DNA of 64,000 bases from Bacillota bacterium. Lineage in GTDB: Bacteria > Bacillota > Clostridia > Lachnospirales > CAG-274. The position numbers were made by a program, and so were the translations under genes. Below the pieces are notes generated by a model. It was not told the DNA's origin. It ran no database searches and was given only the letters and a program-made list of their open reading frames with translations. Positions within the stretch are counted from its first letter, which is position 1. Each line of letters opens with the position of its first letter. Shown piece after piece: positions 1 to 64,000 of this stretch. The stretch covers positions 1 to 64,000 of the forward strand of contig JAFSVK010000148.1 in the NCBI GenBank assembly GCA_017444985.1. Direction: 5' to 3'.

Positions 1-148
1 TAAAAAGCCATAAATCGTAAAATTGGCTATCTTGCAAAGGTTAGTCGTCAATGTCTCTCACCAATGCTCTACATTGGCTTCGAGCCATTTCCCGGTCCTC
101 GAACAAGATATCTCAATTTTACTTCAATAGCACTTTTTAGATGTCCCC
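1..148 (-). repeat. R155 structured repeat, copy 1 (cut by window edge)
   Basis: This stretch is the reverse complement of two further copies near 2.7 kb and 8.5 kb. The family is about 155 bp long, has inverted ends of the form AGGGnnCTCTAAAAAG, and contains internal hairpins, including CCAATG-tagag-CATTGG and GGCT-cga-AGCC. Outer arms near the two ends (GTAAAATTG and TATCTTG with their complements) make the whole unit a long imperfect stem. No reading frame is conserved. It could be a MITE-like element or a structured RNA. The outermost bases at one end lie beyond the window. Confidence 0.85.
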
Positions 149-491
149 TTTAAATCCTCAGTTCGCAATTTTTGGCATAGCCAAAAGCCAATTGCTACGC
201 AATTGTCCGCATCTATCTTTGCGGTTGATGTTCGGGCTCCGCTCGAATGAGGAGAAAAATAAAAAAACCGAAAACCTTTTCGTTTTTTTATTTTTCATAC
301 TTTGCAGACGGGCAAGTTGTGCACCCGAAAAAAGTAATCGGGACACCCGTAGGGTGGCTTTTGACGATAGTCAAAAGTGCTTTTGCCTCCCTTAAGAGGT
401 GCGCAGAACGGCTGTTTATCGGCAAAAATCTCATTTTTGCCGGGGGTGTGATTTTTCACACCCCTTGATTTTTGAAAGGGGTACGACACCT
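149..491. promoter_or_regulatory. Hairpin-rich leader before plsX
   Basis: No credible gene is seen here. The stretch holds a run of short perfect or near-perfect inverted repeats: TTTTGGC/GCCAAAA (170-186), CAATTGC/GCAATTG (189-205), CCGCA/TGCGG (207-224), an AT-rich stem (253-296), CTTTTGAC/GTCAAAAG (358-377), GGCAAAAAT/ATTTTTGCC (421-441) and GGGGTGTGA/TCACACCCC (443-464). The last two lie just ahead of the plsX ribosome site (GAAAGGGG, 474-481). A closely related sequence recurs at 62.28-62.33 kb. Whether these act as terminators, RNA leaders or repeat debris is not decided by the sequence. Confidence 0.6.
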
Positions 492-1490
492 ATGCAAAAC
501 GGCATAATTGCAGTTGATGCCATGGGGGGAGACAATGCGCCTGCGGCTATAGTCCAGGGCGTTGTTGAGGCAAGCAAAGTCATAAAATATAAAATTGCTC
601 TTGTGGGGAAAAGAGAGGTCATAGAACAGGAACTCTCAAAATACACATACGACAAAGAAAAAATAGATATAGTCCACTGTGAGCAGGTGATCGAAAACTG
701 CGAAGTTCCTACCGTTGCCATCAAAAAGAAAAAAGACTCTTCCATAGTGGTAGGTCTTAATATGGTAAAAAGAGGCGAGGCGCAAGCCTTTGTTTCCGCA
801 GGGAACACCGGTGCGCTTTTAACGGGTGCTACCGTTATAGTAGGGCGAATAAAGGGCGTTGAAAGACCTGCCTTAGGCACACTTTTGCCTACCGAGACGG
901 GAAGGACACTGCTTATAGATTCGGGAGCAAATGTAGATGCAAAGCCCGAATATTTTCCTCAATTTGCTCTTATGGGCTCCATATACATAGAAAATATGAT
1001 GGGTGTAAAGGACCCCAAGGTAGGCCTTGTAAATATAGGCACAGAGGAAGAAAAGGGCAATAAGACCGTAAAGGATGCCTATGCTCTCCTGAAACAGACT
1101 CCCAATATAAACTTTTGCGGAAATACCGAGGCAAGAGATATAACAAAGGGTGAAGCGGATGTGGTCGTTTGCGATGCCTTTGTGGGAAATGTTATACTTA
1201 AGCTTATGGAGGGTTTTGCAGGCTCTCTCATAGGTCTTCTTAAAAAGGCTATAATGTCAAAGCTTTTGTACAAAATAGGAGCCCTTCTTTCAAAAGGCGC
1301 CTATGACTCTTTAAAAGAAAAGCTTGACTATAAAGATATAGGCGGAGCACCCTTTCTCGGCCTTAAGGGCCTTGTGGTAAAGGCTCACGGCTCTTCCGAT
1401 GTGAGAAGCGTAAAGGGTGCCATAACACAGTGCGAAAAGTTTATGGATAAAGAAATAGTCCAAAAAATAACCGAAGCCCTGGCTAATTAA
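492..1490 (+). CDS. plsX: Phosphate acyltransferase PlsX
   Basis: PlsX converts acyl-ACP and phosphate to acyl-phosphate, the acyl donor for PlsY in phospholipid synthesis; it is a peripheral membrane enzyme. The 333-residue product begins with the family signature VDAMGGDNAP and carries the conserved GNTGAL, IDSGAN, NIGTEEEKGN and CDAFVGNV segments in the usual order, at full length. A longer frame runs upstream to 399, but the extra 31 residues fall in the hairpin leader. The ATG at 492 has a GAAAGGGG ribosome site and starts exactly where the family starts. acpP and rnc follow on the same strand, an order common in Firmicutes, although fapR, recG and fabD neighbours are not present. Confidence 0.96.
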   Translation: MQNGIIAVDAMGGDNAPAAIVQGVVEASKVIKYKIALVGKREVIEQELSKYTYDKEKIDIVHCEQVIENCEVPTVAIKKKKDSSIVVGLNMVKRGEAQAFVSAGNTGALLTGATVIVGRIKGVERPALGTLLPTETGRTLLIDSGANVDAKPEYFPQFALMGSIYIENMMGVKDPKVGLVNIGTEEEKGNKTVKDAYALLKQTPNINFCGNTEARDITKGEADVVVCDAFVGNVILKLMEGFAGSLIGLLKKAIMSKLLYKIGALLSKGAYDSLKEKLDYKDIGGAPFLGLKGLVVKAHGSSDVRSVKGAITQCEKFMDKEIVQKITEALAN

Positions 1491-1518
1491 AAAAATCCTT
1501 AAAAAATGCAATTTGCTC

Positions 1519-1547
1519 TTGCATTTATACAAAATATTTAGTAGTAT
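1519..1547 (+). promoter_or_regulatory. Putative promoter of acpP
   Basis: A TTGCAT box and a TAGTAT box are separated by 17 bases in the 131-base gap between plsX and acpP. The -10 match is only partial (4 of 6), and TATATT just downstream is an alternative. This would give acpP its own transcription in addition to any read-through from plsX. Confidence 0.4.
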
Positions 1548-1621
1548 ATTATAAGAACATCGGGGGTCGCTCCGATAAGAATATCAAAAGGGATATTTCC
1601 CGAAACCTAAGGAGGATAAAA

Positions 1622-1855
1622 ATGGAATTTGATAAGGTAAAATCAATAATTGCCGACCAGCTTGGTATGTCCGAGGACGATATCACACTTACAACATCTT
1701 TTGAAGATCTCGGTGCGGATTCTCTCGACCTTTTCCAGATCATTTCCGAACTTGAGGATGCATTTGATATCGAGTTTGCAAATGACGATGCAGAAAAGAT
1801 AAAGACCGTTGAAGATGCCGTTAAGTATGTACAGGCTGCAACAGAGAATAAGTAA
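1622..1855 (+). CDS. acpP: Acyl carrier protein AcpP
   Basis: The 77-residue acidic protein is an acyl carrier protein, which carries growing fatty acyl chains on a 4'-phosphopantetheine arm. The attachment site is Ser34 in the motif GADSLD, followed by the typical acidic helix II (ISELEDAFDIEF). The residues after the serine read SLDLFQ, a mild variant of the common SLDxVE. A strong AAGGAGG site precedes the ATG. The only other fatty-acid genes in the window are 53 kb away, so this carrier is encoded apart from the fab operon that uses it. A terminator follows immediately. Confidence 0.96.
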   Translation: MEFDKVKSIIADQLGMSEDDITLTTSFEDLGADSLDLFQIISELEDAFDIEFANDDAEKIKTVEDAVKYVQAATENK

Positions 1856-1865
1856 TACATAACTT

Positions 1866-1892
1866 ACAGCTGCGTTTTCCGCAGCTGTTTTT
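1866..1892 (+). terminator. Terminator between acpP and rnc
   Basis: A 9-bp perfect stem (ACAGCTGCG/CGCAGCTGT) with a five-base loop runs into five T residues. It ends three bases before the rnc start codon, so it both ends the acpP message and sits where the rnc ribosome site would be expected. Confidence 0.85.
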
Positions 1893-1895
1893 AAT

Positions 1896-2573
1896 ATGGA
1901 TATGGATATAAAGAAATACTTAAATTGTAAAGATATAGATACTGCTCTTACCCACAGCTCCTATGCCAACGAGAATAAAAAAGAGGGTGTGGAGTGTAAC
2001 GAGAGGATAGAGTTTTTGGGGGATGCGGTCTTAGGTTTGATAACTGCGGAATACCTCTACAAAAACTATCCCGACCTTCCCGAGGGCAAGCTTTCAAAAC
2101 TCAGAGCCTCGGTGGTCTGTGAGGATATGCTTGCAAAAAAAGCCAGAGAGCTTGGTATAGACAAGCTTTTAAGGCTTGGTAAAGGCGAGGAGAGTACGGG
2201 AGGAAGAAACAGAAACTCCGTAATATCCGATGCGGTAGAGGCTGTTATAGCCTGTGTATACCTTGATATGGGCATGGAGGAGGCAAGAAGCTTTGTGCTT
2301 TCCATGCTGGAGGATGAAATAAAAGAAAAATACTCCACTCATCAAGTTGTGGACTACAAAACAAGGTTACAGGAATTTTTGCAACAAAAAAGCCACGAGA
2401 GTATAAGATACGAAATAGTTTCCCAATCGGGCCCCGCTCACCAAAGGTGCTTTGAGGCTGTGGTGCTCCACGGCGAAAGGATACTTGGAAGAGGTCAAGG
2501 CCAAAGTAAGAAAAAAGCCGAACAATCAGCGGCTATGGAAGCTCTCAAAAGCTTGAATGTGGAAGGAATATAA
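1896..2573 (+). CDS. rnc: Ribonuclease III
   Basis: RNase III cleaves double-stranded RNA in rRNA maturation and mRNA decay. The 225-residue protein has the catalytic signature ERIEFLGDAVLGL at residues 36-48, a second acidic cluster SDAVEAVIA (111-119) that supplies the other metal ligands, and a C-terminal double-stranded-RNA-binding domain (about 155-222, with GxGxSKKxAEQxAA). The start is unusual: ATG at 1896 or 1902 has no ribosome site because the acpP terminator occupies that space. Expression may depend on read-through, a leaderless-like start or coupling. The usual downstream partners smc and ftsY are not here; a terminator and a repeat follow. Confidence 0.95.
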   Translation: MDMDIKKYLNCKDIDTALTHSSYANENKKEGVECNERIEFLGDAVLGLITAEYLYKNYPDLPEGKLSKLRASVVCEDMLAKKARELGIDKLLRLGKGEESTGGRNRNSVISDAVEAVIACVYLDMGMEEARSFVLSMLEDEIKEKYSTHQVVDYKTRLQEFLQQKSHESIRYEIVSQSGPAHQRCFEAVVLHGERILGRGQGQSKKKAEQSAAMEALKSLNVEGI

Positions 2574-2637
2574 AAAGCAAAGTATCTTGCTCATCTCCGA
2601 CTATCAGTGGGAAGGCTACGGGTGTCGGTGCTTTGCT
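2574..2637 (+). other. Small structured element after rnc
   Basis: Immediately after the rnc stop codon, AGCAAAG (2576-2582) can pair with CTTTGCT (2631-2637), enclosing an inner CCGAC/GTCGG pair (2597-2601 with 2624-2628). The two nested helices resemble a small folded RNA. No known riboswitch or RNA family is recognised. Confidence 0.35.
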
Positions 2638-2683
2638 AAAAAGGGTCTGTGAAAAAATGAGTTTTTTTCACAGACCCTTTTTT
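2638..2683 (+). terminator. Terminator of the rnc transcript
   Basis: A stem of about 20 bp with the core GGGTCTGTGAAAA pairs with its complement across a five-base loop and ends in a T tract. It is one of several terminators in this window whose stems contain TGTGAA/TTCACA. Confidence 0.9.
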
Positions 2684-2690
2684 ATACTAA

Positions 2691-2848
2691 AGGGGAGCTC
2701 TAAAAAGTGCTATTGAAGTAAAATTGAGATATCTTGTTCGAGGACCGGGAAATGGCTCGAAGCCAATGTAGAGCATTGGTGAGAGACATTGACGACGTAA
2801 TCGGGCAAGATAGCCAATTTTACGATTTATGGCTTTTTAGAGGTCCCT
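2691..2848 (+). repeat. R155 structured repeat, copy 2
   Basis: A full-length copy bounded by AGGGGAGCTCTAAAAAG and CTTTTTAGAGGTCCCT. It is inverted relative to copy 1, so plsX-acpP-rnc lies between inverted copies. It matches copy 3 almost throughout, differing mainly in single bases in predicted loops. Confidence 0.88.
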
Positions 2849-2927
2849 AAAATTATGCAGAAATCTTTATATGTAAAAAACATGAAGAAAAAATAATATT
2901 ACCAATAACACAAAATACTCTAACGAT

Positions 2928-2957
2928 CTGTAGGGAACGACCCGCGTGTCGTTTCGC
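2928..2957 (+). repeat. REP-like palindromic repeat, copy 1
   Basis: The core GGGAACGACCCGCGTGTCGT forms an imperfect hairpin (GGAACGAC pairing with GTCGTTTC). A nearly identical 30-base sequence recurs on the other strand at 32045-32074. The 150 bases around it, between R155 and pepD, hold nothing else I can recognise. Confidence 0.6.
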
Positions 2958-3006
2958 GTGAGCGATAACAAAAGGTGTGGGGAATAAATTTGTATCCCAT
3001 ATTTTT

Positions 3007-4473
3007 TTATTTTGCCGTTTTTGCCAGTTCTTCAAGTACTTTTTTTAAAAAGTTCCAGGTCCTCTCCGTACTTTTTATATGCAGTGTTTCATTGGGTGTG
3101 TGTATATCATCTATATCGGGACCTATGGAAACACAATCCAAGATATTCCCTATTTTATCGAAAAACAAGCCACACTCAAGGCCTGCATGAACATTATCTT
3201 CTATAAGAGTTTTGTCGAACATATCCTTGTATACATTTACCATGAGCTTTCTTAAAAAAGAGTCCTTTTTGTAGGGCCAAGCAGGATATTCTTCACATCT
3301 TTTTATTTTTGCTCCAAAGCAGTAGCACAGAGAGGAAAGTCTTGTGTAAAGTTCCTGTTTTTCGCTTTCCACACTGCTTCTTATCAAAAAGGAGAAGATC
3401 AAAGTATCATCTGTGGTTTTCATGATACCAAGATTAAGGGATGTCTGCGGAAGCCCCGAAATAAACAGATCCGTTTTTTGTATACCTGTGGGAAGGTTGT
3501 AGAGAAAAGAAATGAGTTTTTTGCTTTCTTCAACCGAGAGAGCTGCCTCCTCCTTCTCATCCGTCAAGGAAAGTGTGAGATAAATTCCAGAATCGGTAAT
3601 TGCACACTCGTTTTGGTATGTTTGTTCTATTGCAAGTATCCGCTCGTGAAGTTTTTTGAAGTTTTCATTTTCCTCAAGTAAAAATAAAGCCTCGGAGCTT
3701 CTGGGTATGGCGTTGTCCTTAAGTCCGCCGTTCATGGAAAGAATATAAATTTTAAATTCTTCCGTAAGTTTGTAGAGTGTTCTTCCTAAGAGAAAGTTGG
3801 CATTTGCTCTACCCTTATTTATCTCTTGCCCGGAGTGACCGCCTGTAAGACCACATACGGAAAGTTTACACAGCTTACCTTTTACTTTTTCTCTCTTTAA
3901 GGGGTAATCTATAACAGTTGTTAAACCTCCCGCACAGGCACAGGTAAGTATGCCCTCCGATTCGGAGTCGATGTTTATCATCATACTTGATTTAAGGGGG
4001 GAGGCATCAAGAAATTTAGCACCTAACATACCTATTTCTTCATCTACCGTAAATATAGCCTCTATAGGAGGATGTATGGCATCCTTGTCTGCCAAAAGGG
4101 CAAGAGCATAGGCTACACCTATACCGTCATCTCCGCCCAAGGTGGTACCTTCAGCTCGTATTTTATCTCCTTTTACGAAAAGACGCAGACCTTCGTTTTC
4201 AAAGTCTATATCCGTATCCGATTCCTTTTCGCACACCATATCCAGATGGCTTTGTACTATTACGGAAGGAGCATTTTCATATCCCGTGGAGCCGTTTTTA
4301 AATATAATAACATTTCCTATTTCATCCCGTATGTATTTAAGCCCTTTCTCTTTTGCAAAATCAACGATATAGTGACTTATTTTTTCCATATTTCCCGAGC
4401 CGTGGGGTATGGAAGCTATTTCTTCAAAATAGTGAAAAACTTCCTTCGGTTCCAAATGCGAAAGTACACTCAT
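3007..4473 (-). CDS. pepD: Aminoacyl-histidine dipeptidase PepD (M20C)
   Basis: This is a cytosolic zinc dipeptidase of the PepD/beta-Ala-His (carnosinase-like) family, hydrolysing Xaa-His and other dipeptides. In the 488-residue product the metal ligands are recognisable: His76 in SHLDMV, Asp115 in GGDDGIG, and the Glu145-Glu146 pair in VDEEIGM. The lid domain lies in the middle and the last His ligand near the C-terminus (HAGLECG). The ATG at 4473 has a GGAGGA site; an upstream extension of the frame (to 4590) lies inside the preceding gene and has no site. The gene follows the ThyX-like gene by a single base, so the two are co-transcribed. Confidence 0.95.
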   Translation of the reverse strand: MSVLSHLEPKEVFHYFEEIASIPHGSGNMEKISHYIVDFAKEKGLKYIRDEIGNVIIFKNGSTGYENAPSVIVQSHLDMVCEKESDTDIDFENEGLRLFVKGDKIRAEGTTLGGDDGIGVAYALALLADKDAIHPPIEAIFTVDEEIGMLGAKFLDASPLKSSMMINIDSESEGILTCACAGGLTTVIDYPLKREKVKGKLCKLSVCGLTGGHSGQEINKGRANANFLLGRTLYKLTEEFKIYILSMNGGLKDNAIPRSSEALFLLEENENFKKLHERILAIEQTYQNECAITDSGIYLTLSLTDEKEEAALSVEESKKLISFLYNLPTGIQKTDLFISGLPQTSLNLGIMKTTDDTLIFSFLIRSSVESEKQELYTRLSSLCYCFGAKIKRCEEYPAWPYKKDSFLRKLMVNVYKDMFDKTLIEDNVHAGLECGLFFDKIGNILDCVSIGPDIDDIHTPNETLHIKSTERTWNFLKKVLEELAKTAK

Positions 4474-4474
4474 A

Positions 4475-5095
4475 TTAAATTTCCTCCAAGAAAAATTCAT
4501 AAAAATAGGGTAGGGCTTTAAGCTCCTCGCAAAACTCCCTCCACTCTTCAAGCTTGTGCTCTTTTCTTGCCTTATACATGGCAAAGGCATTCTCGTAGGA
4601 AAAAGTACAGGTCCTCTTCTGGTTGTAGCTTGAGGGAAGAAGCTGTATTATGGAATACCAAAGTTCTTTATCCTTGCTTTCAATATATTCAAGACGCAAC
4701 TTTTCCAACACCTTTATGGTCTCATCCAGACAGGAAAGTGCGGGAGCTGTCATTTTTTCGCAACTGAAATCCCCTCTTTCAAAGGGCTTTGAGTGTATTT
4801 TGTGCATGGTGCTTGTGGAGTTGGCAACGGTACCCACTTTGTAGGTGTCGTATTCCTTCCACCAATATATAGGGGCTGTAATGTCAAGGCTTACAAATAT
4901 TTGTCTTACAAATTTTCTGTGGTCGGGGCCTGCTTTACAAAGCCTTTTTGCAAGGGAAAGATCGTTTTCACCTATTACAAAATCTCCCTTTTCGTTTGTG
5001 AAACTGTCGCTTTTTCCCCAGCTGTTCATAGGATTTCTTGCACCTCTGAGGGCACCTTCGAAATTAAATGTTTCGGTATTTTCCGTAAGTATCAT
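4475..5095 (-). CDS. ThyX-like conserved protein
   Basis: The 206-residue protein has the general plan of a flavin-dependent thymidylate synthase (ThyX) but lacks the diagnostic RHRxxSxNExS motif. What is seen: DHRKFVRQIFVSLDITAP at 58-75, then WWKEYDTYKVGTVANSTSTMH at 78-98 in the place where ThyX has its signature, then an LLPSSY turn at 152-157 and a final helix with Arg177 and EEWREF, reminiscent of the ThyX LP...NxRxL...R...AQxEIR region. That it belongs to the ThyX fold is my inference from this layout. A thymidylate synthase, a different flavin enzyme or a nucleotide-binding phage-type protein are all possible. The ATG overlaps the stop of the upstream gene. Confidence 0.5.
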   Translation of the reverse strand: MILTENTETFNFEGALRGARNPMNSWGKSDSFTNEKGDFVIGENDLSLAKRLCKAGPDHRKFVRQIFVSLDITAPIYWWKEYDTYKVGTVANSTSTMHKIHSKPFERGDFSCEKMTAPALSCLDETIKVLEKLRLEYIESKDKELWYSIIQLLPSSYNQKRTCTFSYENAFAMYKARKEHKLEEWREFCEELKALPYFYEFFLEEI

Positions 5096-5898
5096 TGTTC
5101 TTCTTCGCTTTCTCCGTATATATGTTTTTGTATAAGTTGCTTGGTTCTTTGAAGCCTCTTTTCAAGTTCTTCTTTTTCGCATAACAGGCTTTCCACCGTT
5201 TCCTCGAAAAGCTCCTCGTCCTCCATGATATCCTTGTATTCGCAGTCGTAAGGATCCAAAAGGTCTTCTATATCATCATGGAAATGCTCTATAAGCGCTT
5301 TAAGTCTGTCTATCTCGTCTTTTTTTTCTTTAAGAGTCTCTGCTTTTTTAATAAGCTGAGGGGTGGTCATATCGTCTATTTTTTTTAGCTGTGTCAGATT
5401 TGCACAGGAATAGGCTTGCCGAGCAGACTCGAAAAATCGTATCCTGTCAAGACAGTTGGGATTTATCTCGGGTTGCAGGTAGGCGGTTATCCTTGTGAAA
5501 AGCTGCTTTGCTTCTTTTTTTACCCGCTCGCTTGCTTTTGTGTAAGAGGCATTATCCGTTAGAGTAGCCCCGGATATAAGGGAGTTATCCGCATTTAGAC
5601 AGTTTAACTCGTACTCTTCTTTAAATACTCCTTCCAAGCTTATTTCGTAGGCTCTTTTTCTGTCAAGCCTTGATACGGCATAGTCAAAACAGCTTCTTAA
5701 ATAGTGGTCTTGGAAGGCTATTTTCATATTTTCAATGGTTTTGGAGAGTATTTTTTCGTTGTAATCTATCCAAAGTTGCCTGTAATATATAAAATTGAGC
5801 TCATCCCTTTGTACCGACAAATTCACTGCTTCTTGCCTGTATTCTTCTATTTTTTTATCAAGGCTTTCCGCTGTGGGAAAGGGTATTACATTGTTCAT
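5092..5898 (-). CDS. Unknown coiled-coil protein
   Basis: I do not recognise a family. The protein (about 268 residues) has no signal peptide or membrane segment, contains a charged helical N-terminal part, and ends in long heptad-like stretches (roughly residues 175-265, rich in Glu, Lys and Leu) that should form a coiled coil and finish in an acidic tail (GESEEEQ). The ATG at 5898 is preferred over an in-frame GTG at 5907 because AAAGGGCGGT lies at proper distance before the ATG. Its stop overlaps the ThyX-like start, so it is the first gene of a three-gene operon ending in pepD. A phage-like or nucleic-acid-associated role is possible but unsupported. Confidence 0.7.
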   Translation of the reverse strand: MNNVIPFPTAESLDKKIEEYRQEAVNLSVQRDELNFIYYRQLWIDYNEKILSKTIENMKIAFQDHYLRSCFDYAVSRLDRKRAYEISLEGVFKEEYELNCLNADNSLISGATLTDNASYTKASERVKKEAKQLFTRITAYLQPEINPNCLDRIRFFESARQAYSCANLTQLKKIDDMTTPQLIKKAETLKEKKDEIDRLKALIEHFHDDIEDLLDPYDCEYKDIMEDEELFEETVESLLCEKEELEKRLQRTKQLIQKHIYGESEEEQ

Positions 5899-5931
5899 AT
5901 CCGTCACCGCCCTTTGGTATCTGTTGTGTGT

Positions 5932-5960
5932 ATTTTATCATTTTTGACTTTTTTCTGCAA
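5932..5960 (-). promoter_or_regulatory. Putative promoter of the leftward pepD operon
   Basis: On the minus strand TTGCAG and TAAAAT are separated by 17 bases, about 35 bases before the first start codon of the operon. The match is fair, and no better candidate is seen in the divergent region shared with glgB. Confidence 0.5.
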
Positions 5961-6065
5961 CATATTTGAAAAGAAAATTTTGGGCTTTTATGTGGGAAGA
6001 ACGGGGAATTGTGTAAAAATGTGAAATTTATAAAAATTTATGTGGTAAATTTTGTACAAATGGTG

Positions 6066-6124
6066 TATAATGGTATAAGGAATATTTGAAGGTTATAAAA
6101 GCGTGGGAAGTATAACGCTTTTAT
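6066..6124 (+). promoter_or_regulatory. glgB promoter -10 and leader hairpin
   Basis: A perfect TATAAT (6066-6071) lies about 100 bases before glgB, without a clear -35 box. Downstream, in what would be the 5' leader, ATAAAAGCGT (6095-6104) pairs perfectly with ACGCTTTTAT (6115-6124) across a ten-base loop. It has no T tract after it, so it looks like an operator or RNA element rather than a terminator. Confidence 0.5.
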
Positions 6125-6164
6125 GACCTAAATACATAAATTATCAAGAGAGGAAGTGTGTAAA

Positions 6165-8372
6165 ATGAGTATGGTTACCAATATTACCGACCTTCAACTT
6201 ATTGTAAATGCCCATTGTGGGGATCCCCATGTTATATTGGGTATGCATGAAATAGAAAGATACGGACAGCCCTGTGTTATTGTTCGTGTAATGAATCCAC
6301 AGGCAAAGAAGATAACGATCATAGACGATGCCAACAAGACAAGAAGGTATGAGGCTGAAAAGGTACACAGTTTCGGCTTTTTCGAATGCTTGATACCCAC
6401 AAGGAAACAGTGGTTTAAATATAAACTTGAAACAGACTACGGTGAGGGTGTGGTAGTTACAGAGTACGATCCCTACACCTTTCCCCCGGGAATAGGGGAA
6501 GAAGATATTTATCTTTTTAACCAAGGTACACACTACAGAGTATATGAAAAGCTGGGCGCAAATGTTACCACCATAGACGGTGTGGAAGGTGTTCTTTTTG
6601 GAGTGTGGGCACCTAATGCAGGCAGAGTAAGCGTTATAGGAAACTTCAACGCATGGGACGGCAGACGCCACCAGATGCGCCTTTTGGGAGGCTCGGGTAT
6701 ATGGGAGATATTTATACCGGGTCTTAAAGAGTGCGACGGCTATAAGTTTGAGATAAAAACAAACACGGGAGAGATAATACAAAAATCCGACCCCTATGCA
6801 AAATTTGACGAACTTCGCCCCAGCCAAACTTCCCTTGTTTTTGATATAAATAAATATAAGTGGAACGATGCCGCTTGGTACGATCATCTTAAAGATACGG
6901 ATAAGTTCAACATACCCATGAACATTTATGAGGTGCATTTAGGCTCATGGAAGAGGGTAGAAGATGAAGATAACAGATTTTTAAGCTATCTTGAATTGGC
7001 AGATACTCTCATACCTTATGTTAAGGATATGGGCTATACCCATATAGAACTGCTTCCCATAGAGGAGCATCCCTTTGACGGTTCTTGGGGCTATCAGCTT
7101 ACGGGCTACTACGCTCCCACAAGTCGTTACGGAAATCCCGACGAGTTTATGGAGTTTGTGGACAGGTGTCATCAGGCGGGAATAGGTGTATTCCTTGATT
7201 GGGTACCCGCTCATTTCCCGAAGGATTCCCACGGCCTTGCAAAGTTTGACGGCTCAGCTCTTTATGAACACGCAAATCCCATGCAGGGCGAACATCCCGA
7301 ATGGGGTACCTTGATATTCAACTACGGCAGATGCGAGGTAAAGAACTTCCTTATAGCAAATGCCCTCTACTGGGTGGAAAAATTCCATATAGACGGTTTA
7401 AGAGTAGATGCTGTTGCATCCATGCTCTACCTTGATTATGCCAGAAGCGAGGGGCAGTGGGTGCCCAATCAATACGGCGGCAGAGAAAATATCGAGGCTG
7501 TGGAATTTTTAAAACACTTAAATTCCATAATGGCACAGAGAAACCCTCATGCCCACATGATAGCAGAGGAGTCCACCTCTTGGCCGAAGGTTACGGAAAA
7601 GCCCGAAAATGACGGCCTTGGTTTTACATTAAAGTGGAATATGGGCTGGATGAACGACTTCCTTGAGTATGTGGAAAAAGAGCCTATATACAGAAAATAT
7701 CACCACTACAATATGACATTTGCCTCCACCTATGCCTACAGCGAGAAGTTCATACTCGTTTTAAGCCATGACGAAGTGGTACACGGCAAAAAGTCCATGC
7801 TTGACAAAATGCCCGGCGACCTTTGGCAGAAGTTCGCAAACCTTAGAGTTTCCTACGGCTACGCCATGACTCACCCGGGTAAAAAGCTTTTGTTTATGGG
7901 CGGAGAGTTCGGTCAATTTATAGAGTGGGACGAAAAGAGGCCTCTTGACTGGTTCCTTTTGGAGTATGACCACCACAGAAATACCCTTGAGTACGTGAAG
8001 GCACTTAACAAAATATACAAGCAGTACAACTCCCTTTGGAGCAAAGACTTTGACAGCTTCGGCTTCGAGTGGATAGATGCCGACGACAAGGACAGAAGTA
8101 TCTATTCCTACATCAGAAGAGGCTACGCAAAGGAAGATACACTTGTTATAATATGCAACTTTACTCCCAATACCTACGAAGATTTCAGAATAGGCGTACC
8201 CTTTGAGGGCAGATGGAAGGAAATATTCAATTCCGATGCCACCATCTACGGAGGAAGCGGCGTTGTAAACACCCAAGCGGCTAACAGCGAAAAAATAGAG
8301 TGGAATCACAGACAAGACAGTATAGGTTTGAGACTTGCTCCCTTGTCGGTAGTGATATACAAGCCCGAGTAA
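6165..8372 (+). CDS. glgB: 1,4-alpha-glucan branching enzyme GlgB
   Basis: GlgB transfers alpha-1,4 glucan segments to make alpha-1,6 branches in glycogen. The 735-residue product has an N-terminal region and CBM48-type beta domain (about residues 20-230), then the GH13 barrel. The catalytic residues are visible: nucleophile Asp415 in GLRVDAV, acid Glu468 in IAEES, and Asp536 in LSHDEVVHG. The ATG at 6165 follows GAGAGGAAG; an in-frame codon further upstream would overlap that site. No other glycogen genes (glgC, glgA, glgP) are adjacent, so this is a stand-alone copy. A strong terminator follows. Confidence 0.96.
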   Translation: MSMVTNITDLQLIVNAHCGDPHVILGMHEIERYGQPCVIVRVMNPQAKKITIIDDANKTRRYEAEKVHSFGFFECLIPTRKQWFKYKLETDYGEGVVVTEYDPYTFPPGIGEEDIYLFNQGTHYRVYEKLGANVTTIDGVEGVLFGVWAPNAGRVSVIGNFNAWDGRRHQMRLLGGSGIWEIFIPGLKECDGYKFEIKTNTGEIIQKSDPYAKFDELRPSQTSLVFDINKYKWNDAAWYDHLKDTDKFNIPMNIYEVHLGSWKRVEDEDNRFLSYLELADTLIPYVKDMGYTHIELLPIEEHPFDGSWGYQLTGYYAPTSRYGNPDEFMEFVDRCHQAGIGVFLDWVPAHFPKDSHGLAKFDGSALYEHANPMQGEHPEWGTLIFNYGRCEVKNFLIANALYWVEKFHIDGLRVDAVASMLYLDYARSEGQWVPNQYGGRENIEAVEFLKHLNSIMAQRNPHAHMIAEESTSWPKVTEKPENDGLGFTLKWNMGWMNDFLEYVEKEPIYRKYHHYNMTFASTYAYSEKFILVLSHDEVVHGKKSMLDKMPGDLWQKFANLRVSYGYAMTHPGKKLLFMGGEFGQFIEWDEKRPLDWFLLEYDHHRNTLEYVKALNKIYKQYNSLWSKDFDSFGFEWIDADDKDRSIYSYIRRGYAKEDTLVIICNFTPNTYEDFRIGVPFEGRWKEIFNSDATIYGGSGVVNTQAANSEKIEWNHRQDSIGLRLAPLSVVIYKPE

Positions 8373-8378
8373 ACATAG

Positions 8379-8406
8379 GGGGTGTGAATGTTCACACCCC
8401 TTTTTT
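8379..8406 (+). terminator. Terminator of glgB
   Basis: A 10-bp perfect stem, GGGGTGTGAA/TTCACACCCC, with a two-base centre is followed by six T residues. Confidence 0.92.
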
Positions 8407-8428
8407 GAATTTAATCGGATTTTACAAT

Positions 8429-8588
8429 AAGGGTACCTCTAAAAAGTGCTATTGAAGCAAAATTGAGATAGCTTGTTCGAGGACTGGGAAATGGCTCGAA
8501 GCCAATGTAGAGCATTGGTGAGAGACATTGACGACGTACTCGGGCAAGATAGCCAATTTTACGATTTATGAGTTTCTAGAGGTGCCCT
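8429..8588 (+). repeat. R155 structured repeat, copy 3
   Basis: A full-length copy in the same orientation as copy 2, sitting between the glgB terminator and the ATP-grasp operon. Compared with copy 2 it differs at a handful of positions, and its right end reads TTTCTAGAGGTGCCCT instead of TTTTTAGAGGTCCCT. Copies 2 and 3 together bracket the pepD operon and glgB. Confidence 0.88.
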
Positions 8589-8626
8589 TAAGCAAAAGCA
8601 TTATATGTGCGATGATATGTTTTAAA

Positions 8627-8645
8627 TTTGTATTATTGATACAAA
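8627..8645. promoter_or_regulatory. Palindrome upstream of ATP-grasp operon
   Basis: TTTGTAT and ATACAAA form perfect 7-bp arms around a five-base spacer, about 60 bases before the first ATP-grasp gene. The shape fits a dimeric repressor operator. No clear -35/-10 pair can be fixed around it. Confidence 0.4.
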
Positions 8646-8703
8646 CAGAGTAGAGCGGACGGCTCTATGCCTATTTTGCGACTTGTAATATTAGGAGGCA
8701 AGA

Positions 8704-10401
8704 ATGAAAAATATAATTATTGTGGAAGCAATATCAACGGGGTACAATTTAGTGGAGGATGTCAGAAGAAGAGGCTATAATCCCGTAGTTCTGGAAAGTC
8801 CGGGAAAGGAAAGTGCGGATATTAAGGCTACACGCAGTGCCTCATACGCTCTCTTTTACAAAAGACCTACGATAATAAAGGCATCGGAAGATTATACCGA
8901 GACCCTTGCCACAGTTAAGAAATACGATCCCGTATTGGTGGTGGCAGGTTCCGAGCAGGGGGTCGGACTTGCGACGCACTTATCGGAGGATCTCGGTCTT
9001 TTGGGGAATCCTTATAAAAACATTGATGTTATGACAAGAAAGGATGCCATGCAGGAAGCTTTGAAAAAAGCAGGTATAAGATATATAAGGGGAAAGGTGG
9101 TAAAAACGGCTGATGAGGCTGTTGCTTTTTGTCGGGAAAACGGCTTCACCACAGCAGTTATTAAACCCTTGCAAAGTGCAGGCAGTCAGGGCTTGTTTTT
9201 GTGCGATGATCTTGAAGAAGTAAAAAAGGCTACGGAAACTATAATGACATATAATGATCTATACGGTCTTCCCATAAGAAAGGCACTTGTACAGGAGCGT
9301 ATAGTCGGTACGGAATATTGTGTAAATACACTGTCTTGCAACGGCAAACACACGCTTAATTCACTGCTTAAATACAGTATGATAAAAACGGAGGAGGGTG
9401 GTTATATCTATGACTACTCCGAAACATTAAGCCACCCCGAACAGGGTCATACGGAACTTATAGAGTATGCTTTTAAGGTGGCGGATGCCATAGATTTCAA
9501 ATACGGTGTCATACACGGAGAATATATGATAGATGAAAAGGGTCCCGTGTTGATAGAGGTAAATTGTCGTCCTATGGGTTGTACAATGACCGACGAATAT
9601 TTAGACATGATATTCGGACAACATGAATCCGATACGATGCTGGATGCTTATTTGGACCCCGAAGGTTTTGCTGTAAAAGCTGAGAGACCCTATGGGACCT
9701 TAAAAAAAGGTGCGCTGAAATTTATAATGATACCTAAGGATATGGAGGCGGAAGACCATCCGGTTTGTGTCATTGCAAAACAACTTGAAAGCACCTATAA
9801 AATCTCGGTAAACGACAGCACCACCCCCGTATGCTACTCCAAGACAAGGGATATGGAAACATCGGGAGGGATCATATATCTTGTACATTCCGACGAAAAC
9901 GTTGTTATGTCAGACGTTGCCATACTAAGAGAAATAGAAAGCAAATACTTTTCTTTGATCTTCAGTGAAGGTATGTCAAGAAGGTGGTTTGCGGATGCCA
10001 ATGTTGCTACGACCGATTTTGAAAGAATTATAAAAGAATGCAACTGCCATGGTGCCATACTTGCGGCAGGAGATAAGGTATGGGAAAGAGAGGGTATACA
10101 AACCGCAACACCTCAGACTATAGATGATGTACACAAAGGTTTTGATTGTGTTATAATAGGCTATCAGCTTTCATTGCTTGACCTTAAGGAGTCGGCTTGT
10201 CTGGAGGTCATATTTAAAACCATGGACAAGGTAAAAAACGGCGGAAGGGTCATAATCCCTCAAAATACTTACGAATATCTTTCATATAAAAGAGAGGGTG
10301 CAGAACTTCTTATGAGAATAAAACACCTTAACATACAGGTGCCGGTTCCCGGAATCAACGGCTATGTTATAGGTGTGAAAGAGAATCGAGAGAGGTGGTA
10401 A
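8704..10401 (+). CDS. ATP-grasp ligase with methyltransferase-like C-terminus (paralogue 1)
   Basis: The 565-residue protein is an ATP-grasp enzyme, a family that joins a carboxylate to an amine through an acyl-phosphate. The order seen is: an N-terminal Rossmann-like segment (1-100, IIIVEAISTGYNLVEDVRRRG), an ATP-grasp core with Lys154 (VIKP), the flexible loop SAGSQG (159-163), Glu198/Glu204, and the metal-binding Glu285 and Asn287 in GPVLIEVNCRPMG. Residues about 440-565 read like the second half of a SAM-dependent methyltransferase (FDCVIIGYQLS, then KVKNGGRVIIP), without a recognisable SAM-binding glycine motif. The N-terminal style recalls L-amino-acid ligases of the BacD type, but the substrate cannot be read from sequence. 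It is the first gene of a three-gene operon. Confidence 0.85.
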   Translation: MKNIIIVEAISTGYNLVEDVRRRGYNPVVLESPGKESADIKATRSASYALFYKRPTIIKASEDYTETLATVKKYDPVLVVAGSEQGVGLATHLSEDLGLLGNPYKNIDVMTRKDAMQEALKKAGIRYIRGKVVKTADEAVAFCRENGFTTAVIKPLQSAGSQGLFLCDDLEEVKKATETIMTYNDLYGLPIRKALVQERIVGTEYCVNTLSCNGKHTLNSLLKYSMIKTEEGGYIYDYSETLSHPEQGHTELIEYAFKVADAIDFKYGVIHGEYMIDEKGPVLIEVNCRPMGCTMTDEYLDMIFGQHESDTMLDAYLDPEGFAVKAERPYGTLKKGALKFIMIPKDMEAEDHPVCVIAKQLESTYKISVNDSTTPVCYSKTRDMETSGGIIYLVHSDENVVMSDVAILREIESKYFSLIFSEGMSRRWFADANVATTDFERIIKECNCHGAILAAGDKVWEREGIQTATPQTIDDVHKGFDCVIIGYQLSLLDLKESACLEVIFKTMDKVKNGGRVIIPQNTYEYLSYKREGAELLMRIKHLNIQVPVPGINGYVIGVKENRERW

Positions 10402-10403
10402 AC

Positions 10404-12101
10404 ATGAGGAATATAATAATCGTGGAGGCAGTGTCAACGGGATACAATTTAGTGGAGGATGCGAGGCGAAGAGGCTATAATCCAATAGTATTGGAATATG
10501 CAGAGAATGAAGGCGGAGATATAAAGGATATGCGCAAAGCCGCTTATGCTCGTTTTTACAAGTACCCTCAAATAATAAAGGCATCGAAAAATTACGCCGA
10601 GACCCTTGCCGAAATAAAAAAATACCATCCCATATTGGTAGTGGCAAGTTCGGATCATGGTATCGAGCTTGCTTCACGCTTATCGGAGGATCTTGGGCTT
10701 TTGGGAAATCCTTATAAAACCGTTGCCGCTATGACAAGAAAGGATGCCATGCATGAAGCCTTAAAAAAGGCAGGTATAAGATATATAAAGGGAAAAGTTA
10801 TAAAAACGGCGGAGGAAGCTGTGGCTTTTTGCCAAGAAAACGGCTTTTCCACAGCGGTTATCAAGCCTTTGCAAAGTTCGGGCAGTCAGGGCTTGTTTTT
10901 GTGTGATGATCTTGAGGAAGTAAAAAAGGCTGCGGAAACCATAATGACGTATGTTGATACACTCGGATTTCCCATAAGAAAGGCACTTATACAGGAACGC
11001 ATCGTCGGTACGGAATATATTGTAAATACCGCATCCTGCAAGGGTGAACATAGGCTTAATTCATTGCTGAAATATAAAAAAGTCAAAACCTCGGAGGGAG
11101 GGTATATCTATGACTACTGCGAAACATTAAGCCACCCCGAACAGGGACATACTGAGCTTATAGAGTATGCTTTTAAGGTGGCTGATGCTATAGGTTTTAA
11201 ATACGGTGTCATACATGGAGAATATATGATAGATGAAAAGGGCCCCGTATTGATAGAGGTAAATTGCCGACCTATGGGCGGCTCTATTGCAGACGAGTAT
11301 CTTGATATGATATTCGGACAGCATGAAACCGATGCAATGTTGGATGCCTATTTGGATCCCGAGGGTTTTAAGATAAAAGCCAAGAGACCCTATGGTACAT
11401 TAAAAAAAGGTGTGTTGAAATTTATAATGATACCTAATGATATGGAGGCGGAAGACCATCCCGTTTGTGTCATTGCAAAACAACTTGAAAGCACATATAA
11501 AATTGCGGTAAACGACAGCACCGTTCCCGTATATTATCTAAAAACAAGGGATCTGGACACAACGGGAGGTACTATATTTCTTGTGCATTCCGATGAAAAT
11601 GCAGTTATGTCAGATCTTGCTTTATTAAGAGAGACAGAACAAAAATATTTTTCCTTGCTACTGAATGACGGTATGTCAAGAAGGTGGTTTGCGGATGCCA
11701 ATGTTGCTACGACCGATTTTGAAAGGATTATAAAAGAATGCAACTGCCACGGTGCCATACTTGCGGCAGGGGATAAGGCTTGGGAAAGAGAGGGTATACA
11801 AACCGCAACACCTCAGACTATAGATGATGTACACAAAGGTTTTGATTGTGTTATAATAGGCTATCAGCTTTCATTGCTTGATCTTAAGGAGTCGGCTTGT
11901 CTGGAGGTCATATTTAAAACCATGGACAAGGTAAAAAATGGCGGAAGGGTCATAATCCCTCAAAGCACATATGAATATCTTTCTTATAAAAGAGAGGGTG
12001 CGGAACTTCTTATGAGAATAAAACATCTTACCATACAGGTACCCTTTTCGGGACTTAACGGCTATGTTATAGGAGTGAAAGAGGATCGATCACATGCGTA
12101 A
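10404..12101 (+). CDS. ATP-grasp ligase with methyltransferase-like C-terminus (paralogue 2)
   Basis: A tandem paralogue of the preceding gene with the same length (565 residues) and the same ATP-grasp residues. It starts two bases after the first gene stops. The ATG at 10404, after GAGAGAGGTGG, is chosen over a GTG nine bases upstream. The copies differ most in the first 110 residues and around 205-230, the likely substrate-facing parts (CVNTLSCNGKHT against IVNTASCKGEHR), whereas the last 130 residues are almost the same. This points to a duplication in which the two ligases may take different substrates or act one after the other. The stop overlaps the start of the MATE gene by eight bases. 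Confidence 0.85.
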   Translation: MRNIIIVEAVSTGYNLVEDARRRGYNPIVLEYAENEGGDIKDMRKAAYARFYKYPQIIKASKNYAETLAEIKKYHPILVVASSDHGIELASRLSEDLGLLGNPYKTVAAMTRKDAMHEALKKAGIRYIKGKVIKTAEEAVAFCQENGFSTAVIKPLQSSGSQGLFLCDDLEEVKKAAETIMTYVDTLGFPIRKALIQERIVGTEYIVNTASCKGEHRLNSLLKYKKVKTSEGGYIYDYCETLSHPEQGHTELIEYAFKVADAIGFKYGVIHGEYMIDEKGPVLIEVNCRPMGGSIADEYLDMIFGQHETDAMLDAYLDPEGFKIKAKRPYGTLKKGVLKFIMIPNDMEAEDHPVCVIAKQLESTYKIAVNDSTVPVYYLKTRDLDTTGGTIFLVHSDENAVMSDLALLRETEQKYFSLLLNDGMSRRWFADANVATTDFERIIKECNCHGAILAAGDKAWEREGIQTATPQTIDDVHKGFDCVIIGYQLSLLDLKESACLEVIFKTMDKVKNGGRVIIPQSTYEYLSYKREGAELLMRIKHLTIQVPFSGLNGYVIGVKEDRSHA

Positions 12102-13830
12102 CGGTAAAATATTAAATAAAAAGTTTTTTCAGTTTTTACTGCCTACATCTTTAAGCATAGTGGCAATGTCCCTCAACGAATTTGTAGATGCTCTGCTTGT
12201 GGCAAACCTTATAGACTCCGATGCAATGACACTTGTAAATATGGGTACTCCCCTTGTGTTTATATTTGCGGTGATATATGCACTTTTGGGAGTGGGAGGC
12301 TCTACATTATATGCAGGGTATCTCGGTCGATATGAAATAAAAAAAGCCGAAAAAATATTTACAGTCACAATGCTTGCGGCTCTGTTCATATCCCTTGCTG
12401 TGCTGATATTCGGCTTTGTGTTTATTGACTTTCTTTCGGGACTTATGTGTAAAGCCCCGGAATACAGCACTATTTTCAAACAATATATAAGGGTGCTTAT
12501 AGTTTCGAGTGTTCTGATAATACCTATACAGGTACTTATAAGTTTTATGCCGTCTTTCGGACGTCCGGGGGTAGGTACATTTATAAATATTACAGCAAAT
12601 GTTGTAAATTTGATAATGGACTATGTTTATATTCGTTTTTTTGCCACAGGTCTGTCGGGTGCCGCTTATGCCACACTTACAGGCTATGCGGTGGGAGCTG
12701 TTATAATATTTGTGCTATACATCATGGGTAAATTGCAGCTGCCCTTTGCAAAAATATCTTTAAAGGATCTTTGTGAATTGAAAGAAGCGATTGCGGTAGG
12801 TCTTTCACCTGCTGCAAATCAAGTGGGTTACTGTATCAAAGTATCTTTTTCAAATCACGTGGCATTTGCACTTGCAGGCATGGCGGGAACAACGGTGTAT
12901 TCCTTATGTATGCAGGTCGTATCCATAATATCCATATTTATCGGTGGGGTAATAGATGCCGCTGTACCTATAGCATCCTCCCTATACGGACAAAGAGATT
13001 TCTCGGGAGTTCGCTTACTTATGAAAACGGCTATATGGGTGCAGTTCATCACAACTATTCTTTGCTTTGCCGTAATCGAAGTTTGGCCGCAGGGCGTTTT
13101 GGCAATGTATAATGTATCGGGGGATATGACACCTCTTGCTATAAACGGTTTGCGCATATTCACCGTAATGTTTTTATTCAGAGGCTTTACATTGGTATAC
13201 ATATACTATTTTCCTATTATAGGTAGAAAGATATATGCTTTTGTAATAAGTCTTACAGACGGCTTTCTCGGGCTTATACCCTTGATATTGATACTTACAA
13301 TGTTAAACGGCATAAACGGATTGTGGCAAGCCTATGCACTGCTTTCCATATTGCTGGTGTTTGGTATTGTGGTGGTGAATATAATCATCTCCATACGCTC
13401 CAAGGGAAAATACAGTAAGCTCCTTTTGCTTGAGCACGAGGATGAAAATATCCCCGTTTACGAATGTAGCATAAATGCAATAAATAAGGATGTTTCGGAA
13501 CTCTCAAAAAACATACAAACATTTTGCGAGGATCACGGTACAGAACAAAAACTCTCTCTTCTTACCGCACTGTCAGTGGAAGAAATGAGTGTTTTTACCA
13601 TAGAACAAAACAAAAACTCCCATATAGACCAAATCGATATCTTGCTAAAGATATATCCAGAATATATATTGATGGATTTCAGAAGCATAGGCACTCCCTT
13701 TGACATATCCGCAACAACGGAGGAATATTCCAATATGGATATTTTGAAAAAAATAGTCACCGATATGGAATACAACTATGTTTTGGGTATGAACCAAACA
13801 CGCCTAAAATATAATAGGCAATATTCTTAA
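12094..13830 (+). CDS. MATE-family exporter with GHKL-ATPase-like tail
   Basis: The first ~450 residues are a twelve-segment MATE (MOP superfamily) antiporter, beginning LLPTSLSIVAMSLNEFVDALLV. MATE proteins export small, often cationic or amphipathic compounds using Na+ or H+ gradients. Residues about 465-578 form a soluble domain resembling the RsbW/SpoIIAB-type histidine-kinase ATPase: LSVEEMSVFTIEQN where the N box should be, then DFRSIGTPFDI and a closing MNQTRLKY. The usual N-box asparagine and the DxG motif look altered, so ATP binding may be lost. It overlaps the second ligase gene, strongly suggesting that it exports or gives immunity to the ligase product. Confidence 0.88.
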   Translation: MRNGKILNKKFFQFLLPTSLSIVAMSLNEFVDALLVANLIDSDAMTLVNMGTPLVFIFAVIYALLGVGGSTLYAGYLGRYEIKKAEKIFTVTMLAALFISLAVLIFGFVFIDFLSGLMCKAPEYSTIFKQYIRVLIVSSVLIIPIQVLISFMPSFGRPGVGTFINITANVVNLIMDYVYIRFFATGLSGAAYATLTGYAVGAVIIFVLYIMGKLQLPFAKISLKDLCELKEAIAVGLSPAANQVGYCIKVSFSNHVAFALAGMAGTTVYSLCMQVVSIISIFIGGVIDAAVPIASSLYGQRDFSGVRLLMKTAIWVQFITTILCFAVIEVWPQGVLAMYNVSGDMTPLAINGLRIFTVMFLFRGFTLVYIYYFPIIGRKIYAFVISLTDGFLGLIPLILILTMLNGINGLWQAYALLSILLVFGIVVVNIIISIRSKGKYSKLLLLEHEDENIPVYECSINAINKDVSELSKNIQTFCEDHGTEQKLSLLTALSVEEMSVFTIEQNKNSHIDQIDILLKIYPEYILMDFRSIGTPFDISATTEEYSNMDILKKIVTDMEYNYVLGMNQTRLKYNRQYS

Positions 13831-13847
13831 AGAGCTCTTTGTCTATA

Positions 13848-13882
13848 GGGAACCTCAAAAAACAATGTTTTTAGAGGTTCCC
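13848..13882. repeat. Mini-derivative of R155 ends
   Basis: GGGAACCTC-AAAAA and TTTTTAGAGGTTCCC form a hairpin that keeps only the two terminal arms of R155 with almost nothing between them. It lies 17 bases after the MATE stop, so it may also serve as a weak terminator, although no T tract follows on the plus strand. It joins directly onto the helicase remnant. Confidence 0.6.
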
Positions 13883-13998
13883 ATAATAAAACTCTTCCCC
13901 GTCCCCGTAGGCTGCACCACAGCTACACGATCTTTAAACGCAAAAAGCTGCGTCAGCCTTTCATAAGTTTCTTTGTTATGTTTATGAAGTCGTAACAC
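13855..13998 (-). pseudogene. Truncated helicase start (Walker A remnant)
   Basis: On the minus strand a 48-codon frame from a GTG encodes HNKETYERLTQLFAFKD, then RVAVVQPTGTGKSFIMG, which is a clear superfamily-2 helicase motif I with its usual lead-in. The frame then runs into the mini-repeat and stops (TGA within the repeat). Everything after motif I is missing; the other side is occupied by the MATE gene. It reads as the surviving 5' end of a large DEAD/SNF2-type helicase gene cut off by insertion or deletion at the repeat. No ribosome site is evident. Confidence 0.6.
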
Positions 13999-14024
13999 AG
14001 CTTTTTACCACGCTTTTCTATATT

Positions 14025-15038
14025 TTATTCATATCCATTTGGGTTGTTTTTCTGCCAGTTCCAAGTGTCTTTACACATATCTTCAAGGGTTCTTGTTGCT
14101 GTCCAATCAAGCACCCTCTGTGCTTTGTCACTATTAGCCCAAAATTCCGGCAAATCACCGCTTCTGCGTTCATCGAATTCATATTTGATTTTGATGTTGT
14201 TAGCCTTTTCAAAAGCATTTACAATTTCAAGTACGCTGTAGGGTGTACCTGTACCCAAATTAAAAATTTCGGGTCCTTTATGTTTTGCGGCATATTCAAC
14301 AGCCTTTACATGACCCTTCGCCAGATCCGTAATATGTATATAGTCTCGTCTGCAAGTGCCGTCCTTTGTGGGATAGTCGTTGCCGAATATTGTAAGATGA
14401 TCTCTTCTTCCCACTGCCACTTGTGAAATATAAGGCATAAGATTGTTTGGTATGCCCTTCGGATCTTCACCTATAAGTCCGGATTCATGGGCACCTATGG
14501 GATTAAAATACCTAAGTAAAATTACAGACAACTCACTATCGGCAACACTTGCATCGGAAAGTATTTGCTCCATCATGGACTTCGTCCAACCATAGGGATT
14601 GGAACAGGTTCCTTTTTTCATGGTTTCAACATAGGGAATGTCATTTTCTTCACCGTATACCGTGGCAGAAGAAGAAAATACTATATTTTTACACCCGTAT
14701 TCCGCCATACATTCAAGTAATGTAATTGTGGTATCTATGTTGTTTCTGTAATATATAAGGGGCTTTTTCACAGATTCTCCCACAGCTTTTAAACCTGCAA
14801 AATGTATTACTACATCTATTTGATTGTTTTTAAAAATTTCCGATACAACAATTTTATCGATAATATCTGCTGTGTAAGAAATAACTTTTTTATCGGTGAT
14901 TTTTTCGATTCGATCAATTGCTTTTTTATCACTGTTACTGTAATTATCGGCAATAATAACATTGTAACCGCTGTTTAAAAGCTCGACCGCCGTATGCGAC
15001 CCTATATATCCTGCCCCTCCGGCTAATAAAACATTCAT
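14025..15038 (-). CDS. galE: UDP-glucose 4-epimerase GalE
   Basis: GalE interconverts UDP-glucose and UDP-galactose with bound NAD. The 337-residue SDR protein shows the NAD loop GGAGYIG (7-13), the Ser124 region FSSSATVYGE, and the catalytic pair Tyr149/Lys153 in NPYGWTK. Length and the C-terminal DGTCRRDYIHI, RRSGDLPEFWA segments match true GalE. AGAAAGG precedes the ATG. It is the last gene of the leftward polysaccharide operon and would supply a UDP-galactose (or N-acetyl form) building block. Confidence 0.95.
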   Translation of the reverse strand: MNVLLAGGAGYIGSHTAVELLNSGYNVIIADNYSNSDKKAIDRIEKITDKKVISYTADIIDKIVVSEIFKNNQIDVVIHFAGLKAVGESVKKPLIYYRNNIDTTITLLECMAEYGCKNIVFSSSATVYGEENDIPYVETMKKGTCSNPYGWTKSMMEQILSDASVADSELSVILLRYFNPIGAHESGLIGEDPKGIPNNLMPYISQVAVGRRDHLTIFGNDYPTKDGTCRRDYIHITDLAKGHVKAVEYAAKHKGPEIFNLGTGTPYSVLEIVNAFEKANNIKIKYEFDERRSGDLPEFWANSDKAQRVLDWTATRTLEDMCKDTWNWQKNNPNGYE

Positions 15039-15101
15039 TCAAATACCTTTCTGTTAATCACATTTTCTTTCTTGTACAACAACGGTAAAGAGGGAATACC
15101 C

Positions 15102-15761
15102 TCATTTTTTAACAATATATTTCTCAAATAAATACTTAAAAAGTTTTTCCGGACAAGTATTATATGCCATTCGCTCGGGATGCCATTGAATACCTAATAA
15201 TTTTTTATCTGCAACAGCAAATGCCTCAACCGTATTATTTTCCTTGTCGATTACTACGGGTTTTAAAATATTCGGAAAATTATTAACAAAAAAACCGTCA
15301 TTGTGAAAATTATTGACTATTGTTTCCTCATTTTTTTCGGTTAATATGACTTTATGATTTTTTCCTACTTCACGATTTACTTTTAAATTTCTAAAATCAT
15401 CTATTATCCCACCAAAATGACAAGCAATTACTTGCATACCTCTGCAAATCCCAAGTATCGGAATATCTTTTTTTAAGGCGATTTCCAATAACTTAGTTTC
15501 GACCTTATTTCTGTTAATTTGCTGAAATCCCTCTTTTTTAAAACTATACGCTTTTTCAGGTAATATACCACCGCCCGAAAAAATAATTATTTCCGGCTTT
15601 ATACTTTCTACAAGGGTCTCCACTTCATTTGTAAAATTTGAAATAGGAATTGCCGATATATCCATAGAATTAAAAAAATCAATATAGTTTTTCTCAAGGC
15701 TGTCAACTATATCCCCGTATCGGTTCAACTCTTCCCTTTGAGTTATCAAAGCCCTTATCAT
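15102..15761 (-). CDS. Class I glutamine amidotransferase-like hydrolase
   Basis: The 219-residue protein is a stand-alone class I glutaminase-fold enzyme (peptidase C26-like) with the full triad: Cys106 in GICRGMQ, and His194/Glu196 in GIQWHPE. Such enzymes hydrolyse gamma-glutamyl bonds. Its ATG overlaps the stop of the cytidylyltransferase upstream (ATGA), so the two are made together. In Campylobacter a hydrolase of this type (Cj1417) releases glutamate from a gamma-glutamyl-CDP intermediate made by a neighbouring cytidylyltransferase (Cj1416) during phosphoramidate synthesis. The neighbourhood here is similar, but the glutamine kinase of that pathway is not in the window, so the match is a hypothesis only. 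Confidence 0.82.
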   Translation of the reverse strand: MIRALITQREELNRYGDIVDSLEKNYIDFFNSMDISAIPISNFTNEVETLVESIKPEIIIFSGGGILPEKAYSFKKEGFQQINRNKVETKLLEIALKKDIPILGICRGMQVIACHFGGIIDDFRNLKVNREVGKNHKVILTEKNEETIVNNFHNDGFFVNNFPNILKPVVIDKENNTVEAFAVADKKLLGIQWHPERMAYNTCPEKLFKYLFEKYIVKK

Positions 15762-16474
15762 TGTTGCTTACGCCTTTGCTTCATTAATAGATAACCCTCG
15801 AATAAATCCAGGTCTTCTTTTCTTGTTATCTTTATATTAGTTTGAGAACCTTCCGAAAAATAAATGGTTTTTCCCATTTTATACATCAGTGTTGTTGTAT
15901 GGGGCTCCACCTCATTTATAATTCCTGTTTTAACAGCCTCTTTATATATATCGCTTATAAAGCCGTAGTTGAATGCGTGGGGTGTGGACATACAGGCAAT
16001 CGTATCACGATCTATCCACTTACTTGACTTCGTTTTATCATCTTTAACACCGGAAAGTAAAAAGAAATCTGTTGTTGAAATGGCATTTCCCTTTTCCTTG
16101 CATACTTTTATCGCATCGGATATTATGTAATCTTCAATAAAGGGCGAGGCTCCGAAATGAACCAAAACAACATCATCTCTTTTTATTTTATCTTCAAGAT
16201 GATTTATGCCGTTCATTACAGATTCCTGAAAAGTTGCTCCCCCTTTAGCTATCCATTTTAACTTATCAAAACTATATTCACTTTTTAATGTTTGCATATA
16301 ATCAATATAAGATTCTATACAAACCACCTCAATTGCATCTATTTCCTTGTGGTTTTGAAATGCTTCTATGGTATATGCAAGCACAGGTTTACCAAGCACT
16401 TCTATAAATTGCTTTGGTATGTTAGCACCAACTCTATTGCCAACGCCACCTGCCAATATGACAGCTACATTCAT
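15758..16474 (-). CDS. IspD/TarI-family cytidylyltransferase, atypical
   Basis: The 238-residue protein has the IspD/TarI fold, which activates a phosphorylated polyol or similar compound with CTP: ILAGGVGNRVGANIPKQF at the N-terminus, then the KGGATFQESV segment. It is unusual at the nucleotide site. Where family members read HDxxRPF, this one has HFGASPF (106-112), losing the Asp and Arg, and the later TPQ-type loop reads STPHAFNY. The second IspD-type gene at 23 kb keeps HDGVRPL. The substrate is therefore probably different from ribitol, glycerol or methylerythritol phosphate. It lies between the LicC-like gene and the amidotransferase-like gene, overlapping the latter. Confidence 0.85.
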   Translation of the reverse strand: MNVAVILAGGVGNRVGANIPKQFIEVLGKPVLAYTIEAFQNHKEIDAIEVVCIESYIDYMQTLKSEYSFDKLKWIAKGGATFQESVMNGINHLEDKIKRDDVVLVHFGASPFIEDYIISDAIKVCKEKGNAISTTDFFLLSGVKDDKTKSSKWIDRDTIACMSTPHAFNYGFISDIYKEAVKTGIINEVEPHTTTLMYKMGKTIYFSEGSQTNIKITRKEDLDLFEGYLLMKQRRKQQ

Positions 16475-16495
16475 ATAAATATTTCCTTTCGATTA

Positions 16496-17224
16496 TCATT
16501 TTGTAAAATCAGAGTTATTATGTATTTGCTGAGCATTAAGCAAATCATCAACTCCATTCACCTCGCTCCACGCTTTACCTGCAATATCATGGCAATAAAG
16601 TTCAAAGTCATGGAACATTATCATTTGAACGAGGGAGTCCTCAAAATATTGATCATACATATCTCCGTTTATCATTGAATCCACTTCTTGTTTTAATAGG
16701 CGAGAAGAAACTGGATCTAATTTTGTTATACAGCAGTAATTCGCTGAAAAATGCTCCAACTTCTTGCTCATAACAAGAATCTTATCTCCTTGTGTAACCA
16801 CATTATATGCACCTTGTCTTATGTATGATGAATCAATAATAACATAGGGATAATTTGTAGGTTTTGTTAAATATTCTTCGATTATTTCGTCTGAAAAAAC
16901 AACATCACCATGAACAATGGTAACGTTTTCTCTTTCTAAATAGTCGCGTGCAAACCAGACTGAAGAAATAGAGTTGGTAACTTCATAGAAGGGATTTATT
17001 ACAAACTTTACATTTTCTCCCTCTAATTCCGTTTTTACATCATTAGCTTTATATCCGATTACAATAACAATTTCCGCATTTTTATCAGCTTTACGAATTG
17101 TTCTCACCATACGTTGAAGAACTGTGGTTTCTTCATCCAGCTTATAGCTTGTTTTGGGATACTTCAGTGTCAGCGGATGTAAATTATTTCCCTTGCCCGC
17201 CGCAAGTATAATATAGGTCATCAT
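16496..17224 (-). CDS. LicC-like nucleotidyltransferase
   Basis: The 242-residue protein is a sugar-phosphate/choline-phosphate type nucleotidyltransferase: ILAAGKGNNLHPLTLKYPK at the start, NPFYEVTNSISSVWFA at about 77-92 (typical of LicC-like CTP:phosphocholine enzymes), and the metal-binding HGDVVF near 105-110. The canonical GxGxR loop reads GKGNNL. It starts two bases after the LicA-like gene stops. Together the pair resembles the lic pathway, kinase then cytidylyltransferase. A CTP:phosphoglutamine role like Campylobacter Cj1416 is an alternative, given the amidotransferase-like gene downstream. Confidence 0.82.
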   Translation of the reverse strand: MMTYIILAAGKGNNLHPLTLKYPKTSYKLDEETTVLQRMVRTIRKADKNAEIVIVIGYKANDVKTELEGENVKFVINPFYEVTNSISSVWFARDYLERENVTIVHGDVVFSDEIIEEYLTKPTNYPYVIIDSSYIRQGAYNVVTQGDKILVMSKKLEHFSANYCCITKLDPVSSRLLKQEVDSMINGDMYDQYFEDSLVQMIMFHDFELYCHDIAGKAWSEVNGVDDLLNAQQIHNNSDFTK

Positions 17225-17226
17225 AA

Positions 17227-18252
17227 TTACAGTTCCTCCTCATACACACCGATTTCATGGTTTAAAAAATTTAAATCTTCCAACTTGCAAGATGTTAATG
17301 CGTCCATTGCAATATCATATTCTTTTTTATCAACCTCTTCGCCATACATAGGCAAAGCAATAATACTCATATTTTTAGCGAAATGATACCACTGTTCTTT
17401 AAGGTATCCGACACCTTGTCCTTTGCTGAGTTTAAGCATTGTCCAATGCATATAGAACCAACCTGTTATAGCAATATATGCATAAAAATGACGTTTTTGA
17501 GTTTCCGTAGGTTTATGACGATAATAGGTAAACAGAATACTATCTATGTCTGCTAAGGTATGTCGACCTCCGCAAACGTAAGAGCCGATATCAAATCCAG
17601 GATCTCCAAAACCTCCATATTCCCAATCTATAAGATATATTTCTTCTTTATTGATAAGGAAGTTATCATCTCTTGCATCTCCATGGATATTGCATTTTTT
17701 TATACCATCATATTGGGTAAGTTCAGCAAGCCTATATATACGCTCTTTTAGATTTTCAAAATCGGGGAAGTGCCCATATTTTTCGGGCTCAATTTGCGAT
17801 TTTATACCTTCGGCTTTTTTTATTACATTAAAATTCCAACGCACGTGACACGGAGCTGTATGAAGGCGTCTGATAAGCATTATTGCACGCACCATATCGT
17901 TAAGATTATTATAATCAAACTCATAGTGCTCGACAAAACGGCCAATTCGCCATCCTTCATCTACATCCATTGCAATAAGAGTTGTATCAATGCCAGCATC
18001 TTCAACTATTTTCTGCATAATGGTTTCGCGCCCACGCTCAATCAAAATTTCCGAACCCAAGCCCGGATGACGGTATACATACCTTCCCCCGTTGAGTTTA
18101 AAACTTAATACAACATTTGTAAGCCCTGCCTGCACTGGTACTAATTCTTCTACATCCGACCTGTTACAGTCAAAAACGCAGCATATATTGTTTAGCACAG
18201 TGTTCCGACTTTCTTCTGTAAACAATCCGCCTGTTGTTTGAATATCTGACAT
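17227..18252 (-). CDS. LicA-like choline/aminoglycoside-type kinase
   Basis: The 341-residue protein belongs to the choline kinase/aminoglycoside phosphotransferase family. Visible motifs are the N-terminal GLTNVVLSF and YVYRHPG (52-73), the catalytic Brenner motif HGDARDDN (200-207), and the metal-binding DWEYGG (219-224). LicA enzymes phosphorylate choline before LicC makes CDP-choline and LicD transfers phosphocholine to a surface polymer. With a LicC-like gene next to it and two LicD genes in the operon, that route is plausible, but no LicB choline transporter is present and the substrate could be another amino-alcohol. AAAGGAG precedes the ATG. Confidence 0.85.
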   Translation of the reverse strand: MSDIQTTGGLFTEESRNTVLNNICCVFDCNRSDVEELVPVQAGLTNVVLSFKLNGGRYVYRHPGLGSEILIERGRETIMQKIVEDAGIDTTLIAMDVDEGWRIGRFVEHYEFDYNNLNDMVRAIMLIRRLHTAPCHVRWNFNVIKKAEGIKSQIEPEKYGHFPDFENLKERIYRLAELTQYDGIKKCNIHGDARDDNFLINKEEIYLIDWEYGGFGDPGFDIGSYVCGGRHTLADIDSILFTYYRHKPTETQKRHFYAYIAITGWFYMHWTMLKLSKGQGVGYLKEQWYHFAKNMSIIALPMYGEEVDKKEYDIAMDALTSCKLEDLNFLNHEIGVYEEEL

Positions 18253-18338
18253 ATTATACTCCTTTCAAATACATCTATATACATATTAAATAATATTTCT
18301 GCCTTGTATTTTTAATAGAATAAAACAATACTTTTTTT

Positions 18339-19781
18339 CTATTTTTCTTTTAAAATACCTATCAACTCGAAAAAATAATCTTTTTTCCATAGACAGATCA
18401 AAATTAGACTCACAATAAAGATGTACCTCAATACTGGAACTAAATACCCTATTGCAAGTAATGCACTAAGTATAAAGAAAACTATAGAAACAAACACAAT
18501 ACTTTTCATATCAAAAATATTGAAGGGACAATTGTTTTTTTTGCATACATATTTTGCGCAAAAATAGTGTGTACCCAAGAAAAGCAAATATGAAAAAAGT
18601 GTTGTGTATCCAGCAACCATATAACCAAATACCGGTATAAGCAGGAAATTTAGTCCTATATTCAGCAATGCCGAACCGATGGACACAAAAGCTGCAATCT
18701 TACTTTCATTAAAGAAAAATTCTATATTTGTAAAATGATGATATATTGCCATTATATATACACTTCCAGCCAATGGTGGTACTATCCATATCGCACTGTG
18801 ATAATTTTTAGGTGCCATAATATGTATTGCCTCTGGAGCAAAAGCAATAAGAAGTATATTTAAAACTGCAATAATTATCGTATACATATTTACTACACTT
18901 GGTATCCTATTATACCTTTTATTCTTAATTTCCTTAAAAATCCATGGTTGCATAGCATTGTTAAATGCACTGTTAAATAAAGTCATTATCATTGATGCAC
19001 TATACGCAACGCTGTATATGCCTGCTTTCGAAAAATCTGTTAGTTTCTGGATAATTATTCTGTCAGAGTGGTTTAATGCTACTGCTGACAAGTAGAATGG
19101 TATAAGCGGCACATTTATTGCAAGTGCATACTTTATATATTTAATGTTGATTTTTGCAAAAAACCATTTCTTGTATAATATCAACAATATCAAAGCGATA
19201 GCAAATTCGATTCCGACACGAGAATATATAACATATGCTGAATGTCTGCCAAAAAGCATTATTCCACCCAACCCAAATAAAGGTGTAAATATAGATATTA
19301 GGAGTGTAACAACAACCATTTGTATATAGTTATTTTCAACCCTTTGACGTGAACGCCAAAAACCGACAATGGGCACCGCATACATCATTCCAAACATTAG
19401 CAGTGTCAAACTAGTAGTTAATTCCGTCATTTGGTTTACATATTGCTTGAATATTAAATATAAAAGTAAGAAAGTAGTAATAATAATGCAGGATAGCTTT
19501 TCAAGTGTCGATGTATATACATCTTTGTCATTATCAAATTTTACCAATCCCACAACGTATGCACCGTAAAACATTCGAAATGTAACAACTATTTCAAAAA
19601 GTTCCATCCACGATACAAAGACACTATATATACCATACTCACTTGTTGATAGCAAACGTGTATAAAGCGGTACAACTAATACATTTATTGCCTTTTGCAT
19701 TAAGTTTGCAAATGTATACCAGAGAGTAGCCTTTACGCCTTTGGATAAAGCTTTATATTTATTCGGTAATTTATTAATCAT
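18339..19781 (-). CDS. Polysaccharide flippase (Wzx-like)
   Basis: A 480-residue protein with some 12-14 hydrophobic segments of the MOP flippase superfamily (oligosaccharide exporter type). It starts with the amphipathic lead SKGVKATLWYTFANLMQKAI, the usual Wzx opening. It would move lipid-linked repeat units across the membrane for the polymerase encoded at 25.9-27.1 kb. An 85-base gap separates it from the downstream LicA-like gene, the second largest gap in the operon, so an internal start of transcription there is possible. Confidence 0.9.
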   Translation of the reverse strand: MINKLPNKYKALSKGVKATLWYTFANLMQKAINVLVVPLYTRLLSTSEYGIYSVFVSWMELFEIVVTFRMFYGAYVVGLVKFDNDKDVYTSTLEKLSCIIITTFLLLYLIFKQYVNQMTELTTSLTLLMFGMMYAVPIVGFWRSRQRVENNYIQMVVVTLLISIFTPLFGLGGIMLFGRHSAYVIYSRVGIEFAIALILLILYKKWFFAKINIKYIKYALAINVPLIPFYLSAVALNHSDRIIIQKLTDFSKAGIYSVAYSASMIMTLFNSAFNNAMQPWIFKEIKNKRYNRIPSVVNMYTIIIAVLNILLIAFAPEAIHIMAPKNYHSAIWIVPPLAGSVYIMAIYHHFTNIEFFFNESKIAAFVSIGSALLNIGLNFLLIPVFGYMVAGYTTLFSYLLFLGTHYFCAKYVCKKNNCPFNIFDMKSIVFVSIVFFILSALLAIGYLVPVLRYIFIVSLILICLWKKDYFFELIGILKEK

Positions 19782-19795
19782 AATGTTTAATCACT

Positions 19796-20737
19796 TCAGA
19801 CAAGCGCCTCATTTTCTGGAATCTTTTTTATATATTGCTCATATGCTATGTTCGTATCGAATATAACATCTTCATGCCAACTACCTCCGACAACATATTT
19901 CATATAATTACCATACATCTGCTTTAAGGCATTGTCATAATTCTCTGTTATATAAATTTCTGTGAATTCAAACTCGACTTTTTTTAATTGTTTAAAATCG
20001 TCACTTTTAAACCAAAATCTTTCATCATTTTTAACAAAGTTAAGCATACCCATTAGTTTGGTATCTTTACCATTATATTTTTTGCTTTCGTTAATAAACT
20101 TCTCAAATATTGAATCACAGCTATATTTCTTTGCAAAAAAACATTTATATAAAAAATGGGCTATTTGTCTTTTTAAATCAGCCCTTTTGGGAATATAACC
20201 GTCTGTAAGGGCATAGGCTATACGAACCCATTTTCTGTAAAAACGTAATTTTTTTACAAATCTATCCCTCACTTTCTCATCATCTGGAAGATTATCCAAC
20301 GGAAATATATCAATAAAGATTCCTTCATTATGGCAATACTTAACTTTACTTTTGATGTGTGTTCTTAGCAGAGCAGTGGTATTTATATTCCTTAGTTTTG
20401 CTCCGGACAAAGTTACCTTGTCATTTTTGAAATACTGCAACAAATATGGTTCTGAAAATTCCTGACTTACACTACATAATTTATCGTAGTTTTCTCTTGT
20501 CATTGCAACATCAATATCATCGTCCCACGGAATAAAGCCTTTGTGTCTTACCGCCCCAAGCAAAGTGCCACCGATAGCCATATACTGTATATCATGTTTT
20601 TTACATACTTTGTCAAATTGGTTTAGCAGATCCAATTCAACTGCCCATACTTCTTTCCTTTTCTGCGTGACCTTGAATTCACATCTTTCTTCTTCACACA
20701 AGAAATCTTCCGGCAATTTAATATTCAAATCCACCAT
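19796..20737 (-). CDS. LicD-family phosphotransferase 1
   Basis: LicD/fukutin-type enzymes move a phosphorylated group such as phosphocholine from a CDP donor onto a glycan. The family signature is clear: MAIGGTLLGAVRHKGF followed by the acidic metal-binding IPWDDDIDVAM. The protein is about 313 residues. An in-frame GTG at 20752 is less likely than the ATG at 20737, which has GAGGAT at proper distance. A second, divergent LicD lies at 23.7-24.6 kb, so the polymer may carry two phospho-substituents or one substituent at two positions. Confidence 0.92.
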   Translation of the reverse strand: MVDLNIKLPEDFLCEEERCEFKVTQKRKEVWAVELDLLNQFDKVCKKHDIQYMAIGGTLLGAVRHKGFIPWDDDIDVAMTRENYDKLCSVSQEFSEPYLLQYFKNDKVTLSGAKLRNINTTALLRTHIKSKVKYCHNEGIFIDIFPLDNLPDDEKVRDRFVKKLRFYRKWVRIAYALTDGYIPKRADLKRQIAHFLYKCFFAKKYSCDSIFEKFINESKKYNGKDTKLMGMLNFVKNDERFWFKSDDFKQLKKVEFEFTEIYITENYDNALKQMYGNYMKYVVGGSWHEDVIFDTNIAYEQYIKKIPENEALV

Positions 20738-20761
20738 TTTCTTAATCCTCACTATTCATTT

Positions 20762-21910
20762 TTATTCTGCAGCAATATACTCTTCTATTATATCAGTAAT
20801 TTTTTTTGTGGAGTTTCCATCATCAATACAACCTATATTTTTCCAAAAATCATTCACTTTAGATAAATATTTATCCGCTGAATAATTTTCTATAGCTTCA
20901 CAAATTTCAGCGTTGTTTTTTCCTGTATCAAATGGTAGTTCCTCAAATTTAAAATAAAGATTTCTATCATTTTTATATTTTTCATAATCAGAGATATATA
21001 GAAAACACGGCTTATTCTGTAACGCAAATTCGAATGATGAAGAAGAATAATCCGTTATAAGCACATCTGCAGAAACTAATAGTTCTTGCATATTGTCATA
21101 ATCCGTTGCATTTTTGATGTTATCATCATAAGTGAATTTATTTGCTTTTTTTATTAAAAGAGGGTGCAATCGGATCAGAAACACCCAGTCGCCGCCAAAT
21201 TTAGCTTGTAAAGCTTTAAGTACTATATAAAAATCTAAATCATAACAATCAGTAGTTGTGTCAGCTCTAAATGTAGGTGCATACAAAACAATTTTCTTAT
21301 CCGCAATGTTATAAAACTTTTTTACCTTATTTTTTATTTCTATTTTCTTCTCTTCATCATATAAAACATCAGTTCTTGGAACTCCAACCTCTAAAATTTT
21401 CCCTGTATAAAAAAAAGCTCTTCTGTATAAATCTGTTACAAATTTATTACCTGACACATATATATCAACTAATTTTGAATTAGACTTAACATTTTTCATA
21501 TACAATAAGGACAATGACTCCTGTGCATCTCCTTCAACTTTTTTAAGGGGCAAAAATGCGTGCCACGTATTGATATAAAACTGTTTGTCTCTTTTTTGTG
21601 TCCAGTGAACCTTTGTATGTGTATCTACCCATACATGAGCAGTCACCAGATGATAACACCTACTAAGTAATGAGAATGAACATCTCTTTATTCCTTTTGG
21701 TATATCAGCTTTATATCCTGGTAACATAAGCCACACCAGCTCATAGTTAGCTTTACGGCTTAAAAGTTCTTCAGCAATAAGTGCGGCACTGTCTCCATAT
21801 CGTTTGCCGCTAAAATTGGTAAAAACTATCTTTCCCTTTTTGATGGGAAACATTAGTGTAAATACCTTAGACACTAATTTTCCTGTCATTTCTTTTAATT
21901 TAGTTATCAT
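20762..21910 (-). CDS. CDP-glycerol glycerophosphotransferase-family protein
   Basis: The 382-residue protein resembles TagB/TagF/TarF-type enzymes that add polyol-phosphate units from CDP-glycerol or CDP-ribitol to a membrane-bound acceptor. The N-terminus is amphipathic, which suits monotopic membrane attachment. The NTWHAFLPLKK segment (about 120) and the ITDYSSSSFEFAL segment near 290 match the two conserved active-site regions; the first Gly-Thr of the usual H.GT..K motif is replaced, so the acceptor or donor may differ. The two IspD-type genes nearby could provide its CDP substrate. Confidence 0.86.
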   Translation of the reverse strand: MITKLKEMTGKLVSKVFTLMFPIKKGKIVFTNFSGKRYGDSAALIAEELLSRKANYELVWLMLPGYKADIPKGIKRCSFSLLSRCYHLVTAHVWVDTHTKVHWTQKRDKQFYINTWHAFLPLKKVEGDAQESLSLLYMKNVKSNSKLVDIYVSGNKFVTDLYRRAFFYTGKILEVGVPRTDVLYDEEKKIEIKNKVKKFYNIADKKIVLYAPTFRADTTTDCYDLDFYIVLKALQAKFGGDWVFLIRLHPLLIKKANKFTYDDNIKNATDYDNMQELLVSADVLITDYSSSSFEFALQNKPCFLYISDYEKYKNDRNLYFKFEELPFDTGKNNAEICEAIENYSADKYLSKVNDFWKNIGCIDDGNSTKKITDIIEEYIAAE

Positions 21911-21982
21911 TGATTTTCCTCCGTACCACCATACTTTTGATCTCTGTTAATTACTTTGAACTTTCCGATACGGATTATCATT

Positions 21983-22972
21983 TTATGACTTCACTCCCAT
22001 AATCATTTTTTTATATATTTCTTTCAAACCAACCTTTGGTCTCCAACTTAATTTTTGTAATTTTTCTGTTGATAAATTCATTTTCAAAACAGGAGCATAT
22101 CCGAATTGTAAGACATCATGTTCTTCTTTTACTATAACTTTTATATTGTTGTTCGCAAACTCTTGCACAACCATTTGTGCCATCTCATATATAGAACAAT
22201 ATGTATTTTCGTTAGCCGCATTATAAGCTTGTGAAGGCTCGCCTTTCTCAAGCACTGTAAATATTGCGGTTACCGCATCGCCTACATACAGATAATTTCG
22301 CTTTGTTTCACCCTTGGTGTGCAATACAATGTCTTTGTTTTCTATAATACATCTTGTAAATTCTGCAAATACACGGGTATCATCATATGAAATGCCTTCT
22401 CCGAAAGTTTGTGTTAAGCGAACAACTTTGGTATTAAGACCGTATTGTTTATAGTATGCGGTACAAAGACATTCAGCCGCACGCTTTCCCTCGGGATAGG
22501 ACGAGCGAGGATTCATGGTATCAATATTGGTAGAATGATCTTCATATATTTTTTCATCTGTGGAAGGTGAGCCGTAAACCTCCATTGTAGATAAATAAAC
22601 AAAACTTTGTGCTTTATTCTCTAACGCAAAATCAAGTGTGGCCTTTGTGCCTTCAATTGCAAGCATTATTGTCTCTGCCGGCTTATCTACAAAGAACTTG
22701 CTCGCTGTTTCACTGGCACAATGAATAACATAATCAGCACCTATGTTTTGCGGTTTGAGTTGTTTTATATCTGAAACAATAAATTCGATATCCGCAAAGT
22801 CGTCAGCAAATGTTTTTTTCGCCTTTTCTTTGTTGCGGATCAACGCTGCAACATTTATTCTTTTTCCAGTGCTTTTATTCCACTCTAAAATGCGTTTTAT
22901 CAATGCACCCCCAATTAAGCCTGTCGCTCCTGTAATAAAAACTTTTTTGCCTTCTAAAAATTTCAAATCCAT
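21983..22972 (-). CDS. NAD-dependent epimerase/dehydratase (extended SDR)
   Basis: The 329-residue protein has the NAD-binding motif TGATGLIGGAL near the N-terminus, STMEVYG as the serine segment, and SSYPEGKRAAE as the Tyr/Lys catalytic pair, which is the style of UDP-glucuronate decarboxylases and nucleotide-sugar epimerases. It begins three bases after the IspD-type gene stops, and the two probably act on the same CDP-linked compound. In Haemophilus a fused IspD-SDR protein makes CDP-ribitol, but its SDR part is of the short kind, so that exact reaction is not assumed. Confidence 0.85.
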   Translation of the reverse strand: MDLKFLEGKKVFITGATGLIGGALIKRILEWNKSTGKRINVAALIRNKEKAKKTFADDFADIEFIVSDIKQLKPQNIGADYVIHCASETASKFFVDKPAETIMLAIEGTKATLDFALENKAQSFVYLSTMEVYGSPSTDEKIYEDHSTNIDTMNPRSSYPEGKRAAECLCTAYYKQYGLNTKVVRLTQTFGEGISYDDTRVFAEFTRCIIENKDIVLHTKGETKRNYLYVGDAVTAIFTVLEKGEPSQAYNAANENTYCSIYEMAQMVVQEFANNNIKVIVKEEHDVLQFGYAPVLKMNLSTEKLQKLSWRPKVGLKEIYKKMIMGVKS

Positions 22973-22975
22973 AGC

Positions 22976-23704
22976 TTACTCCAAACCGTAAATCTGTGCA
23001 TTTTCCTTGGCTTCAAGAATCGCACGCATTATGTAAAAATCCTCCGGGGTAGTTATTTTTATATTTTCGTTAGGACCATCCATCAAAAATAGATCCTTAC
23101 CATAGTATTGCATCATCGTACAGGAGTCTATAAAATCCGTCCTTCCCTCGCCTAATGCTTTTTTGTGTACAGATAAAATATCTTTAAGAAAAAAACTCTG
23201 TGGAGCCTTAGCGACTCTTGAGTTTTTTCTATCGGGTACGTAATTTATAAAAGAATTGTTTTCGTTTATAACAAGTATAGTTTCTTTCACTATAGCTGTC
23301 GTTATTGCAGAGCCGTTTTTCTTTACACTTGCGATATTATCGGTTATGACCTTTTCGTTTATTAGAGGGCGAACACCGTCATGTATAAGAACGATATCCT
23401 CATCTGTTTCGGATATTTCTTTGGCAGCTTTCAGACCATTGTATATAGATAGCTGACCGCTTGCTCCACCCGGAACGATTTTTTTGACTTTTTCTATTCT
23501 ATATTTAAACAATAATTCTTTGAAATAATCCATCCAATCCTCAATACATACCACAACTATGGCATCAATTTCGGAATGTTTCTCGAAATGTTCTATAGTA
23601 TGTATGATTATAGGCTTGCTGTACATTTCAAGAAATTGCTTTGGCAACTCCCTGCTGTGCATACGGCTGCCGACACCGCCTGCAAATATTACTGCTATAT
23701 TCAA
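22976..23704 (-). CDS. IspD/TarI-family cytidylyltransferase
   Basis: The 242-residue protein is a regular member of the IspD/TarI family: FAGGVGSRMHSRELPKQF at the start, GGASGQLSIYNGL in the middle, and an intact HDGVRPL nucleotide motif (108-114). The location inside a polysaccharide operon, next to an SDR and a CDP-glycerol-type polymerase, argues for a TarI-like role (CDP-ribitol or another CDP-polyol) rather than isoprenoid synthesis. It contrasts with the altered paralogue at 15.8-16.5 kb. Confidence 0.9.
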   Translation of the reverse strand: MNIAVIFAGGVGSRMHSRELPKQFLEMYSKPIIIHTIEHFEKHSEIDAIVVVCIEDWMDYFKELLFKYRIEKVKKIVPGGASGQLSIYNGLKAAKEISETDEDIVLIHDGVRPLINEKVITDNIASVKKNGSAITTAIVKETILVINENNSFINYVPDRKNSRVAKAPQSFFLKDILSVHKKALGEGRTDFIDSCTMMQYYGKDLFLMDGPNENIKITTPEDFYIMRAILEAKENAQIYGLE

Positions 23705-23731
23705 TTAACTAAAACTCCTTTATATATTTTT

Positions 23732-24619
23732 TTATAGTTGATATTCTATCAGTGCTCGTTTTTCTTTTACTGTTTCTTTTGGTGGTATCATGTATGAATC
23801 ACCGTATCTGAGTTTTAAATAATGTTCATAATTTAACGGTATTGGAAGAAGTAAATTTTCAAATTTTACTTTAGTATATGTGCAAAGTTTTTCTCTGTTA
23901 AAAATTTCACCGAAATAATGCTTTGCACCACTTGGGATAACTACATTTTGGGATGTTTCGTTTTTGCACATTGAAAAACATTTGTTAGCAAATGCCATCC
24001 ATTTTTCAATTGGTATTATTGAAAATATACGACCGATATAAAGTCTTTTATTTATTTCATTTCTTAATACTTTATTATTATCGGAATATTTCATAAGTGT
24101 TTTTTTGCAGTAGTTTACCCTTACAGAAGATATCACGCCCAACAATATAGTACACAAAGTACCGTGCAAATACTTCAAAATAACATTATTTGGAACATTT
24201 TCCAATAAAAAAATATCAATATACAAACCATTATGTCCATCATCAACTGACAAAAGGCTTCTGAATTTAGTGTTTTTCTTGAATATTCTTGGATAATGTA
24301 AAATATAACCGTCGTCCCCGGGAGAAGCTAAATAATATTTATCATTATCCTGAAATTTTGATTTTAATTTATCGAATTCAAAGCGAGTCATTATAACATC
24401 TATGTCGTCATCCCATGGAATGAAGCCTTTATGTCTGACTGCACCGAGCATATTACCGGCGGTCAAGGACCATTTTATGTTATATTCGTTGCATATATCA
24501 GAAAAATCTTTTATCATATCCAACAGAACTTTATGGAGTATTGTTAACTCGTCATTATTAAGCAACTTTATTTCTTTATTTTCTTCGCCTAATTTTTTGA
24601 TTACCGTATGCAAATTCAT
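23732..24619 (-). CDS. LicD-family phosphotransferase 2
   Basis: The 295-residue protein has the same core as the other LicD gene (AGNMLGAVRHKGF then IPWDDDIDVIM) but differs widely elsewhere. It ends with the conserved NYEHYLKLRYGDSYMIPP, where LicD proteins usually have YxxxLxxxYGDYxxxP. It likely transfers a phospho-substituent to the surface glycan. The coding sequence is notably AT-rich, as are its neighbours, consistent with an operon of foreign origin. Confidence 0.92.
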   Translation of the reverse strand: MNLHTVIKKLGEENKEIKLLNNDELTILHKVLLDMIKDFSDICNEYNIKWSLTAGNMLGAVRHKGFIPWDDDIDVIMTRFEFDKLKSKFQDNDKYYLASPGDDGYILHYPRIFKKNTKFRSLLSVDDGHNGLYIDIFLLENVPNNVILKYLHGTLCTILLGVISSVRVNYCKKTLMKYSDNNKVLRNEINKRLYIGRIFSIIPIEKWMAFANKCFSMCKNETSQNVVIPSGAKHYFGEIFNREKLCTYTKVKFENLLLPIPLNYEHYLKLRYGDSYMIPPKETVKEKRALIEYQL

Positions 24620-24648
24620 AATTTTACCTTTTATTATATATGTTACAT

Positions 24649-25881
24649 TTATTTGTGTTTTTTTATAAAGTTTTTTATATTTTGTGGAATAAGAGCCTTG
24701 ATCCTACTGGTATATTTTTTTAATCCGATTTTTTTGTGCATACTTTCAACTGCACTCCAGCCACCGTTCTTATAGACTTCCAACACTGCTTCTCTATTTC
24801 CGGGGGTGCTGGGTTTTCTTAGCTGTGTATTTCCGGCTGCTACTTTTTCAAAATGAGATGGTTTAAGTTCGGCATATTTTTCTATTTCAGACACCATCTG
24901 ACGACCTTTTTCCGTATTGACAATCACTGCGGAAATACCCTTTTTTTCATCCCATCCGTTTTTTTCTATATATTCCGGATGTGCCTTTTCTATCCCCCAA
25001 TAATCGCCAAGGGTCAGATCTGCAGGTCTGTGAGGACAGGCATATTTGCATTTATAGCAATTTTCCCTGAATATTTGACCTTTTGTAAAATAATATAAAT
25101 ATGGAGACTCACTTTCCCACAAAACCTTGTTTATCAATTTAGTATCTGTTTTAATAACAATACTTCCGTTTATACCCCATCCCAAAGCTTTATCACGAAA
25201 AGTAAATTTCTTTATTTTCCCGCCAAAAGAGTTTTCTATTTGCTTTAAATAATCGCAAAACATCCTATTGTTAGGCACTCCATGACAAATTACATCTGTT
25301 GTATACAACCTATCGTATTTTTCCCCGAGATATCCATATAGTCCTGCTATCTGACAAGGTGTTCCTGAATATAGAACAGATCTTCCTAAGAGCAATTCCT
25401 GCTTAACTTGTGAATATGTTGTGTTGGTATCGCTTTGCAAATACTTTGAACCTTGCAATGCTTTTAAATCCTGAATACTGTCTGCCTTTATATGCTTAAC
25501 ATTCCAATCCTGTGTAAAAGAGGCACCAAATACCACACCGCCTTTTTTAAGCATCATTTTGGCAACTACTGTAAATATCCCGCCGGAAGCACAATACATG
25601 ATTTCATCGATATTTTTATTGACCGCTGCATAGGTCAATAGCGGAACATTATGGGTTTGAGAGTTTTGATATGCACATACCCGTTTGCACGCCCCACATC
25701 CGATACACAATTTTTTATTGATTGTAGGATACAAAAAACCATAATCATCCTCTTCCATTGCTATTGCATTGCAGGGGCATATATTAAGGCAAGCTCCGCA
25801 ACCACAGCAATCAGCTTTTATCTCATATAAAATTGGTATATTTTTGTTTGTTTGATTTTCAGACATTTTTAAATTATTCAT
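24649..25881 (-). CDS. Fe-S protein, F420 hydrogenase/dehydrogenase beta-like
   Basis: Two ferredoxin-type 4Fe-4S motifs open the protein (CCGCGACLNICPCNAI and CIGCGACKRVCAYQ), followed by the FrhB-like domains with the conserved GTPCQIAGL segment and a CYKCKYACPHRPADLTLGDYWG cysteine region. Proteins of this kind often sit beside polysaccharide pyruvyl transferases in surface-glycan clusters, as here with the gene at 27.1-28.2 kb; the exact redox role is unknown. Start choice is uncertain: ATG at 25881 overlaps the polymerase stop (ATGAATAA) and gives about 410 residues; ATG at 25866 is the alternative. Confidence 0.88.
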   Translation of the reverse strand: MNNLKMSENQTNKNIPILYEIKADCCGCGACLNICPCNAIAMEEDDYGFLYPTINKKLCIGCGACKRVCAYQNSQTHNVPLLTYAAVNKNIDEIMYCASGGIFTVVAKMMLKKGGVVFGASFTQDWNVKHIKADSIQDLKALQGSKYLQSDTNTTYSQVKQELLLGRSVLYSGTPCQIAGLYGYLGEKYDRLYTTDVICHGVPNNRMFCDYLKQIENSFGGKIKKFTFRDKALGWGINGSIVIKTDTKLINKVLWESESPYLYYFTKGQIFRENCYKCKYACPHRPADLTLGDYWGIEKAHPEYIEKNGWDEKKGISAVIVNTEKGRQMVSEIEKYAELKPSHFEKVAAGNTQLRKPSTPGNREAVLEVYKNGGWSAVESMHKKIGLKKYTSRIKALIPQNIKNFIKKHK

Positions 25882-27124
25882 TTCTTTTATGCATAGATTG
25901 TACTGTGGAACCAAGATTTTTATTACTCATTAAACCGCATACACTGAAAAAGGACAAAACGATCCAATTTGTTGCATCCAAATCTGCAAAAACTAAAAAA
26001 AACATATATACAACAAGCATCAGGAAAATGCCTTTGCCCCAGACGGAATATTTAAGATTTTTAAACAATGCGGTATATAAAATAAAAAAAGCTGTTACAA
26101 AAACACATAATCCCAATATACCAGTTTTGTAGAATATCCCTATATATGTACAATGCGATCCGTAAGGATATTTTCCGAACATATATTTTATTCCCATACC
26201 TATAAACGGAGATTCAGTCCATGCTTTTTTTATACTGTTGTGGTATATACTAAACCGGGTTGAATTGCTACCATCTCTACTGTTAAAAAAATTCCAAAAA
26301 TTGCTTTTAATATAATTGAAATTGGTTAGAACAAAAAAAAGTATGATTACCGTTGCGAAGATGCATACCAAATGTTTTACACGGATTTTCGAGTTATTAA
26401 ATATTACACCAAGCAGGATCACTAACTGTGATAAACATATTACAGTGCCTATTCGCGAATGAGTTGCAAAAATGGGAACAAAAGAAAATACGCCGAATAA
26501 AAACAATAGCCACGGTTTTGTGCGACTTGAAACTGCACTGTATACATACAGAGGAAACGAAAAAATAAACATATGGCTCGGACAAAGAACAGTGTCCATA
26601 AAGCCACAAAATCTTGTTGTAACACCTGTTGATAAGTAATCAGCTTTTCGAAGCACCAAATTCATACCCGCGATTGTATATACATTTTTTTTTGAAAAAA
26701 GACTCAAAGCATATACAGCAAAAAGAATAATAAAATTAATTATAATATACCTATTTATAGTTTTTAATTCATTTAATCCCAGATTGTTTCTATACCTAAA
26801 AACTGAATAGAATATAGCCGCCAACACCCAAATCAAAGAGGTATTAATAGCTGCAAAAATTCTTGATTTATCAGGATCATTAATTATACACTGCATTACT
26901 ACTGCAATGAGTTGTATGATACTCATAATTATTATTATTTTGGAAAAAATATGCAAATGTATTCTGTTTTGCTTACCAATGATTAAAAGTAAAGCTACAT
27001 AAACTAAAAATTGCAATGCTTTTGGTAGTATAATTATAATCCATAGATATTTAAAAATTGCATATTCTATATTGCTTGGTTTAAACTTAATTACAAAACT
27101 GTTTTTTGAATTGATTTTAATCAT
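25874..27124 (-). CDS. O-antigen polymerase-like membrane protein (Wzy)
   Basis: The protein has about 416 residues and ten or more hydrophobic segments, with a large external loop between later segments (GMGIKYMFGKYPYGSHCTYIG), the arrangement of Wzy/O-antigen-ligase proteins. It would join flipped repeat units. Primary sequence in this family is poorly conserved, so the assignment rests on topology and on position between flippase and glycosyltransferases. The ATG at 27124 overlaps the pyruvyl transferase stop (ATGATTAA); an ATG seven codons upstream would overlap that gene further. Confidence 0.8.
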   Translation of the reverse strand: MIKINSKNSFVIKFKPSNIEYAIFKYLWIIIILPKALQFLVYVALLLIIGKQNRIHLHIFSKIIIIMSIIQLIAVVMQCIINDPDKSRIFAAINTSLIWVLAAIFYSVFRYRNNLGLNELKTINRYIIINFIILFAVYALSLFSKKNVYTIAGMNLVLRKADYLSTGVTTRFCGFMDTVLCPSHMFIFSFPLYVYSAVSSRTKPWLLFLFGVFSFVPIFATHSRIGTVICLSQLVILLGVIFNNSKIRVKHLVCIFATVIILFFVLTNFNYIKSNFWNFFNSRDGSNSTRFSIYHNSIKKAWTESPFIGMGIKYMFGKYPYGSHCTYIGIFYKTGILGLCVFVTAFFILYTALFKNLKYSVWGKGIFLMLVVYMFFLVFADLDATNWIVLSFFSVCGLMSNKNLGSTVQSMHKRNE

Positions 27125-28232
27125 ACTTTTTGACCCAATTTTCAAAATAAGACTTGGTATGTATTCGTTCAGATTCGATTATGGTATCAGCGTAAGAATA
27201 ATCAAAACATTTTGTTAGAAAGCTTGATAATTGATCAATATTTTGCAAAACGCGATGCCTCAGTTTCAATCGTTCAAGCAAATCAACCAATTTTTCTGTG
27301 TTACCGTATCCTTTTTCTCTTACAAACGAAACAAATCGTCGCTGTGTAATTACAGATAATATGGTGCCGTGAAAGGTATCTGTTACAACACATTTAGCGT
27401 TCTTAAAATATGCAATGACCTTAAACGGATCGCAATCAATGAATTTATCGCAAACCCCTTGCACGCCACCTATGCAAAAAACTTTTAATTTATGTTTATT
27501 TGCATACGCTCTGATATACTTACATTCTTCCTTACTAAAGCGTCCCGAATAGCCATATAAAATCATATAATCTTTTTCATCTATATTGGTGGGAATCTCG
27601 TTGCATTTGCCGATATAATCATATGCCAATACCGGATCCAAATGATATTCCGGAGTTTTTCCGGTAAGAGTCTCAACAATTTGTCCGCTGTTTTTATCTC
27701 TTACAGAAACAGCGTCAAAATCCTTGAGCCATTCTACAACCTTCTGATCCACATCGTATTTTTTCAACTTATCCAAAGTGGTATTACCAAATGATGCAGC
27801 ATAAGAAATAATATGTTTTGCGTTGCTGTTTTGCCCGAAGAGTTCCGGAGAAAATCCTACATTAGTATTATCCTGAACACAGTTAAATACCTCGTCGCTG
27901 CCTATAACAAGCAGATCCAACTCGGGGCTGTAATTATACTCATTATCTATTCCCAAGTGCGGATAATAATTTGAAGCGTAATTTTTCTTATAATTAATAA
28001 ATCTTATTTTTTCTTTTAACGGGGCGCTATACTTCAGACTTTCAAAAGCTTTAGCGATTTTTCTCCTTGCGCCTCTTCCGCCGTTAGGAGGGATAAGTGT
28101 TTCACCAGGATGATAATCCACAAATTGTACATCACATCCAAGTTCCTTTAGTATTTGTTTTAAGCCATATGCTTGAAGAAAAGAGCCGTAATTGGCAATC
28201 CTTTGCATTGATAATATTCCAACTTTTATCAT
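27117..28232 (-). CDS. Polysaccharide pyruvyl transferase family protein
   Basis: The 371-residue protein is of the CsaB/WcaK type, which adds a pyruvyl ketal from phosphoenolpyruvate to a sugar and so brings a negative charge. It shows the family opening GILSMQRIANYGSFLQAYGL, a middle SGRFSKEEC region, and the C-terminal VVTDTFHGTILSV, the hallmark (TDxFHGxxxS) of the family. It overlaps the downstream polymerase gene by eight bases and the upstream PssE-like gene by four, and pairs with the Fe-S protein gene two positions downstream. Confidence 0.92.
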   Translation of the reverse strand: MIKVGILSMQRIANYGSFLQAYGLKQILKELGCDVQFVDYHPGETLIPPNGGRGARRKIAKAFESLKYSAPLKEKIRFINYKKNYASNYYPHLGIDNEYNYSPELDLLVIGSDEVFNCVQDNTNVGFSPELFGQNSNAKHIISYAASFGNTTLDKLKKYDVDQKVVEWLKDFDAVSVRDKNSGQIVETLTGKTPEYHLDPVLAYDYIGKCNEIPTNIDEKDYMILYGYSGRFSKEECKYIRAYANKHKLKVFCIGGVQGVCDKFIDCDPFKVIAYFKNAKCVVTDTFHGTILSVITQRRFVSFVREKGYGNTEKLVDLLERLKLRHRVLQNIDQLSSFLTKCFDYSYADTIIESERIHTKSYFENWVKKYD

Positions 28233-28741
28233 TTTCTGTTTTTCCCTTCAAACATCTCGGAGACCATTTTTTCGAGTTCTATGTTAAATTTGGTATTATT
28301 ACTGTTATTCCCGCCGTTCATACCTTTAACAGCTTCTTCATAATTGACTATTAAATCTTTAAGTTTATCTATGTCTATAACAGTAACAATTGTACCCATC
28401 CTCTTTTCAACTTCTTGAGCAAAGGAAACCTGATGATCATTAACATGTTCATCAAATTTTTTCTGTCTGGGTACAACTATAGGCGTTTTACCGACTTGCA
28501 GCGGCATTATAAAACTTGAAGGTCCGCCGTGAGCAATTACAATTCTTGCTTCATCTACAAGTTTTATCATCTGTTGATACGGATAAAGCTTTTGCCATTT
28601 ACAGTATTTGGGTTCGTATGTGCTGTAACCAATCTGCATGACCACATCTTCGGTTATGATTCCATCTTTTTTTAAATTGTCAATATATTCTATTAATCGA
28701 TTAAATTGCTGCTCATGTGTACCAACAGTAACAAAAATCAT
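28229..28741 (-). CDS. PssE/Alg13-like glycosyltransferase subunit
   Basis: The 170-residue protein starts MIFVTVGTHEQQFNRLIEYI and contains the nucleotide-sugar-binding VIAHGGPSSFIMPL and PIVVPRQKKFDEHVNDHQ segments, i.e. the catalytic half of a split GT28-like (Alg13/PssE) transferase. The partner half is the gene just upstream. Its stop overlaps the pyruvyl transferase start by four bases. Confidence 0.92.
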   Translation of the reverse strand: MIFVTVGTHEQQFNRLIEYIDNLKKDGIITEDVVMQIGYSTYEPKYCKWQKLYPYQQMIKLVDEARIVIAHGGPSSFIMPLQVGKTPIVVPRQKKFDEHVNDHQVSFAQEVEKRMGTIVTVIDIDKLKDLIVNYEEAVKGMNGGNNSNNTKFNIELEKMVSEMFEGKNRK

Positions 28742-28752
28742 AATTATTCCCC

Positions 28753-29202
28753 TTAAAAAATACTTCCCAAGTTTATAGCCTTAGGATATACCTTTTTCAT
28801 CTCTTCCCATTCAACAATAAATTTATCTGTAACGGGATAGCACATTTTTCCTGCGATTGTCGGTGCATCTATACGGTCAAAAACTTCTATATAAACCGTT
28901 TTCGCACCCAATAATTTTCCTATCCAAAAAAAAGGAACCGCTGCAGCCGCACCGGATGATATTATTACATCCGGCTTTTCTTTTGGCAGAATTTTGATTG
29001 CCTTTATCGTGTTTATTATTAAAGCCTTAATACTCCTGTTGCTTGGGTAGTAGCATGGATACATCTTTTCACCTTCAAGAAGACTTCTTGCATCCTCCTT
29101 GTCAAAAGTTACCCAAAATCTCTCTTTATCCTGCCAAAAAGGCTTTAACATATATAGATGTGTTAGGTGTCCACCGGATGAGCCTACAAGACAAACTTTC
29201 AT
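28753..29202 (-). CDS. PssD/Alg14-like glycosyltransferase subunit
   Basis: The 149-residue protein begins KVCLVGSSGGHLTHLYML, then FWVTFDKEDARSLLEGE and VIISSGAAAAVPFFWIGKLLGAK, the hydrophobic membrane-docking part of Alg14/PssD. It recruits the PssE-like subunit to the membrane, where the two act as one transferase adding an early sugar of the repeat unit. Eleven bases separate the two genes. Confidence 0.92.
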   Translation of the reverse strand: MKVCLVGSSGGHLTHLYMLKPFWQDKERFWVTFDKEDARSLLEGEKMYPCYYPSNRSIKALIINTIKAIKILPKEKPDVIISSGAAAAVPFFWIGKLLGAKTVYIEVFDRIDAPTIAGKMCYPVTDKFIVEWEEMKKVYPKAINLGSIF

Positions 29203-29208
29203 TTTTCA

Positions 29209-30387
29209 TTAGTCCTTTCTTAATCCCACAGATTTCATCATTTCCAAATGTTTCAAAGCATCATTGTTATTCAAAAACGCATTTTTAACTCTTTCAAAAC
29301 TTTTTTCTTTTTGCTTAAATAATCTGAAATGCCACATTTTAAGCCATCCGTATGGCAACAGAATTTTGGGTGAGCTCTTTGCCCAACTATATCTGCGCTG
29401 TAATTCTGCATGACTCGGGAAAATGATTTTCAGCATTTTAATCACTCTTCCGGCAAGCGAAGAATCACCCTCGTTTATCCTTATCGCATCTAAATTTTTA
29501 TCTTCATATCCGAAGACCCCGCCGTCTATCATATATTCGATGATCTTATCATTAACTTCAACTTTTTCAACGGGACTTTTGACATTGAATAAATCAATTC
29601 CGATTGACAGTATGCACTCGGTAAAGTCCCACACGCCAAACTGCACCAATACAGATCTTATATACTCCCAATCCATATCTTTGTGGCGTTTTATATAAAA
29701 TACAATGTCCAACAACATTCTTATTCCGCATCCGCCGTCAACAAAATGTTTGGCCATATGCAGAATAATGTAAGCAAAATGTTCATTAACATCAAACTCA
29801 TAGGTTAAATTATTAATGTTTACAGCATGTTCAAAACAGCTTTTGTAGTACTCCTTAAGGTTGATGCCATTGAAAAACTCTTTTTCAAACAAACTTGTAT
29901 GTATTTCAAATAAAACACCGTTTTTCTTATAATTAAGAACTTCCGAGTGCGACGAATATTCATCAAACTCAAAACCATTGTTTTTCAGTAGCTCATATAC
30001 CTTTTCACGATTTTCGCTGTCGATTATAATATCAATATCACCCATAGTCCTTAATTCGGGTGTTGGATATAGTTCTTTAATAACAATACCCTTGAATAAT
30101 ATGTGTCTTATGGAATGTTCCGTCATCAACTTAATAACTTCATTTGCAACATATTCCTGCTTAACAGAATACACAACTGTAGCATTAAATATATTTTCAT
30201 ATTTGCTCATAATTGTATCTTCTAAAACTATTTTATTTTGCTTCAAAGTTGAATAAACGACAGCTTCAAGACTATTAATTTTTGCTAAATGAAATATTTC
30301 GTTATAGTCGGGTTTTTCAAGTTCTATATCTGTTCCATTTACGTAGGCATTAAGAATATTCAAAAAATTTTGTTTTTGTCTTTCCAT
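29209..30387 (-). CDS. Nucleotidyltransferase-fold protein (NTP_transf_5)
   Basis: The protein (about 392 residues) matches the uncharacterised nucleotidyltransferase family often found in capsule and lasso-peptide clusters: a helical N-terminus, then ILFKGIVIKELYPTPELRTMGDIDIIID at about 95-120, with the polymerase-beta-type GDxD metal pair in MGDIDIII. Its substrate is unknown. It is the first gene of the polysaccharide operon. ATG at 30387 follows GAGGGGC; a GTG four codons upstream is the alternative. Confidence 0.85.
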   Translation of the reverse strand: MERQKQNFLNILNAYVNGTDIELEKPDYNEIFHLAKINSLEAVVYSTLKQNKIVLEDTIMSKYENIFNATVVYSVKQEYVANEVIKLMTEHSIRHILFKGIVIKELYPTPELRTMGDIDIIIDSENREKVYELLKNNGFEFDEYSSHSEVLNYKKNGVLFEIHTSLFEKEFFNGINLKEYYKSCFEHAVNINNLTYEFDVNEHFAYIILHMAKHFVDGGCGIRMLLDIVFYIKRHKDMDWEYIRSVLVQFGVWDFTECILSIGIDLFNVKSPVEKVEVNDKIIEYMIDGGVFGYEDKNLDAIRINEGDSSLAGRVIKMLKIIFPSHAELQRRYSWAKSSPKILLPYGWLKMWHFRLFKQKEKSFERVKNAFLNNNDALKHLEMMKSVGLRKD

Positions 30388-30428
30388 AATGCCCCTCACC
30401 CGTAAAAATTTTCCAAAATCATTTTACT

Positions 30429-30445
30429 TTAGGTAATCTACCTAA
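30429..30445. promoter_or_regulatory. Perfect palindrome in the polysaccharide leader
   Basis: TTAGGTA-ATC-TACCTAA has perfect 7-bp arms and a three-base centre. It lies between the operon promoter and the first gene, about 55 bases downstream of the expected transcription start, where a bound protein could block elongation. It might also be a recombination half-site left by the neighbouring dead recombinase. Confidence 0.5.
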
Positions 30446-30498
30446 TTTCTTGTACTATTAAATCACTGTATCTAACATCACACTTTACTTCAGAATAT

Positions 30499-30528
30499 AC
30501 TATATCACAAAACAAAATTCACTGTCAA
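30499..30528 (-). promoter_or_regulatory. Promoter of the polysaccharide operon
   Basis: On the minus strand TTGACA (perfect) and TATAGT (5 of 6) are separated by 18 bases, with TGTGA directly before the -10 box, giving an extended -10. It is the only strong promoter seen upstream of the 16-kb operon. The following leader of about 105 bases carries the palindrome at 30429-30445. Confidence 0.7.
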
Positions 30529-30630
30529 TAGTACATTATAACAAAATTTTTTAATTCATTATCCATATTATAAAATAATTGGTATGTGGTGTTTATAAAA
30601 TTGCCCTAAATTAACAATTTCACACAAAAA

Positions 30631-30729
30631 TTGACGGTAAAACGGTTTAATTTTATGCCAAATATAGCAAATATGCTTATTAAACCACCTAAAAACGGTA
30701 AAAATTTTTATACCGTCATTTACCGTCAA
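30631..30729. promoter_or_regulatory. ACGGTA repeat cluster ahead of recombinase remnant
   Basis: TTGACGGTAAA (30631-30641) is matched in inverted form by TTTACCGTCAA (30719-30729), and a second inverted pair ACGGTA/TACCGT (30695-30700 and 30711-30716) lies inside. Such clusters next to integrase genes are typical of arm-binding, attachment or self-regulation sites. The 90 bases to the left (30540-30630) hold nothing I recognise. Confidence 0.45.
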
Positions 30730-30746
30730 GCAAGGAGGATATTATC

Positions 30747-31674
30747 ATGGCAAGAAACTGAAAAAATATTTACAGAAGAAAAGACGGAAGATGCGAGGGT
30801 CGCATATATTACGATGGGCGAAAATACAAGTCTGTATACGGACGCACCTATAAAGAGGTCTACGAAAAGATGATAAAACTCCGTTGTAAGATGGGGTTTA
30901 AAGATTCAAAGGACTACTATTTTAATACCCTTGCGGAGCCGTGGCTTGAGGATAGGGAAAGTACCGTCAAAAAAAGTTCAGTCGTTGCCTATCGTACAAA
31001 GCCGGAAAATCACATTCTGCCGTATTTCACCGATGTGTTTATCTCAAAAGTTACCAATAAAACTTTATCGGCTTTTGTTGCTCTTAAGAGGGCGGAAGGT
31101 CTATCGGATAAATATATATCGGATATGCTGATTATTATTAAATCTGTTAATGCTTGGGCAGAAGAAAACTATTCTGTGAAAAACAACATAAAAAATTTCA
31201 AAACCGTTCATCAAATTTAAGCTTTTAAGTGAAGATGAACAAAACAGGTTACACAAGTACCTTTCCGAGAAATCCGACTGCACATCAATTTCTTTGCTTA
31301 CAGAAATGTATACGGGATTGAGAATAGGCGAATTGTGTGCTTTAAGATGGGAAGATATTGATTTTGAAAATAATGTTATCGGGGTCAATAAGAGTGTTCA
31401 GCGTTTACCCGATAGCACAACAGGTAAGACAAGAGTAATGGTAACATCTACCAAGACTTCATCTTCCGACAGAGTTATACCTATTTCATCGTTTCTCAAA
31501 ACCAAACTTAAAGAAGTTCAAAAAGCCGATAATTGCTACCTTTTATCCGGCAGCGAGAAAATTGTAGAACCTCGAACTTTAACAAATCGATTTAAAGCCG
31601 TACTTAGAGCCGTAGGTATTAGCAATGTCAATTTTCATTCATTGCGTCACGGATTTGCAATTCGGTCATATTGA
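30747..31674 (+). pseudogene. Broken tyrosine recombinase/integrase
   Basis: A start with AAGGAGG at 30732-30738 leads into a phage/transposon-type integrase that is disabled at three places. Codon 5 is a TGA (30759-30761) where relatives continue directly into RRKDGR. A one-base shift near 31200 separates the DNA-binding core (SAM-like domain with LSAFVALKRAEGLSDKYIS) from the catalytic half (TGLRIGELCALRWEDID with the first catalytic Arg). The C-terminus stops right after HSLRHGFA, so the last His and the nucleophile Tyr are missing. It is a relic of an integrative element. Confidence 0.85.
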
Positions 31675-32032
31675 TAGGATAATTCGAGAGACAGGGAAGG
31701 ATTTTGAAGATAGGGAGCATATAATATATGTAAATGCAGCCTATAAAGACGATTCTACGGTTTTGGGTAAACTTATTCATGATTTTACATTTAGTGACCC
31801 AGACGATATGATGATTCCGGAAATATCTCGGAACGCAAATGAATGGAAGAACACTAAGAAGGGAGTGGATAGTATGTGTAAGCTTGTTGAGGATTATGTA
31901 AGAGAAGAAAAAAATAATCTAACTAATGTTATCAAAAAAGCACCTTTCGGGGTGCTTTTTTTGTGGGAAAATTTCTGTGAGATGCCATTGTTAAATGTTT
32001 ATAGCAGTCTTTATATTTTAGTGCAAAAGTGA
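31664..32032 (+). pseudogene. C-terminal fragment of Rpn/PD-(D/E)XK transposase-like protein
   Basis: The frame picks up at HIDRIIRETGKDFEDREHIIYVN and continues KLIHDFTFSDPDDMM and GVDSMCKLVEDYVREE, which is the C-terminal part of the Rpn (recombination-promoting nuclease/PDDEXK_2) family. The nuclease domain itself is absent, and the fragment is joined directly to the cut end of the integrase. The frame runs on through a terminator hairpin (31934-31962), so its natural end was probably near 31912. It encodes no intact activity. Confidence 0.7.
31934..31962 (+). terminator. Terminator after the Rpn fragment
   Basis: AAAAAAGCACC and GGTGCTTTTTT form an 11-bp stem with a six-base loop and end in T residues. 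Because the stem is A-rich before and T-rich after, it may work in both directions. Confidence 0.85.
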
Positions 32033-32044
32033 TGTCTACTCCCG

Positions 32045-32074
32045 GCGGAACGACACGTGGGTCGTTCCCTACAG
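32045..32074 (-). repeat. REP-like palindromic repeat, copy 2
   Basis: The reverse complement of the element at 2928-2957, matching at nearly all 30 positions with a few substitutions (ACCCACGTG against ACCCGCGTG), and again forming a GGAACGAC/GTCGTTCC hairpin. The rest of the gap up to the addB promoter holds no recognisable feature. Confidence 0.6.
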
Positions 32075-32170
32075 GTTGTACAACAGAGTTTTGTTTAATC
32101 CAAAGTTTCTGCGATAAATTAGGATCAAATGTTCCTTCGCCGTTTTTATTATTATAACTTAAATTTTATA

Positions 32171-32199
32171 TTGCACACGGTACTTATATATGTTATATT
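32171..32199 (+). promoter_or_regulatory. Putative promoter of addB-addA
   Basis: TTGCAC and TATATT are separated by 17 bases, about 60 bases before the addB start. It is the best candidate in the AT-rich upstream region. Confidence 0.55.
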
Positions 32200-32261
32200 T
32201 TATTTATAAATATTAAATACGTATTATTTTGTTGAAAAAAACACGAAAAGGAGCTGATAAT

Positions 32262-34880
32262 GTGGATATTGCCCAATTTTTGGATATGAGAGACACCAAA
32301 AGAAAAGTGCTTATTGCCGATAACGTTAAAAATGCCAACAGGCTTGTAAGAAAAAGCAGAAAAGCACTGTTTAATACGGATATTAAAACCCTACGGGAGA
32401 TAGCAACGGGAAGAATAATATTAGAGTATGCTCGCTTAGAGAAAGTGAAAGAAGTGCAAGTGTTAAGCGATAATGCCTGTACTCACATACTTTACGGTAT
32501 TTTAAAAGACAACAGACCCAATTTTTTGCCCGAGGAAAGTCTTGATATAAATACGGCTGCGGAATTTTTAAATGTTATAAACAAAATAAGAAACGGAAAG
32601 CCTACACAGGCATATTTTAAGGAAAACGAGGGCAGAGTAGGGGAAATCAAAAATATTATAAAACTGTACGAAAATTATTTAAAAGAAAATGAGCTTTTTG
32701 ATAAAGCCTTGCTTTTAGAGTGTGCAAAAAAATTGGAGTATGACCCCAATATATCCTATTATGCTTTGGAAAACAAATACAGTACGGAAATAGAAAAAAG
32801 CTATATAGATAAGCTTACAAAGGGAAAAGAGCAGGTAACATTTTTAAAGCATGACCTTCCCGAAAACATAAGCTTTACCACCGCATACGGCATAGAAAAC
32901 GAAGTAGTTGCCGTTGCCGATAATATTGCAGAACAAAAGGATAAAAAGCTGGGAGAGTTTGCGCTCTACTATATGGGAGAGGAATACGACAGCATTATAC
33001 AAGGTGTTTTTGAAAGTAAGGGTATACCCTGTGTTATATCAAGCGGTGTAAGTGGGTTGAACATCAACATTATAGGTCTTATGACGGATATTTTGGCTTG
33101 GGCAAAAGACAGTTTTTTGTACAGCAGCCTTAAAAGTGTAATGTCAAGTCCCGTACTTTGTCTTGATAGCAAAAAGGGCGGTTCACCCTATTATCAATAC
33201 ATTTCATTCTTGGATAAGGGCTTGATATACGGTATAGATAATTACGCTCCTTGGCTTGATAAAAAGGAAAAAGAAGCTAAGGAATATACTTCAAACAACA
33301 AAACACAGGGGGAAATAGAGGAGGAAAGAGAAAGAAAGCTTGCCTTTATCAACCTTATGAGGGGGCTTTTGGCAATTTTTGAAAATACCGAGGATATTTT
33401 GCAAATATACAAGGGTCTTTTTGAATTTGTAAGGAAGAACACCAATAACCGCTATTTTGAAGAAAAAAAGGCTCTTTACAGCAAGTTCTACTCTGTGGGA
33501 CGGGAGCTTAAATATTACGGAAAGGGAAGTTTTAAGGAATACATAGATACACTTTTGACATTTTTAGGCAATATTAAAATAAAGTCTTCGGAACGTACGG
33601 ACAGTGTTCTTGCGGTAAGACTTTCTGCCCTCGAGGTGCTTGAAAGAAAGCATAACTTTTTTATAGGTCTTTCCGCAGAGCAATTCAACTCGAAGATAGT
33701 GGAGTCTCCCGTACTTTACGATGATGAGATAGAGAAATATCTGGGGGATGAAAACCTTAAGTCTTCAAAGGTGAATGATGTAAAACGAAGCATTGTTTTA
33801 GATACCCTCAAAACTGCGGATGAGGATAGTAAAATATTTGTAAGCAGTATTACATATGATACCACGGAGTTGAAACAAGCTACACCCTCGTCGCTATACA
33901 TGGAACTTTTAGGTAACGGGGCTTTACCCGAAGAACCCTATACATATAAAGCTTTGCCCGAGGAAAGTGTAAATGTCACACCTACTGTTTGGGACAGCTT
34001 TCCCGAGGCGAAGAATGTCGGAAAAATAGACAGGGATCCGGGCAAGATAGGGAATATGAGTGCTACGGATCTGGGCAATCTTTTGAATTGTCCCCAAGGG
34101 TATTATCTGAACAAGATAGTCGGCATACAAAATGAGGAGTTTACCGAAAGAAATGTCGCTCAGTGGCTACCGGCAAACTACAAAGGTACATACTGCCATG
34201 CGGTGCTGGAAGAATATATAAACACGGTGATCATAGAGGGTAAAGAAACGACCTTCAATGAAGCTGTGTACGGAAAAATATTCAAAGAAGTATTCGATAA
34301 AGCAGATGAAGAGATCTTTTGCGATTCGGAGACCGTAAGAGAGACCGAAAAGCGGGATATAGACCGACAACTGAAAAAATATATTATATCCATGCATGAG
34401 GATTTTAATACCTCGGGCTTTACTCCTATAGCCTGTGAGGCAAAATTTAATAATGCCACTTGGGATATGGAAGAGGAGGGTATAAAGCTTAATTTTCACG
34501 GTATCATTGACCGAATAGACAAAAATGCCGAGGGCAAATACAGAATTATAGATTATAAATCGGGCACTTTTAAAAGTGACGGAAAAGACACATACAAGCA
34601 ACATATCGTATATCCCTTGGCAAGGGAAACGAGGGACGGGAATATAAAACTTGATAATATAGATTCATTTTCTTATGAGTATATATTTTCAGAAAAAAGT
34701 AAAGTGAAAACAGGTGAAGAGCTCAAAACTTTTACGGAGGAGGAAAAGTCTATTTTAAAAAATGCTTTGAATAAGGGAGACTATACCTTTTCTCAAGAAG
34801 CGATTTCCCAAAATGAGTATAAAAATTGTACATATTGCAATTTTAAAGATATATGTACCTTGCGAATGGGAGGTGAGTAA
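32262..34880 (+). CDS. addB: AddB-like nuclease subunit, short form
   Basis: AddB is the second subunit of the AddAB helicase-nuclease that processes double-strand breaks. The C-terminus is clear: LLNCPQGYYLNKI supplies the first Fe-S cysteine, RIIDYKSGTF is the PD-(D/E)XK nuclease core, and CTYCNFKDIC gives the other three cysteines. The protein is about 873 residues, well below the usual 1,100 or more, and its N-terminus (KRKVLIADNVKNANRL) has no Walker A motif, so the helicase-like half is reduced and cannot bind ATP in the normal way. The GTG at 32262 with AAGGAG eight bases upstream is the likely start. addA follows with no gap. Confidence 0.86.
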   Translation: MDIAQFLDMRDTKRKVLIADNVKNANRLVRKSRKALFNTDIKTLREIATGRIILEYARLEKVKEVQVLSDNACTHILYGILKDNRPNFLPEESLDINTAAEFLNVINKIRNGKPTQAYFKENEGRVGEIKNIIKLYENYLKENELFDKALLLECAKKLEYDPNISYYALENKYSTEIEKSYIDKLTKGKEQVTFLKHDLPENISFTTAYGIENEVVAVADNIAEQKDKKLGEFALYYMGEEYDSIIQGVFESKGIPCVISSGVSGLNINIIGLMTDILAWAKDSFLYSSLKSVMSSPVLCLDSKKGGSPYYQYISFLDKGLIYGIDNYAPWLDKKEKEAKEYTSNNKTQGEIEEERERKLAFINLMRGLLAIFENTEDILQIYKGLFEFVRKNTNNRYFEEKKALYSKFYSVGRELKYYGKGSFKEYIDTLLTFLGNIKIKSSERTDSVLAVRLSALEVLERKHNFFIGLSAEQFNSKIVESPVLYDDEIEKYLGDENLKSSKVNDVKRSIVLDTLKTADEDSKIFVSSITYDTTELKQATPSSLYMELLGNGALPEEPYTYKALPEESVNVTPTVWDSFPEAKNVGKIDRDPGKIGNMSATDLGNLLNCPQGYYLNKIVGIQNEEFTERNVAQWLPANYKGTYCHAVLEEYINTVIIEGKETTFNEAVYGKIFKEVFDKADEEIFCDSETVRETEKRDIDRQLKKYIISMHEDFNTSGFTPIACEAKFNNATWDMEEEGIKLNFHGIIDRIDKNAEGKYRIIDYKSGTFKSDGKDTYKQHIVYPLARETRDGNIKLDNIDSFSYEYIFSEKSKVKTGEELKTFTEEEKSILKNALNKGDYTFSQEAISQNEYKNCTYCNFKDICTLRMGGE

Positions 34881-37800
34881 ATGAGCGGAGAAGATTTAAA
34901 AATAAGTGCGGAGTTAGATAAAAGAAAAGAGATAATAGAGGATAGTACCGGCAACTTTTTCCTTTCTGCGGGAGCGGGAGCGGGAAAGACATACACCATT
35001 GTACAGCGTATTATAAACCAACTTAAAAGCGGTGTTATAAAGCCCGAAGAGTTGGTGGTGATAACATTTACCAAAAAGGCTGCGGCAGAACTTTATGACC
35101 GTATATCAAGGGACTTAAAAAAGGCATGTGAAGATGAAAACTTAGGTCCCAATGAAAAAGAAAATCTCCGTAATGCTCTCTTACACATAGATACAATGAC
35201 GGTATCCACAATACACAGTTTTTGCTATAAGCTTCTCTCGGAATGTGCCTTCGATGCCAAAATAGCTTTTAATGCAACTATGATGGAAGCCGAGGAGGAA
35301 GAAAAGGAACAAAAAGGGTTCTTTGAAGAGTGGTACTTGGAAAATACCAAAAAGGGCATTGTAAAAGATGCTATCTCTCGTAAAGAAAGCTATGAGGGCA
35401 TTGTGAAGCTTTGGTATCATAAAGAGAATTCTTTAGCTGTGTTTAAAGATATAGCAAATAAAATGCTTGATAAAAAACTGCAGGTGTTTTATCCCGAATG
35501 TCCTTTAGATGAGAATACGGATTATACCGCTGTATTTCAAGGTATGTACACTGATTTCATATCAGAAATAAGAGATTTTACGGAGAGTCAACTTGGTTAC
35601 GGTGCAGATTGGAAATGTTTATTACAGGATGACGCAAATAAAAAAGTCTCTTCACCCATAGGTTTTGTCGAATTTGTGTGGCAAAAGGCAAATGATATCA
35701 GTAAGGTTCTAAAAGAACGAAATGTTAACGGTATAGACTCGAAAAATATAAGGAAGTTTAAAAAGGAATTTGCCGAAATCGTAAGAGAGAAAATTTCACT
35801 TCATAAAGATTTAGAAAATTACTTTAACTACGGCTACTATGCAACTATCAAAACAGCTGTGGATGCGGCGAAAGAGTATAATGAAAGTAGGGTATACACC
35901 AAACTTTCAAATGACGATCTTCTCTATAAAACAAGGGACTTGTTGTCTCTTGGGAATACTTCCGAGGAGGCGAAGAGAGCCAGAAGCTACTTTGCAAAGA
36001 AGTATAAGTGTATATATGTAGATGAATTTCAAGATACCGACCATATACAAAAGGAGATGCTTTGGGGACTTGCTTGCGAAGAAGACGGTTCTCTCAAAAA
36101 TGGTGCTCTTTTTGTGGTGGGGGATGCCAAGCAGTCTATATACCGTTTTCGCGGAGCCGAGCCCGAAATATTTACGGAAACTCGTGATGAAATGGTAGAG
36201 GCTCGAGCAAAGGCGGAAAGCTTTGAAATAAACTTTCGCTCCAATCCTGCAATAATAGCTTGGGTAAATGCCAAATTTAAAGATGCCTTAAAGGATACGG
36301 AAGAATATAAAGATATGCTCTGTAAGAACGATGCCGGGGACTATGAGGGATGTTTTAACGGTGTATATCGGTTTAACAGCAATAGCGAGTTAAGAAATAA
36401 CGATATAGATGCCGAGGAGGTATGTAGGTTTATTGCAGCGTGCGTGCATAACGAAAATGTAAAAATAAAGCGTAAAACGGAAAATGGCTTTATAGATGAC
36501 AGAGTAAAATATTCTGATTTTCTGATATTGTCAAAGGACACCACAAATGTGGCGTTTTACAAGAAAGCCTTTAAAAAATACAATATTCCCGTAATATTCG
36601 GAACAAAAAAGAAGGTAGAAAGCGAACCTGTTATAGGAAGATTTACAGCACTCTATTCTTTCCTGGCAAACTCTTCTGATAAAAAAAGTATTGCGGGGGC
36701 TATGATAGCCGTACTTGGAGAAGATTTTTTCAGAGCCTCGGATGAGCAATGGGAAAAGGCAAAGGAGAGGGTAAGCGCACTTTATGAATACACCAAGGGT
36801 ATGAGTGCCTACGCCCTTGCAGAGTATCTGTCTCACCGTGTAGACCTTTTACTGCCTTACAAAGATATAAATAAGGCGGAAATGACTATGGCGGTATCTA
36901 CTCTAAGGCAGATGGTGGATACGGTACTAAAAAACAATAAGGGCTCCCGTGCTTCTCTTGCTGAAGCTTTCAAGGCTTACAGAGTAGCGGAGGCGGGAAA
37001 CGATCTTCCTTTGGCGCAAAATTATAATGCCGTAAGATTTATGAATGTACATCAAGCGAAGGGGCTGGAGGGCAATATCGTTATCATAGCGGATATAGGT
37101 GCTGAAAAGTCTAACGCCGGAGCATATAAACAAAGATATGAAGATAAAGTAGTTTATTACCCCACTATAGGAAAAGAAAAGTATAAGAAAGCTCTGGTTT
37201 CTTTTGTAGAGGATTTGAGGGCTATGGAAAGAACGGTACGTGAAGCGGAAAACCAACGCTTTAAGTATGTAACGGCAACAAGAGCGAGAGAAGCCTTGAT
37301 ATTTATGCCTAAGGTGGTAAAAAAAGACGGGTGGATAGACAGCGATGTAGCAGAGGACAGCTGTGTAAAGGTAAATGATTTGTACTTAGAAGAAGATATT
37401 GAGCCCAAAACCGAAGAGGCAAAACCTATCCAAAGGGAGGATTGGGAAAAAGAGCTATCTTCCGCACAGACATCCCCTCTCTATAATACTCTTAATCCAA
37501 GCCTTGTAAAGGCTGTACACAGTCAGAAAACCGAAAGCTTTGAGGGAGAAGATGTCGTAGATAGCGAAATACTTACAGACAACTTTTCTGCCGTTACAGA
37601 TATGGAAAAGGTGTATGATGAAGATACGGAAAATGATGACAATATTCGTGCAAACTACTTGGGAACAGCCATGCACCGTATGTTTGAGCTTATTGTAAAT
37701 GATTACATATCATCGGGTAAGGACAAAAGTAAAATTCCCGCCTACACCAAAACCGCCATAGCTGTTGCTATGTCGGAGGGTATGGAGAATATGGGTGAAA

Positions 37801-38201
37801 ATGCAAGCACCTACGAAGCCCGACTTAAAGCCTTTGCAAAAGCTTTTGCCGAAGATGATGCTCTTCTTGACAAAATAGCCTCTGCCGACAGTGTATATAC
37901 GGAACTGCCTTTTTCATTCTTTATAGATAGTGGAGAAGAGGCGAGGACCCTTTCCGAGGCCATTGATGAAAATGTAAGTCTTGGCACTTGGGTAAACGGC
38001 ACGGCAGACCTTGTACTTGTAAAGGGAAATGTTGCCACCGTACTTGATTATAAGTCCAACAGAAACAGGGATGCTTCCCCCGATTTTACAAAAAAACTAT
38101 ACGAGAAATACAGCGGACAGCTGGCGCTTTATAAGTTTGCTATGAAAAAATTATTGGGTGTGGAGAAGGTGGAAACAGAGCTTGTAAATTATCAGGTGTA
38201 A
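34881..38201 (+). CDS. addA: ATP-dependent helicase/nuclease AddA
   Basis: The motor subunit of AddAB, a UvrD-family (SF1A) 3'-5' helicase with a C-terminal nuclease. In 1,106 residues it shows Walker A SAGAGAGKTYT (29-39), Walker B/motif II YVDEFQDTD near 380, motif III GDAKQSIYRFRGAEP, motif V VHQAKGLEG and motif VI VTATRAREAL, then a nuclease domain with VLDYKSNRN near 1053. The start codon follows the addB stop directly and has GGGAGGTG. Length is slightly under the usual 1,200. Together with AddB it repairs broken DNA ends and restricts foreign DNA. Confidence 0.95.
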   Translation: MSGEDLKISAELDKRKEIIEDSTGNFFLSAGAGAGKTYTIVQRIINQLKSGVIKPEELVVITFTKKAAAELYDRISRDLKKACEDENLGPNEKENLRNALLHIDTMTVSTIHSFCYKLLSECAFDAKIAFNATMMEAEEEEKEQKGFFEEWYLENTKKGIVKDAISRKESYEGIVKLWYHKENSLAVFKDIANKMLDKKLQVFYPECPLDENTDYTAVFQGMYTDFISEIRDFTESQLGYGADWKCLLQDDANKKVSSPIGFVEFVWQKANDISKVLKERNVNGIDSKNIRKFKKEFAEIVREKISLHKDLENYFNYGYYATIKTAVDAAKEYNESRVYTKLSNDDLLYKTRDLLSLGNTSEEAKRARSYFAKKYKCIYVDEFQDTDHIQKEMLWGLACEEDGSLKNGALFVVGDAKQSIYRFRGAEPEIFTETRDEMVEARAKAESFEINFRSNPAIIAWVNAKFKDALKDTEEYKDMLCKNDAGDYEGCFNGVYRFNSNSELRNNDIDAEEVCRFIAACVHNENVKIKRKTENGFIDDRVKYSDFLILSKDTTNVAFYKKAFKKYNIPVIFGTKKKVESEPVIGRFTALYSFLANSSDKKSIAGAMIAVLGEDFFRASDEQWEKAKERVSALYEYTKGMSAYALAEYLSHRVDLLLPYKDINKAEMTMAVSTLRQMVDTVLKNNKGSRASLAEAFKAYRVAEAGNDLPLAQNYNAVRFMNVHQAKGLEGNIVIIADIGAEKSNAGAYKQRYEDKVVYYPTIGKEKYKKALVSFVEDLRAMERTVREAENQRFKYVTATRAREALIFMPKVVKKDGWIDSDVAEDSCVKVNDLYLEEDIEPKTEEAKPIQREDWEKELSSAQTSPLYNTLNPSLVKAVHSQKTESFEGEDVVDSEILTDNFSAVTDMEKVYDEDTENDDNIRANYLGTAMHRMFELIVNDYISSGKDKSKIPAYTKTAIAVAMSEGMENMGENASTYEARLKAFAKAFAEDDALLDKIASADSVYTELPFSFFIDSGEEARTLSEAIDENVSLGTWVNGTADLVLVKGNVATVLDYKSNRNRDASPDFTKKLYEKYSGQLALYKFAMKKLLGVEKVETELVNYQV

Positions 38202-38216
38202 ATTATAATTTGTTGA

Positions 38217-38627
38217 CCCAAATCAATTTTTAGCTTACGCGAAAAAATTGATTTTTCCGGCATTGGTTTTGGTAATTACAACTTTGTCTTTGTGGCGGAA
38301 CCTCTCCGTCAGCTGTGGCTGTTCAGGCGAGGCTTTGTTGCAGTTGTGGTTTTTGCGAGGGAATTTGCTTTTCATACATTGTTAGGGACTACAAAAATGT
38401 AAATGTATGGATGCGGTGTTGCAATTGCAGAAAGAAAGCCTCCAAACGGTAGCCTCGCCTGAAAGGAGAGGTGGCACAGCACAGCTGTGACGGAGAGGTA
38501 CCCACCCCGGGAGGGGAAGGAAGCCCATAGGGCTGACGATGGAACAACCGACACCTATGCTCACAGACCCATTCGTACCGTTCAAAGCCACAAAGGTAGC
38601 ACACACCCACAAATTATAATTCATCGA
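38217..38627. repeat. Long palindromic repeat, copy A
   Basis: About 410 bp shared with copy B (42070-42492) in the same orientation. It opens with a hairpin (AAATCAATTTTT...AAAAAATTGATTTTT) and contains an inverted pair built from ACCTCTCCGTCAGCT and AGCCTCGCCTGAAAGGAGAG-type blocks. In this copy the left arm has lost the CCACCTCTCCTTT part. Several reading frames cross it on one strand, but they are shared only because the DNA is repeated and match no protein family known to me. Confidence 0.85.
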
Positions 38628-38644
38628 CTGAAATCATAAAACAA

Positions 38645-38674
38645 CAAGGCTGTGAAACCACTTTCACAGCCTTG
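38645..38674 (-). terminator. Terminator of the GtrB-like operon
   Basis: CAAGGCTGTGAAA pairs perfectly over 13 bp with TTTCACAGCCTTG across a four-base loop, seven bases after the glycosyltransferase stop on the minus strand, and is followed there by GTTGTTTTA. Confidence 0.85.
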
Positions 38675-38680
38675 CTACTA

Positions 38681-39658
38681 CTATTTACTTTCTTCCTCGT
38701 CCTCTGTTTTTCTCAAATACTTCTCTACTATAAACTTAGGACGTGCCTTTGTTTCCAAATAGACTTTTCCTATATACTCACCTATAACGCCTATTGCCAA
38801 AAGTTGCAAACCTCCCAGTGCCCAAACAGATACTATTGTGGAGGTCCAGCCCAGTTCCGTATGTCCCGTAAAGTGTCTGAAAAGGGAGTAGGCAAGCATT
38901 ATCAAGCTGACTATGAATATAGCGAAGCCTAAAAACGTTATAAGCTTTATGGGTTTTGTTGAGAGGCTTGTTATTCCCTCCCAAGCAAAGGCAAGCATTT
39001 TTTTAAGGGGATACTTGGACTCTCCCGCAAATCTCTCGCCTCTTTCGTAGTAGACCATGCCACTCTTATAGCCTATCATAGGCACTATACCGCGTAAAAA
39101 TATGTTGACCTCGCCGAAGCTTTCAAGGCCGTCAAGAGCTTTTTTTGACAGCAGGCGATAATCGGCGTGGTTGAAAACAACATCCGCTCCAAGGAATTTC
39201 ATAAGCTTGTAAAAACCTTCGGCAGTAAACTTTTTAAAGAAGGTATCGGTCTTTCTTGCACTTCTTACGCCGTAGACGATCTCGCAACCCTCTTTGTACT
39301 TATCCACCATTTCGTCAATGGCATCTATAGAGTCTTGAAGGTCCGCATCCATGGAGATGGTTATATCGCAGTCCTCTTTCACGGTCATAAGGCCGCAGAG
39401 CAGGGCATTTTGGTGTCCTCTGTTGCGTGAAAGCTTCACTCCGCAGAAAATAGGGTTTTCCTCGTGTAACTGTTCTATAAGTTCCCAAGTTCTATCCTTT
39501 GAACCGTCATTTACAAATGTTATTTTGCTATCCTTTGCGATTTTTTCCTTTGCAATAAGGTCGGTGATCTTTGTCGCCAGCCTTTTTGAGGTCTCGGGCA
39601 ATACCTCTTCCTCATTGTAGCAGGGTATCACCATATATAAAGTAGGTAGTTTTTCCAT
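38681..39658 (-). CDS. GtrB/DPM1-like glycosyltransferase (GT2)
   Basis: A family 2 glycosyltransferase that probably charges undecaprenyl phosphate with a sugar (usually glucose) on the inner face of the membrane. In about 325 residues it has the N-terminal MVIPCYNEEEVLPE, VNDGSKDRTW and the metal-binding SMDADLQD of the catalytic domain, then two C-terminal membrane helices (LITFLGFAIFIVSLIMLAY and STIVSVWALGGLQLLAIGVIG). GGAGGT precedes the ATG at 39658, directly after the stop of the membrane-protein gene. The two genes form an operon. Confidence 0.93.
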   Translation of the reverse strand: MEKLPTLYMVIPCYNEEEVLPETSKRLATKITDLIAKEKIAKDSKITFVNDGSKDRTWELIEQLHEENPIFCGVKLSRNRGHQNALLCGLMTVKEDCDITISMDADLQDSIDAIDEMVDKYKEGCEIVYGVRSARKTDTFFKKFTAEGFYKLMKFLGADVVFNHADYRLLSKKALDGLESFGEVNIFLRGIVPMIGYKSGMVYYERGERFAGESKYPLKKMLAFAWEGITSLSTKPIKLITFLGFAIFIVSLIMLAYSLFRHFTGHTELGWTSTIVSVWALGGLQLLAIGVIGEYIGKVYLETKARPKFIVEKYLRKTEDEEESK

Positions 39659-39660
39659 AT

Positions 39661-41943
39661 TTACCTCCAAAATTCAAATAAACGTCCCAGATTAAGGAGT
39701 TTGATCTGATAGTTGCTAACGGCGGAGTTTGCCACCCACATATAAACCTCGCCAAAGGAGAAGTAGAGTCCCAAAAATGTTGAAAGTCGTAAAAGCTTGT
39801 CAAGAATGCGTTTTCCCGAAGACTTTTCATAGAGTGTAAAGGCTATAACGTATGCACCCAATATAAATTGCCAAGCGAAGTCCACGCAGTATCTTGCACC
39901 GTAGCCGCTCTCCCAAATGGAGAGTATAATAGCAAAGGGACAAGCTATACAGGTCACTGCTATCAAAAGTGCGTAAAATTTCTTGTGTACGCTCTCACAG
40001 GCTTTGTAGGCATTAAATCCGCTTTTGTAGGACAGTACGGGCAGAGCCTTGAAACAAAGTCCCGTAATGGCAGAGGTAGCTACAAAGTAGTATCCTTGGG
40101 GGTTGAATGTCAACACCTGAGGTCTTTGGAAGAAGGGGAAGGTCTCACTCCAACCGGGCAGGTTAAACAGGTAGTTTGCAAAACCTATAGTGGCAAGTTG
40201 GGTGTGAAATTCCGTTCTTGTAAAGTCGTTTATGGTAAGGGAGTACTGTATTCCAAAGTCGAATACAGAGTTAAATCTTGCGTAGTTGTATATCATCTGT
40301 ACAGACCCTATCACCACAAAGGGTAGGAGGGTGGCAAGAATGTACTTAATATCAAACTTCTTGTTGTGTTTAACATAAAAGCCGAAGAATATGAAGAAAA
40401 GTGCCGCTATACAGTACACCGCAAGGGTAGGTCTGCAAAGTACACCCAAAGCCAGAAAAACACTTGATAGGGCGCAGTATATATTTTTTATCTTTCCCTC
40501 ACCTATAATGTTGGACTTTAAGAGGAAGTATGCTCCTCCCACCGTGCAAAGGAAGCCCGAACTTTGTGCGATCTCGTAAAAGTTTCCGTCTTTAAAGCAA
40601 AACCAAATACCGCTTGTTACCTGCAAGAGTAACAGGGAAAGTATGACGTTTTCTCCCTTTAGATTTTTGAAAAATTTCTTTATAAAGGTGAGGAAAAATG
40701 CCGTCAAGAACCAGATACCGCCTACTCCGAAGAGCCAAACAGCCCAGCAAGAGGGGAAATAATATCCCGTTATGGCTTTATAAGGCAAAAACATCAACAA
40801 TACAGGGGCAATGCCGTAGTAGGAGTAGTATTTGCCGTTGTAAAGAAGGTGATCCCAAGGATAGGCACCTACATTTTCGCTGTCTCTCAAGGACCAATCG
40901 TAGGGGTTTGCTATGGATTCAAGTTTGGGATTTACATTATCGTATACAAGGTGGGTCTGTCCCTTCATAAAGGCATCTACCAATTCCTTGGTCATCTGAT
41001 TTCCGCCTAATGAAGAAAAGTCACCTTTTAAGTCTCCGCTTCGTCCGCAGTTTGTTAAAAAGAGGGCGAAAATGCAGAGTACTACCGTCATACCGTAGGC
41101 AATGAGGTTTATGGTCTTGCTGTTTTCAATATAGGGGCGCTTGAAGACCTCCAAATTTTTAAGGAGATATATCAAACCGAAGAACAGAAAAACAATAGCG
41201 AACCTTAAAAGAGAGAAGTTCATAACGATAGGTTCGTTTATTGTTATTTTGTTCACATATATTTTTTCGCCTTCGTTTGCATCAAAGTGTATTTTCAAAT
41301 CATGCACATCGCCGAAAAAGTTGAAAATACCCTGCTTTGTTGCCTCATTTTTCTCTATTATCTGTATTTTTGCATTGTTGAGACGATAGTTTCCCATGTG
41401 GGTATCGTCGGTAACATCGAAGAAAATTTCAAAATTGGTTCTCTTGGTGGAGGAGGCATCTACTTTTATTGTGCCTATCCTCTCGGATAAGTTGTTAAAT
41501 TCCAGTGCGGTATATCCCTGGGATATATTCTGTAAACCGTCGAAATTTGTGGTTGTCGCAGATCGTATATTGAGTTCTCCCACATTGTATTTCTTTCCGT
41601 AGAGGTGGAGGGAGTTTATATTGAAAACAAAAACTTCCGCTATTATGACCACAATAAATATTTTCAGTAGGTCGAGAAGAAGCTTGCTTGCTTTTTGGTG
41701 AACAGTGCTGTAGACAGATGCAAAGGCACCGATCACAAAAACATAAAATGTTATAAAACGGTATCCCCCCGCATCCAAAACACCTGCACATTCAAGCAAG
41801 AAAAGTAAAAACGAAAATCCCGTGCAACAGTAAAGTATTATATTTTTCTTTGTGTAAATTTTTTTAAATATGGGTAGGGGCGGTACAAATAAAAAAACTA
41901 CCGCAATTAGAGTTAATATAACAGATAAAATATATACAAACAT
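39661..41943 (-). CDS. Large membrane glycosyltransferase-like protein (GtrC-like)
   Basis: The 760-residue protein has three N-terminal membrane helices, an exposed domain of about 130 residues (roughly 115-245, rich in Thr, Asn and Phe with beta-type alternation), then about ten further helices. This is the plan of GT-C enzymes that use polyprenyl-phosphate sugars on the outer face. Because the next gene makes such a donor (GtrB-like), it probably adds that sugar to a wall or surface polymer. I see no closer family assignment, and no canonical GT39 DE motif stands out. The start follows GAAAGGG. Confidence 0.72.
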   Translation of the reverse strand: MFVYILSVILTLIAVVFLFVPPLPIFKKIYTKKNIILYCCTGFSFLLFLLECAGVLDAGGYRFITFYVFVIGAFASVYSTVHQKASKLLLDLLKIFIVVIIAEVFVFNINSLHLYGKKYNVGELNIRSATTTNFDGLQNISQGYTALEFNNLSERIGTIKVDASSTKRTNFEIFFDVTDDTHMGNYRLNNAKIQIIEKNEATKQGIFNFFGDVHDLKIHFDANEGEKIYVNKITINEPIVMNFSLLRFAIVFLFFGLIYLLKNLEVFKRPYIENSKTINLIAYGMTVVLCIFALFLTNCGRSGDLKGDFSSLGGNQMTKELVDAFMKGQTHLVYDNVNPKLESIANPYDWSLRDSENVGAYPWDHLLYNGKYYSYYGIAPVLLMFLPYKAITGYYFPSCWAVWLFGVGGIWFLTAFFLTFIKKFFKNLKGENVILSLLLLQVTSGIWFCFKDGNFYEIAQSSGFLCTVGGAYFLLKSNIIGEGKIKNIYCALSSVFLALGVLCRPTLAVYCIAALFFIFFGFYVKHNKKFDIKYILATLLPFVVIGSVQMIYNYARFNSVFDFGIQYSLTINDFTRTEFHTQLATIGFANYLFNLPGWSETFPFFQRPQVLTFNPQGYYFVATSAITGLCFKALPVLSYKSGFNAYKACESVHKKFYALLIAVTCIACPFAIILSIWESGYGARYCVDFAWQFILGAYVIAFTLYEKSSGKRILDKLLRLSTFLGLYFSFGEVYMWVANSAVSNYQIKLLNLGRLFEFWR

Positions 41944-42005
41944 TGTTTTCCCTTTCGTTTATGATTTTTTAGAACTGCCCTTTATTGTGGCTTGCACATC
42001 TTTGG

Positions 42006-42035
42006 ATTATATCACAATATGTACCGAAATAACAA
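42006..42035 (-). promoter_or_regulatory. Putative promoter of the gtr-type operon
   Basis: On the minus strand TTGTTA and TATAAT are separated by 18 bases, with TGTGA before the -10 (extended -10). It lies about 65 bases before the membrane-protein gene and just inside the flanking repeat copy B. Confidence 0.55.
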
Positions 42036-42069
42036 TATAAATTAAAATTTATCGTGCCAAATTTATTGT

Positions 42070-42492
42070 CCCAAATCAATTTTTAGCTTACGCGAAAAAA
42101 TTGATTTTTCCGGCATCCGTTTCGATAATTACAAATTTACAGTTGTGGCGGGACCTCTCCGTCAGCTAAAGCTGCCACCTCTCCTTTCAGGCGAGGCTTT
42201 TTCTCGGTTGTGGTTTTTGCAAGGAAATTTGCTTTTCATACATTGTCAGAAACTACAAAAAATGTAAATGTGTGGATGCGGTGTTGCAATTGCGGAAAGA
42301 AAGCCTCCAAACGGAAGCCTCGCCTGAAAGGAGAGGTGGCACAGCACAGCTGTGACGGAGAGGTACCCACCCCGGGAGGGGAAGGAAGCCCATAGGGCTG
42401 ACGATGGAACAACCGACACCTATGCTCACAGACCCATTCGTACCGTTCAAAACCACAAAGGTAGCACACACCCACAAATTATAATTTATCGA
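42070..42492. repeat. Long palindromic repeat, copy B
   Basis: The fuller copy of the element at 38217-38627. Its left arm (about 42150-42195) and right arm (about 42315-42365) are inverted repeats of roughly 45 bp, so single strands would fold into one long hairpin. Same orientation as copy A, with differences concentrated in the left half. The two copies bracket the gtr-type operon as direct repeats. Confidence 0.87.
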
Positions 42493-42502
42493 AGCTAAGG
42501 AT

Positions 42503-42547
42503 GGAAAAATCAAATTTTTATACGCTGATGCTAAAATTTGATTTTCC
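42503..42547. terminator. Strong AT-rich hairpin beside repeat B
   Basis: GGAAAAATCAAATTTT pairs with AAAATTTGATTTTCC over about 15 bp, with T runs on the outer side. It resembles the hairpin that opens repeats A and B. It may end the leftward transcript of the 64-residue gene or simply belong to the repeat family. Confidence 0.5.
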
Positions 42548-42624
42548 CTTTTTGTATTTTAGTCGATAAACAATAATTTATACAAGCGATACTAACCCTT
42601 TCCTCGGCTTTAAATTTTTCCGAA

Positions 42625-42819
42625 TCATGAGAGTGGGTTTTGCTCCTCTTTCTCCAAAGCATGGCAGTAATCGGCATAAATACCGTTTTTCATATTTTCA
42701 AGGTCTTCTTCCGTAAGAGACTCAAGGGCTTTTTTTATTTCCTCTCGGGTGTGTCCGGTGGTTTCAAGGTCTGTTTCATACTGTACTTTTATAAGTTCAT
42801 ATATTTCTTTATTATCCAT
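42625..42819 (-). CDS. Small acidic protein of unknown function
   Basis: A 64-residue acidic protein with predicted helices (KEIYELIKVQYETDLE, TREEIKKALESLTEEDLENM). I do not recognise a family. A good ribosome site (AAGGAGTG) precedes the ATG, and the gene starts 13 bases after the HD-GYP gene stops, so it is probably translated from the same message. The Thr-Arg-Glu-Glu helix arrangement suggests a small helical protein-protein module, but no partner can be named. Confidence 0.7.
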   Translation of the reverse strand: MDNKEIYELIKVQYETDLETTGHTREEIKKALESLTEEDLENMKNGIYADYCHALEKEEQNPLS

Positions 42820-42832
42820 ATTTTTTCACTCC

Positions 42833-44152
42833 TTAAGAATCTTGTTTCATAGTATAGTTTTTGTCATTATCTATAAGTTGCAACATTATTTCGGCAAATC
42901 TTGGGTCAAATTGAGTGCCTGCTCCCTCTTTTATGGTTTGGCGAACTACCTCTTGAGGGAGGGGAGCTCTGTATGACCTTTTGGATGTCATGGCATCGTA
43001 GGTGTCGGCTACAGCCACTATTCTTGCGTATTCGGGTATATTTTCCCCCGCTAAGCCCTCGGGGTAGCCTTTGCCGTCATATCTTTCGTGGTGGTAGTGG
43101 GCGGCTATGGCAAGGGCGGGGATCTTTTTAATACTGCCAAGTATTTTATTGCCTATTACGGGGTGAGTTTTAACTGTTTCATACTCCTCATCCGTAAGTT
43201 TATCCGTTTTATTTATGATATTGTCGGGAATACCTATTTTACCTATATCATGCAGGAGCCCGGCAAGATATATTATCCAGCTTTCGCTATCGCTTTTACC
43301 CGAAAGCTCGGCTATCATTTGGGCGTATTCCGCTACACGCCTTGAATGACCGTGGGTGTATTCGTCCTTGGCATCCACCGCACCTGCCAAGGCGGTGGCA
43401 GTCTGTATAAGTATTTTGTTTATTTCCTTTCGGTCTGTTTCCAAAAGCTCTATTTCTCTTCTGTAGGAGTTTTCTATAGTATCGTTTACGTCCTTTATGG
43501 TAAGAAGGTAAAATATCACCATCATAGCGGAGGTGGCCATATTTATAAAGGATATACCGTAGAAAAACAACTGCATAAAAGAGGCTAAACATGCCCCTGT
43601 TGAAAACATAAGTACAGATATGTATATTGTGGTACGCACTGCTTTTCTGTAGCGTATTATGGTAAAAAGCTGAAGGAAAAATATGGTCAGGGGAAGTATA
43701 TAGCTTATTAAAAAGCCTTTTCCCCTTATGTAGTTGCTGCCCTTGTCAAAGGTGTAATAAAAGCCTGTAAACTGCGAGATTATAACAAGAAGTATACCGA
43801 GAACGATAAAAATATACACTATACGCAGGCTTCTCGGTGTTTTGCCTGTACTGCTTTTAAACAGGTCTGCGAGATATTCGTTAAAGGCATATATTATTAC
43901 AAGAGTAAGGGTAAAGACCATAAAATTACCCAGTCTCACCATAAAATGCCCTATCTCGCTTATATCTCCCTTGTAAATATAAGAATACCTATCGGCAATA
44001 AGTATTAACATACTCCCCAAATTCATAAGGGTAAGAGCGGCTTTTCTGCGAGGAGACAGGGTCTTTACGGTAAATGAAAATATGGAGAGCATACCGCATA
44101 CACCTATGAGAATGAGCATAATATTAAGTTGGTTTTCTCGTAAAAAGTTCAT
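42833..44152 (-). CDS. Membrane HD-GYP domain protein (c-di-GMP phosphodiesterase)
   Basis: About 439 residues. Seven or so hydrophobic segments fill residues 10-215 and form a membrane sensor; a short coiled linker follows; then an HD-GYP domain with HSRRVAEYA, His301-Asp302 in LLHDIGKIGIPD, HPVIG, YHHERYDGKGYP (GYP at 362-364) and VADTYDAMTSKRSYR. The metal and substrate residues all appear present, so it should hydrolyse cyclic di-GMP or a related dinucleotide. The ATG at 44152 follows GGAGAG; a longer frame upstream runs through the asnA terminator and is not used. Confidence 0.92.
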   Translation of the reverse strand: MNFLRENQLNIMLILIGVCGMLSIFSFTVKTLSPRRKAALTLMNLGSMLILIADRYSYIYKGDISEIGHFMVRLGNFMVFTLTLVIIYAFNEYLADLFKSSTGKTPRSLRIVYIFIVLGILLVIISQFTGFYYTFDKGSNYIRGKGFLISYILPLTIFFLQLFTIIRYRKAVRTTIYISVLMFSTGACLASFMQLFFYGISFINMATSAMMVIFYLLTIKDVNDTIENSYRREIELLETDRKEINKILIQTATALAGAVDAKDEYTHGHSRRVAEYAQMIAELSGKSDSESWIIYLAGLLHDIGKIGIPDNIINKTDKLTDEEYETVKTHPVIGNKILGSIKKIPALAIAAHYHHERYDGKGYPEGLAGENIPEYARIVAVADTYDAMTSKRSYRAPLPQEVVRQTIKEGAGTQFDPRFAEIMLQLIDNDKNYTMKQDS

Positions 44153-44164
44153 AATACACTCTCC

Positions 44165-44195
44165 AAAAAATGGGGGTATGATATTCACACCCCCA
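44165..44195 (-). terminator. Terminator after asnA
   Basis: On the minus strand TGGGGGT and ACCCCCA form a stem with a weak inner extension, followed by six T residues. The T tract touches the ribosome site of the HD-GYP gene, so read-through here would control how much of that gene is made. Confidence 0.8.
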
Positions 44196-44202
44196 TTAAA
44201 AA

Positions 44203-45210
44203 TCAAAGCAATATCAAGTTCTTTTCACTGCAGCGGGATATCATTTCCTCGGGCCATATAGAGGATTGCACCTCACCTATGTGGGCTTTTTCAAGTATGA
44301 GAAGACAAAGTCTTGATTGACCTATACCTCCGCCTATCGTAAGAGGAAGAGTACCGTCCATAATGCCTTTATGGTAGTCAAATTGAAGTCTGTCTTCGTT
44401 ACCGCACTCTTTAAGCTGTTTTTCAAGGGCTGCGGCATCGACTCTTATACCCATAGAGCTTACTTCTATAGCCATGGAAAGGGCTTCGCTCCAAACCAGA
44501 AGGTCGCCGTTAAGGGACCAATCGTCATAGTCGGAGGCTCTTCCGTCGTGCTTTTGACCGCTCTTTAAAACACCGCCTATTTGCTCTATAAATACGGTCT
44601 TGTGTTCTTTAACTATGGCGTTTTCTCTTTCCTTGGGAGTCTTGTCGGGATACATATCCTCAAGCTCCTGGGCGCTTATAAAGAAAACGTTGGGAGAAAT
44701 ATTCTGTGTAAGCTTGGGAAAATCAGCCTTTACCAACTCCTGAGCAAGATATATGGCATGAGCTATTTTTTTCACCGTAGCTTCAAGGAACTCTATTGTT
44801 CTCTGCTCGGGAAGTATAACCTTTTCCCAATCCCACTGATCTACAAACAGGGAGTGAAGGTTATCTACATTGTCATCTCTTCTTATGGCGTTCATATCCG
44901 TATAAAGACCCTCACCGGGTTTGAAGCCGAATCTGTGGAGAGCCATTCTCTTCCATTTTGCCAGGGATTGAACGACTTCGGCACTTCCTCCTATTTCCTT
45001 AAGATCGAACTCGACTTTTCTCTCAACACCGTTTAAGTCGTCGTTTATACCACTGTTGCCCCATACCATAAGGGGGGCTGTTACTCTTTCGAGATTAAGG
45101 ACTTTGGCAAGTCTTCTTTCAAATACATCCTTGCAAAGTTTTATGGCTCTTTGGGTGTTTCTTAGATCCAATACGGAAGTGTAACCTTCGGGAATAAAAA
45201 GATCATACAT
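44203..45210 (-). CDS. asnA: Aspartate-ammonia ligase AsnA
   Basis: AsnA makes asparagine from aspartate, ammonia and ATP; it is related to class II aminoacyl-tRNA synthetases. The 335-residue protein has the expected segments: VTAPLMVWGNSGINDDLNGVERKV near the N-terminus, LAKWKRMALHRF, GLYTDMNAIRRDD, and the C-terminal TLPLTIGGGIGQSRLCL motif 3. The ATG at 45210 follows AAAGGAG; an upstream in-frame extension overlaps asnS. It is the second gene of an asnS-asnA operon, so the amino acid and its charged tRNA are produced together. Confidence 0.96.
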   Translation of the reverse strand: MYDLFIPEGYTSVLDLRNTQRAIKLCKDVFERRLAKVLNLERVTAPLMVWGNSGINDDLNGVERKVEFDLKEIGGSAEVVQSLAKWKRMALHRFGFKPGEGLYTDMNAIRRDDNVDNLHSLFVDQWDWEKVILPEQRTIEFLEATVKKIAHAIYLAQELVKADFPKLTQNISPNVFFISAQELEDMYPDKTPKERENAIVKEHKTVFIEQIGGVLKSGQKHDGRASDYDDWSLNGDLLVWSEALSMAIEVSSMGIRVDAAALEKQLKECGNEDRLQFDYHKGIMDGTLPLTIGGGIGQSRLCLLILEKAHIGEVQSSIWPEEMISRCSEKNLILL

Positions 45211-45235
45211 TTTGGTTTTTCTCCTTTTAGGTGAT

Positions 45236-46612
45236 TTATCTGATGTTTCCAACTGTTCTGGGGAAGAGTATTACGTCTCTGATGTTGGATATACCCGTAA
45301 CATACATTATAATTCTCTCAAAGCCCAAACCGAAACCGCTGTGAGGTACGGAACCGAAGCGTCTTAAGTCGAGATAATCGCTGTATTCGTCAAGAGTCAT
45401 GTTTTTGCTCTTCATAGCGGCTAAAAGCTTGTCAAGGTCTGCCTCTCTTTCGGAACAGCCTATGATCTCACCTACACCGGGTACAAGAAGGTCGGTAGCC
45501 GCTACGGTTTTGCCGTCGGGATTTTGCTTCATGTAGAAGGACTTTATATCCTTAGGGTAGTTGGTCACGAATACGGGCTTGTTAAAGAGTTTTTCCGTAA
45601 TGTACCTTTCGTGCTCTGTTTGAAGGTCCGCTCCCCATTCTACGGGGTATTCAAACTCTACATCCGCCTTTTTCAAAAGCTCTATAGCCTCTGTGTAGTC
45701 AAGTACTTTAAAGTCGCTGGAAACAACGTTTGCAAGCTTTTCCTTAAGACCTTTTTCAAAGTGCTTCTCAAAGAAATCAAGCTCGTCGGGGCAGTTTTCC
45801 ATAACGTATTTTATGATGTATTTTATCATATCCTCGGCTATCTCGATGATATCGTCAAGCTCTGCAAAGGCTACCTCGGGCTCTACATGCCAAAATTCCG
45901 CTACGTGACGGGGTGTGTTACTGTTTTCGGCTCTGAAACTGGGGCCGAAGGTGTATATCTTACCGAGACCCATAGCCGCCATTTCGCCCTCAAGCTGACC
46001 CGATACGCTAAGGCCCGCTCTGCGACCGAAGAAGTCGTTTTGATAGTACTCTTCCTCGCTCTTGTAGTCTTTGGAATAGCCTATAGTGGTAGCTGTGAAC
46101 ATTTCTCCCGCACCCTCACAGTCACTGCTTGTAAGTATGGGTGTATGTACATATACAAAGTGATTTTTCTGGAAATATTCGTGTATGGCTGTAGCCATTT
46201 TGCTCCTTACACGAAATACCGCATTAAAGGTGTTGGCTCTTACTCTTAAATGGGGGATGGTACGCATAAATTCAAGAGTATGTCTTTTCTTCTGAAGGGG
46301 ATATTCCGTAGGGCAAGCACCCAAAACTTCTATAGAGGAGGCATTTATCTCCACACCGCCCTGTTGCACCAAAGAGGGAACAAGGGTACCCGTTACCTTC
46401 AAAGAAGAGCCGAGTTTTAAGTAGTTTGAACTGTCCTGTATAACATTTTTGTCTATAACGATTTGTAAATGCTTAAGGGAGGTACCGTCATTTAATTCTA
46501 TAAATGCCATATTTTTAGAATCTCTTGAGGTCCTTACCCAACCGCAGACCGTGACTGTGGTGTTTACAAGTGAACTGTCTTTTAACAGGTCTATAACGTC
46601 GATGTGTTTCAT
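45236..46612 (-). CDS. asnS: Asparaginyl-tRNA synthetase AsnS
   Basis: The 458-residue class IIb synthetase attaches asparagine to tRNA-Asn. It has an N-terminal OB-fold anticodon-binding domain (VCGWVRTSRDSKNMAFIELNDG), motif 2 in FRAENSNTPRHVAEFWHVEPE, and motif 3 in GFGLGFERIIMYVTG. The absence of the Asp-specific features and the neighbouring asnA support asparagine. AAGGAG precedes the ATG at 46612. The leader has no T-box elements (no specifier stem or GGGTGG antiterminator box), so the operon seems not to use tRNA-sensing attenuation here. Confidence 0.95.
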   Translation of the reverse strand: MKHIDVIDLLKDSSLVNTTVTVCGWVRTSRDSKNMAFIELNDGTSLKHLQIVIDKNVIQDSSNYLKLGSSLKVTGTLVPSLVQQGGVEINASSIEVLGACPTEYPLQKKRHTLEFMRTIPHLRVRANTFNAVFRVRSKMATAIHEYFQKNHFVYVHTPILTSSDCEGAGEMFTATTIGYSKDYKSEEEYYQNDFFGRRAGLSVSGQLEGEMAAMGLGKIYTFGPSFRAENSNTPRHVAEFWHVEPEVAFAELDDIIEIAEDMIKYIIKYVMENCPDELDFFEKHFEKGLKEKLANVVSSDFKVLDYTEAIELLKKADVEFEYPVEWGADLQTEHERYITEKLFNKPVFVTNYPKDIKSFYMKQNPDGKTVAATDLLVPGVGEIIGCSEREADLDKLLAAMKSKNMTLDEYSDYLDLRRFGSVPHSGFGLGFERIIMYVTGISNIRDVILFPRTVGNIR

Positions 46613-46664
46613 AATAAACTCCTTTTTTAAACGCAATATTTTAAAACGCAAAAATCTACGCTTG

Positions 46665-46693
46665 ATTATACTCTTATACTCAAAATATGTCAA
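46665..46693 (-). promoter_or_regulatory. Promoter of asnS-asnA
   Basis: On the minus strand TTGACA, 17 bases, TATAAT: a perfect match to the vegetative sigma consensus at both boxes, about 50 bases before asnS. Strong constant expression would be expected. Confidence 0.85.
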
Positions 46694-46790
46694 GAATATA
46701 TATAGTAGAAAAATAGTTTTTTTGTGTTGTTTTATTAAATATAATAAGTTTAAATGTAAAAATTGTTAATAATGTAATTAAGCACTACTT

Positions 46791-47744
46791 TTATTCTTGC
46801 TTTTTGTTAGGAAGAGGTGTTTTTATATTTGCATAGTTTACGGTATATATACCTGCGGACACCAGAAAAAGAGCCAGTATGAGCCTTATATTCAAAAAGT
46901 CTTCACCGAGTATTATACCCGAAAGTATCACGCCGAAAATAGGGTTTAAAAATCCGAAAAGAGATATTTTCCCTACGGGGTTGTATTTAAGAAGCTTTGC
47001 CCAAAGTGTAAAGGCTATGGCAGAGAGCAGGGCAAGGTAGGTTATGCTTAAAGCACAGTCTATGCCGTAAAAGGTTACGGAGCCGCCAAACACTATACCC
47101 GATATTAAAAGTAACAAGCCACCGAGCATTAGCTGAAAGCCTGTGAGTACGGCAGGTTCAGTGTTTTGAGCAAAAACCTTTGTTATTACGGCACCCGAGG
47201 CAAAGCAAAAGGCGGCAAGAAGCATAAAACCCTCACCCGTAAGGGAAAAGTCCGAGTCTATGGTTTGAGCGCTGTTACATATCACTATACCCGCAAAGCC
47301 CAAGATACAGCCGAGGGTTTTGGGAAGGGTCATTTTGTCGTTTTTAAGAAAAACAGCAGCTATCAACACCGCAAAAAAATTACCCATAGAGTTTATGATA
47401 GAGCCCTTTACTCCCGAAAGATTTGTAAGGCTTATATAAAAAAATATATATTCAAGCCAAGTCTGTACCATGGCAAGCAATACTATGCCTTTAATATCCT
47501 TCTTTTTAGGAAGAGACAGGCTTCTTTTTGATATGAAGTTAAATAGGGTGACCAGCAGTCCCGCAAATATAAAGCGTATACCCGCAAACACAAGTTTATC
47601 CGCTACGGAGCCGTTTGTGATGCGGAAAACTTCATATCCTGTTTTTATGGCGGGGAAGGCGCTTCCCCAAAGAGCGTTTGCGATCACGGCAACAATGAGT
47701 ATAACGCTTTTTTTGGTGTAAAAATTCTTTTCTTTTTGATCCAT
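46791..47744 (-). CDS. EamA/DMT-family transporter
   Basis: The 317-residue protein has ten hydrophobic segments in two homologous five-helix halves, the drug/metabolite transporter (EamA) plan, starting SVILIVAVIANALWGSAFPAIK with the usual WG.AF motif. These proteins often export amino acids or related metabolites. Its substrate cannot be told. It lies between asnS and ftsK with its own promoter, and ends 98 bases before the asnS promoter. Confidence 0.9.
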   Translation of the reverse strand: MDQKEKNFYTKKSVILIVAVIANALWGSAFPAIKTGYEVFRITNGSVADKLVFAGIRFIFAGLLVTLFNFISKRSLSLPKKKDIKGIVLLAMVQTWLEYIFFYISLTNLSGVKGSIINSMGNFFAVLIAAVFLKNDKMTLPKTLGCILGFAGIVICNSAQTIDSDFSLTGEGFMLLAAFCFASGAVITKVFAQNTEPAVLTGFQLMLGGLLLLISGIVFGGSVTFYGIDCALSITYLALLSAIAFTLWAKLLKYNPVGKISLFGFLNPIFGVILSGIILGEDFLNIRLILALFLVSAGIYTVNYANIKTPLPNKKQE

Positions 47745-47780
47745 GTTTTATACATTCCTTTTTGTATTACTGACAACACC

Positions 47781-47809
47781 ATTATACCCTTAAAAACAAG
47801 AAGTGTCAA
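47781..47809 (-). promoter_or_regulatory. Promoter of the DMT transporter gene
   Basis: On the minus strand TTGACA, 17 bases, TATAAT, again a perfect match at both boxes, about 37 bases before the start codon. Confidence 0.85.
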
Positions 47810-47891
47810 AAAATTTTGAAAATTTCTGTGGATGGGATATTTTTCTCTCATTATTCTTTGTAATATAATTTTAAAATAGATGTTTTATTTT

Positions 47892-47902
47892 TGTGATATA
47901 AT
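47892..47902 (+). promoter_or_regulatory. Extended -10 promoter of ftsK
   Basis: TGTGATATAAT is a full extended -10 element without a recognisable -35 box, 45 bases before the chosen ftsK start. The same TGTGATATA sequence occurs at the polysaccharide and gtr-type promoters. Confidence 0.55.
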
Positions 47903-47946
47903 ATTGAGCGGGTATTCCCAAAATGGCAACATCGGAGAAAAGTAAA

Positions 47947-50900
47947 ATGGCAAAATCAAAAAAAAGTAAATCCAAAAAGAGTAGTTCAAAAAAGAAAGAA
48001 ATAAAGAAGACGACGGCGCAGAAGCCCACTGTAAAGTCGTCAAATACATCAAAAAAGAGCGGAGAGGATAAAAAAAGCCACAGCTCCCCCGTGAAAACAA
48101 GAGTTTCCACGGAGGTGAAGGCGGTTATAGGCCTCGGGGTATCTTTGCTGTTTATAATATTTGTACTTACGGAAAAAAGTTCGGGTATAATAGGCAGACA
48201 TGTAGCTACCTTTATGAAGCACACCTTCGGTATGGGAGCTATACTTATACCTTTGGCTCTTATTATTTTGTGCGTAAAGGTATTAAGGGGTAAGGACAAG
48301 TCGGAGGGCTTTAAGTTTAAAACTTTGACTGTGGCGGCAGTGCTTGTTATATTTTTGGCTCTTGCCCACATTATGACATACAGCGAAAAAACCGCCTTTA
48401 ACTTAAAGGAATTTATAAGGTTCGTATACCTAAACGGCTCCCTTAAAAACGGAGGACTTATAGGTGGTCTTATAGGAGGCGGTCTATCAAAGATCATAGG
48501 GCAGATGGGTGCCTATATAGTGCTTATTGCCTTGTTTGTAGTGTCTATATTGGTGGTAACGGGCAAATCCATAAGAAACGGTCTTAACAATATAGCAAAC
48601 TGGATAGACGGTGTAAAGGAAGAGGCGGATACCTACTACGAAGAAAGATCCTACGAAATAGAAGAAAGAGAAGCGGAAGAGGAGAAGGAAGAAAAGAAAG
48701 AAGAAAAGCCCCTTCCTTCAAATATAAAGGTACATAAAACAAAGGAAAAGAAGCCCGCACCCAAGGGCAGAAGCGTAAATAAAAGAGGGGTAAGAGTGGA
48801 TATTCGTATAGGGGAGAGACCTAAAGAGGAGACCGCTCTTATACTGGAAAAAGATATCGTAAACGAAAACAACAGGATAATATCTCAAAACCATCGTCCC
48901 GAGAACGTTCCCGAACTTCAAAGCAAAATAGAAGAGGTCAAAAGCGGTGAAGAAAGCTACGAGCTTATAAACATATATGAAGATATGCCCGATATCGATG
49001 AGGATGATTTCAATAAGTTAAAAACGGAAAATGCCTCTGCGGGAAGCCGATTTAACAAAGTTTTAAGCGAAAACACGGGAACTGCCGAGGAAGAAGACAG
49101 AAGATGGCAGGAGAGAAAAGAAAAAATAGAACAAACCAAGAGAAGAGAGTTTGAGCAAGTTTCAAAACGGGAAGAAGCTGTGCAAAAGCCCAAGGAAGAA
49201 CCTATAGAGGATATTCCCGTAAGCGATTCGGCGGCAGAGCCCGATTTACCTTGGCTCAGCGATATAGAAGAGGATAAACCGCAACTTGATGTGGCGCCTC
49301 CCGTATACGATGTTACCGCAGGCGCACAGCCCAAAACACCTACGGAAAGTTACGGCTACTCACCTATTCCCGCAAAGGAGCAGTATGTACGAAACATAAA
49401 TAACGACACCCCCGATGTGGAGCTTTCAAGCGATGACGACGAGGCTCAAAAGACCATGGATGAGGTGAACAAGACCGCTCAAAGGCAGGTAAGTGCCCAA
49501 TTTGCTCCGGGAGAAACTCCCCTTGTGGTTGCTACGGAGGAAATAAAGACAGTAGACAAACTCAGTACCGAAAACGAGGTAGTGGAGTATAAATTCCCTA
49601 AGCTGGAATTTTTGGGTAAAAATCCCGACCTCGGCGCCAAGCTTGATAAAGAAGAGCTTTTAATGGGTGCAAGAAAGCTTGTGGATACCCTTTCAAAGTT
49701 CAAGATAGATATAAAGGTACATCACATAAGTAAGGGTCCCGCCATTACAAGATATGAGATAATACCTCCCGAAGGTATGCTTGTAAGCAAAATAAGCAAT
49801 CTTGAAACGGAAATAGCCTTAGGTCTTGCGGCAAAGAGCGTAAGAATAGAGGCTCCCATACCGGGAACATCCATGATAGGTATAGAGATACCCAACGATA
49901 AGGTGTCTGCCGTATACTTTAGCGAGGTGCTTTCAAGCGAGAAGTTCAACAACTCCGAAAGCAAGACCACCTTCGGTATAGGTAAGGATATTACGGGTAA
50001 TGTTATAGTTACGGATATTGCCAAAATGCCCCACCTCCTTATTGCGGGTGCTACGGGTTCGGGTAAGTCCGTGTGTGTAAACTCTCTTATAACAAGTATA
50101 CTCTACAAAGCCAGACCCGATGAGGTCAAGTTTATACTTATAGACCCTAAGGTGGTGGAACTCAGTGTATACAACGGTGTTCCTCACCTTCTTGTGCCTG
50201 TGGTAACAGACCCCCACAAGGCGGCGGGTGCTTTAAACTGGGTATGCAGGGAGATGGACAGAAGATACAAGCTTCTTTCCGATTACGGGGTGAGAAACCT
50301 TGACGGTTATAACAAGCTTTTTGAACAGGGTAAAGATGAGGAGCTGAATAAAGAGGCACCTACGGAGAAATTGCCGAGAATAGTTGTTATTGTGGATGAG
50401 CTTGCAGACCTTATGCTTATATCCAATAAAGCCAAAAAAGAGGTGGAAGCATCCATAATGAGAATAACACAGTTGGCAAGAGCTGCGGGAATATACCTTG
50501 TGCTTGCCACCCAAAGACCTTCCGTAGATGTTATTACAGGTGTTATAAAGGCCAACGTACCCTCAAGAATAGCCTTTAAGGTGGCTCAAGCTATAGACTC
50601 AAGAACGATACTTGACACCAACGGGGCGGAAAAGCTTTTGGGTAAGGGTGATATGCTCCTTATGATAGCTGGTATGGATAAGCCTAAGAGAGTGCAGGGT
50701 GCCTTTGTTACCGATGAGGAAGTGGAAAGGATAGTAGACTACATAAAAGTAGATACCGACACATACGACAGTGAGATACTCAGAGAAATAGAAAGAGCCT
50801 CCGAAGATGCTTCCTCCTCCGACAGCGGAAGCAGCGACTCCGAAAGTGCAGACCTTACCATGCAGTCTATAGAATATGTTGTAAATTCCAAAAAAGCCTC

Positions 50901-51075
50901 TATAAGCGCCTTGCAGAGAAGGTTTAAAATAGGCTACAACAAAGCCGCCTCCATAATGGATGAGCTGGAAGAAAGAGGTATCGTAGGCCCCGACAACGGC
51001 GGAACAAAGGGCAGAGAGATACTTATGGATAAGTATCAATACAGAGAATGGAAGGAAAGGCAAAGGGACTATTGA
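47947..51075 (+). CDS. ftsK: DNA translocase FtsK/SpoIIIE
   Basis: FtsK/SpoIIIE pumps chromosomal DNA through the closing septum. The ~1,042-residue protein has a Lys/Ser-rich start, four membrane helices (about 65-210), a long low-complexity acidic and Pro-containing linker, the alpha and RecA-like beta motor domains with Walker A GATGSGKS at about 701-708 and Walker B VVIVDELADLM, and the winged-helix gamma domain (IEYVVNSKKASISALQRRFKIGY onwards) that reads KOPS/SRS sequences. The ATG at 47947 has GGAG nine bases ahead, whereas the in-frame ATG at 47923 has no site. The linker is longer than in B. subtilis SpoIIIE. Confidence 0.95.
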   Translation: MAKSKKSKSKKSSSKKKEIKKTTAQKPTVKSSNTSKKSGEDKKSHSSPVKTRVSTEVKAVIGLGVSLLFIIFVLTEKSSGIIGRHVATFMKHTFGMGAILIPLALIILCVKVLRGKDKSEGFKFKTLTVAAVLVIFLALAHIMTYSEKTAFNLKEFIRFVYLNGSLKNGGLIGGLIGGGLSKIIGQMGAYIVLIALFVVSILVVTGKSIRNGLNNIANWIDGVKEEADTYYEERSYEIEEREAEEEKEEKKEEKPLPSNIKVHKTKEKKPAPKGRSVNKRGVRVDIRIGERPKEETALILEKDIVNENNRIISQNHRPENVPELQSKIEEVKSGEESYELINIYEDMPDIDEDDFNKLKTENASAGSRFNKVLSENTGTAEEEDRRWQERKEKIEQTKRREFEQVSKREEAVQKPKEEPIEDIPVSDSAAEPDLPWLSDIEEDKPQLDVAPPVYDVTAGAQPKTPTESYGYSPIPAKEQYVRNINNDTPDVELSSDDDEAQKTMDEVNKTAQRQVSAQFAPGETPLVVATEEIKTVDKLSTENEVVEYKFPKLEFLGKNPDLGAKLDKEELLMGARKLVDTLSKFKIDIKVHHISKGPAITRYEIIPPEGMLVSKISNLETEIALGLAAKSVRIEAPIPGTSMIGIEIPNDKVSAVYFSEVLSSEKFNNSESKTTFGIGKDITGNVIVTDIAKMPHLLIAGATGSGKSVCVNSLITSILYKARPDEVKFILIDPKVVELSVYNGVPHLLVPVVTDPHKAAGALNWVCREMDRRYKLLSDYGVRNLDGYNKLFEQGKDEELNKEAPTEKLPRIVVIVDELADLMLISNKAKKEVEASIMRITQLARAAGIYLVLATQRPSVDVITGVIKANVPSRIAFKVAQAIDSRTILDTNGAEKLLGKGDMLLMIAGMDKPKRVQGAFVTDEEVERIVDYIKVDTDTYDSEILREIERASEDASSSDSGSSDSESADLTMQSIEYVVNSKKASISALQRRFKIGYNKAASIMDELEERGIVGPDNGGTKGREILMDKYQYREWKERQRDY

Positions 51076-51100
51076 CAAAAAGTGCGTATTGGTTTATTAT
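51072..51100 (+). promoter_or_regulatory. Promoter of thrC
   Basis: TTGACA, 17 bases, TATTAT. The -35 box overlaps the ftsK stop codon, so thrC has its own start right at the end of ftsK. Confidence 0.8.
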
Positions 51101-51146
51101 ATCAATCAAAATGTCAAACCGCATATAATTTATAAGAGGTAAAAAA

Positions 51147-52619
51147 ATGAGTGATATTATGTATAAAAGTACAAGAGGAAGCGAGAAAAAAGTAACTGCA
51201 AGTATGGCTATAGTACAGGGTATTGCCGAGGACGGAGGTCTTTTTGTTCCCGAAAGTATCCCTGCTATAGACTTTACTTTGGAGGAAAGCTTAAGCTACG
51301 ATTACAGGGAGCTGGCTTACAGAGTTTTGAGACTTTTACTTACGGATTATACCGAGGAAGAGCTTAGGTTTTGTATAAACAATGCCTATGATGATAAGTT
51401 TGACACAAAACTTATAGCCCCCGTGGTATCTGCGGGAAAGTACAATTTCCTTGAACTTTTTCACGGAAAGACCATAGCATTTAAGGATATGGCACTTTCC
51501 ATACTTCCCTATCTTTTAAAGACTGCAGCAAGGAAAAACGGTGTTAAGGAAGATATAGTTATACTTACAGCCACAAGCGGAGATACGGGTAAAGCCGCTT
51601 TAGAGGGCTTTGCCGATGTGGAGGGCACAAGGATAATAGTATTTTATCCCGAAACGGGAGTATCTCCCGTACAGAAGAGACAGATGGTAACACAAGTTGG
51701 TAAAAATACCAAGGTGGTTGCCATAAAGGGTAATTTTGACGATGCCCAAAGTGCCGTAAAGAGAATATTTACAGACAATGCTTTAAAGGCTGAGCTTAAA
51801 GAAAAGGGCTATGTATTCTCCTCTGCCAACTCCATAAATATAGGCAGACTTGCACCCCAGATAGTATACTACTTCTATGCTTACACTCAAATGGTAAAGA
51901 GCGGAAAGATAAAGGTGGGACAGGAAGTTAACTTTACCGTACCTACGGGTAACTTTGGTGATATACTTGCGGGATATTACGCTAAGCACATGGGTCTTCC
52001 CGTAAATAAGCTTATATGTGCATCAAATGACAATAAAGTACTTTTCGACTTCTTTGAAACGGGAGTTTATGATATAAACAGAGATTTTATACTTACTCCC
52101 TCACCTTCCATGGATATACTCATATCCTCCAATTTTGAAAGACTTCTCTACCATTCCTGCGAGGATACGGAGAAAATAAGCTCTGTTATGGGCAAGCTTT
52201 CAAAAGAGGGTAAGTATTCTTTTGAGGTGAACAAAGAGTTTGCGGGAGAATACGCCACAACATCCCAAACTTTGGAGGCTGTTAAAGAGCTTTTTGAGGC
52301 TACAAACTATGTTATGGACACCCATACCGCAGTGGCTTATGCTTCATACAAAAAATATGTGGCAAATACGGGAGATAACACCGAAAATGTTATAGTTTCC
52401 ACCGCCAGCCCCTTTAAATTCGCAAAGGATGTTTTAAAAGCCATAGATGAAAAATACGAGGGTATAGATCCTTTCAAGGCTCTTGAAGAGTTGGAGAAGG
52501 TAAGCAAAATATCCGTACCCGCACCTATAAAGGGTATAGATAAAAGACCCGTGCTCCACGAGGATGTTATAGAAAGAGAAAACATAGAAGCCTATGTTAA
52601 AAAACAGCTTATAGGTTAA
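51147..52619 (+). CDS. thrC: Threonine synthase
   Basis: ThrC converts O-phosphohomoserine to threonine with pyridoxal phosphate. The 490-residue protein is of the longer (fungal/E. coli-like) class: MYKSTRG at the start, the PLP lysine Lys113 in TIAFKDMAL, TATSGDTGKAA as the phosphate/substrate loop, and FTVPTGNFGDILAGYYA further on. AGAGGT precedes the ATG. hom and thrB are not nearby. The next gene follows after 13 bases. Confidence 0.95.
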   Translation: MSDIMYKSTRGSEKKVTASMAIVQGIAEDGGLFVPESIPAIDFTLEESLSYDYRELAYRVLRLLLTDYTEEELRFCINNAYDDKFDTKLIAPVVSAGKYNFLELFHGKTIAFKDMALSILPYLLKTAARKNGVKEDIVILTATSGDTGKAALEGFADVEGTRIIVFYPETGVSPVQKRQMVTQVGKNTKVVAIKGNFDDAQSAVKRIFTDNALKAELKEKGYVFSSANSINIGRLAPQIVYYFYAYTQMVKSGKIKVGQEVNFTVPTGNFGDILAGYYAKHMGLPVNKLICASNDNKVLFDFFETGVYDINRDFILTPSPSMDILISSNFERLLYHSCEDTEKISSVMGKLSKEGKYSFEVNKEFAGEYATTSQTLEAVKELFEATNYVMDTHTAVAYASYKKYVANTGDNTENVIVSTASPFKFAKDVLKAIDEKYEGIDPFKALEELEKVSKISVPAPIKGIDKRPVLHEDVIERENIEAYVKKQLIG

Positions 52620-52632
52620 GGAGCGTAAAGGC

Positions 52633-53043
52633 TTGAATACCAATATATATGCAAGAGTGGTACAATACTACGAGACCGATAAAATGGGTGTTGTGCACCA
52701 TTCAAAATATTTTTGCTGGTTTGAAGAGGCAAGAACAGACCTTATGGCTAAAAACGGCATACTCTACCGAGATATGGAGGCTATGGGCGTAATGATGCCC
52801 GTAACAAAGGCTGATTGTAAGTATAAAAAAGGAGCTAAATACTTCGAAAAAGTCTACATCCATACAAGGGTGGAAAAGTTCGGCGGAGCTAAAATGGTCT
52901 TTGCTTACGATGTTAAAAACCAAGAGGGAGATACCCTCGTAACGGGCTCCACGGAGCATTGCTTTGTAGACGATAACTTTGCTCCCGTTAATTTAAAAAA
53001 ATACCTTCCCTCCCTTTATGAAAAATTAGAGGGTGTTGTGTAA
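52633..53043 (+). CDS. Acyl-CoA thioesterase (YbgC/4HBT family)
   Basis: The 136-residue hotdog-fold thioesterase has the family signature YYETDKMGVVHHSKYFCWFEEARTD, with the catalytic Asp in TDKMG. It hydrolyses acyl-CoA or acyl-ACP; the chain length is not predictable. The start is a TTG at 52633 with AAGGAG nine bases ahead; no ATG is available before the conserved region. It is co-transcribed with thrC and followed by a strong terminator. Confidence 0.92.
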   Translation: MNTNIYARVVQYYETDKMGVVHHSKYFCWFEEARTDLMAKNGILYRDMEAMGVMMPVTKADCKYKKGAKYFEKVYIHTRVEKFGGAKMVFAYDVKNQEGDTLVTGSTEHCFVDDNFAPVNLKKYLPSLYEKLEGVV

Positions 53044-53076
53044 CGATTACTCGTTATGTTAGGAGATACAAGAATG

Positions 53077-53126
53077 AAAGGGATTGTGAAAAACAAAAAT
53101 GATAAGTTTTTCACAGTCCCTTGTTG
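53077..53126 (+). terminator. Terminator of thrC-thioesterase
   Basis: AAGGGATTGTGAAAAA pairs with TTTTTCACAGTCCCTT (one G-T pair) across a loop of about 13 bases and runs into TTGTTGTAT. Confidence 0.85.
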
Positions 53127-53240
53127 TATATTGGTGCGTTTATAATCTTTACAAACTTTTTGCAATATGGTAAAATAATATCGGTAGAAGATTTAGGGGA
53201 ATGCCGATAAAAGTTTTTTTCAAAATTTGGGGTGATATAA

Positions 53241-54200
53241 ATGGGTGTGATCGATACGGAAAGCAAATTATATTTTTCGAAAAATTCAATATTTGCCGAT
53301 ATGTTTAATTTTAAGTTATATAACGGAGAAAACGTTATAAAAGCCCATGAGTTGAGGGAACTCGACACAACGGAGATCTCTGTTCCCTACGGAAACGGAG
53401 CAAGAGTGCCAATACAAAAGAGCAGAGATGTATTAAAAATATGGTCGGCAATGACAGACGGTAGGGCTGTGTATGTTATACTCGGTTCCGAGGTACAGGA
53501 TAAAATACACTATGCTATGCCTGTTAAAAACGGTTTATATGATATGCTTGGATATGCAAGTCAGGTCAACGAATCGAGGAAATCTTATAAAAATGACTCA
53601 AAGAATGCCGATCTAAGCATTGACAACGGTACCGTAAAAATAAAACTTACAAGTGCAGAGTTCTTGTCGGGTTTTCGCAAGGAAGATAAGATAATTCCCA
53701 TAATCACACTGACTGTATATTTGTCGGCGGAGGAGTGGGACGGGCCTTTGGATCTATACGGTATGTTGGATATAGAGGATAAAGAGCTTCTTAAATTTAT
53801 ACCTAATTATTGGGTGAATTTAATAGCACCTACGAATATGAATGACAACGATTTTGATAAATTTCACACCGACCTTGGACTTGCTATGAAGGTGTTGAAA
53901 TATCAAAATGAGGGTGTTGTGGAAGTAATACAATCCACAAATCATAAAAAGATAGACAGAGATACGGCGGTTTTTCTAAATGCCGTAACAAATCTCGGAC
54001 TTGAATTTCAAGAAAAGGAGGAGGCAATAGATATGTGTAAGGCTATGGAGGATTATACAAAAAAGCAGAGGATCGTTGGGGCTATTGAGGCTATGAAACG
54101 ATTAAACACATCAGACCCCGACATTGTCAATACTATTATGGACATGTTTGATGTAACAAGGGATTATGTTCTTGCGTTACTTACGCCTAAAATGGCTTGA
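53241..54200 (+). CDS. Rpn/PD-(D/E)XK nuclease family transposase-like protein
   Basis: The 319-residue protein belongs to the recombination-promoting nuclease group common in Clostridia. It begins with the typical SIFADMFNFKLYNGENVIKAHEL and LDTTEI, followed by RDVLKIWSAMTDGRAVYVILGSEVQDKIHYAMPVKN and the core strand IIPITLTVYL-type segment IIPIITLTVYLSAEEWDGP. It is free-standing, with GGGGTGAT before the ATG. Such genes move and multiply without known terminal repeats, and their cellular role is unclear. Its last ~170 bases are repeated just downstream. Confidence 0.85.
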   Translation: MGVIDTESKLYFSKNSIFADMFNFKLYNGENVIKAHELRELDTTEISVPYGNGARVPIQKSRDVLKIWSAMTDGRAVYVILGSEVQDKIHYAMPVKNGLYDMLGYASQVNESRKSYKNDSKNADLSIDNGTVKIKLTSAEFLSGFRKEDKIIPIITLTVYLSAEEWDGPLDLYGMLDIEDKELLKFIPNYWVNLIAPTNMNDNDFDKFHTDLGLAMKVLKYQNEGVVEVIQSTNHKKIDRDTAVFLNAVTNLGLEFQEKEEAIDMCKAMEDYTKKQRIVGAIEAMKRLNTSDPDIVNTIMDMFDVTRDYVLALLTPKMA

Positions 54201-54380
54201 AAGGACGACAGATATGTGCAAGGCTATGGAGGATTATAAAAAAAGCAGAGGATCGTTGGGGCTATTGATATATTAAAATTAGATGGTGTATCCGATGAGG
54301 ATATTATTGCAAAAGTAATGAAACTATTTGATGTAACAAGAGATTATGTTCTTGCATTGCTTACACTCAAAACAGCTTGA
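54030..54380 (+). repeat. Tandem duplication of the Rpn gene 3' end
   Basis: The last ~170 bases of the Rpn gene (54030-54200) recur at 54211-54380. The first 55 bases of the two units are almost the same, with a one-base loss in the A run of the second; the middle has diverged; and the ends both read ...TTTGATGTAACAAG.GATTATGTTCTTGC.TT. In the second unit the protein reading resumes as IDILKLDGVSDEDIIAKVM and ends TLKTA, so it is an older copy of the C-terminal helix module rather than a new duplicate. Confidence 0.85.
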
Positions 54381-54390
54381 AAATAAGTTT

Positions 54391-54585
54391 ATGTTATTGT
54401 CAAATAGAAAGATATCTGTTTTTGATTGCAACGAGAAATTTACGGTTTATTCGCTGAAAACCAATGCAATTAGAATTGTATTCGGTAAACATTATACACA
54501 GCTTTCGGAAGAAGAAACAGAAAGATTTTTAGAAAAACACTGTAAGTATGTAGAGAGAATTGACTGCGTTAGCTATTTGAAATAG
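54391..54585 (+). CDS. Small hypothetical protein next to Rpn gene
   Basis: A 64-residue frame from ATG at 54391 (LLSNRKISVFDCNEKFTVYS...) with a beta-then-helix look. There is no convincing ribosome site, and the frame can be extended upstream only through the duplicated Rpn tail. I recognise no family. It may be a real small gene or another piece of the mobile locus. Confidence 0.35.
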   Translation: MLLSNRKISVFDCNEKFTVYSLKTNAIRIVFGKHYTQLSEEETERFLEKHCKYVERIDCVSYLK

Positions 54586-54623
54586 TTGACTTGCGATTTA
54601 TGAGTTTTAATGTTGTATAACAA

Positions 54624-54666
54624 AAACCCTTTGTGTTTGGTTTGTTAACCATGATGCAAAGGGTTT
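54624..54666. terminator. Hairpin before the fatty-acid operon
   Basis: AAACCCTTTG pairs with CAAAGGGTTT, enclosing a second small hairpin (TGGTT/AACCA). It would end transcripts from the Rpn locus and shield the fab promoter 33 bases further on. The T content after the stem is modest. Confidence 0.6.
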
Positions 54667-54698
54667 ATATATTTGCCTTTTTCAAAATTATGCAACAC

Positions 54699-54741
54699 TT
54701 GACTTTAAGGGGGATATTTGGTATACTTTGAATATCAAAGT
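54699..54741 (+). promoter_or_regulatory. fab operon promoter with FabT-type operator
   Basis: TTGACT (54699-54704), a 17-base spacer and TATACT (54722-54727) form a strong promoter. Overlapping the -10 box is the perfect palindrome ACTTTGA-ATA-TCAAAGT (54725-54741), which matches the operator type bound by FabT, the MarR-family repressor of fatty-acid genes in streptococci and related Firmicutes. Bound repressor would block RNA polymerase directly. The gene just downstream encodes such a regulator, so self-control together with control of the whole operon is the natural reading. Confidence 0.85.
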
Positions 54742-54777
54742 TTTTTATGTGTACTTCAAGGAAAAGAGGTTTTTAAA

Positions 54778-55215
54778 TTGGAAAACACATTTGAGAAGCT
54801 TAATCGCCTTATTATCGGGGCTTTTAACGATATTACAAAGGGCGAGCAAAAGGCTATAAAAGAAGGCGGTTTTGACAATGTGTCGGTCAGTGAGGCTCAT
54901 ACCGTAGATGCTATAGGTATGTATGTACCGAAGACCATGTCCGCCGTAGCCAATAAGCTTGATGTTACTTTGGGAACCTTGACGGTGGCTGTAAATCACC
55001 TTGTTAAAAAAGGATTGGTGGTAAGAGACCGTTCCGATTTTGACAAAAGAGTTTATATGCTCTCCCTCACACCCGAAGGAAAGAGACTTTACAAGATACA
55101 TCAAAAGTTTCATCTTGAGCTTGTAAAGAGCCTTATAGTGGATCTGTCCGACTATGAGGCGGAAAAATTTGTTGAGGCATTTTCAAGTCTCAACAGGTTT
55201 TTGAATACTGTTTAA
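54778..55215 (+). CDS. fabT: MarR-family regulator, FabT type
   Basis: A winged-helix MarR protein of 146 codons. Seen: helix-turn-helix MSAVANKLDVTLGTLTVAVNHLVKKGLV with the wing DRSDFDKRVYMLSLTPEGKRL, flanked by dimerisation helices. Being first in a fatty-acid operon with a FabT-type palindrome at its promoter, it most likely represses the operon when long-chain acyl-ACP is plentiful. A longer frame upstream would start before the promoter -10 box and cannot be translated from this message; the TTG at 54778 with AGAGGT ahead is the likely start. Confidence 0.9.
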   Translation: MENTFEKLNRLIIGAFNDITKGEQKAIKEGGFDNVSVSEAHTVDAIGMYVPKTMSAVANKLDVTLGTLTVAVNHLVKKGLVVRDRSDFDKRVYMLSLTPEGKRLYKIHQKFHLELVKSLIVDLSDYEAEKFVEAFSSLNRFLNTV

Positions 55216-55226
55216 AGGAGAGGTAT

Positions 55227-56198
55227 ATGGTAAAAAGCAATATATTATCTACAGCTATGTATGCGCCGAGCTATGTGCTTACCAACGATGAAATGAGCCG
55301 TATAGTAGATACCAGTGACGAGTGGATAACCACAAGAACGGGTATAAAAAGAAGGCACATCTCACGGGGAGAAAACACATCGGATATGGCTGTAAAGGCA
55401 GGGAAAAAGGCTATTGAAAAGGCGGGACTTTCCCCTTTGGATATAGATGCCGTAATACTTGCCTCCATGTCGGCTGATTACAATACCCCAAGCAGTGCTT
55501 GTATAGTACAGGGAGCCTTAGGCTGCGAAAATGCCTTTGCTTTCGACTTAAGTGCGGCTTGTTCGGGCTTTGTATATGCTTTAAGCTGTGCCGATAAATT
55601 CATAGTATCCGGAGCATACAAAAACATACTTGTTATAGGTGCGGAGTGTCTTTCAAAGGTGCTTAACTGGCAGGACAGAGGTACCTGCGTAATATTCGGC
55701 GACGGAGCGGGGGCTGCTGTTTTAAGTGCGGGAAGTACAGGCGGCATTATAGCGGAAGACCTCCATGCAAGGGGTACGGATGCGGACAAGCTTACCACCT
55801 TGTATTCTCCCGTGAACAATACACTTTATAAGTATGAGGGAGAGCCAAAGCCCTATGTTGAAATGGACGGAAGGGCGATATTTAATTTTGCCGTAAAGAC
55901 AGTGCCTAAAAGCATAGCAGAGGTTGTAAATAAAGCCTCCCTTACCTTTGATGATATTAAATATATCGTTCCCCATCAAGCCAATGCAAGAATAATAGAT
56001 GCTATGGCAAAAAAGCTTAAAGTATCTGTAGATAAATTTTTTGTAAACATAGACGAATACGGAAACACATCGGCGGCAAGTATACCCATGGCTCTTGCTC
56101 AGATGGATGAAGAAAATATGCTCCAAAAAGGCGATAAAATAATTATAACGGGCTTTGGCGGAGGATTGACTTGGGGCAGTATGCTCATAGAAATATAA
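55227..56198 (+). CDS. fabH: 3-oxoacyl-ACP synthase III FabH
   Basis: FabH starts fatty-acid synthesis by joining acetyl-CoA (or a branched acyl-CoA) to malonyl-ACP. The 323-residue protein has the active-site triad Cys112 (SAACSGF), His250 (PHQANARI) and Asn280 (YGNTSAAS), and the CoA-binding start TSDEWITTRTGIKRRHI. AAAGGAGAGG precedes the ATG, 11 bases after fabT. acpP, which in many relatives follows fabH, is missing at this spot. Confidence 0.96.
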   Translation: MVKSNILSTAMYAPSYVLTNDEMSRIVDTSDEWITTRTGIKRRHISRGENTSDMAVKAGKKAIEKAGLSPLDIDAVILASMSADYNTPSSACIVQGALGCENAFAFDLSAACSGFVYALSCADKFIVSGAYKNILVIGAECLSKVLNWQDRGTCVIFGDGAGAAVLSAGSTGGIIAEDLHARGTDADKLTTLYSPVNNTLYKYEGEPKPYVEMDGRAIFNFAVKTVPKSIAEVVNKASLTFDDIKYIVPHQANARIIDAMAKKLKVSVDKFFVNIDEYGNTSAASIPMALAQMDEENMLQKGDKIIITGFGGGLTWGSMLIEI

Positions 56199-56221
56199 TT
56201 TAAAACAGAGAGGAACCGAAA

Positions 56222-57157
56222 ATGGAAACACGCTTATGTAAAATGCTTGGAATAAAATATCCTATCTTTCAGGGTGCTATGGCTTGGATAGCCGATGCAA
56301 GCCTTGCCTCCGCCGTATCAAATGCGGGAGGACTGGGTATTATTGCTGCGGGAAACGCTCCCGCCGATGTGGTGGAAAAAGAGATAAAAGAGTGCAAGAA
56401 GCTTACCGATAAGCCCTTTGGTGTAAATATAATGCTCCTTTCACCCTTTGTTGACGATATAGTGGAGTTGGTATGTCGTGAGGGCATAAAGGTAGTTACT
56501 ACGGGAGCGGGCAACCCCTCAAAGTATATGGATAAATTCAAAGAACACGATATTTGTCTTATACCCGTTGTACCCAGTGTAGCTCAGGCAAAAAAGATGG
56601 AAAAAATAGGAGCAAGTGCCGTTATAGCAGAAGGTATGGAAAGCGGTGGCCACATAGGTAAGCTTACTACCATGGCTCTTGTGCCTCAGGTAGTGGATGC
56701 GGTAACTATCCCCGTACTTGCGGCAGGCGGTATTGCAGACGGCAGAGGTATGGCAGCAGGCTTTATGCTCGGTGCTGAGGGTGTACAAATAGGTACACGC
56801 TTCCTTGTGGCAAATGAATGTACCGTACACGAAAACTACAAAAACAAAATATTAAAGGCAAACGACCTTTCTACCGTTATAACGGGCAACATCACGGGTC
56901 ACCCCGTAAGAGTTATTAAAAATAAGCTTACAAATGCCTTCCTTCAAGCAGAGAAAGAGGAAATGGCAAAAGATACTCCCGACCTTGCAAGGTTCGACCT
57001 TCTCGGCAGAGGTGCTCTTCAAAAGTCCGTTAAAGAGGGCGATATCGATAACGGCTCTGTTATGAGCGGTCAGATAGCGGGCATGGTAAACAAAGAGCAA
57101 AGTTGCAGTGAGATAATAGAAGAGATAATGCAAGAATTTAACGCACTTGTAAAATAA
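56222..57157 (+). CDS. fabK: Enoyl-ACP reductase II FabK
   Basis: FabK is the FMN-dependent enoyl-ACP reductase that completes each elongation round. The 311-residue TIM-barrel protein (nitronate monooxygenase-like) has YPIFQGAMAWIADASLASAVSNAGGLGIIAAGNA at its start (two pieces of a longer conserved run), the FMN phosphate region AAGGIADGRGMAAGFMLGA, and GVQIGTRFL. Because FabK is present and no fabI or fabL is seen, the strain's pathway in this operon would be insensitive to triclosan. Confidence 0.95.
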   Translation: METRLCKMLGIKYPIFQGAMAWIADASLASAVSNAGGLGIIAAGNAPADVVEKEIKECKKLTDKPFGVNIMLLSPFVDDIVELVCREGIKVVTTGAGNPSKYMDKFKEHDICLIPVVPSVAQAKKMEKIGASAVIAEGMESGGHIGKLTTMALVPQVVDAVTIPVLAAGGIADGRGMAAGFMLGAEGVQIGTRFLVANECTVHENYKNKILKANDLSTVITGNITGHPVRVIKNKLTNAFLQAEKEEMAKDTPDLARFDLLGRGALQKSVKEGDIDNGSVMSGQIAGMVNKEQSCSEIIEEIMQEFNALVK

Positions 57158-57189
57158 TTTATTATATATCCCCAATCGGAGGTTAAAAG

Positions 57190-58116
57190 ATGATAGCATT
57201 TATGTTCAGCGGTCAGGGTGCTCAAAAGGCAGGTATGGGCAAGGAGATCTACGATAATTTTCCCTGTGCCAAAGAAGTTTTTGATAAAGCGGATGAGGCT
57301 TTGGGTATAAAAATATCCGATATATGCTTTAACGAGGACGAAAGACTTAACGAAACGGAGTACACCCAGCCCGCTATACTTACAATGAGTGTTGCGGCTT
57401 TAAAGGTGGCTTTGGAAAAAGGCCTTAAGGCGGATTTTGTGGCAGGTTTAAGTTTGGGAGAGTATTCTGCCCATGTGGCAAGCGGTAGCTTCGACTTTGA
57501 AGATGCCGTAAAGCTTGTAAGAAAAAGAGGCAGATTTATGACGGAGGCTGTGCCTTTGGGAGAGGGCGGTATGTGTGCCGTACTGAACTTGGAGGAAGAA
57601 AAGATACAACAGGCTTGCGATGAGGTAAAAGACATAGGAAGATGCTACATAGCAAACTACAATTGTCCCGGGCAAATAGCCATAGCGGGAGATAAGGCGG
57701 CTGTGGAAAAGGCTGCGGAAAAAGTAAAAGAGCTTGGAGCGAGAAAGGCAGTTATGCTGAATGTATCGGGACCTTTCCACACACCTCTTCTTGAAAGCGC
57801 ATCCGTAAAGCTTAACAAAGAACTTTTGCAAATAGATATAAAGGATATGGCTGTACCCGTTATAACAAACCTTAACGCAAAGCCCGTTCCTTCAAAAGAC
57901 GATATCATCCCCATACTTACAAAACAGGTAATGAGCCCTGTAAGATGGGAACAGACCGTAAGATATCTGCTTGAACAAGGAGTGGATACCTTTATAGAGA
58001 TAGGACCCGGTAAGACCCTTTCTTCATTTGTGAAAAAGGTGGATAAAAATGTGGCTGTATACAATATTGAGGATATGGCATCTCTTGAAAAAACATGCGG
58101 AGGAATGGAATGTTAA
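57190..58116 (+). CDS. fabD: Malonyl-CoA:ACP transacylase FabD
   Basis: FabD loads malonyl groups onto ACP. The 308-residue protein shows the N-terminal FMFSGQGAQ, the nucleophile Ser88 in GLSLGEYSA, an Arg in RGRFM, and the catalytic His in VSGPFHTPLL. GGAGG lies before the ATG. Its last seven bases overlap the fabG start, so the two are translationally coupled. Confidence 0.96.
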   Translation: MIAFMFSGQGAQKAGMGKEIYDNFPCAKEVFDKADEALGIKISDICFNEDERLNETEYTQPAILTMSVAALKVALEKGLKADFVAGLSLGEYSAHVASGSFDFEDAVKLVRKRGRFMTEAVPLGEGGMCAVLNLEEEKIQQACDEVKDIGRCYIANYNCPGQIAIAGDKAAVEKAAEKVKELGARKAVMLNVSGPFHTPLLESASVKLNKELLQIDIKDMAVPVITNLNAKPVPSKDDIIPILTKQVMSPVRWEQTVRYLLEQGVDTFIEIGPGKTLSSFVKKVDKNVAVYNIEDMASLEKTCGGMEC

Positions 58117-58841
58117 AAGATAAAAATGTGATCGTTACAGGCGGAGCAAAGGGTATAGGAAAGGCTATAGCGACAGAATTTGCAAAACAGGGAGCAAATA
58201 TAGTATTAAACTACAGATCCACATCCCCCGAGGCTACCAAAAGCGAGATAGAAAGCTTCGGTGTGAAATGTCTTACCATACAGGCTGATGTAAGCGATTT
58301 TGAACAGGCAAAAGACCTTGCCGAAAAAGCCAATGAGGAGCTGGGCAGTATAGATGTTCTTGTAAATAACGCAGGTATCACGAAAGACGGTCTTGTACTC
58401 AGAATGAGTGAAGAGGACTTTGATGCCGTTATACAGACCAACCTTAAAGGCACCTTCAATATGATAAAGCATGTAAGCAAAATAATGTTTAAGCAGAAAA
58501 GCGGTAACATTATAAATATGAGCAGTGTTATAGGTCTTGCGGGAAATGTGGGACAGCTCAACTATGCCGCAAGCAAGGCGGGAGTAATAGGTGTGACCTA
58601 CAGTGCCGCAAAGGAATTTGCCGCAAGGAACATAAGAGTAAATGCCATTGCTCCGGGTATGATAGACACGGATATGACAGCAGTTCTCAGCGACAAGGTA
58701 AAAGAGGGTATACTTTCTCAAATACCTTTAAAGAGGTTCGGCAAGCCCGAGGAGATAGCTAAAACAGCTGTCTTTCTTGCGGAGAACGAGTATATCACGG
58801 GTCAGGTAATAACGGTAGACGGCGGTATGGTCATAGGTTAA
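58110..58841 (+). CDS. fabG: 3-oxoacyl-ACP reductase FabG
   Basis: A short-chain dehydrogenase of 243 residues that reduces 3-oxoacyl-ACP with NADPH. It has TGGAKGIGKAIA for cofactor binding, NNAGIT, the Ser in NMSSVIG, and the Tyr/Lys pair in LNYAASKAGV, ending in the family's GQVITVDGGM. The ATG at 58110 has GGAGGA at proper distance; an ATG five codons upstream lies in front of that site and is not used. Confidence 0.96.
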   Translation: MLKDKNVIVTGGAKGIGKAIATEFAKQGANIVLNYRSTSPEATKSEIESFGVKCLTIQADVSDFEQAKDLAEKANEELGSIDVLVNNAGITKDGLVLRMSEEDFDAVIQTNLKGTFNMIKHVSKIMFKQKSGNIINMSSVIGLAGNVGQLNYAASKAGVIGVTYSAAKEFAARNIRVNAIAPGMIDTDMTAVLSDKVKEGILSQIPLKRFGKPEEIAKTAVFLAENEYITGQVITVDGGMVIG

Positions 58842-58854
58842 GGAGAATATATAT

Positions 58855-60093
58855 ATGGATAGAAGAGTTGTTATAACAGGTATGGGAGCGGTAACTCCCA
58901 TAGGAAACAATATCGAAGAGTATGCAAGATCCCTTAAAGAGGGTAAGTGCGGTATAGGAAAGATCACTAAATTCGAATCTCCCGATTGCAAGGTAAGTGT
59001 AGCGGGTGAGGTAAAGAATTTCGATCCCGCACAGACAGTTGAGAAAAAAGAAGTTAAAAGAACGGACCTTTACAGCATATATGCCATGGAGGCAGCTCAA
59101 CAGGCTGTAGAAGACAGCGGTATCGACCTTGAGAGTATAGACAAGGAGCGTTTCGGTGTTATTATAGGTTCGGGTATAGGCGGACTTATAACAATAGAAG
59201 AACAGGGTAGGAAGCTGGAATCCAAGGGCGTAAACAAAATATCTCCCATGTTCATACCCATGGCTATAGAAAATATGGCAGCAGGTAACGTTGCTATAAG
59301 ATTTGGGGCAAGAGGTACCTGTATATCAGTGGTAACAGCCTGTGCCACAAGTACACACTGTATAGGCGAAGCCTACAGAAATATAAAGCACGGCTACAGC
59401 GACTACATTTTAACGGGTGGTTCCGAGGCTGCGGTATGTGAGCTTGGTATAGGCGGGTTTGCCGCATTGAAGGCTCTCTCCACAAGCGACGATCCCGAAA
59501 GAGCCTCCATACCTTTCGACAAGGAAAGAGGCGGCTTTGTAATGGGCGAGGGCGCAGGAGTTATGTTTATAGAGTCTCTTGAGAGCGCTCAGGCAAGAGG
59601 TGCAAAGATATATGCGGAAATAGTAGGCTACGGTACTACCTGTGATGCCTACCATATCACAAGCCCCAGACTTGACGGCGACGGAGCTTCAAAGGCTATG
59701 TTGAATGCTATGGCAGAGGCGGGCATAGAGCCTAAGGACATAGACTATATAAATGCTCACGGCACAAGTACCCATATAAACGATGCCTCGGAGACTTTAG
59801 CCATAAAGAAGGCATTCGGTGAGTATGCAAAAACGGTTTCAATAAGTTCCACAAAGTCCATGACAGGCCATCTCTTAGGTGCTACGGGTGCCATAGAGGC
59901 AATTGCTTGCGTTATAGCTATGAAGGACAGTTTCATACCCCCCACTATAGGTTACAAAGTACCCGATGAGGAGTGCGACCTTGATTATACCGTAAACAAG
60001 GCTAAGGAAAAAGAAGTTAAATACACTCTCAGCAACACCTTAGGTTTCGGCGGACACAACGGCGTTATATGTCTTAAAAAGTGGGAGGGCTGA
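58855..60093 (+). CDS. fabF: 3-oxoacyl-ACP synthase II FabF
   Basis: The elongating condensing enzyme. In 412 residues the Cys-His-His triad is clear: Cys163 in VTACATSTH, His302 in NAHGTSTHIND and His339 in SMTGHLLGA, with Lys334 nearby. It opens VVITGMGAVTPIGN. The next gene (fabZ) starts one base after its stop. In many Clostridia accB lies between fabF and fabZ; it is absent here. Confidence 0.96.
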   Translation: MDRRVVITGMGAVTPIGNNIEEYARSLKEGKCGIGKITKFESPDCKVSVAGEVKNFDPAQTVEKKEVKRTDLYSIYAMEAAQQAVEDSGIDLESIDKERFGVIIGSGIGGLITIEEQGRKLESKGVNKISPMFIPMAIENMAAGNVAIRFGARGTCISVVTACATSTHCIGEAYRNIKHGYSDYILTGGSEAAVCELGIGGFAALKALSTSDDPERASIPFDKERGGFVMGEGAGVMFIESLESAQARGAKIYAEIVGYGTTCDAYHITSPRLDGDGASKAMLNAMAEAGIEPKDIDYINAHGTSTHINDASETLAIKKAFGEYAKTVSISSTKSMTGHLLGATGAIEAIACVIAMKDSFIPPTIGYKVPDEECDLDYTVNKAKEKEVKYTLSNTLGFGGHNGVICLKKWEG

Positions 60094-60094
60094 A

Positions 60095-60511
60095 ATGTTG
60101 GATATAAAGCAGATACAATCGGTAATACCTCACAGATATCCTTTTTGCCTTATAGACAGGATAGAAGAAGTATCGGAAAATAAAATAACAGCCATTAAAA
60201 ATGTTACCATAAACGAAAACTTCTTTCAGGGTCACTTCCCCGGAGAGCCTGTAATGCCGGGTGTTCTTATAATAGAGGCTATGGCACAGGCAGGAGCCTA
60301 TGTTATACTTTCCATGGAAGAAAACAAGGGCAAAATAGCTTACTTTGGCGGTATAGACAAGGCAAAGTTCAGAGGTAAGGTGGTTCCGGGAGACACCTTA
60401 AGGCTTGAAGTTGAAATGATAAAGGTCAAGAAAATGGCAGGCATAGGCAAGGGTGTTGCCTATGTGGGAGATAAAAAAGTAGCCGAGGCGGAACTTACAT
60501 TTATGTTTTAA
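60095..60511 (+). CDS. fabZ: 3-hydroxyacyl-ACP dehydratase FabZ
   Basis: A 138-residue hotdog-fold dehydratase with the active-site His47 in QGHFPGEPVMPGV and Glu61 in IIEAMAQAGA, and the start IPHRYPFCLIDRI. It makes the enoyl-ACP that FabK reduces. accC, which follows fabZ in many relatives, is missing and accD follows instead after 14 bases. Confidence 0.97.
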   Translation: MLDIKQIQSVIPHRYPFCLIDRIEEVSENKITAIKNVTINENFFQGHFPGEPVMPGVLIIEAMAQAGAYVILSMEENKGKIAYFGGIDKAKFRGKVVPGDTLRLEVEMIKVKKMAGIGKGVAYVGDKKVAEAELTFMF

Positions 60512-60525
60512 AGAGAGGGCCGAAA

Positions 60526-61446
60526 ATGAGTTTAATTGATAATCTTAAAGACAGATTAAAGGTTTCGGATGTTGAGGGCTTAAAGAAAAAGGCAAAGGCG
60601 ATAAAGGACATCGTTTCCAATAAACCCGGAAAGAATGAAGCCGAAGAGAAAAAAGAAGAGGTACCCGCAGGTTTTATAAAGTGTCCCGATTGCGGAAATA
60701 TAATAGAGAAGAAGGATCTGGGCAAGCTTAGGATATGTCCCAAGTGTGCCAGACTTTTCAGACTCAATGCCAAGGACAGGATAAAAACCATTGCAGATGA
60801 AGGTTCCTTTGAAGAGTTTGATGTCAACATGGAGGCGAAAGACCCTCTTAACTTCCCGGGCTATCCCGAGAAGGTGAAACAAACTCAGACAAAGAGCGGC
60901 AGTAAAGATGCGGTGAGAACAGGCGTGTGTACCATAGGCGGTTACAGAACGGTCTTGGCTGTAATGGATTCCACCTTTATGATGGGTTCTATGGGCTCCG
61001 TTGTAGGGGAGAAAATAACAAGAGCCTTCGAGTATGCTTGCGATAAATCTCTTCCCATAGTAGTATTCACCTGTTCGGGAGGAGCAAGAATGCAGGAGGG
61101 TATAGTATCTCTCATGCAGATGGCAAAGGTAAGTTCTGCTGTTGCAAGACACTCCGATAAGGGTCTTCTCTATGTTACCGTACTTACAGACCCTACTACG
61201 GGCGGTGTTACCGCAAGTTATGCCATGCTTGGCGATATCATACTCTCCGAACCCAAGGCTCTTATAGGCTTTGCGGGCAGAAGAGTTATAGAAGGTACCA
61301 TAAAGCAAAAACTTCCCGACGATTTCCAAACGGCGGAGTTTTCTTTAAGCCACGGCTTCTGCGATGCCATAGTGGAAAGAGAAAAGTTAAGAGGCGTGCT
61401 TAAGCGTATACTTAAGCTTCATGGGTATAAAAAGGAGGCTGAGTGA
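60526..61446 (+). CDS. accD: Acetyl-CoA carboxylase carboxyltransferase beta subunit AccD
   Basis: AccD and AccA form the carboxyltransferase that makes malonyl-CoA from biotin-bound CO2 and acetyl-CoA. The 306-residue protein has the N-terminal zinc ribbon with Cys53, Cys56, Cys71 and Cys74, then the crotonase-like core ([42 protein letters not shown]). It is preceded by a charged N-terminal stretch (residues 1-45) longer than usual. The stop overlaps the accA start by four bases. Confidence 0.96.
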
Positions 61447-62246
61447 GTTTGGCAAACGCATTTGATAGAGTCAAAATTGCAAGAAAGGTCACAAGACCTA
61501 CCGCAAGAGACTATATAGAACATATTTTCGAAGATTTTATAGAATTTCACGGTGACAGAGGCTATGCCGACGATAAGGCGGTAATAGGCGGTATTGCAGA
61601 CCTTGACGGCACACCCGTAACGGTAGTGGGTATACAAAAGGGCAAGACCATGGAGGAAAACTTGGAGGTAAACTTCGGTTCTCCCCATCCCGAGGGCTAC
61701 AGAAAGGCACTCAGACTTTTCCGTCAGGCGGAGAAGTTCGGTAGACCCATAATTTGCCTTATAAATACCAGCGGTGCCTACTGCGGTGTAGGTGCCGAGG
61801 AAAGAGGACAGGGTGAGGCTATAGCCAAAAATCTCTTTGAACTCTCCCACATAAAAGTCCCCACCATCTCCGTTATTATAGGCGAAGGCGGTAGCGGCGG
61901 TGCTCTTGCCCTTGCTGTGACCGACAGAGTATGGATGCTTGAAAACTCGGTATACTCCGTATTAAGCCCCGAAGGCTTTTCAAGTATACTTTGGAAGGAT
62001 CCCAAGAGATACAAGGAAGCAGCCGATGTTATGAAGCTTACCGCTCAGGACCTTTACGAGTTGAGAATTATAGAAAAGATCATAAAAGAGGCAAGGGGAG
62101 GCGCACAAAATGATTTCGGCTTTACTGCCAATCTTTTGAAAAACTCCCTGGAAAAAGAGATCAAGACCCTCTCCGAAAAGGATATAGATACTCTTCTTGA
62201 AGAAAGATATAACAGATTTCGTAGGTTCGGAGAATTTACAGAATAA
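61443..62246 (+). CDS. accA: Acetyl-CoA carboxylase carboxyltransferase alpha subunit AccA
   Basis: The 267-residue partner of AccD. Typical segments are [56 protein letters not shown] and the oxyanion loop [37 protein letters not shown]. The start is a GTG inside the accD stop (GTGA) with AAAGGAGG before it. As the last gene of the operon it is followed by a strong terminator. The biotin carboxylase (AccC) and biotin carrier (AccB) needed for activity must be encoded elsewhere. Confidence 0.96.
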
Positions 62247-62247
62247 A

Positions 62248-62273
62248 AAAAAGAGCCGTTTACGGCTCTTTTT
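62248..62273 (+). terminator. Terminator of the fatty-acid operon
   Basis: AAAAAGAGCCG and CGGCTCTTTTT form an 11-bp stem with a four-base loop, starting two bases after accA and ending in T residues. Confidence 0.93.
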
Positions 62274-62278
62274 AAATA

Positions 62279-62324
62279 GGGTTGTGAAATCTCATTTTTG
62301 TCGGTGGAGTGATATTTCACACCC
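62279..62324 (+). promoter_or_regulatory. Leader hairpin before the sORF-metY pair
   Basis: GGGTTGTGAAAT pairs with ATTTCACACCC. The loop contains CTCATTTTTG.CGG.GG.GTGAT, nearly the same as the sequence just upstream of plsX (423-464). It ends 16 bases before the small ORF and might be an RNA switch or repeat. It does not look like an S-box (SAM riboswitch). Confidence 0.45.
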
Positions 62325-62340
62325 TTATAAGGAGGTTACT

Positions 62341-62454
62341 ATGCAAGAAAATACAAACCCCTTCTCTCATCTTAACGATGATCCCGATGAGGAGGAAGAG
62401 TTGGTGGCGGAAGCCCTTTTGAGTAAACTTATAAACAAAGGAGAACAAAAATGA
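62341..62454 (+). CDS. 37-residue acidic peptide coupled to metY
   Basis: A short gene with a perfect AAGGAGG site seven bases before ATG encodes an acidic peptide: NPFSHLNDDPDEEEE in the first half, then a helix-like ELVAEALLSKLINKG. Its stop overlaps the metY start (ATGA), so ribosomes ending here can restart on metY. It may act as a coupling leader or as a small regulator of the enzyme. No Met- or Cys-rich run is seen, so it is not an ordinary attenuator peptide. No known family is recognised. Confidence 0.65.
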   Translation: MQENTNPFSHLNDDPDEEEELVAEALLSKLINKGEQK

Positions 62455-63725
62455 AAAAGGATACACAGTGTGTACAGGCGGGATATACTCCTCAAAACGG
62501 AGAACCCAGACAAATACCCATAATACAGTCTACTACATTTAAGTACGATACCAGTGAGGATATGGGAAGGCTTTTTGACCTTGAAGCAAGCGGATATTTC
62601 TATACAAGACTTCAAAATCCCACAAATGACTATGTAGCAAGTAAAATAGCAACCCTTGAAGGGGGAACGGCTGCTATGCTTACCTCTTCGGGACAGGCGG
62701 CAAATTTCTTCGCTCTTTTCAATATATGCGAGTGCGGTGACCATATAGTTTCCTCCGCCTCCATATACGGCGGTACTTTTAATCTCATATCCGTTACAAT
62801 GAAGAAAATGGGTATAGATGTTACCTTCGTATCCCCCGATTGCAGCGAAGAAGAGCTTAATGCCGCATTTAGAGAAAACACAAAGGCTGTTTTCGGAGAG
62901 ACTATAGCTAATCCCGCTCTTACCGTACTTGATATTGAAAAGTTTGCAAAGGTGGCTCACAGCCATGGAGTACCTCTTATAGTTGACAACACCTTCCCCA
63001 CCCCTGTAAATTGCAGGCCCATAGAATGGGGTGCGGATATCGTTACCCACTCCACCACAAAGTATATGGACGGCCACGGTGCGGCAGTGGGCGGTGCCAT
63101 AGTAGATTCGGGTAAATTTGATTGGATGGCGCATAAAGATAAGTTCCCCGGGCTTTGCACTCCCGATGAATCCTATCACGGTATAACCTATGCCGAGAAG
63201 TTCGGCAAGGAAGGGGCATTTATAACAAAGGCAACAAGTCAGCTTATGAGAGATCTCGGCTCTATACAGTCACCTCAGCATGCTTTTATATTGAATTTAG
63301 GTCTTGAGTCCCTTCATGTAAGAATGCCGAGACACATTGAAAATGCTCAGGCTGTGGCGGAATTCTTACAGGGTAGAGACGAGGTCTCCTTTGTAAGCTA
63401 TCCCGGACTTAAAACCGACAAGTATTACGATATCGCCATGAAATACATGGGAAACGGCGGTTGCGGTGTGGTATCCTTTGAAATAAAGGGTGGAAGAAAG
63501 GCAGCGGAAAGCTTTATGAAACAGTTAAAGCTTGCGGCTATAGAGACCCATGTGGCAGATGCAAGAACTTGCTGTTTAAATCCCGCCACCTCCACTCACA
63601 GGCAGATGACGGATGAACAGCTTCTTGAGGCGGGAATACCCGCAGGTCTTATAAGAATATCCTGTGGACTTGAAAGCAAGGAGGACCTTATAGCCGATCT
63701 TACACAGGCTTTTGAGAATATGTAA
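62451..63725 (+). CDS. metY: O-acetylhomoserine sulfhydrylase MetY
   Basis: A PLP enzyme of the Cys/Met metabolism family that makes homocysteine from O-acetylhomoserine and sulfide. The 424-residue protein has the PLP lysine Lys204 in HSTTKYMDGHG, Asp179 in LIVDNTFPTP, the phosphate-binding SSGQAANFF, and the C-terminal TSTHRQM and GLIRISCGLES. The length and the START region FKYDTSEDM favour MetY over MetB or MetC. AAAGGAG precedes the ATG inside the small ORF. An aldo/keto reductase gene follows after 21 bases. Confidence 0.94.
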   Translation: MKKDTQCVQAGYTPQNGEPRQIPIIQSTTFKYDTSEDMGRLFDLEASGYFYTRLQNPTNDYVASKIATLEGGTAAMLTSSGQAANFFALFNICECGDHIVSSASIYGGTFNLISVTMKKMGIDVTFVSPDCSEEELNAAFRENTKAVFGETIANPALTVLDIEKFAKVAHSHGVPLIVDNTFPTPVNCRPIEWGADIVTHSTTKYMDGHGAAVGGAIVDSGKFDWMAHKDKFPGLCTPDESYHGITYAEKFGKEGAFITKATSQLMRDLGSIQSPQHAFILNLGLESLHVRMPRHIENAQAVAEFLQGRDEVSFVSYPGLKTDKYYDIAMKYMGNGGCGVVSFEIKGGRKAAESFMKQLKLAAIETHVADARTCCLNPATSTHRQMTDEQLLEAGIPAGLIRISCGLESKEDLIADLTQAFENM

Positions 63726-63746
63726 AAAATAAAAAGGAGGAATTTT

Positions 63747-64000
63747 ATGGACAAAGTAAAAAAGAAACTGGGCTTTGGCTGTATGCGTCTGCCCATGAGG
63801 GATGGGGGAGTAGATGAAAAGCAGTTTTGCAAAATGGCAGACCGTTTCTTGGAAGAGGGCTTTAACTACTTTGATACAGCCCACGGCTATTTGGGCGGTC
63901 TAAGTGAAAAGGCTATAAAAAAATGCCTTACATCTCGACACAAGAGGCAGGAGTATCTTCTTACGGACAAGCTTACAGAGCCCTATTTTAAAAGCCAAAA
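63747..64000 (+). CDS. Aldo/keto reductase (N-terminal part, cut by window edge)
   Basis: The frame opens with a strong AAGGAGG site and reads LGFGCMRLPMRDGG, then FCKMADRFLEEGFNYFDTAHGY, with the Asp and Tyr of the aldo/keto reductase active site, and LLTDKL where the catalytic Lys lies. The protein continues past the window end. The CMRLP start is typical of the clostridial branch that often has a C-terminal 4Fe-4S domain, which cannot be checked here. It may share the metY message. Confidence 0.88.
   Translation, partial: MDKVKKKLGFGCMRLPMRDGGVDEKQFCKMADRFLEEGFNYFDTAHGYLGGLSEKAIKKCLTSRHKRQEYLLTDKLTEPYFKSQ

Follow-up and report, generated by a model that had tools for sequence, protein, structure and literature searches.

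A tandem ATP-grasp ligase and tailed MATE transporter operon, a candidate small-peptide biosynthesis-and-export module common to rumen bacteria and methanogens

Results

Organization of the operon and its borders

The window, by which we mean the whole 64,000-nucleotide stretch of DNA that was analysed, carries between positions 8704 and 13830 an operon encoding two predicted ATP-grasp ligases and a MATE transporter. The ORF coordinates confirm the original description of three genes on one strand, with a gap of 2 bases between the ligase genes and an overlap of 8 bases between ligase 2 and the MATE gene. The features considered here are the following.

8377-8402, + strand: terminator-like hairpin of the upstream glgB-like gene, parting that gene from the operon
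8420-8600, no strand: copy of the R155 interspersed repeat, upstream and outside the system
8704-10401, + strand: ligase 1 (P0001), 565 aa, ORF
8704-9963, + strand: ligase 1 residues 1-420, L-amino-acid-ligase-type ATP-grasp domain, from an AF2 model with structure and profile matches
9964-10401, + strand: ligase 1 residues 421-565, C-terminal domain resembling a truncated class I methyltransferase, SAM motif I absent
10404-12101, + strand: ligase 2 (P0002), 565 aa, ORF
10404-11663, + strand: ligase 2 residues 1-420, ATP-grasp domain with 80% identity to that of ligase 1
11664-12101, + strand: ligase 2 residues 421-565, the same C-terminal domain as in ligase 1
12094-13830, + strand: predicted MATE exporter (P0003), 578 aa, ORF
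12094-13428, + strand: P0003 residues 1-445, MATE transporter core (Pfam MatE, E 1.8e-23)
13429-13830, + strand: P0003 residues 446-578, RsbW-like tail (GHKL fold) with other residues at the N-box Asn, G1 Asp and G2 Gly positions
13848-13882, no strand: hairpin with 17-bp arms 3′ of the operon, either terminator-like or a small palindromic element

A purine-rich, ribosome-binding-like stretch, TTAGGAGGCAAG, lies 5′ of the ligase 1 ATG. An Rfam search of positions 2500-14100 gave no match at the gathering score. The operon had been proposed to be a movable module flanked on both sides by R155 elements. Copies of this repeat occur within the window at 1-150, 2680-2851 and 8420-8600 only; none was found downstream of the operon, and the hairpin at 13848-13882 is a different sequence element. 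R155 is interspersed genome-wide, with about 40 strong copies (among 40 candidates scored), so the single upstream copy has little meaning. Since the repeat does not bracket the operon, the idea of a movable module lost its support.

The catalytic domain is of the L-amino-acid ligase type

The N-terminal part of the ligases is an ATP-grasp domain (residues 1-423; Pfam ATP-grasp_4, E 4.9e-12). The top fold match of an AF2 model of ligase 1 (pLDDT 91, pTM 0.90) was BL00235 (3vot; VIA Z 32.3, over residues 1-424), while BacD/YwfE matched at Z 30-31 (3wnz, 30.9) and RizA (4wd3) at Z 27.8. PurK-type chains ranked next, at Z 25-29, so the fold alone is not fully decisive between an L-amino-acid ligase and a PurK-type enzyme. 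As judged from sequence comparison, the choice is decided by the profile: PDB profile matches below 1e-10 were two L-amino-acid ligases only, and the entry 30vh, annotated "L-amino acid ligase", matched at E 1.3e-56. E285 and R289 align with the E-x-x-x-R motif of 3vot and 30vh. The ATP/Mg residues K113, K154, E204, E285 and N287 are invariant in all 44 relatives, as anticipated for the three of them (Lys154, Glu285, Asn287) that had been read as intact, and R289 is kept in 41 of the 44. The original prediction had left the ligases to structure and profile searches; these returned ATP-grasp L-amino-acid ligases as the best matches, together with a methyltransferase fold at the C terminus. By fold and conserved residues, P0001 and P0002 are well supported as predicted L-amino-acid-ligase-type ATP-grasp enzymes.

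The C-terminal domain lacks SAM motif I

Residues 421-565 (~140 residues) were modelled alone by AF2 with a pLDDT of 86. The model matched 3cgg (VIA Z 9.1, rmsd 3.0, 119 aligned); the best Foldseek match was SibL (E 2.5e-5), the methyltransferase-like domain of anamorsin (8.5e-5) was in the top ten, and the matches listed were methyltransferases or methyltransferase-fold proteins. Neither Pfam, which gave no family beyond chance, nor the PDB sequence profile matched this domain, which is placed by its predicted fold only, that of a truncated class I methyltransferase. The half-methyltransferase-like domain noticed at the outset was in this way borne out.

The accompanying suggestion that the product is capped through this domain fared less well. 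The glycine-rich SAM loop (motif I, GxGxG) is missing in 43 of 44 members, a GxGxG-like pattern being present in one (L017), and a SAM-dependent methyl cap is therefore unlikely. We regard the domain as a pseudo-methyltransferase that probably serves in docking or in holding the substrate. Ligases of a shorter form, of about 495-500 aa and without a match to the C-terminal domain, still adjoin a tailed MATE, so the domain is dispensable for the pairing. It also looks specific to the rumen family, because a plasmid search recovered only ATP-grasp proteins of ~27-33% identity that mostly aligned to residues 1-426.

The tandem ligases arose by recent duplication

P0001 and P0002 are 83% identical overall, and their tandem arrangement in the window is a recent duplication. 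The two halves of the genes differ in divergence: dS is 0.68 for the catalytic halves and 0.24 for the C-terminal half, and the copies differ at 15 of 360 nucleotides in codons 421-540 compared with 229 of 1260 in codons 1-420 (Fisher P 4e-13). Divergence climbs again beyond codon 540, and this pattern makes it likely that codons 421-540 form a gene-conversion tract confined to the C-terminal domain. After duplication, the catalytic halves would thus have diverged, probably towards different predicted substrates, while the C-terminal halves were homogenised. The conversion pattern fits substrate divergence with a common partner kept; chance conversion is also possible. The original prediction of a two-ligase system stands as far as this locus goes, where the tandem pair is present, and fails as a general form: in most relatives each MATE is accompanied by a single ligase, and we rejected the second ligase as essential to the system.

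The MATE protein carries a degenerate RsbW-like tail

Pfam MatE (PF01554) matched P0003 in two stretches, with 83.4 bits against a cut-off of 24.9. Its tail gave no match in Pfam or in a PDB profile search, and was assigned to the RsbW fold from profiles: hhalign aligned the tail family with RsbW proteins at a probability of 96.3 (E 1.7e-9). An NRPS-linked homologue (L127) matches Pfam HATPase_c_2 at E 3.6e-9. Of 26 ligase-linked tails, 3 retain the N-box Asn (20 have Tyr there), 2 retain the G1 Asp and none has the G2 Gly; the corresponding counts in other tailed MATEs are 5, 6 and 8 of 9. The original reading of a MATE protein with a GHKL-like tail therefore holds for the transporter and for the RsbW-like fold given by profiles, but the ATP-binding residues have been lost. 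On these profile and motif comparisons, the tail is a descendant of an RsbW-type anti-sigma kinase. The conserved Tyr at the N-box suggests a domain that is dead but selected, not decaying.

Ligase and MATE genes are inherited together

A MATE gene adjoins the ligase on the same strand in 19 of 24 intact bacterial ligase loci (20 public loci, the window, and L139, L140 and L141) and in 10 of about 36 intact archaeal copies, leaving 5 bacterial and about 26 archaeal copies without an intact MATE beside them. L041 has MATE fragments. Spacing between the two genes ranges from -58 to +294 bp. Gene order varies by lineage, MATE-ligase or ligase-MATE, and since both orders exist the linkage has outlived rearrangement.

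The ligase and MATE trees have their main splits in common. Archaeal sequences make up a single clade in each tree, with 30 ligases (100) in one and 10 MATEs (100) in the other, and the short-form bacterial group is likewise a clade. The Mantel correlation between ligase and MATE is r 0.95 (19 pairs; 0/5000 permutations), a figure inflated by relatedness, and it shows co-inheritance of the two proteins, not interaction. The expectation that the genes stay together in relatives was thus met by ligase and MATE and not by the second ligase. No tailoring gene beside the ligase-MATE pair was conserved among the loci compared, which suggests that the product is a plain peptide or that its precursor is made elsewhere.

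The family is patchy and concentrated in herbivore gut genomes

Genomes with the ligase family numbered 4 of 392 in the order, 1 of 398 in the phylum sample and 6 of 19 in the archaeal genus sampled. Methanobrevibacter genomes hold up to 10 ligase copies each. The named sources of the 67 public loci are nearly all MAGs from ruminant or herbivore gut, with goat, sheep, deer, reindeer, horse and rumen RUG source sets represented. Host taxa are Lachnospiraceae, Selenomonadales, Prevotella, Synergistales, Spirochaetes and, above all, Methanobrevibacter; MAG contigs may be misbinned, which makes single-phylum cases weaker. No relative was found among viral contigs, and our literature search found no paper connecting ATP-grasp ligases, MATE efflux and Methanobrevibacter.

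Tailed MATEs occur beside partner-switching and amide-forming genes

Outside the ligase family, tailed MATEs lie beside an NRPS with a terminal reductase and a phosphopantetheinyl transferase (PPTase) in L126 and L127, beside STAS, GH3 and SpoIIE genes in L128, and beside SpoIIE in L129. In L151, L152 and L153 the MATE accompanies SpoIIE and STAS or RsbW, and in L154 a MATE, a double ATP-grasp (ATPgrasp_ST) protein, GH3, SpoIIE and APH occur together. The tailed MATEs of L130-L135 and L144 had no partner-switch or amide-forming neighbour among the genes examined. The proximity to NRPS, GH3 and double ATP-grasp genes ties this class of exporter to amide-bond-forming enzymes, and from a handful of loci we read it as a putative class of transporters with partner-switch domains, often beside such enzymes. 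In L007, L142, L143 and L155 we saw sodium:dicarboxylate symporters whose additional N-terminal region looks RsbW-like; the one in L007 lies 13 bp after the ligase.

These neighbourhoods raise the possibility, to which we would hold only tentatively and as an addition to a peptide-export function, that partner switching controls the exporter through its RsbW-like tail. A STAS protein would be bound or released by the tail according to SpoIIE phosphatase activity, and export would be that of a regulated signal or stress response. Within the ligase branch, the MATE and ligase genes of L138 have a STAS-APH fusion upstream, and the L140 operon combines two ATP-grasp enzymes with STAS-APH and SpoIIE, but with an ABC transporter; in genome G000, SpoIIE, STAS and RsbW genes form a set at another locus (L136). 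In the rumen methanogen M. ruminantium M1, clusters of NRPS, MatE, serine phosphatase and anti-sigma antagonist genes have been described, in a text that makes no mention of ATP-grasp (PMC2812497). The likeness to our loci is a MATE beside amide-forming enzymes and partner-switch genes, with an NRPS in place of the ATP-grasp ligase. Against such control, most ligase-MATE loci have no adjacent SpoIIE or STAS gene, and with its ATP motifs gone the tail cannot be the kinase.

Discussion

L-amino-acid ligases use ATP to form the acyl-phosphate of one amino acid, which is then joined to the amine of a second. From the computed folds, motif states, adjacency, congruent phylogenies and distribution we infer a peptide product, outward transport and roles for both accessory domains, and we consider it reasonably probable that the operon is a small-peptide (or aminoacyl-amide) biosynthesis-and-export module. 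Each ligase would activate one amino acid or other carboxylate as its acyl-phosphate and couple it to the amine of a second amino acid, and the MATE protein, whose gene is linked to that of the ligase, would carry the product out. A STAS-type antagonist would probably dock on the MATE tail and thereby gate the exporter or set its position. The core of the original prediction, an amino-acid ligase plus exporter, is supported by the fold, the conserved residues, the conserved adjacency and the congruent trees. The ligase copies with no intact MATE beside them, and the finding of no conserved tailoring gene among the loci compared, weigh against the module.

Other functions of the same genes were weighed. 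The ligase might instead load amino acids onto a non-peptide acceptor (cell-surface glycan, lipid, carrier protein or peptide), with the MATE protein flipping the loaded acceptor and not exporting a peptide. Several observations are in keeping with this: NDP-sugar, nucleotidyltransferase and kinase-like ORFs, named from their sequences alone, lie near the operon at 14025-18252; the ligase has a weak match to the sugar-transfer ATP-grasp family PF14397 (E 4e-4); three MATEs weakly match Polysacc_synt; and the double ATPgrasp_ST protein of L154 sits beside a tailed MATE. However, the best fold and profile matches are ligases of free amino acids, and surface-polysaccharide genes are no recurrent neighbour family, so we judge this reading unlikely. 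Less likely again is a selfish or defensive locus moving among rumen microbes, for example an antimicrobial with its immunity exporter. The patchy presence across several bacterial phyla and a single archaeal genus would suit such a locus, as would the multiple, partly broken copies in Methanobrevibacter, but no recombinase or transposase family recurs beside the pair, R155 does not bracket the operon, and the single archaeal clade implies few transfers. A known primary-metabolism ligase was one of the results named beforehand as telling against the whole idea, and none was found among the homologues. For an ordinary ATP-grasp ligase of the purine or carbamoyl-phosphate type, misread as biosynthetic, Pfam GARS_A does score above its cut-off, but L-amino-acid ligases score best and the gene is accessory and duplicated, which makes this reading very improbable.

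As a small-peptide module, the operon is of a known kind, an L-amino-acid ligase plus exporter; what is unusual is the two accessory domains and the cross-domain rumen distribution. With BacD/BacE of bacilysin it has in common the ATP-grasp L-amino-acid ligase fold and the linkage of ligase and exporter genes. BacE is an MFS protein, whereas the exporter here is a MATE with an RsbW-like tail; the ligase, unlike BacD, continues into a pseudo-methyltransferase domain, and we saw no anticapsin-type genes. The best named NCBIfam families for residues 1-417 are PRK07206 (E 6e-77; 259 and 255 bits, below the cut-off of 302) and DdaF, the dapdiamide A synthase (E 2.6e-42; 145 bits, below the cut-off of 840). 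Because both cut-offs are missed, membership in a named natural-product system is not established, and both models stop at ~417 aa, without the C-terminal domain. Two ATP-grasp amino-acid ligases per cluster are also a feature of the phosphonoalamide pathway, where of the tandem ligases PnaC and PnaB one makes dipeptides and the other adds a third unit (PMC11867202). Those are distinct enzymes in a phosphonate cluster, whereas the ligases here are recent duplicates with no phosphonate genes seen. The MATE tail belongs to the same fold family as the anti-sigma kinases RsbW and SpoIIAB, but is fused to a transporter and has its ATP-binding residues replaced in nearly all ligase-linked members.

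Partner switching is known mainly from sigma factor control, and methanogenic archaea, to our knowledge, are without bacterial sigma factors. We offer as a speculative generalization, more open to doubt than the module itself, that SpoIIE/STAS/RsbW partner switching may directly control small-molecule exporters through a fused RsbW-like domain, and that in the rumen ligase branch this domain may have become an ATP-independent receptor, with peptide export common to bacteria and methanogens. If this is true, transporter-RsbW fusions would widen partner switching to the direct control of transport. Rumen methanogens and the bacteria around them would have in common a peptide-making and exporting module that, within our searches, is undescribed, and it would open a way to peptides that act between methanogens and fermenters.

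Repeats and genes around the operon

R155, an interspersed repeat of ~160 bases with inverted ends (AAGGGTACCTCTA / TAGAGGTGCCCTT), has about 40 strong copies as scored across the source genome G000 (308 first-look candidates). It has no Rfam match and resembles MITE- or REP-type elements. Its copies in the window and the convergent block 3′ of the operon are:

1-150, R155
2680-2851, R155
8420-8600, R155
14025-18252 (-), convergent gene block

As named by reading the sequence, the block holds galE-, glutamine-amidotransferase-, IspD/TagD-, nucleotidyltransferase- and APH/choline-kinase-like genes, which together resemble a surface-polymer or phosphocholine-type cluster.

Symporters and ligases at other loci

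Four of the compared loci encode sodium:dicarboxylate symporters with ~130 additional N-terminal residues:

L007:9727-11337
L142:7081-8676
L143:7422-9050
L155:8070-9737

These extensions look RsbW-like, and the A4 profile matches those of L143 and L155. The L007 symporter gene starts 13 bp past the ligase.

In Methanobrevibacter, a first tandem ligase copy (L029:116-1822, L038:6152-7858) has Lys in place of E273 and Cys in place of R289 and is possibly an inactive partner paralogue; the second retains both residues. Frameshifts or stops split the ligase ORFs of six mostly archaeal loci (L034, L039, L045, L054, L060, L065), and these therefore show either turnover of the ligase family in rumen methanogens or assembly errors.

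The L140 ligase operon (L140:3543-16186) has an ABC transporter, a STAS-APH fusion, a second ATP-grasp enzyme, SpoIIE, a tyrosine phosphatase and two condensation-like proteins without Pfam hits, and is a candidate for a richer version of the ligase system.
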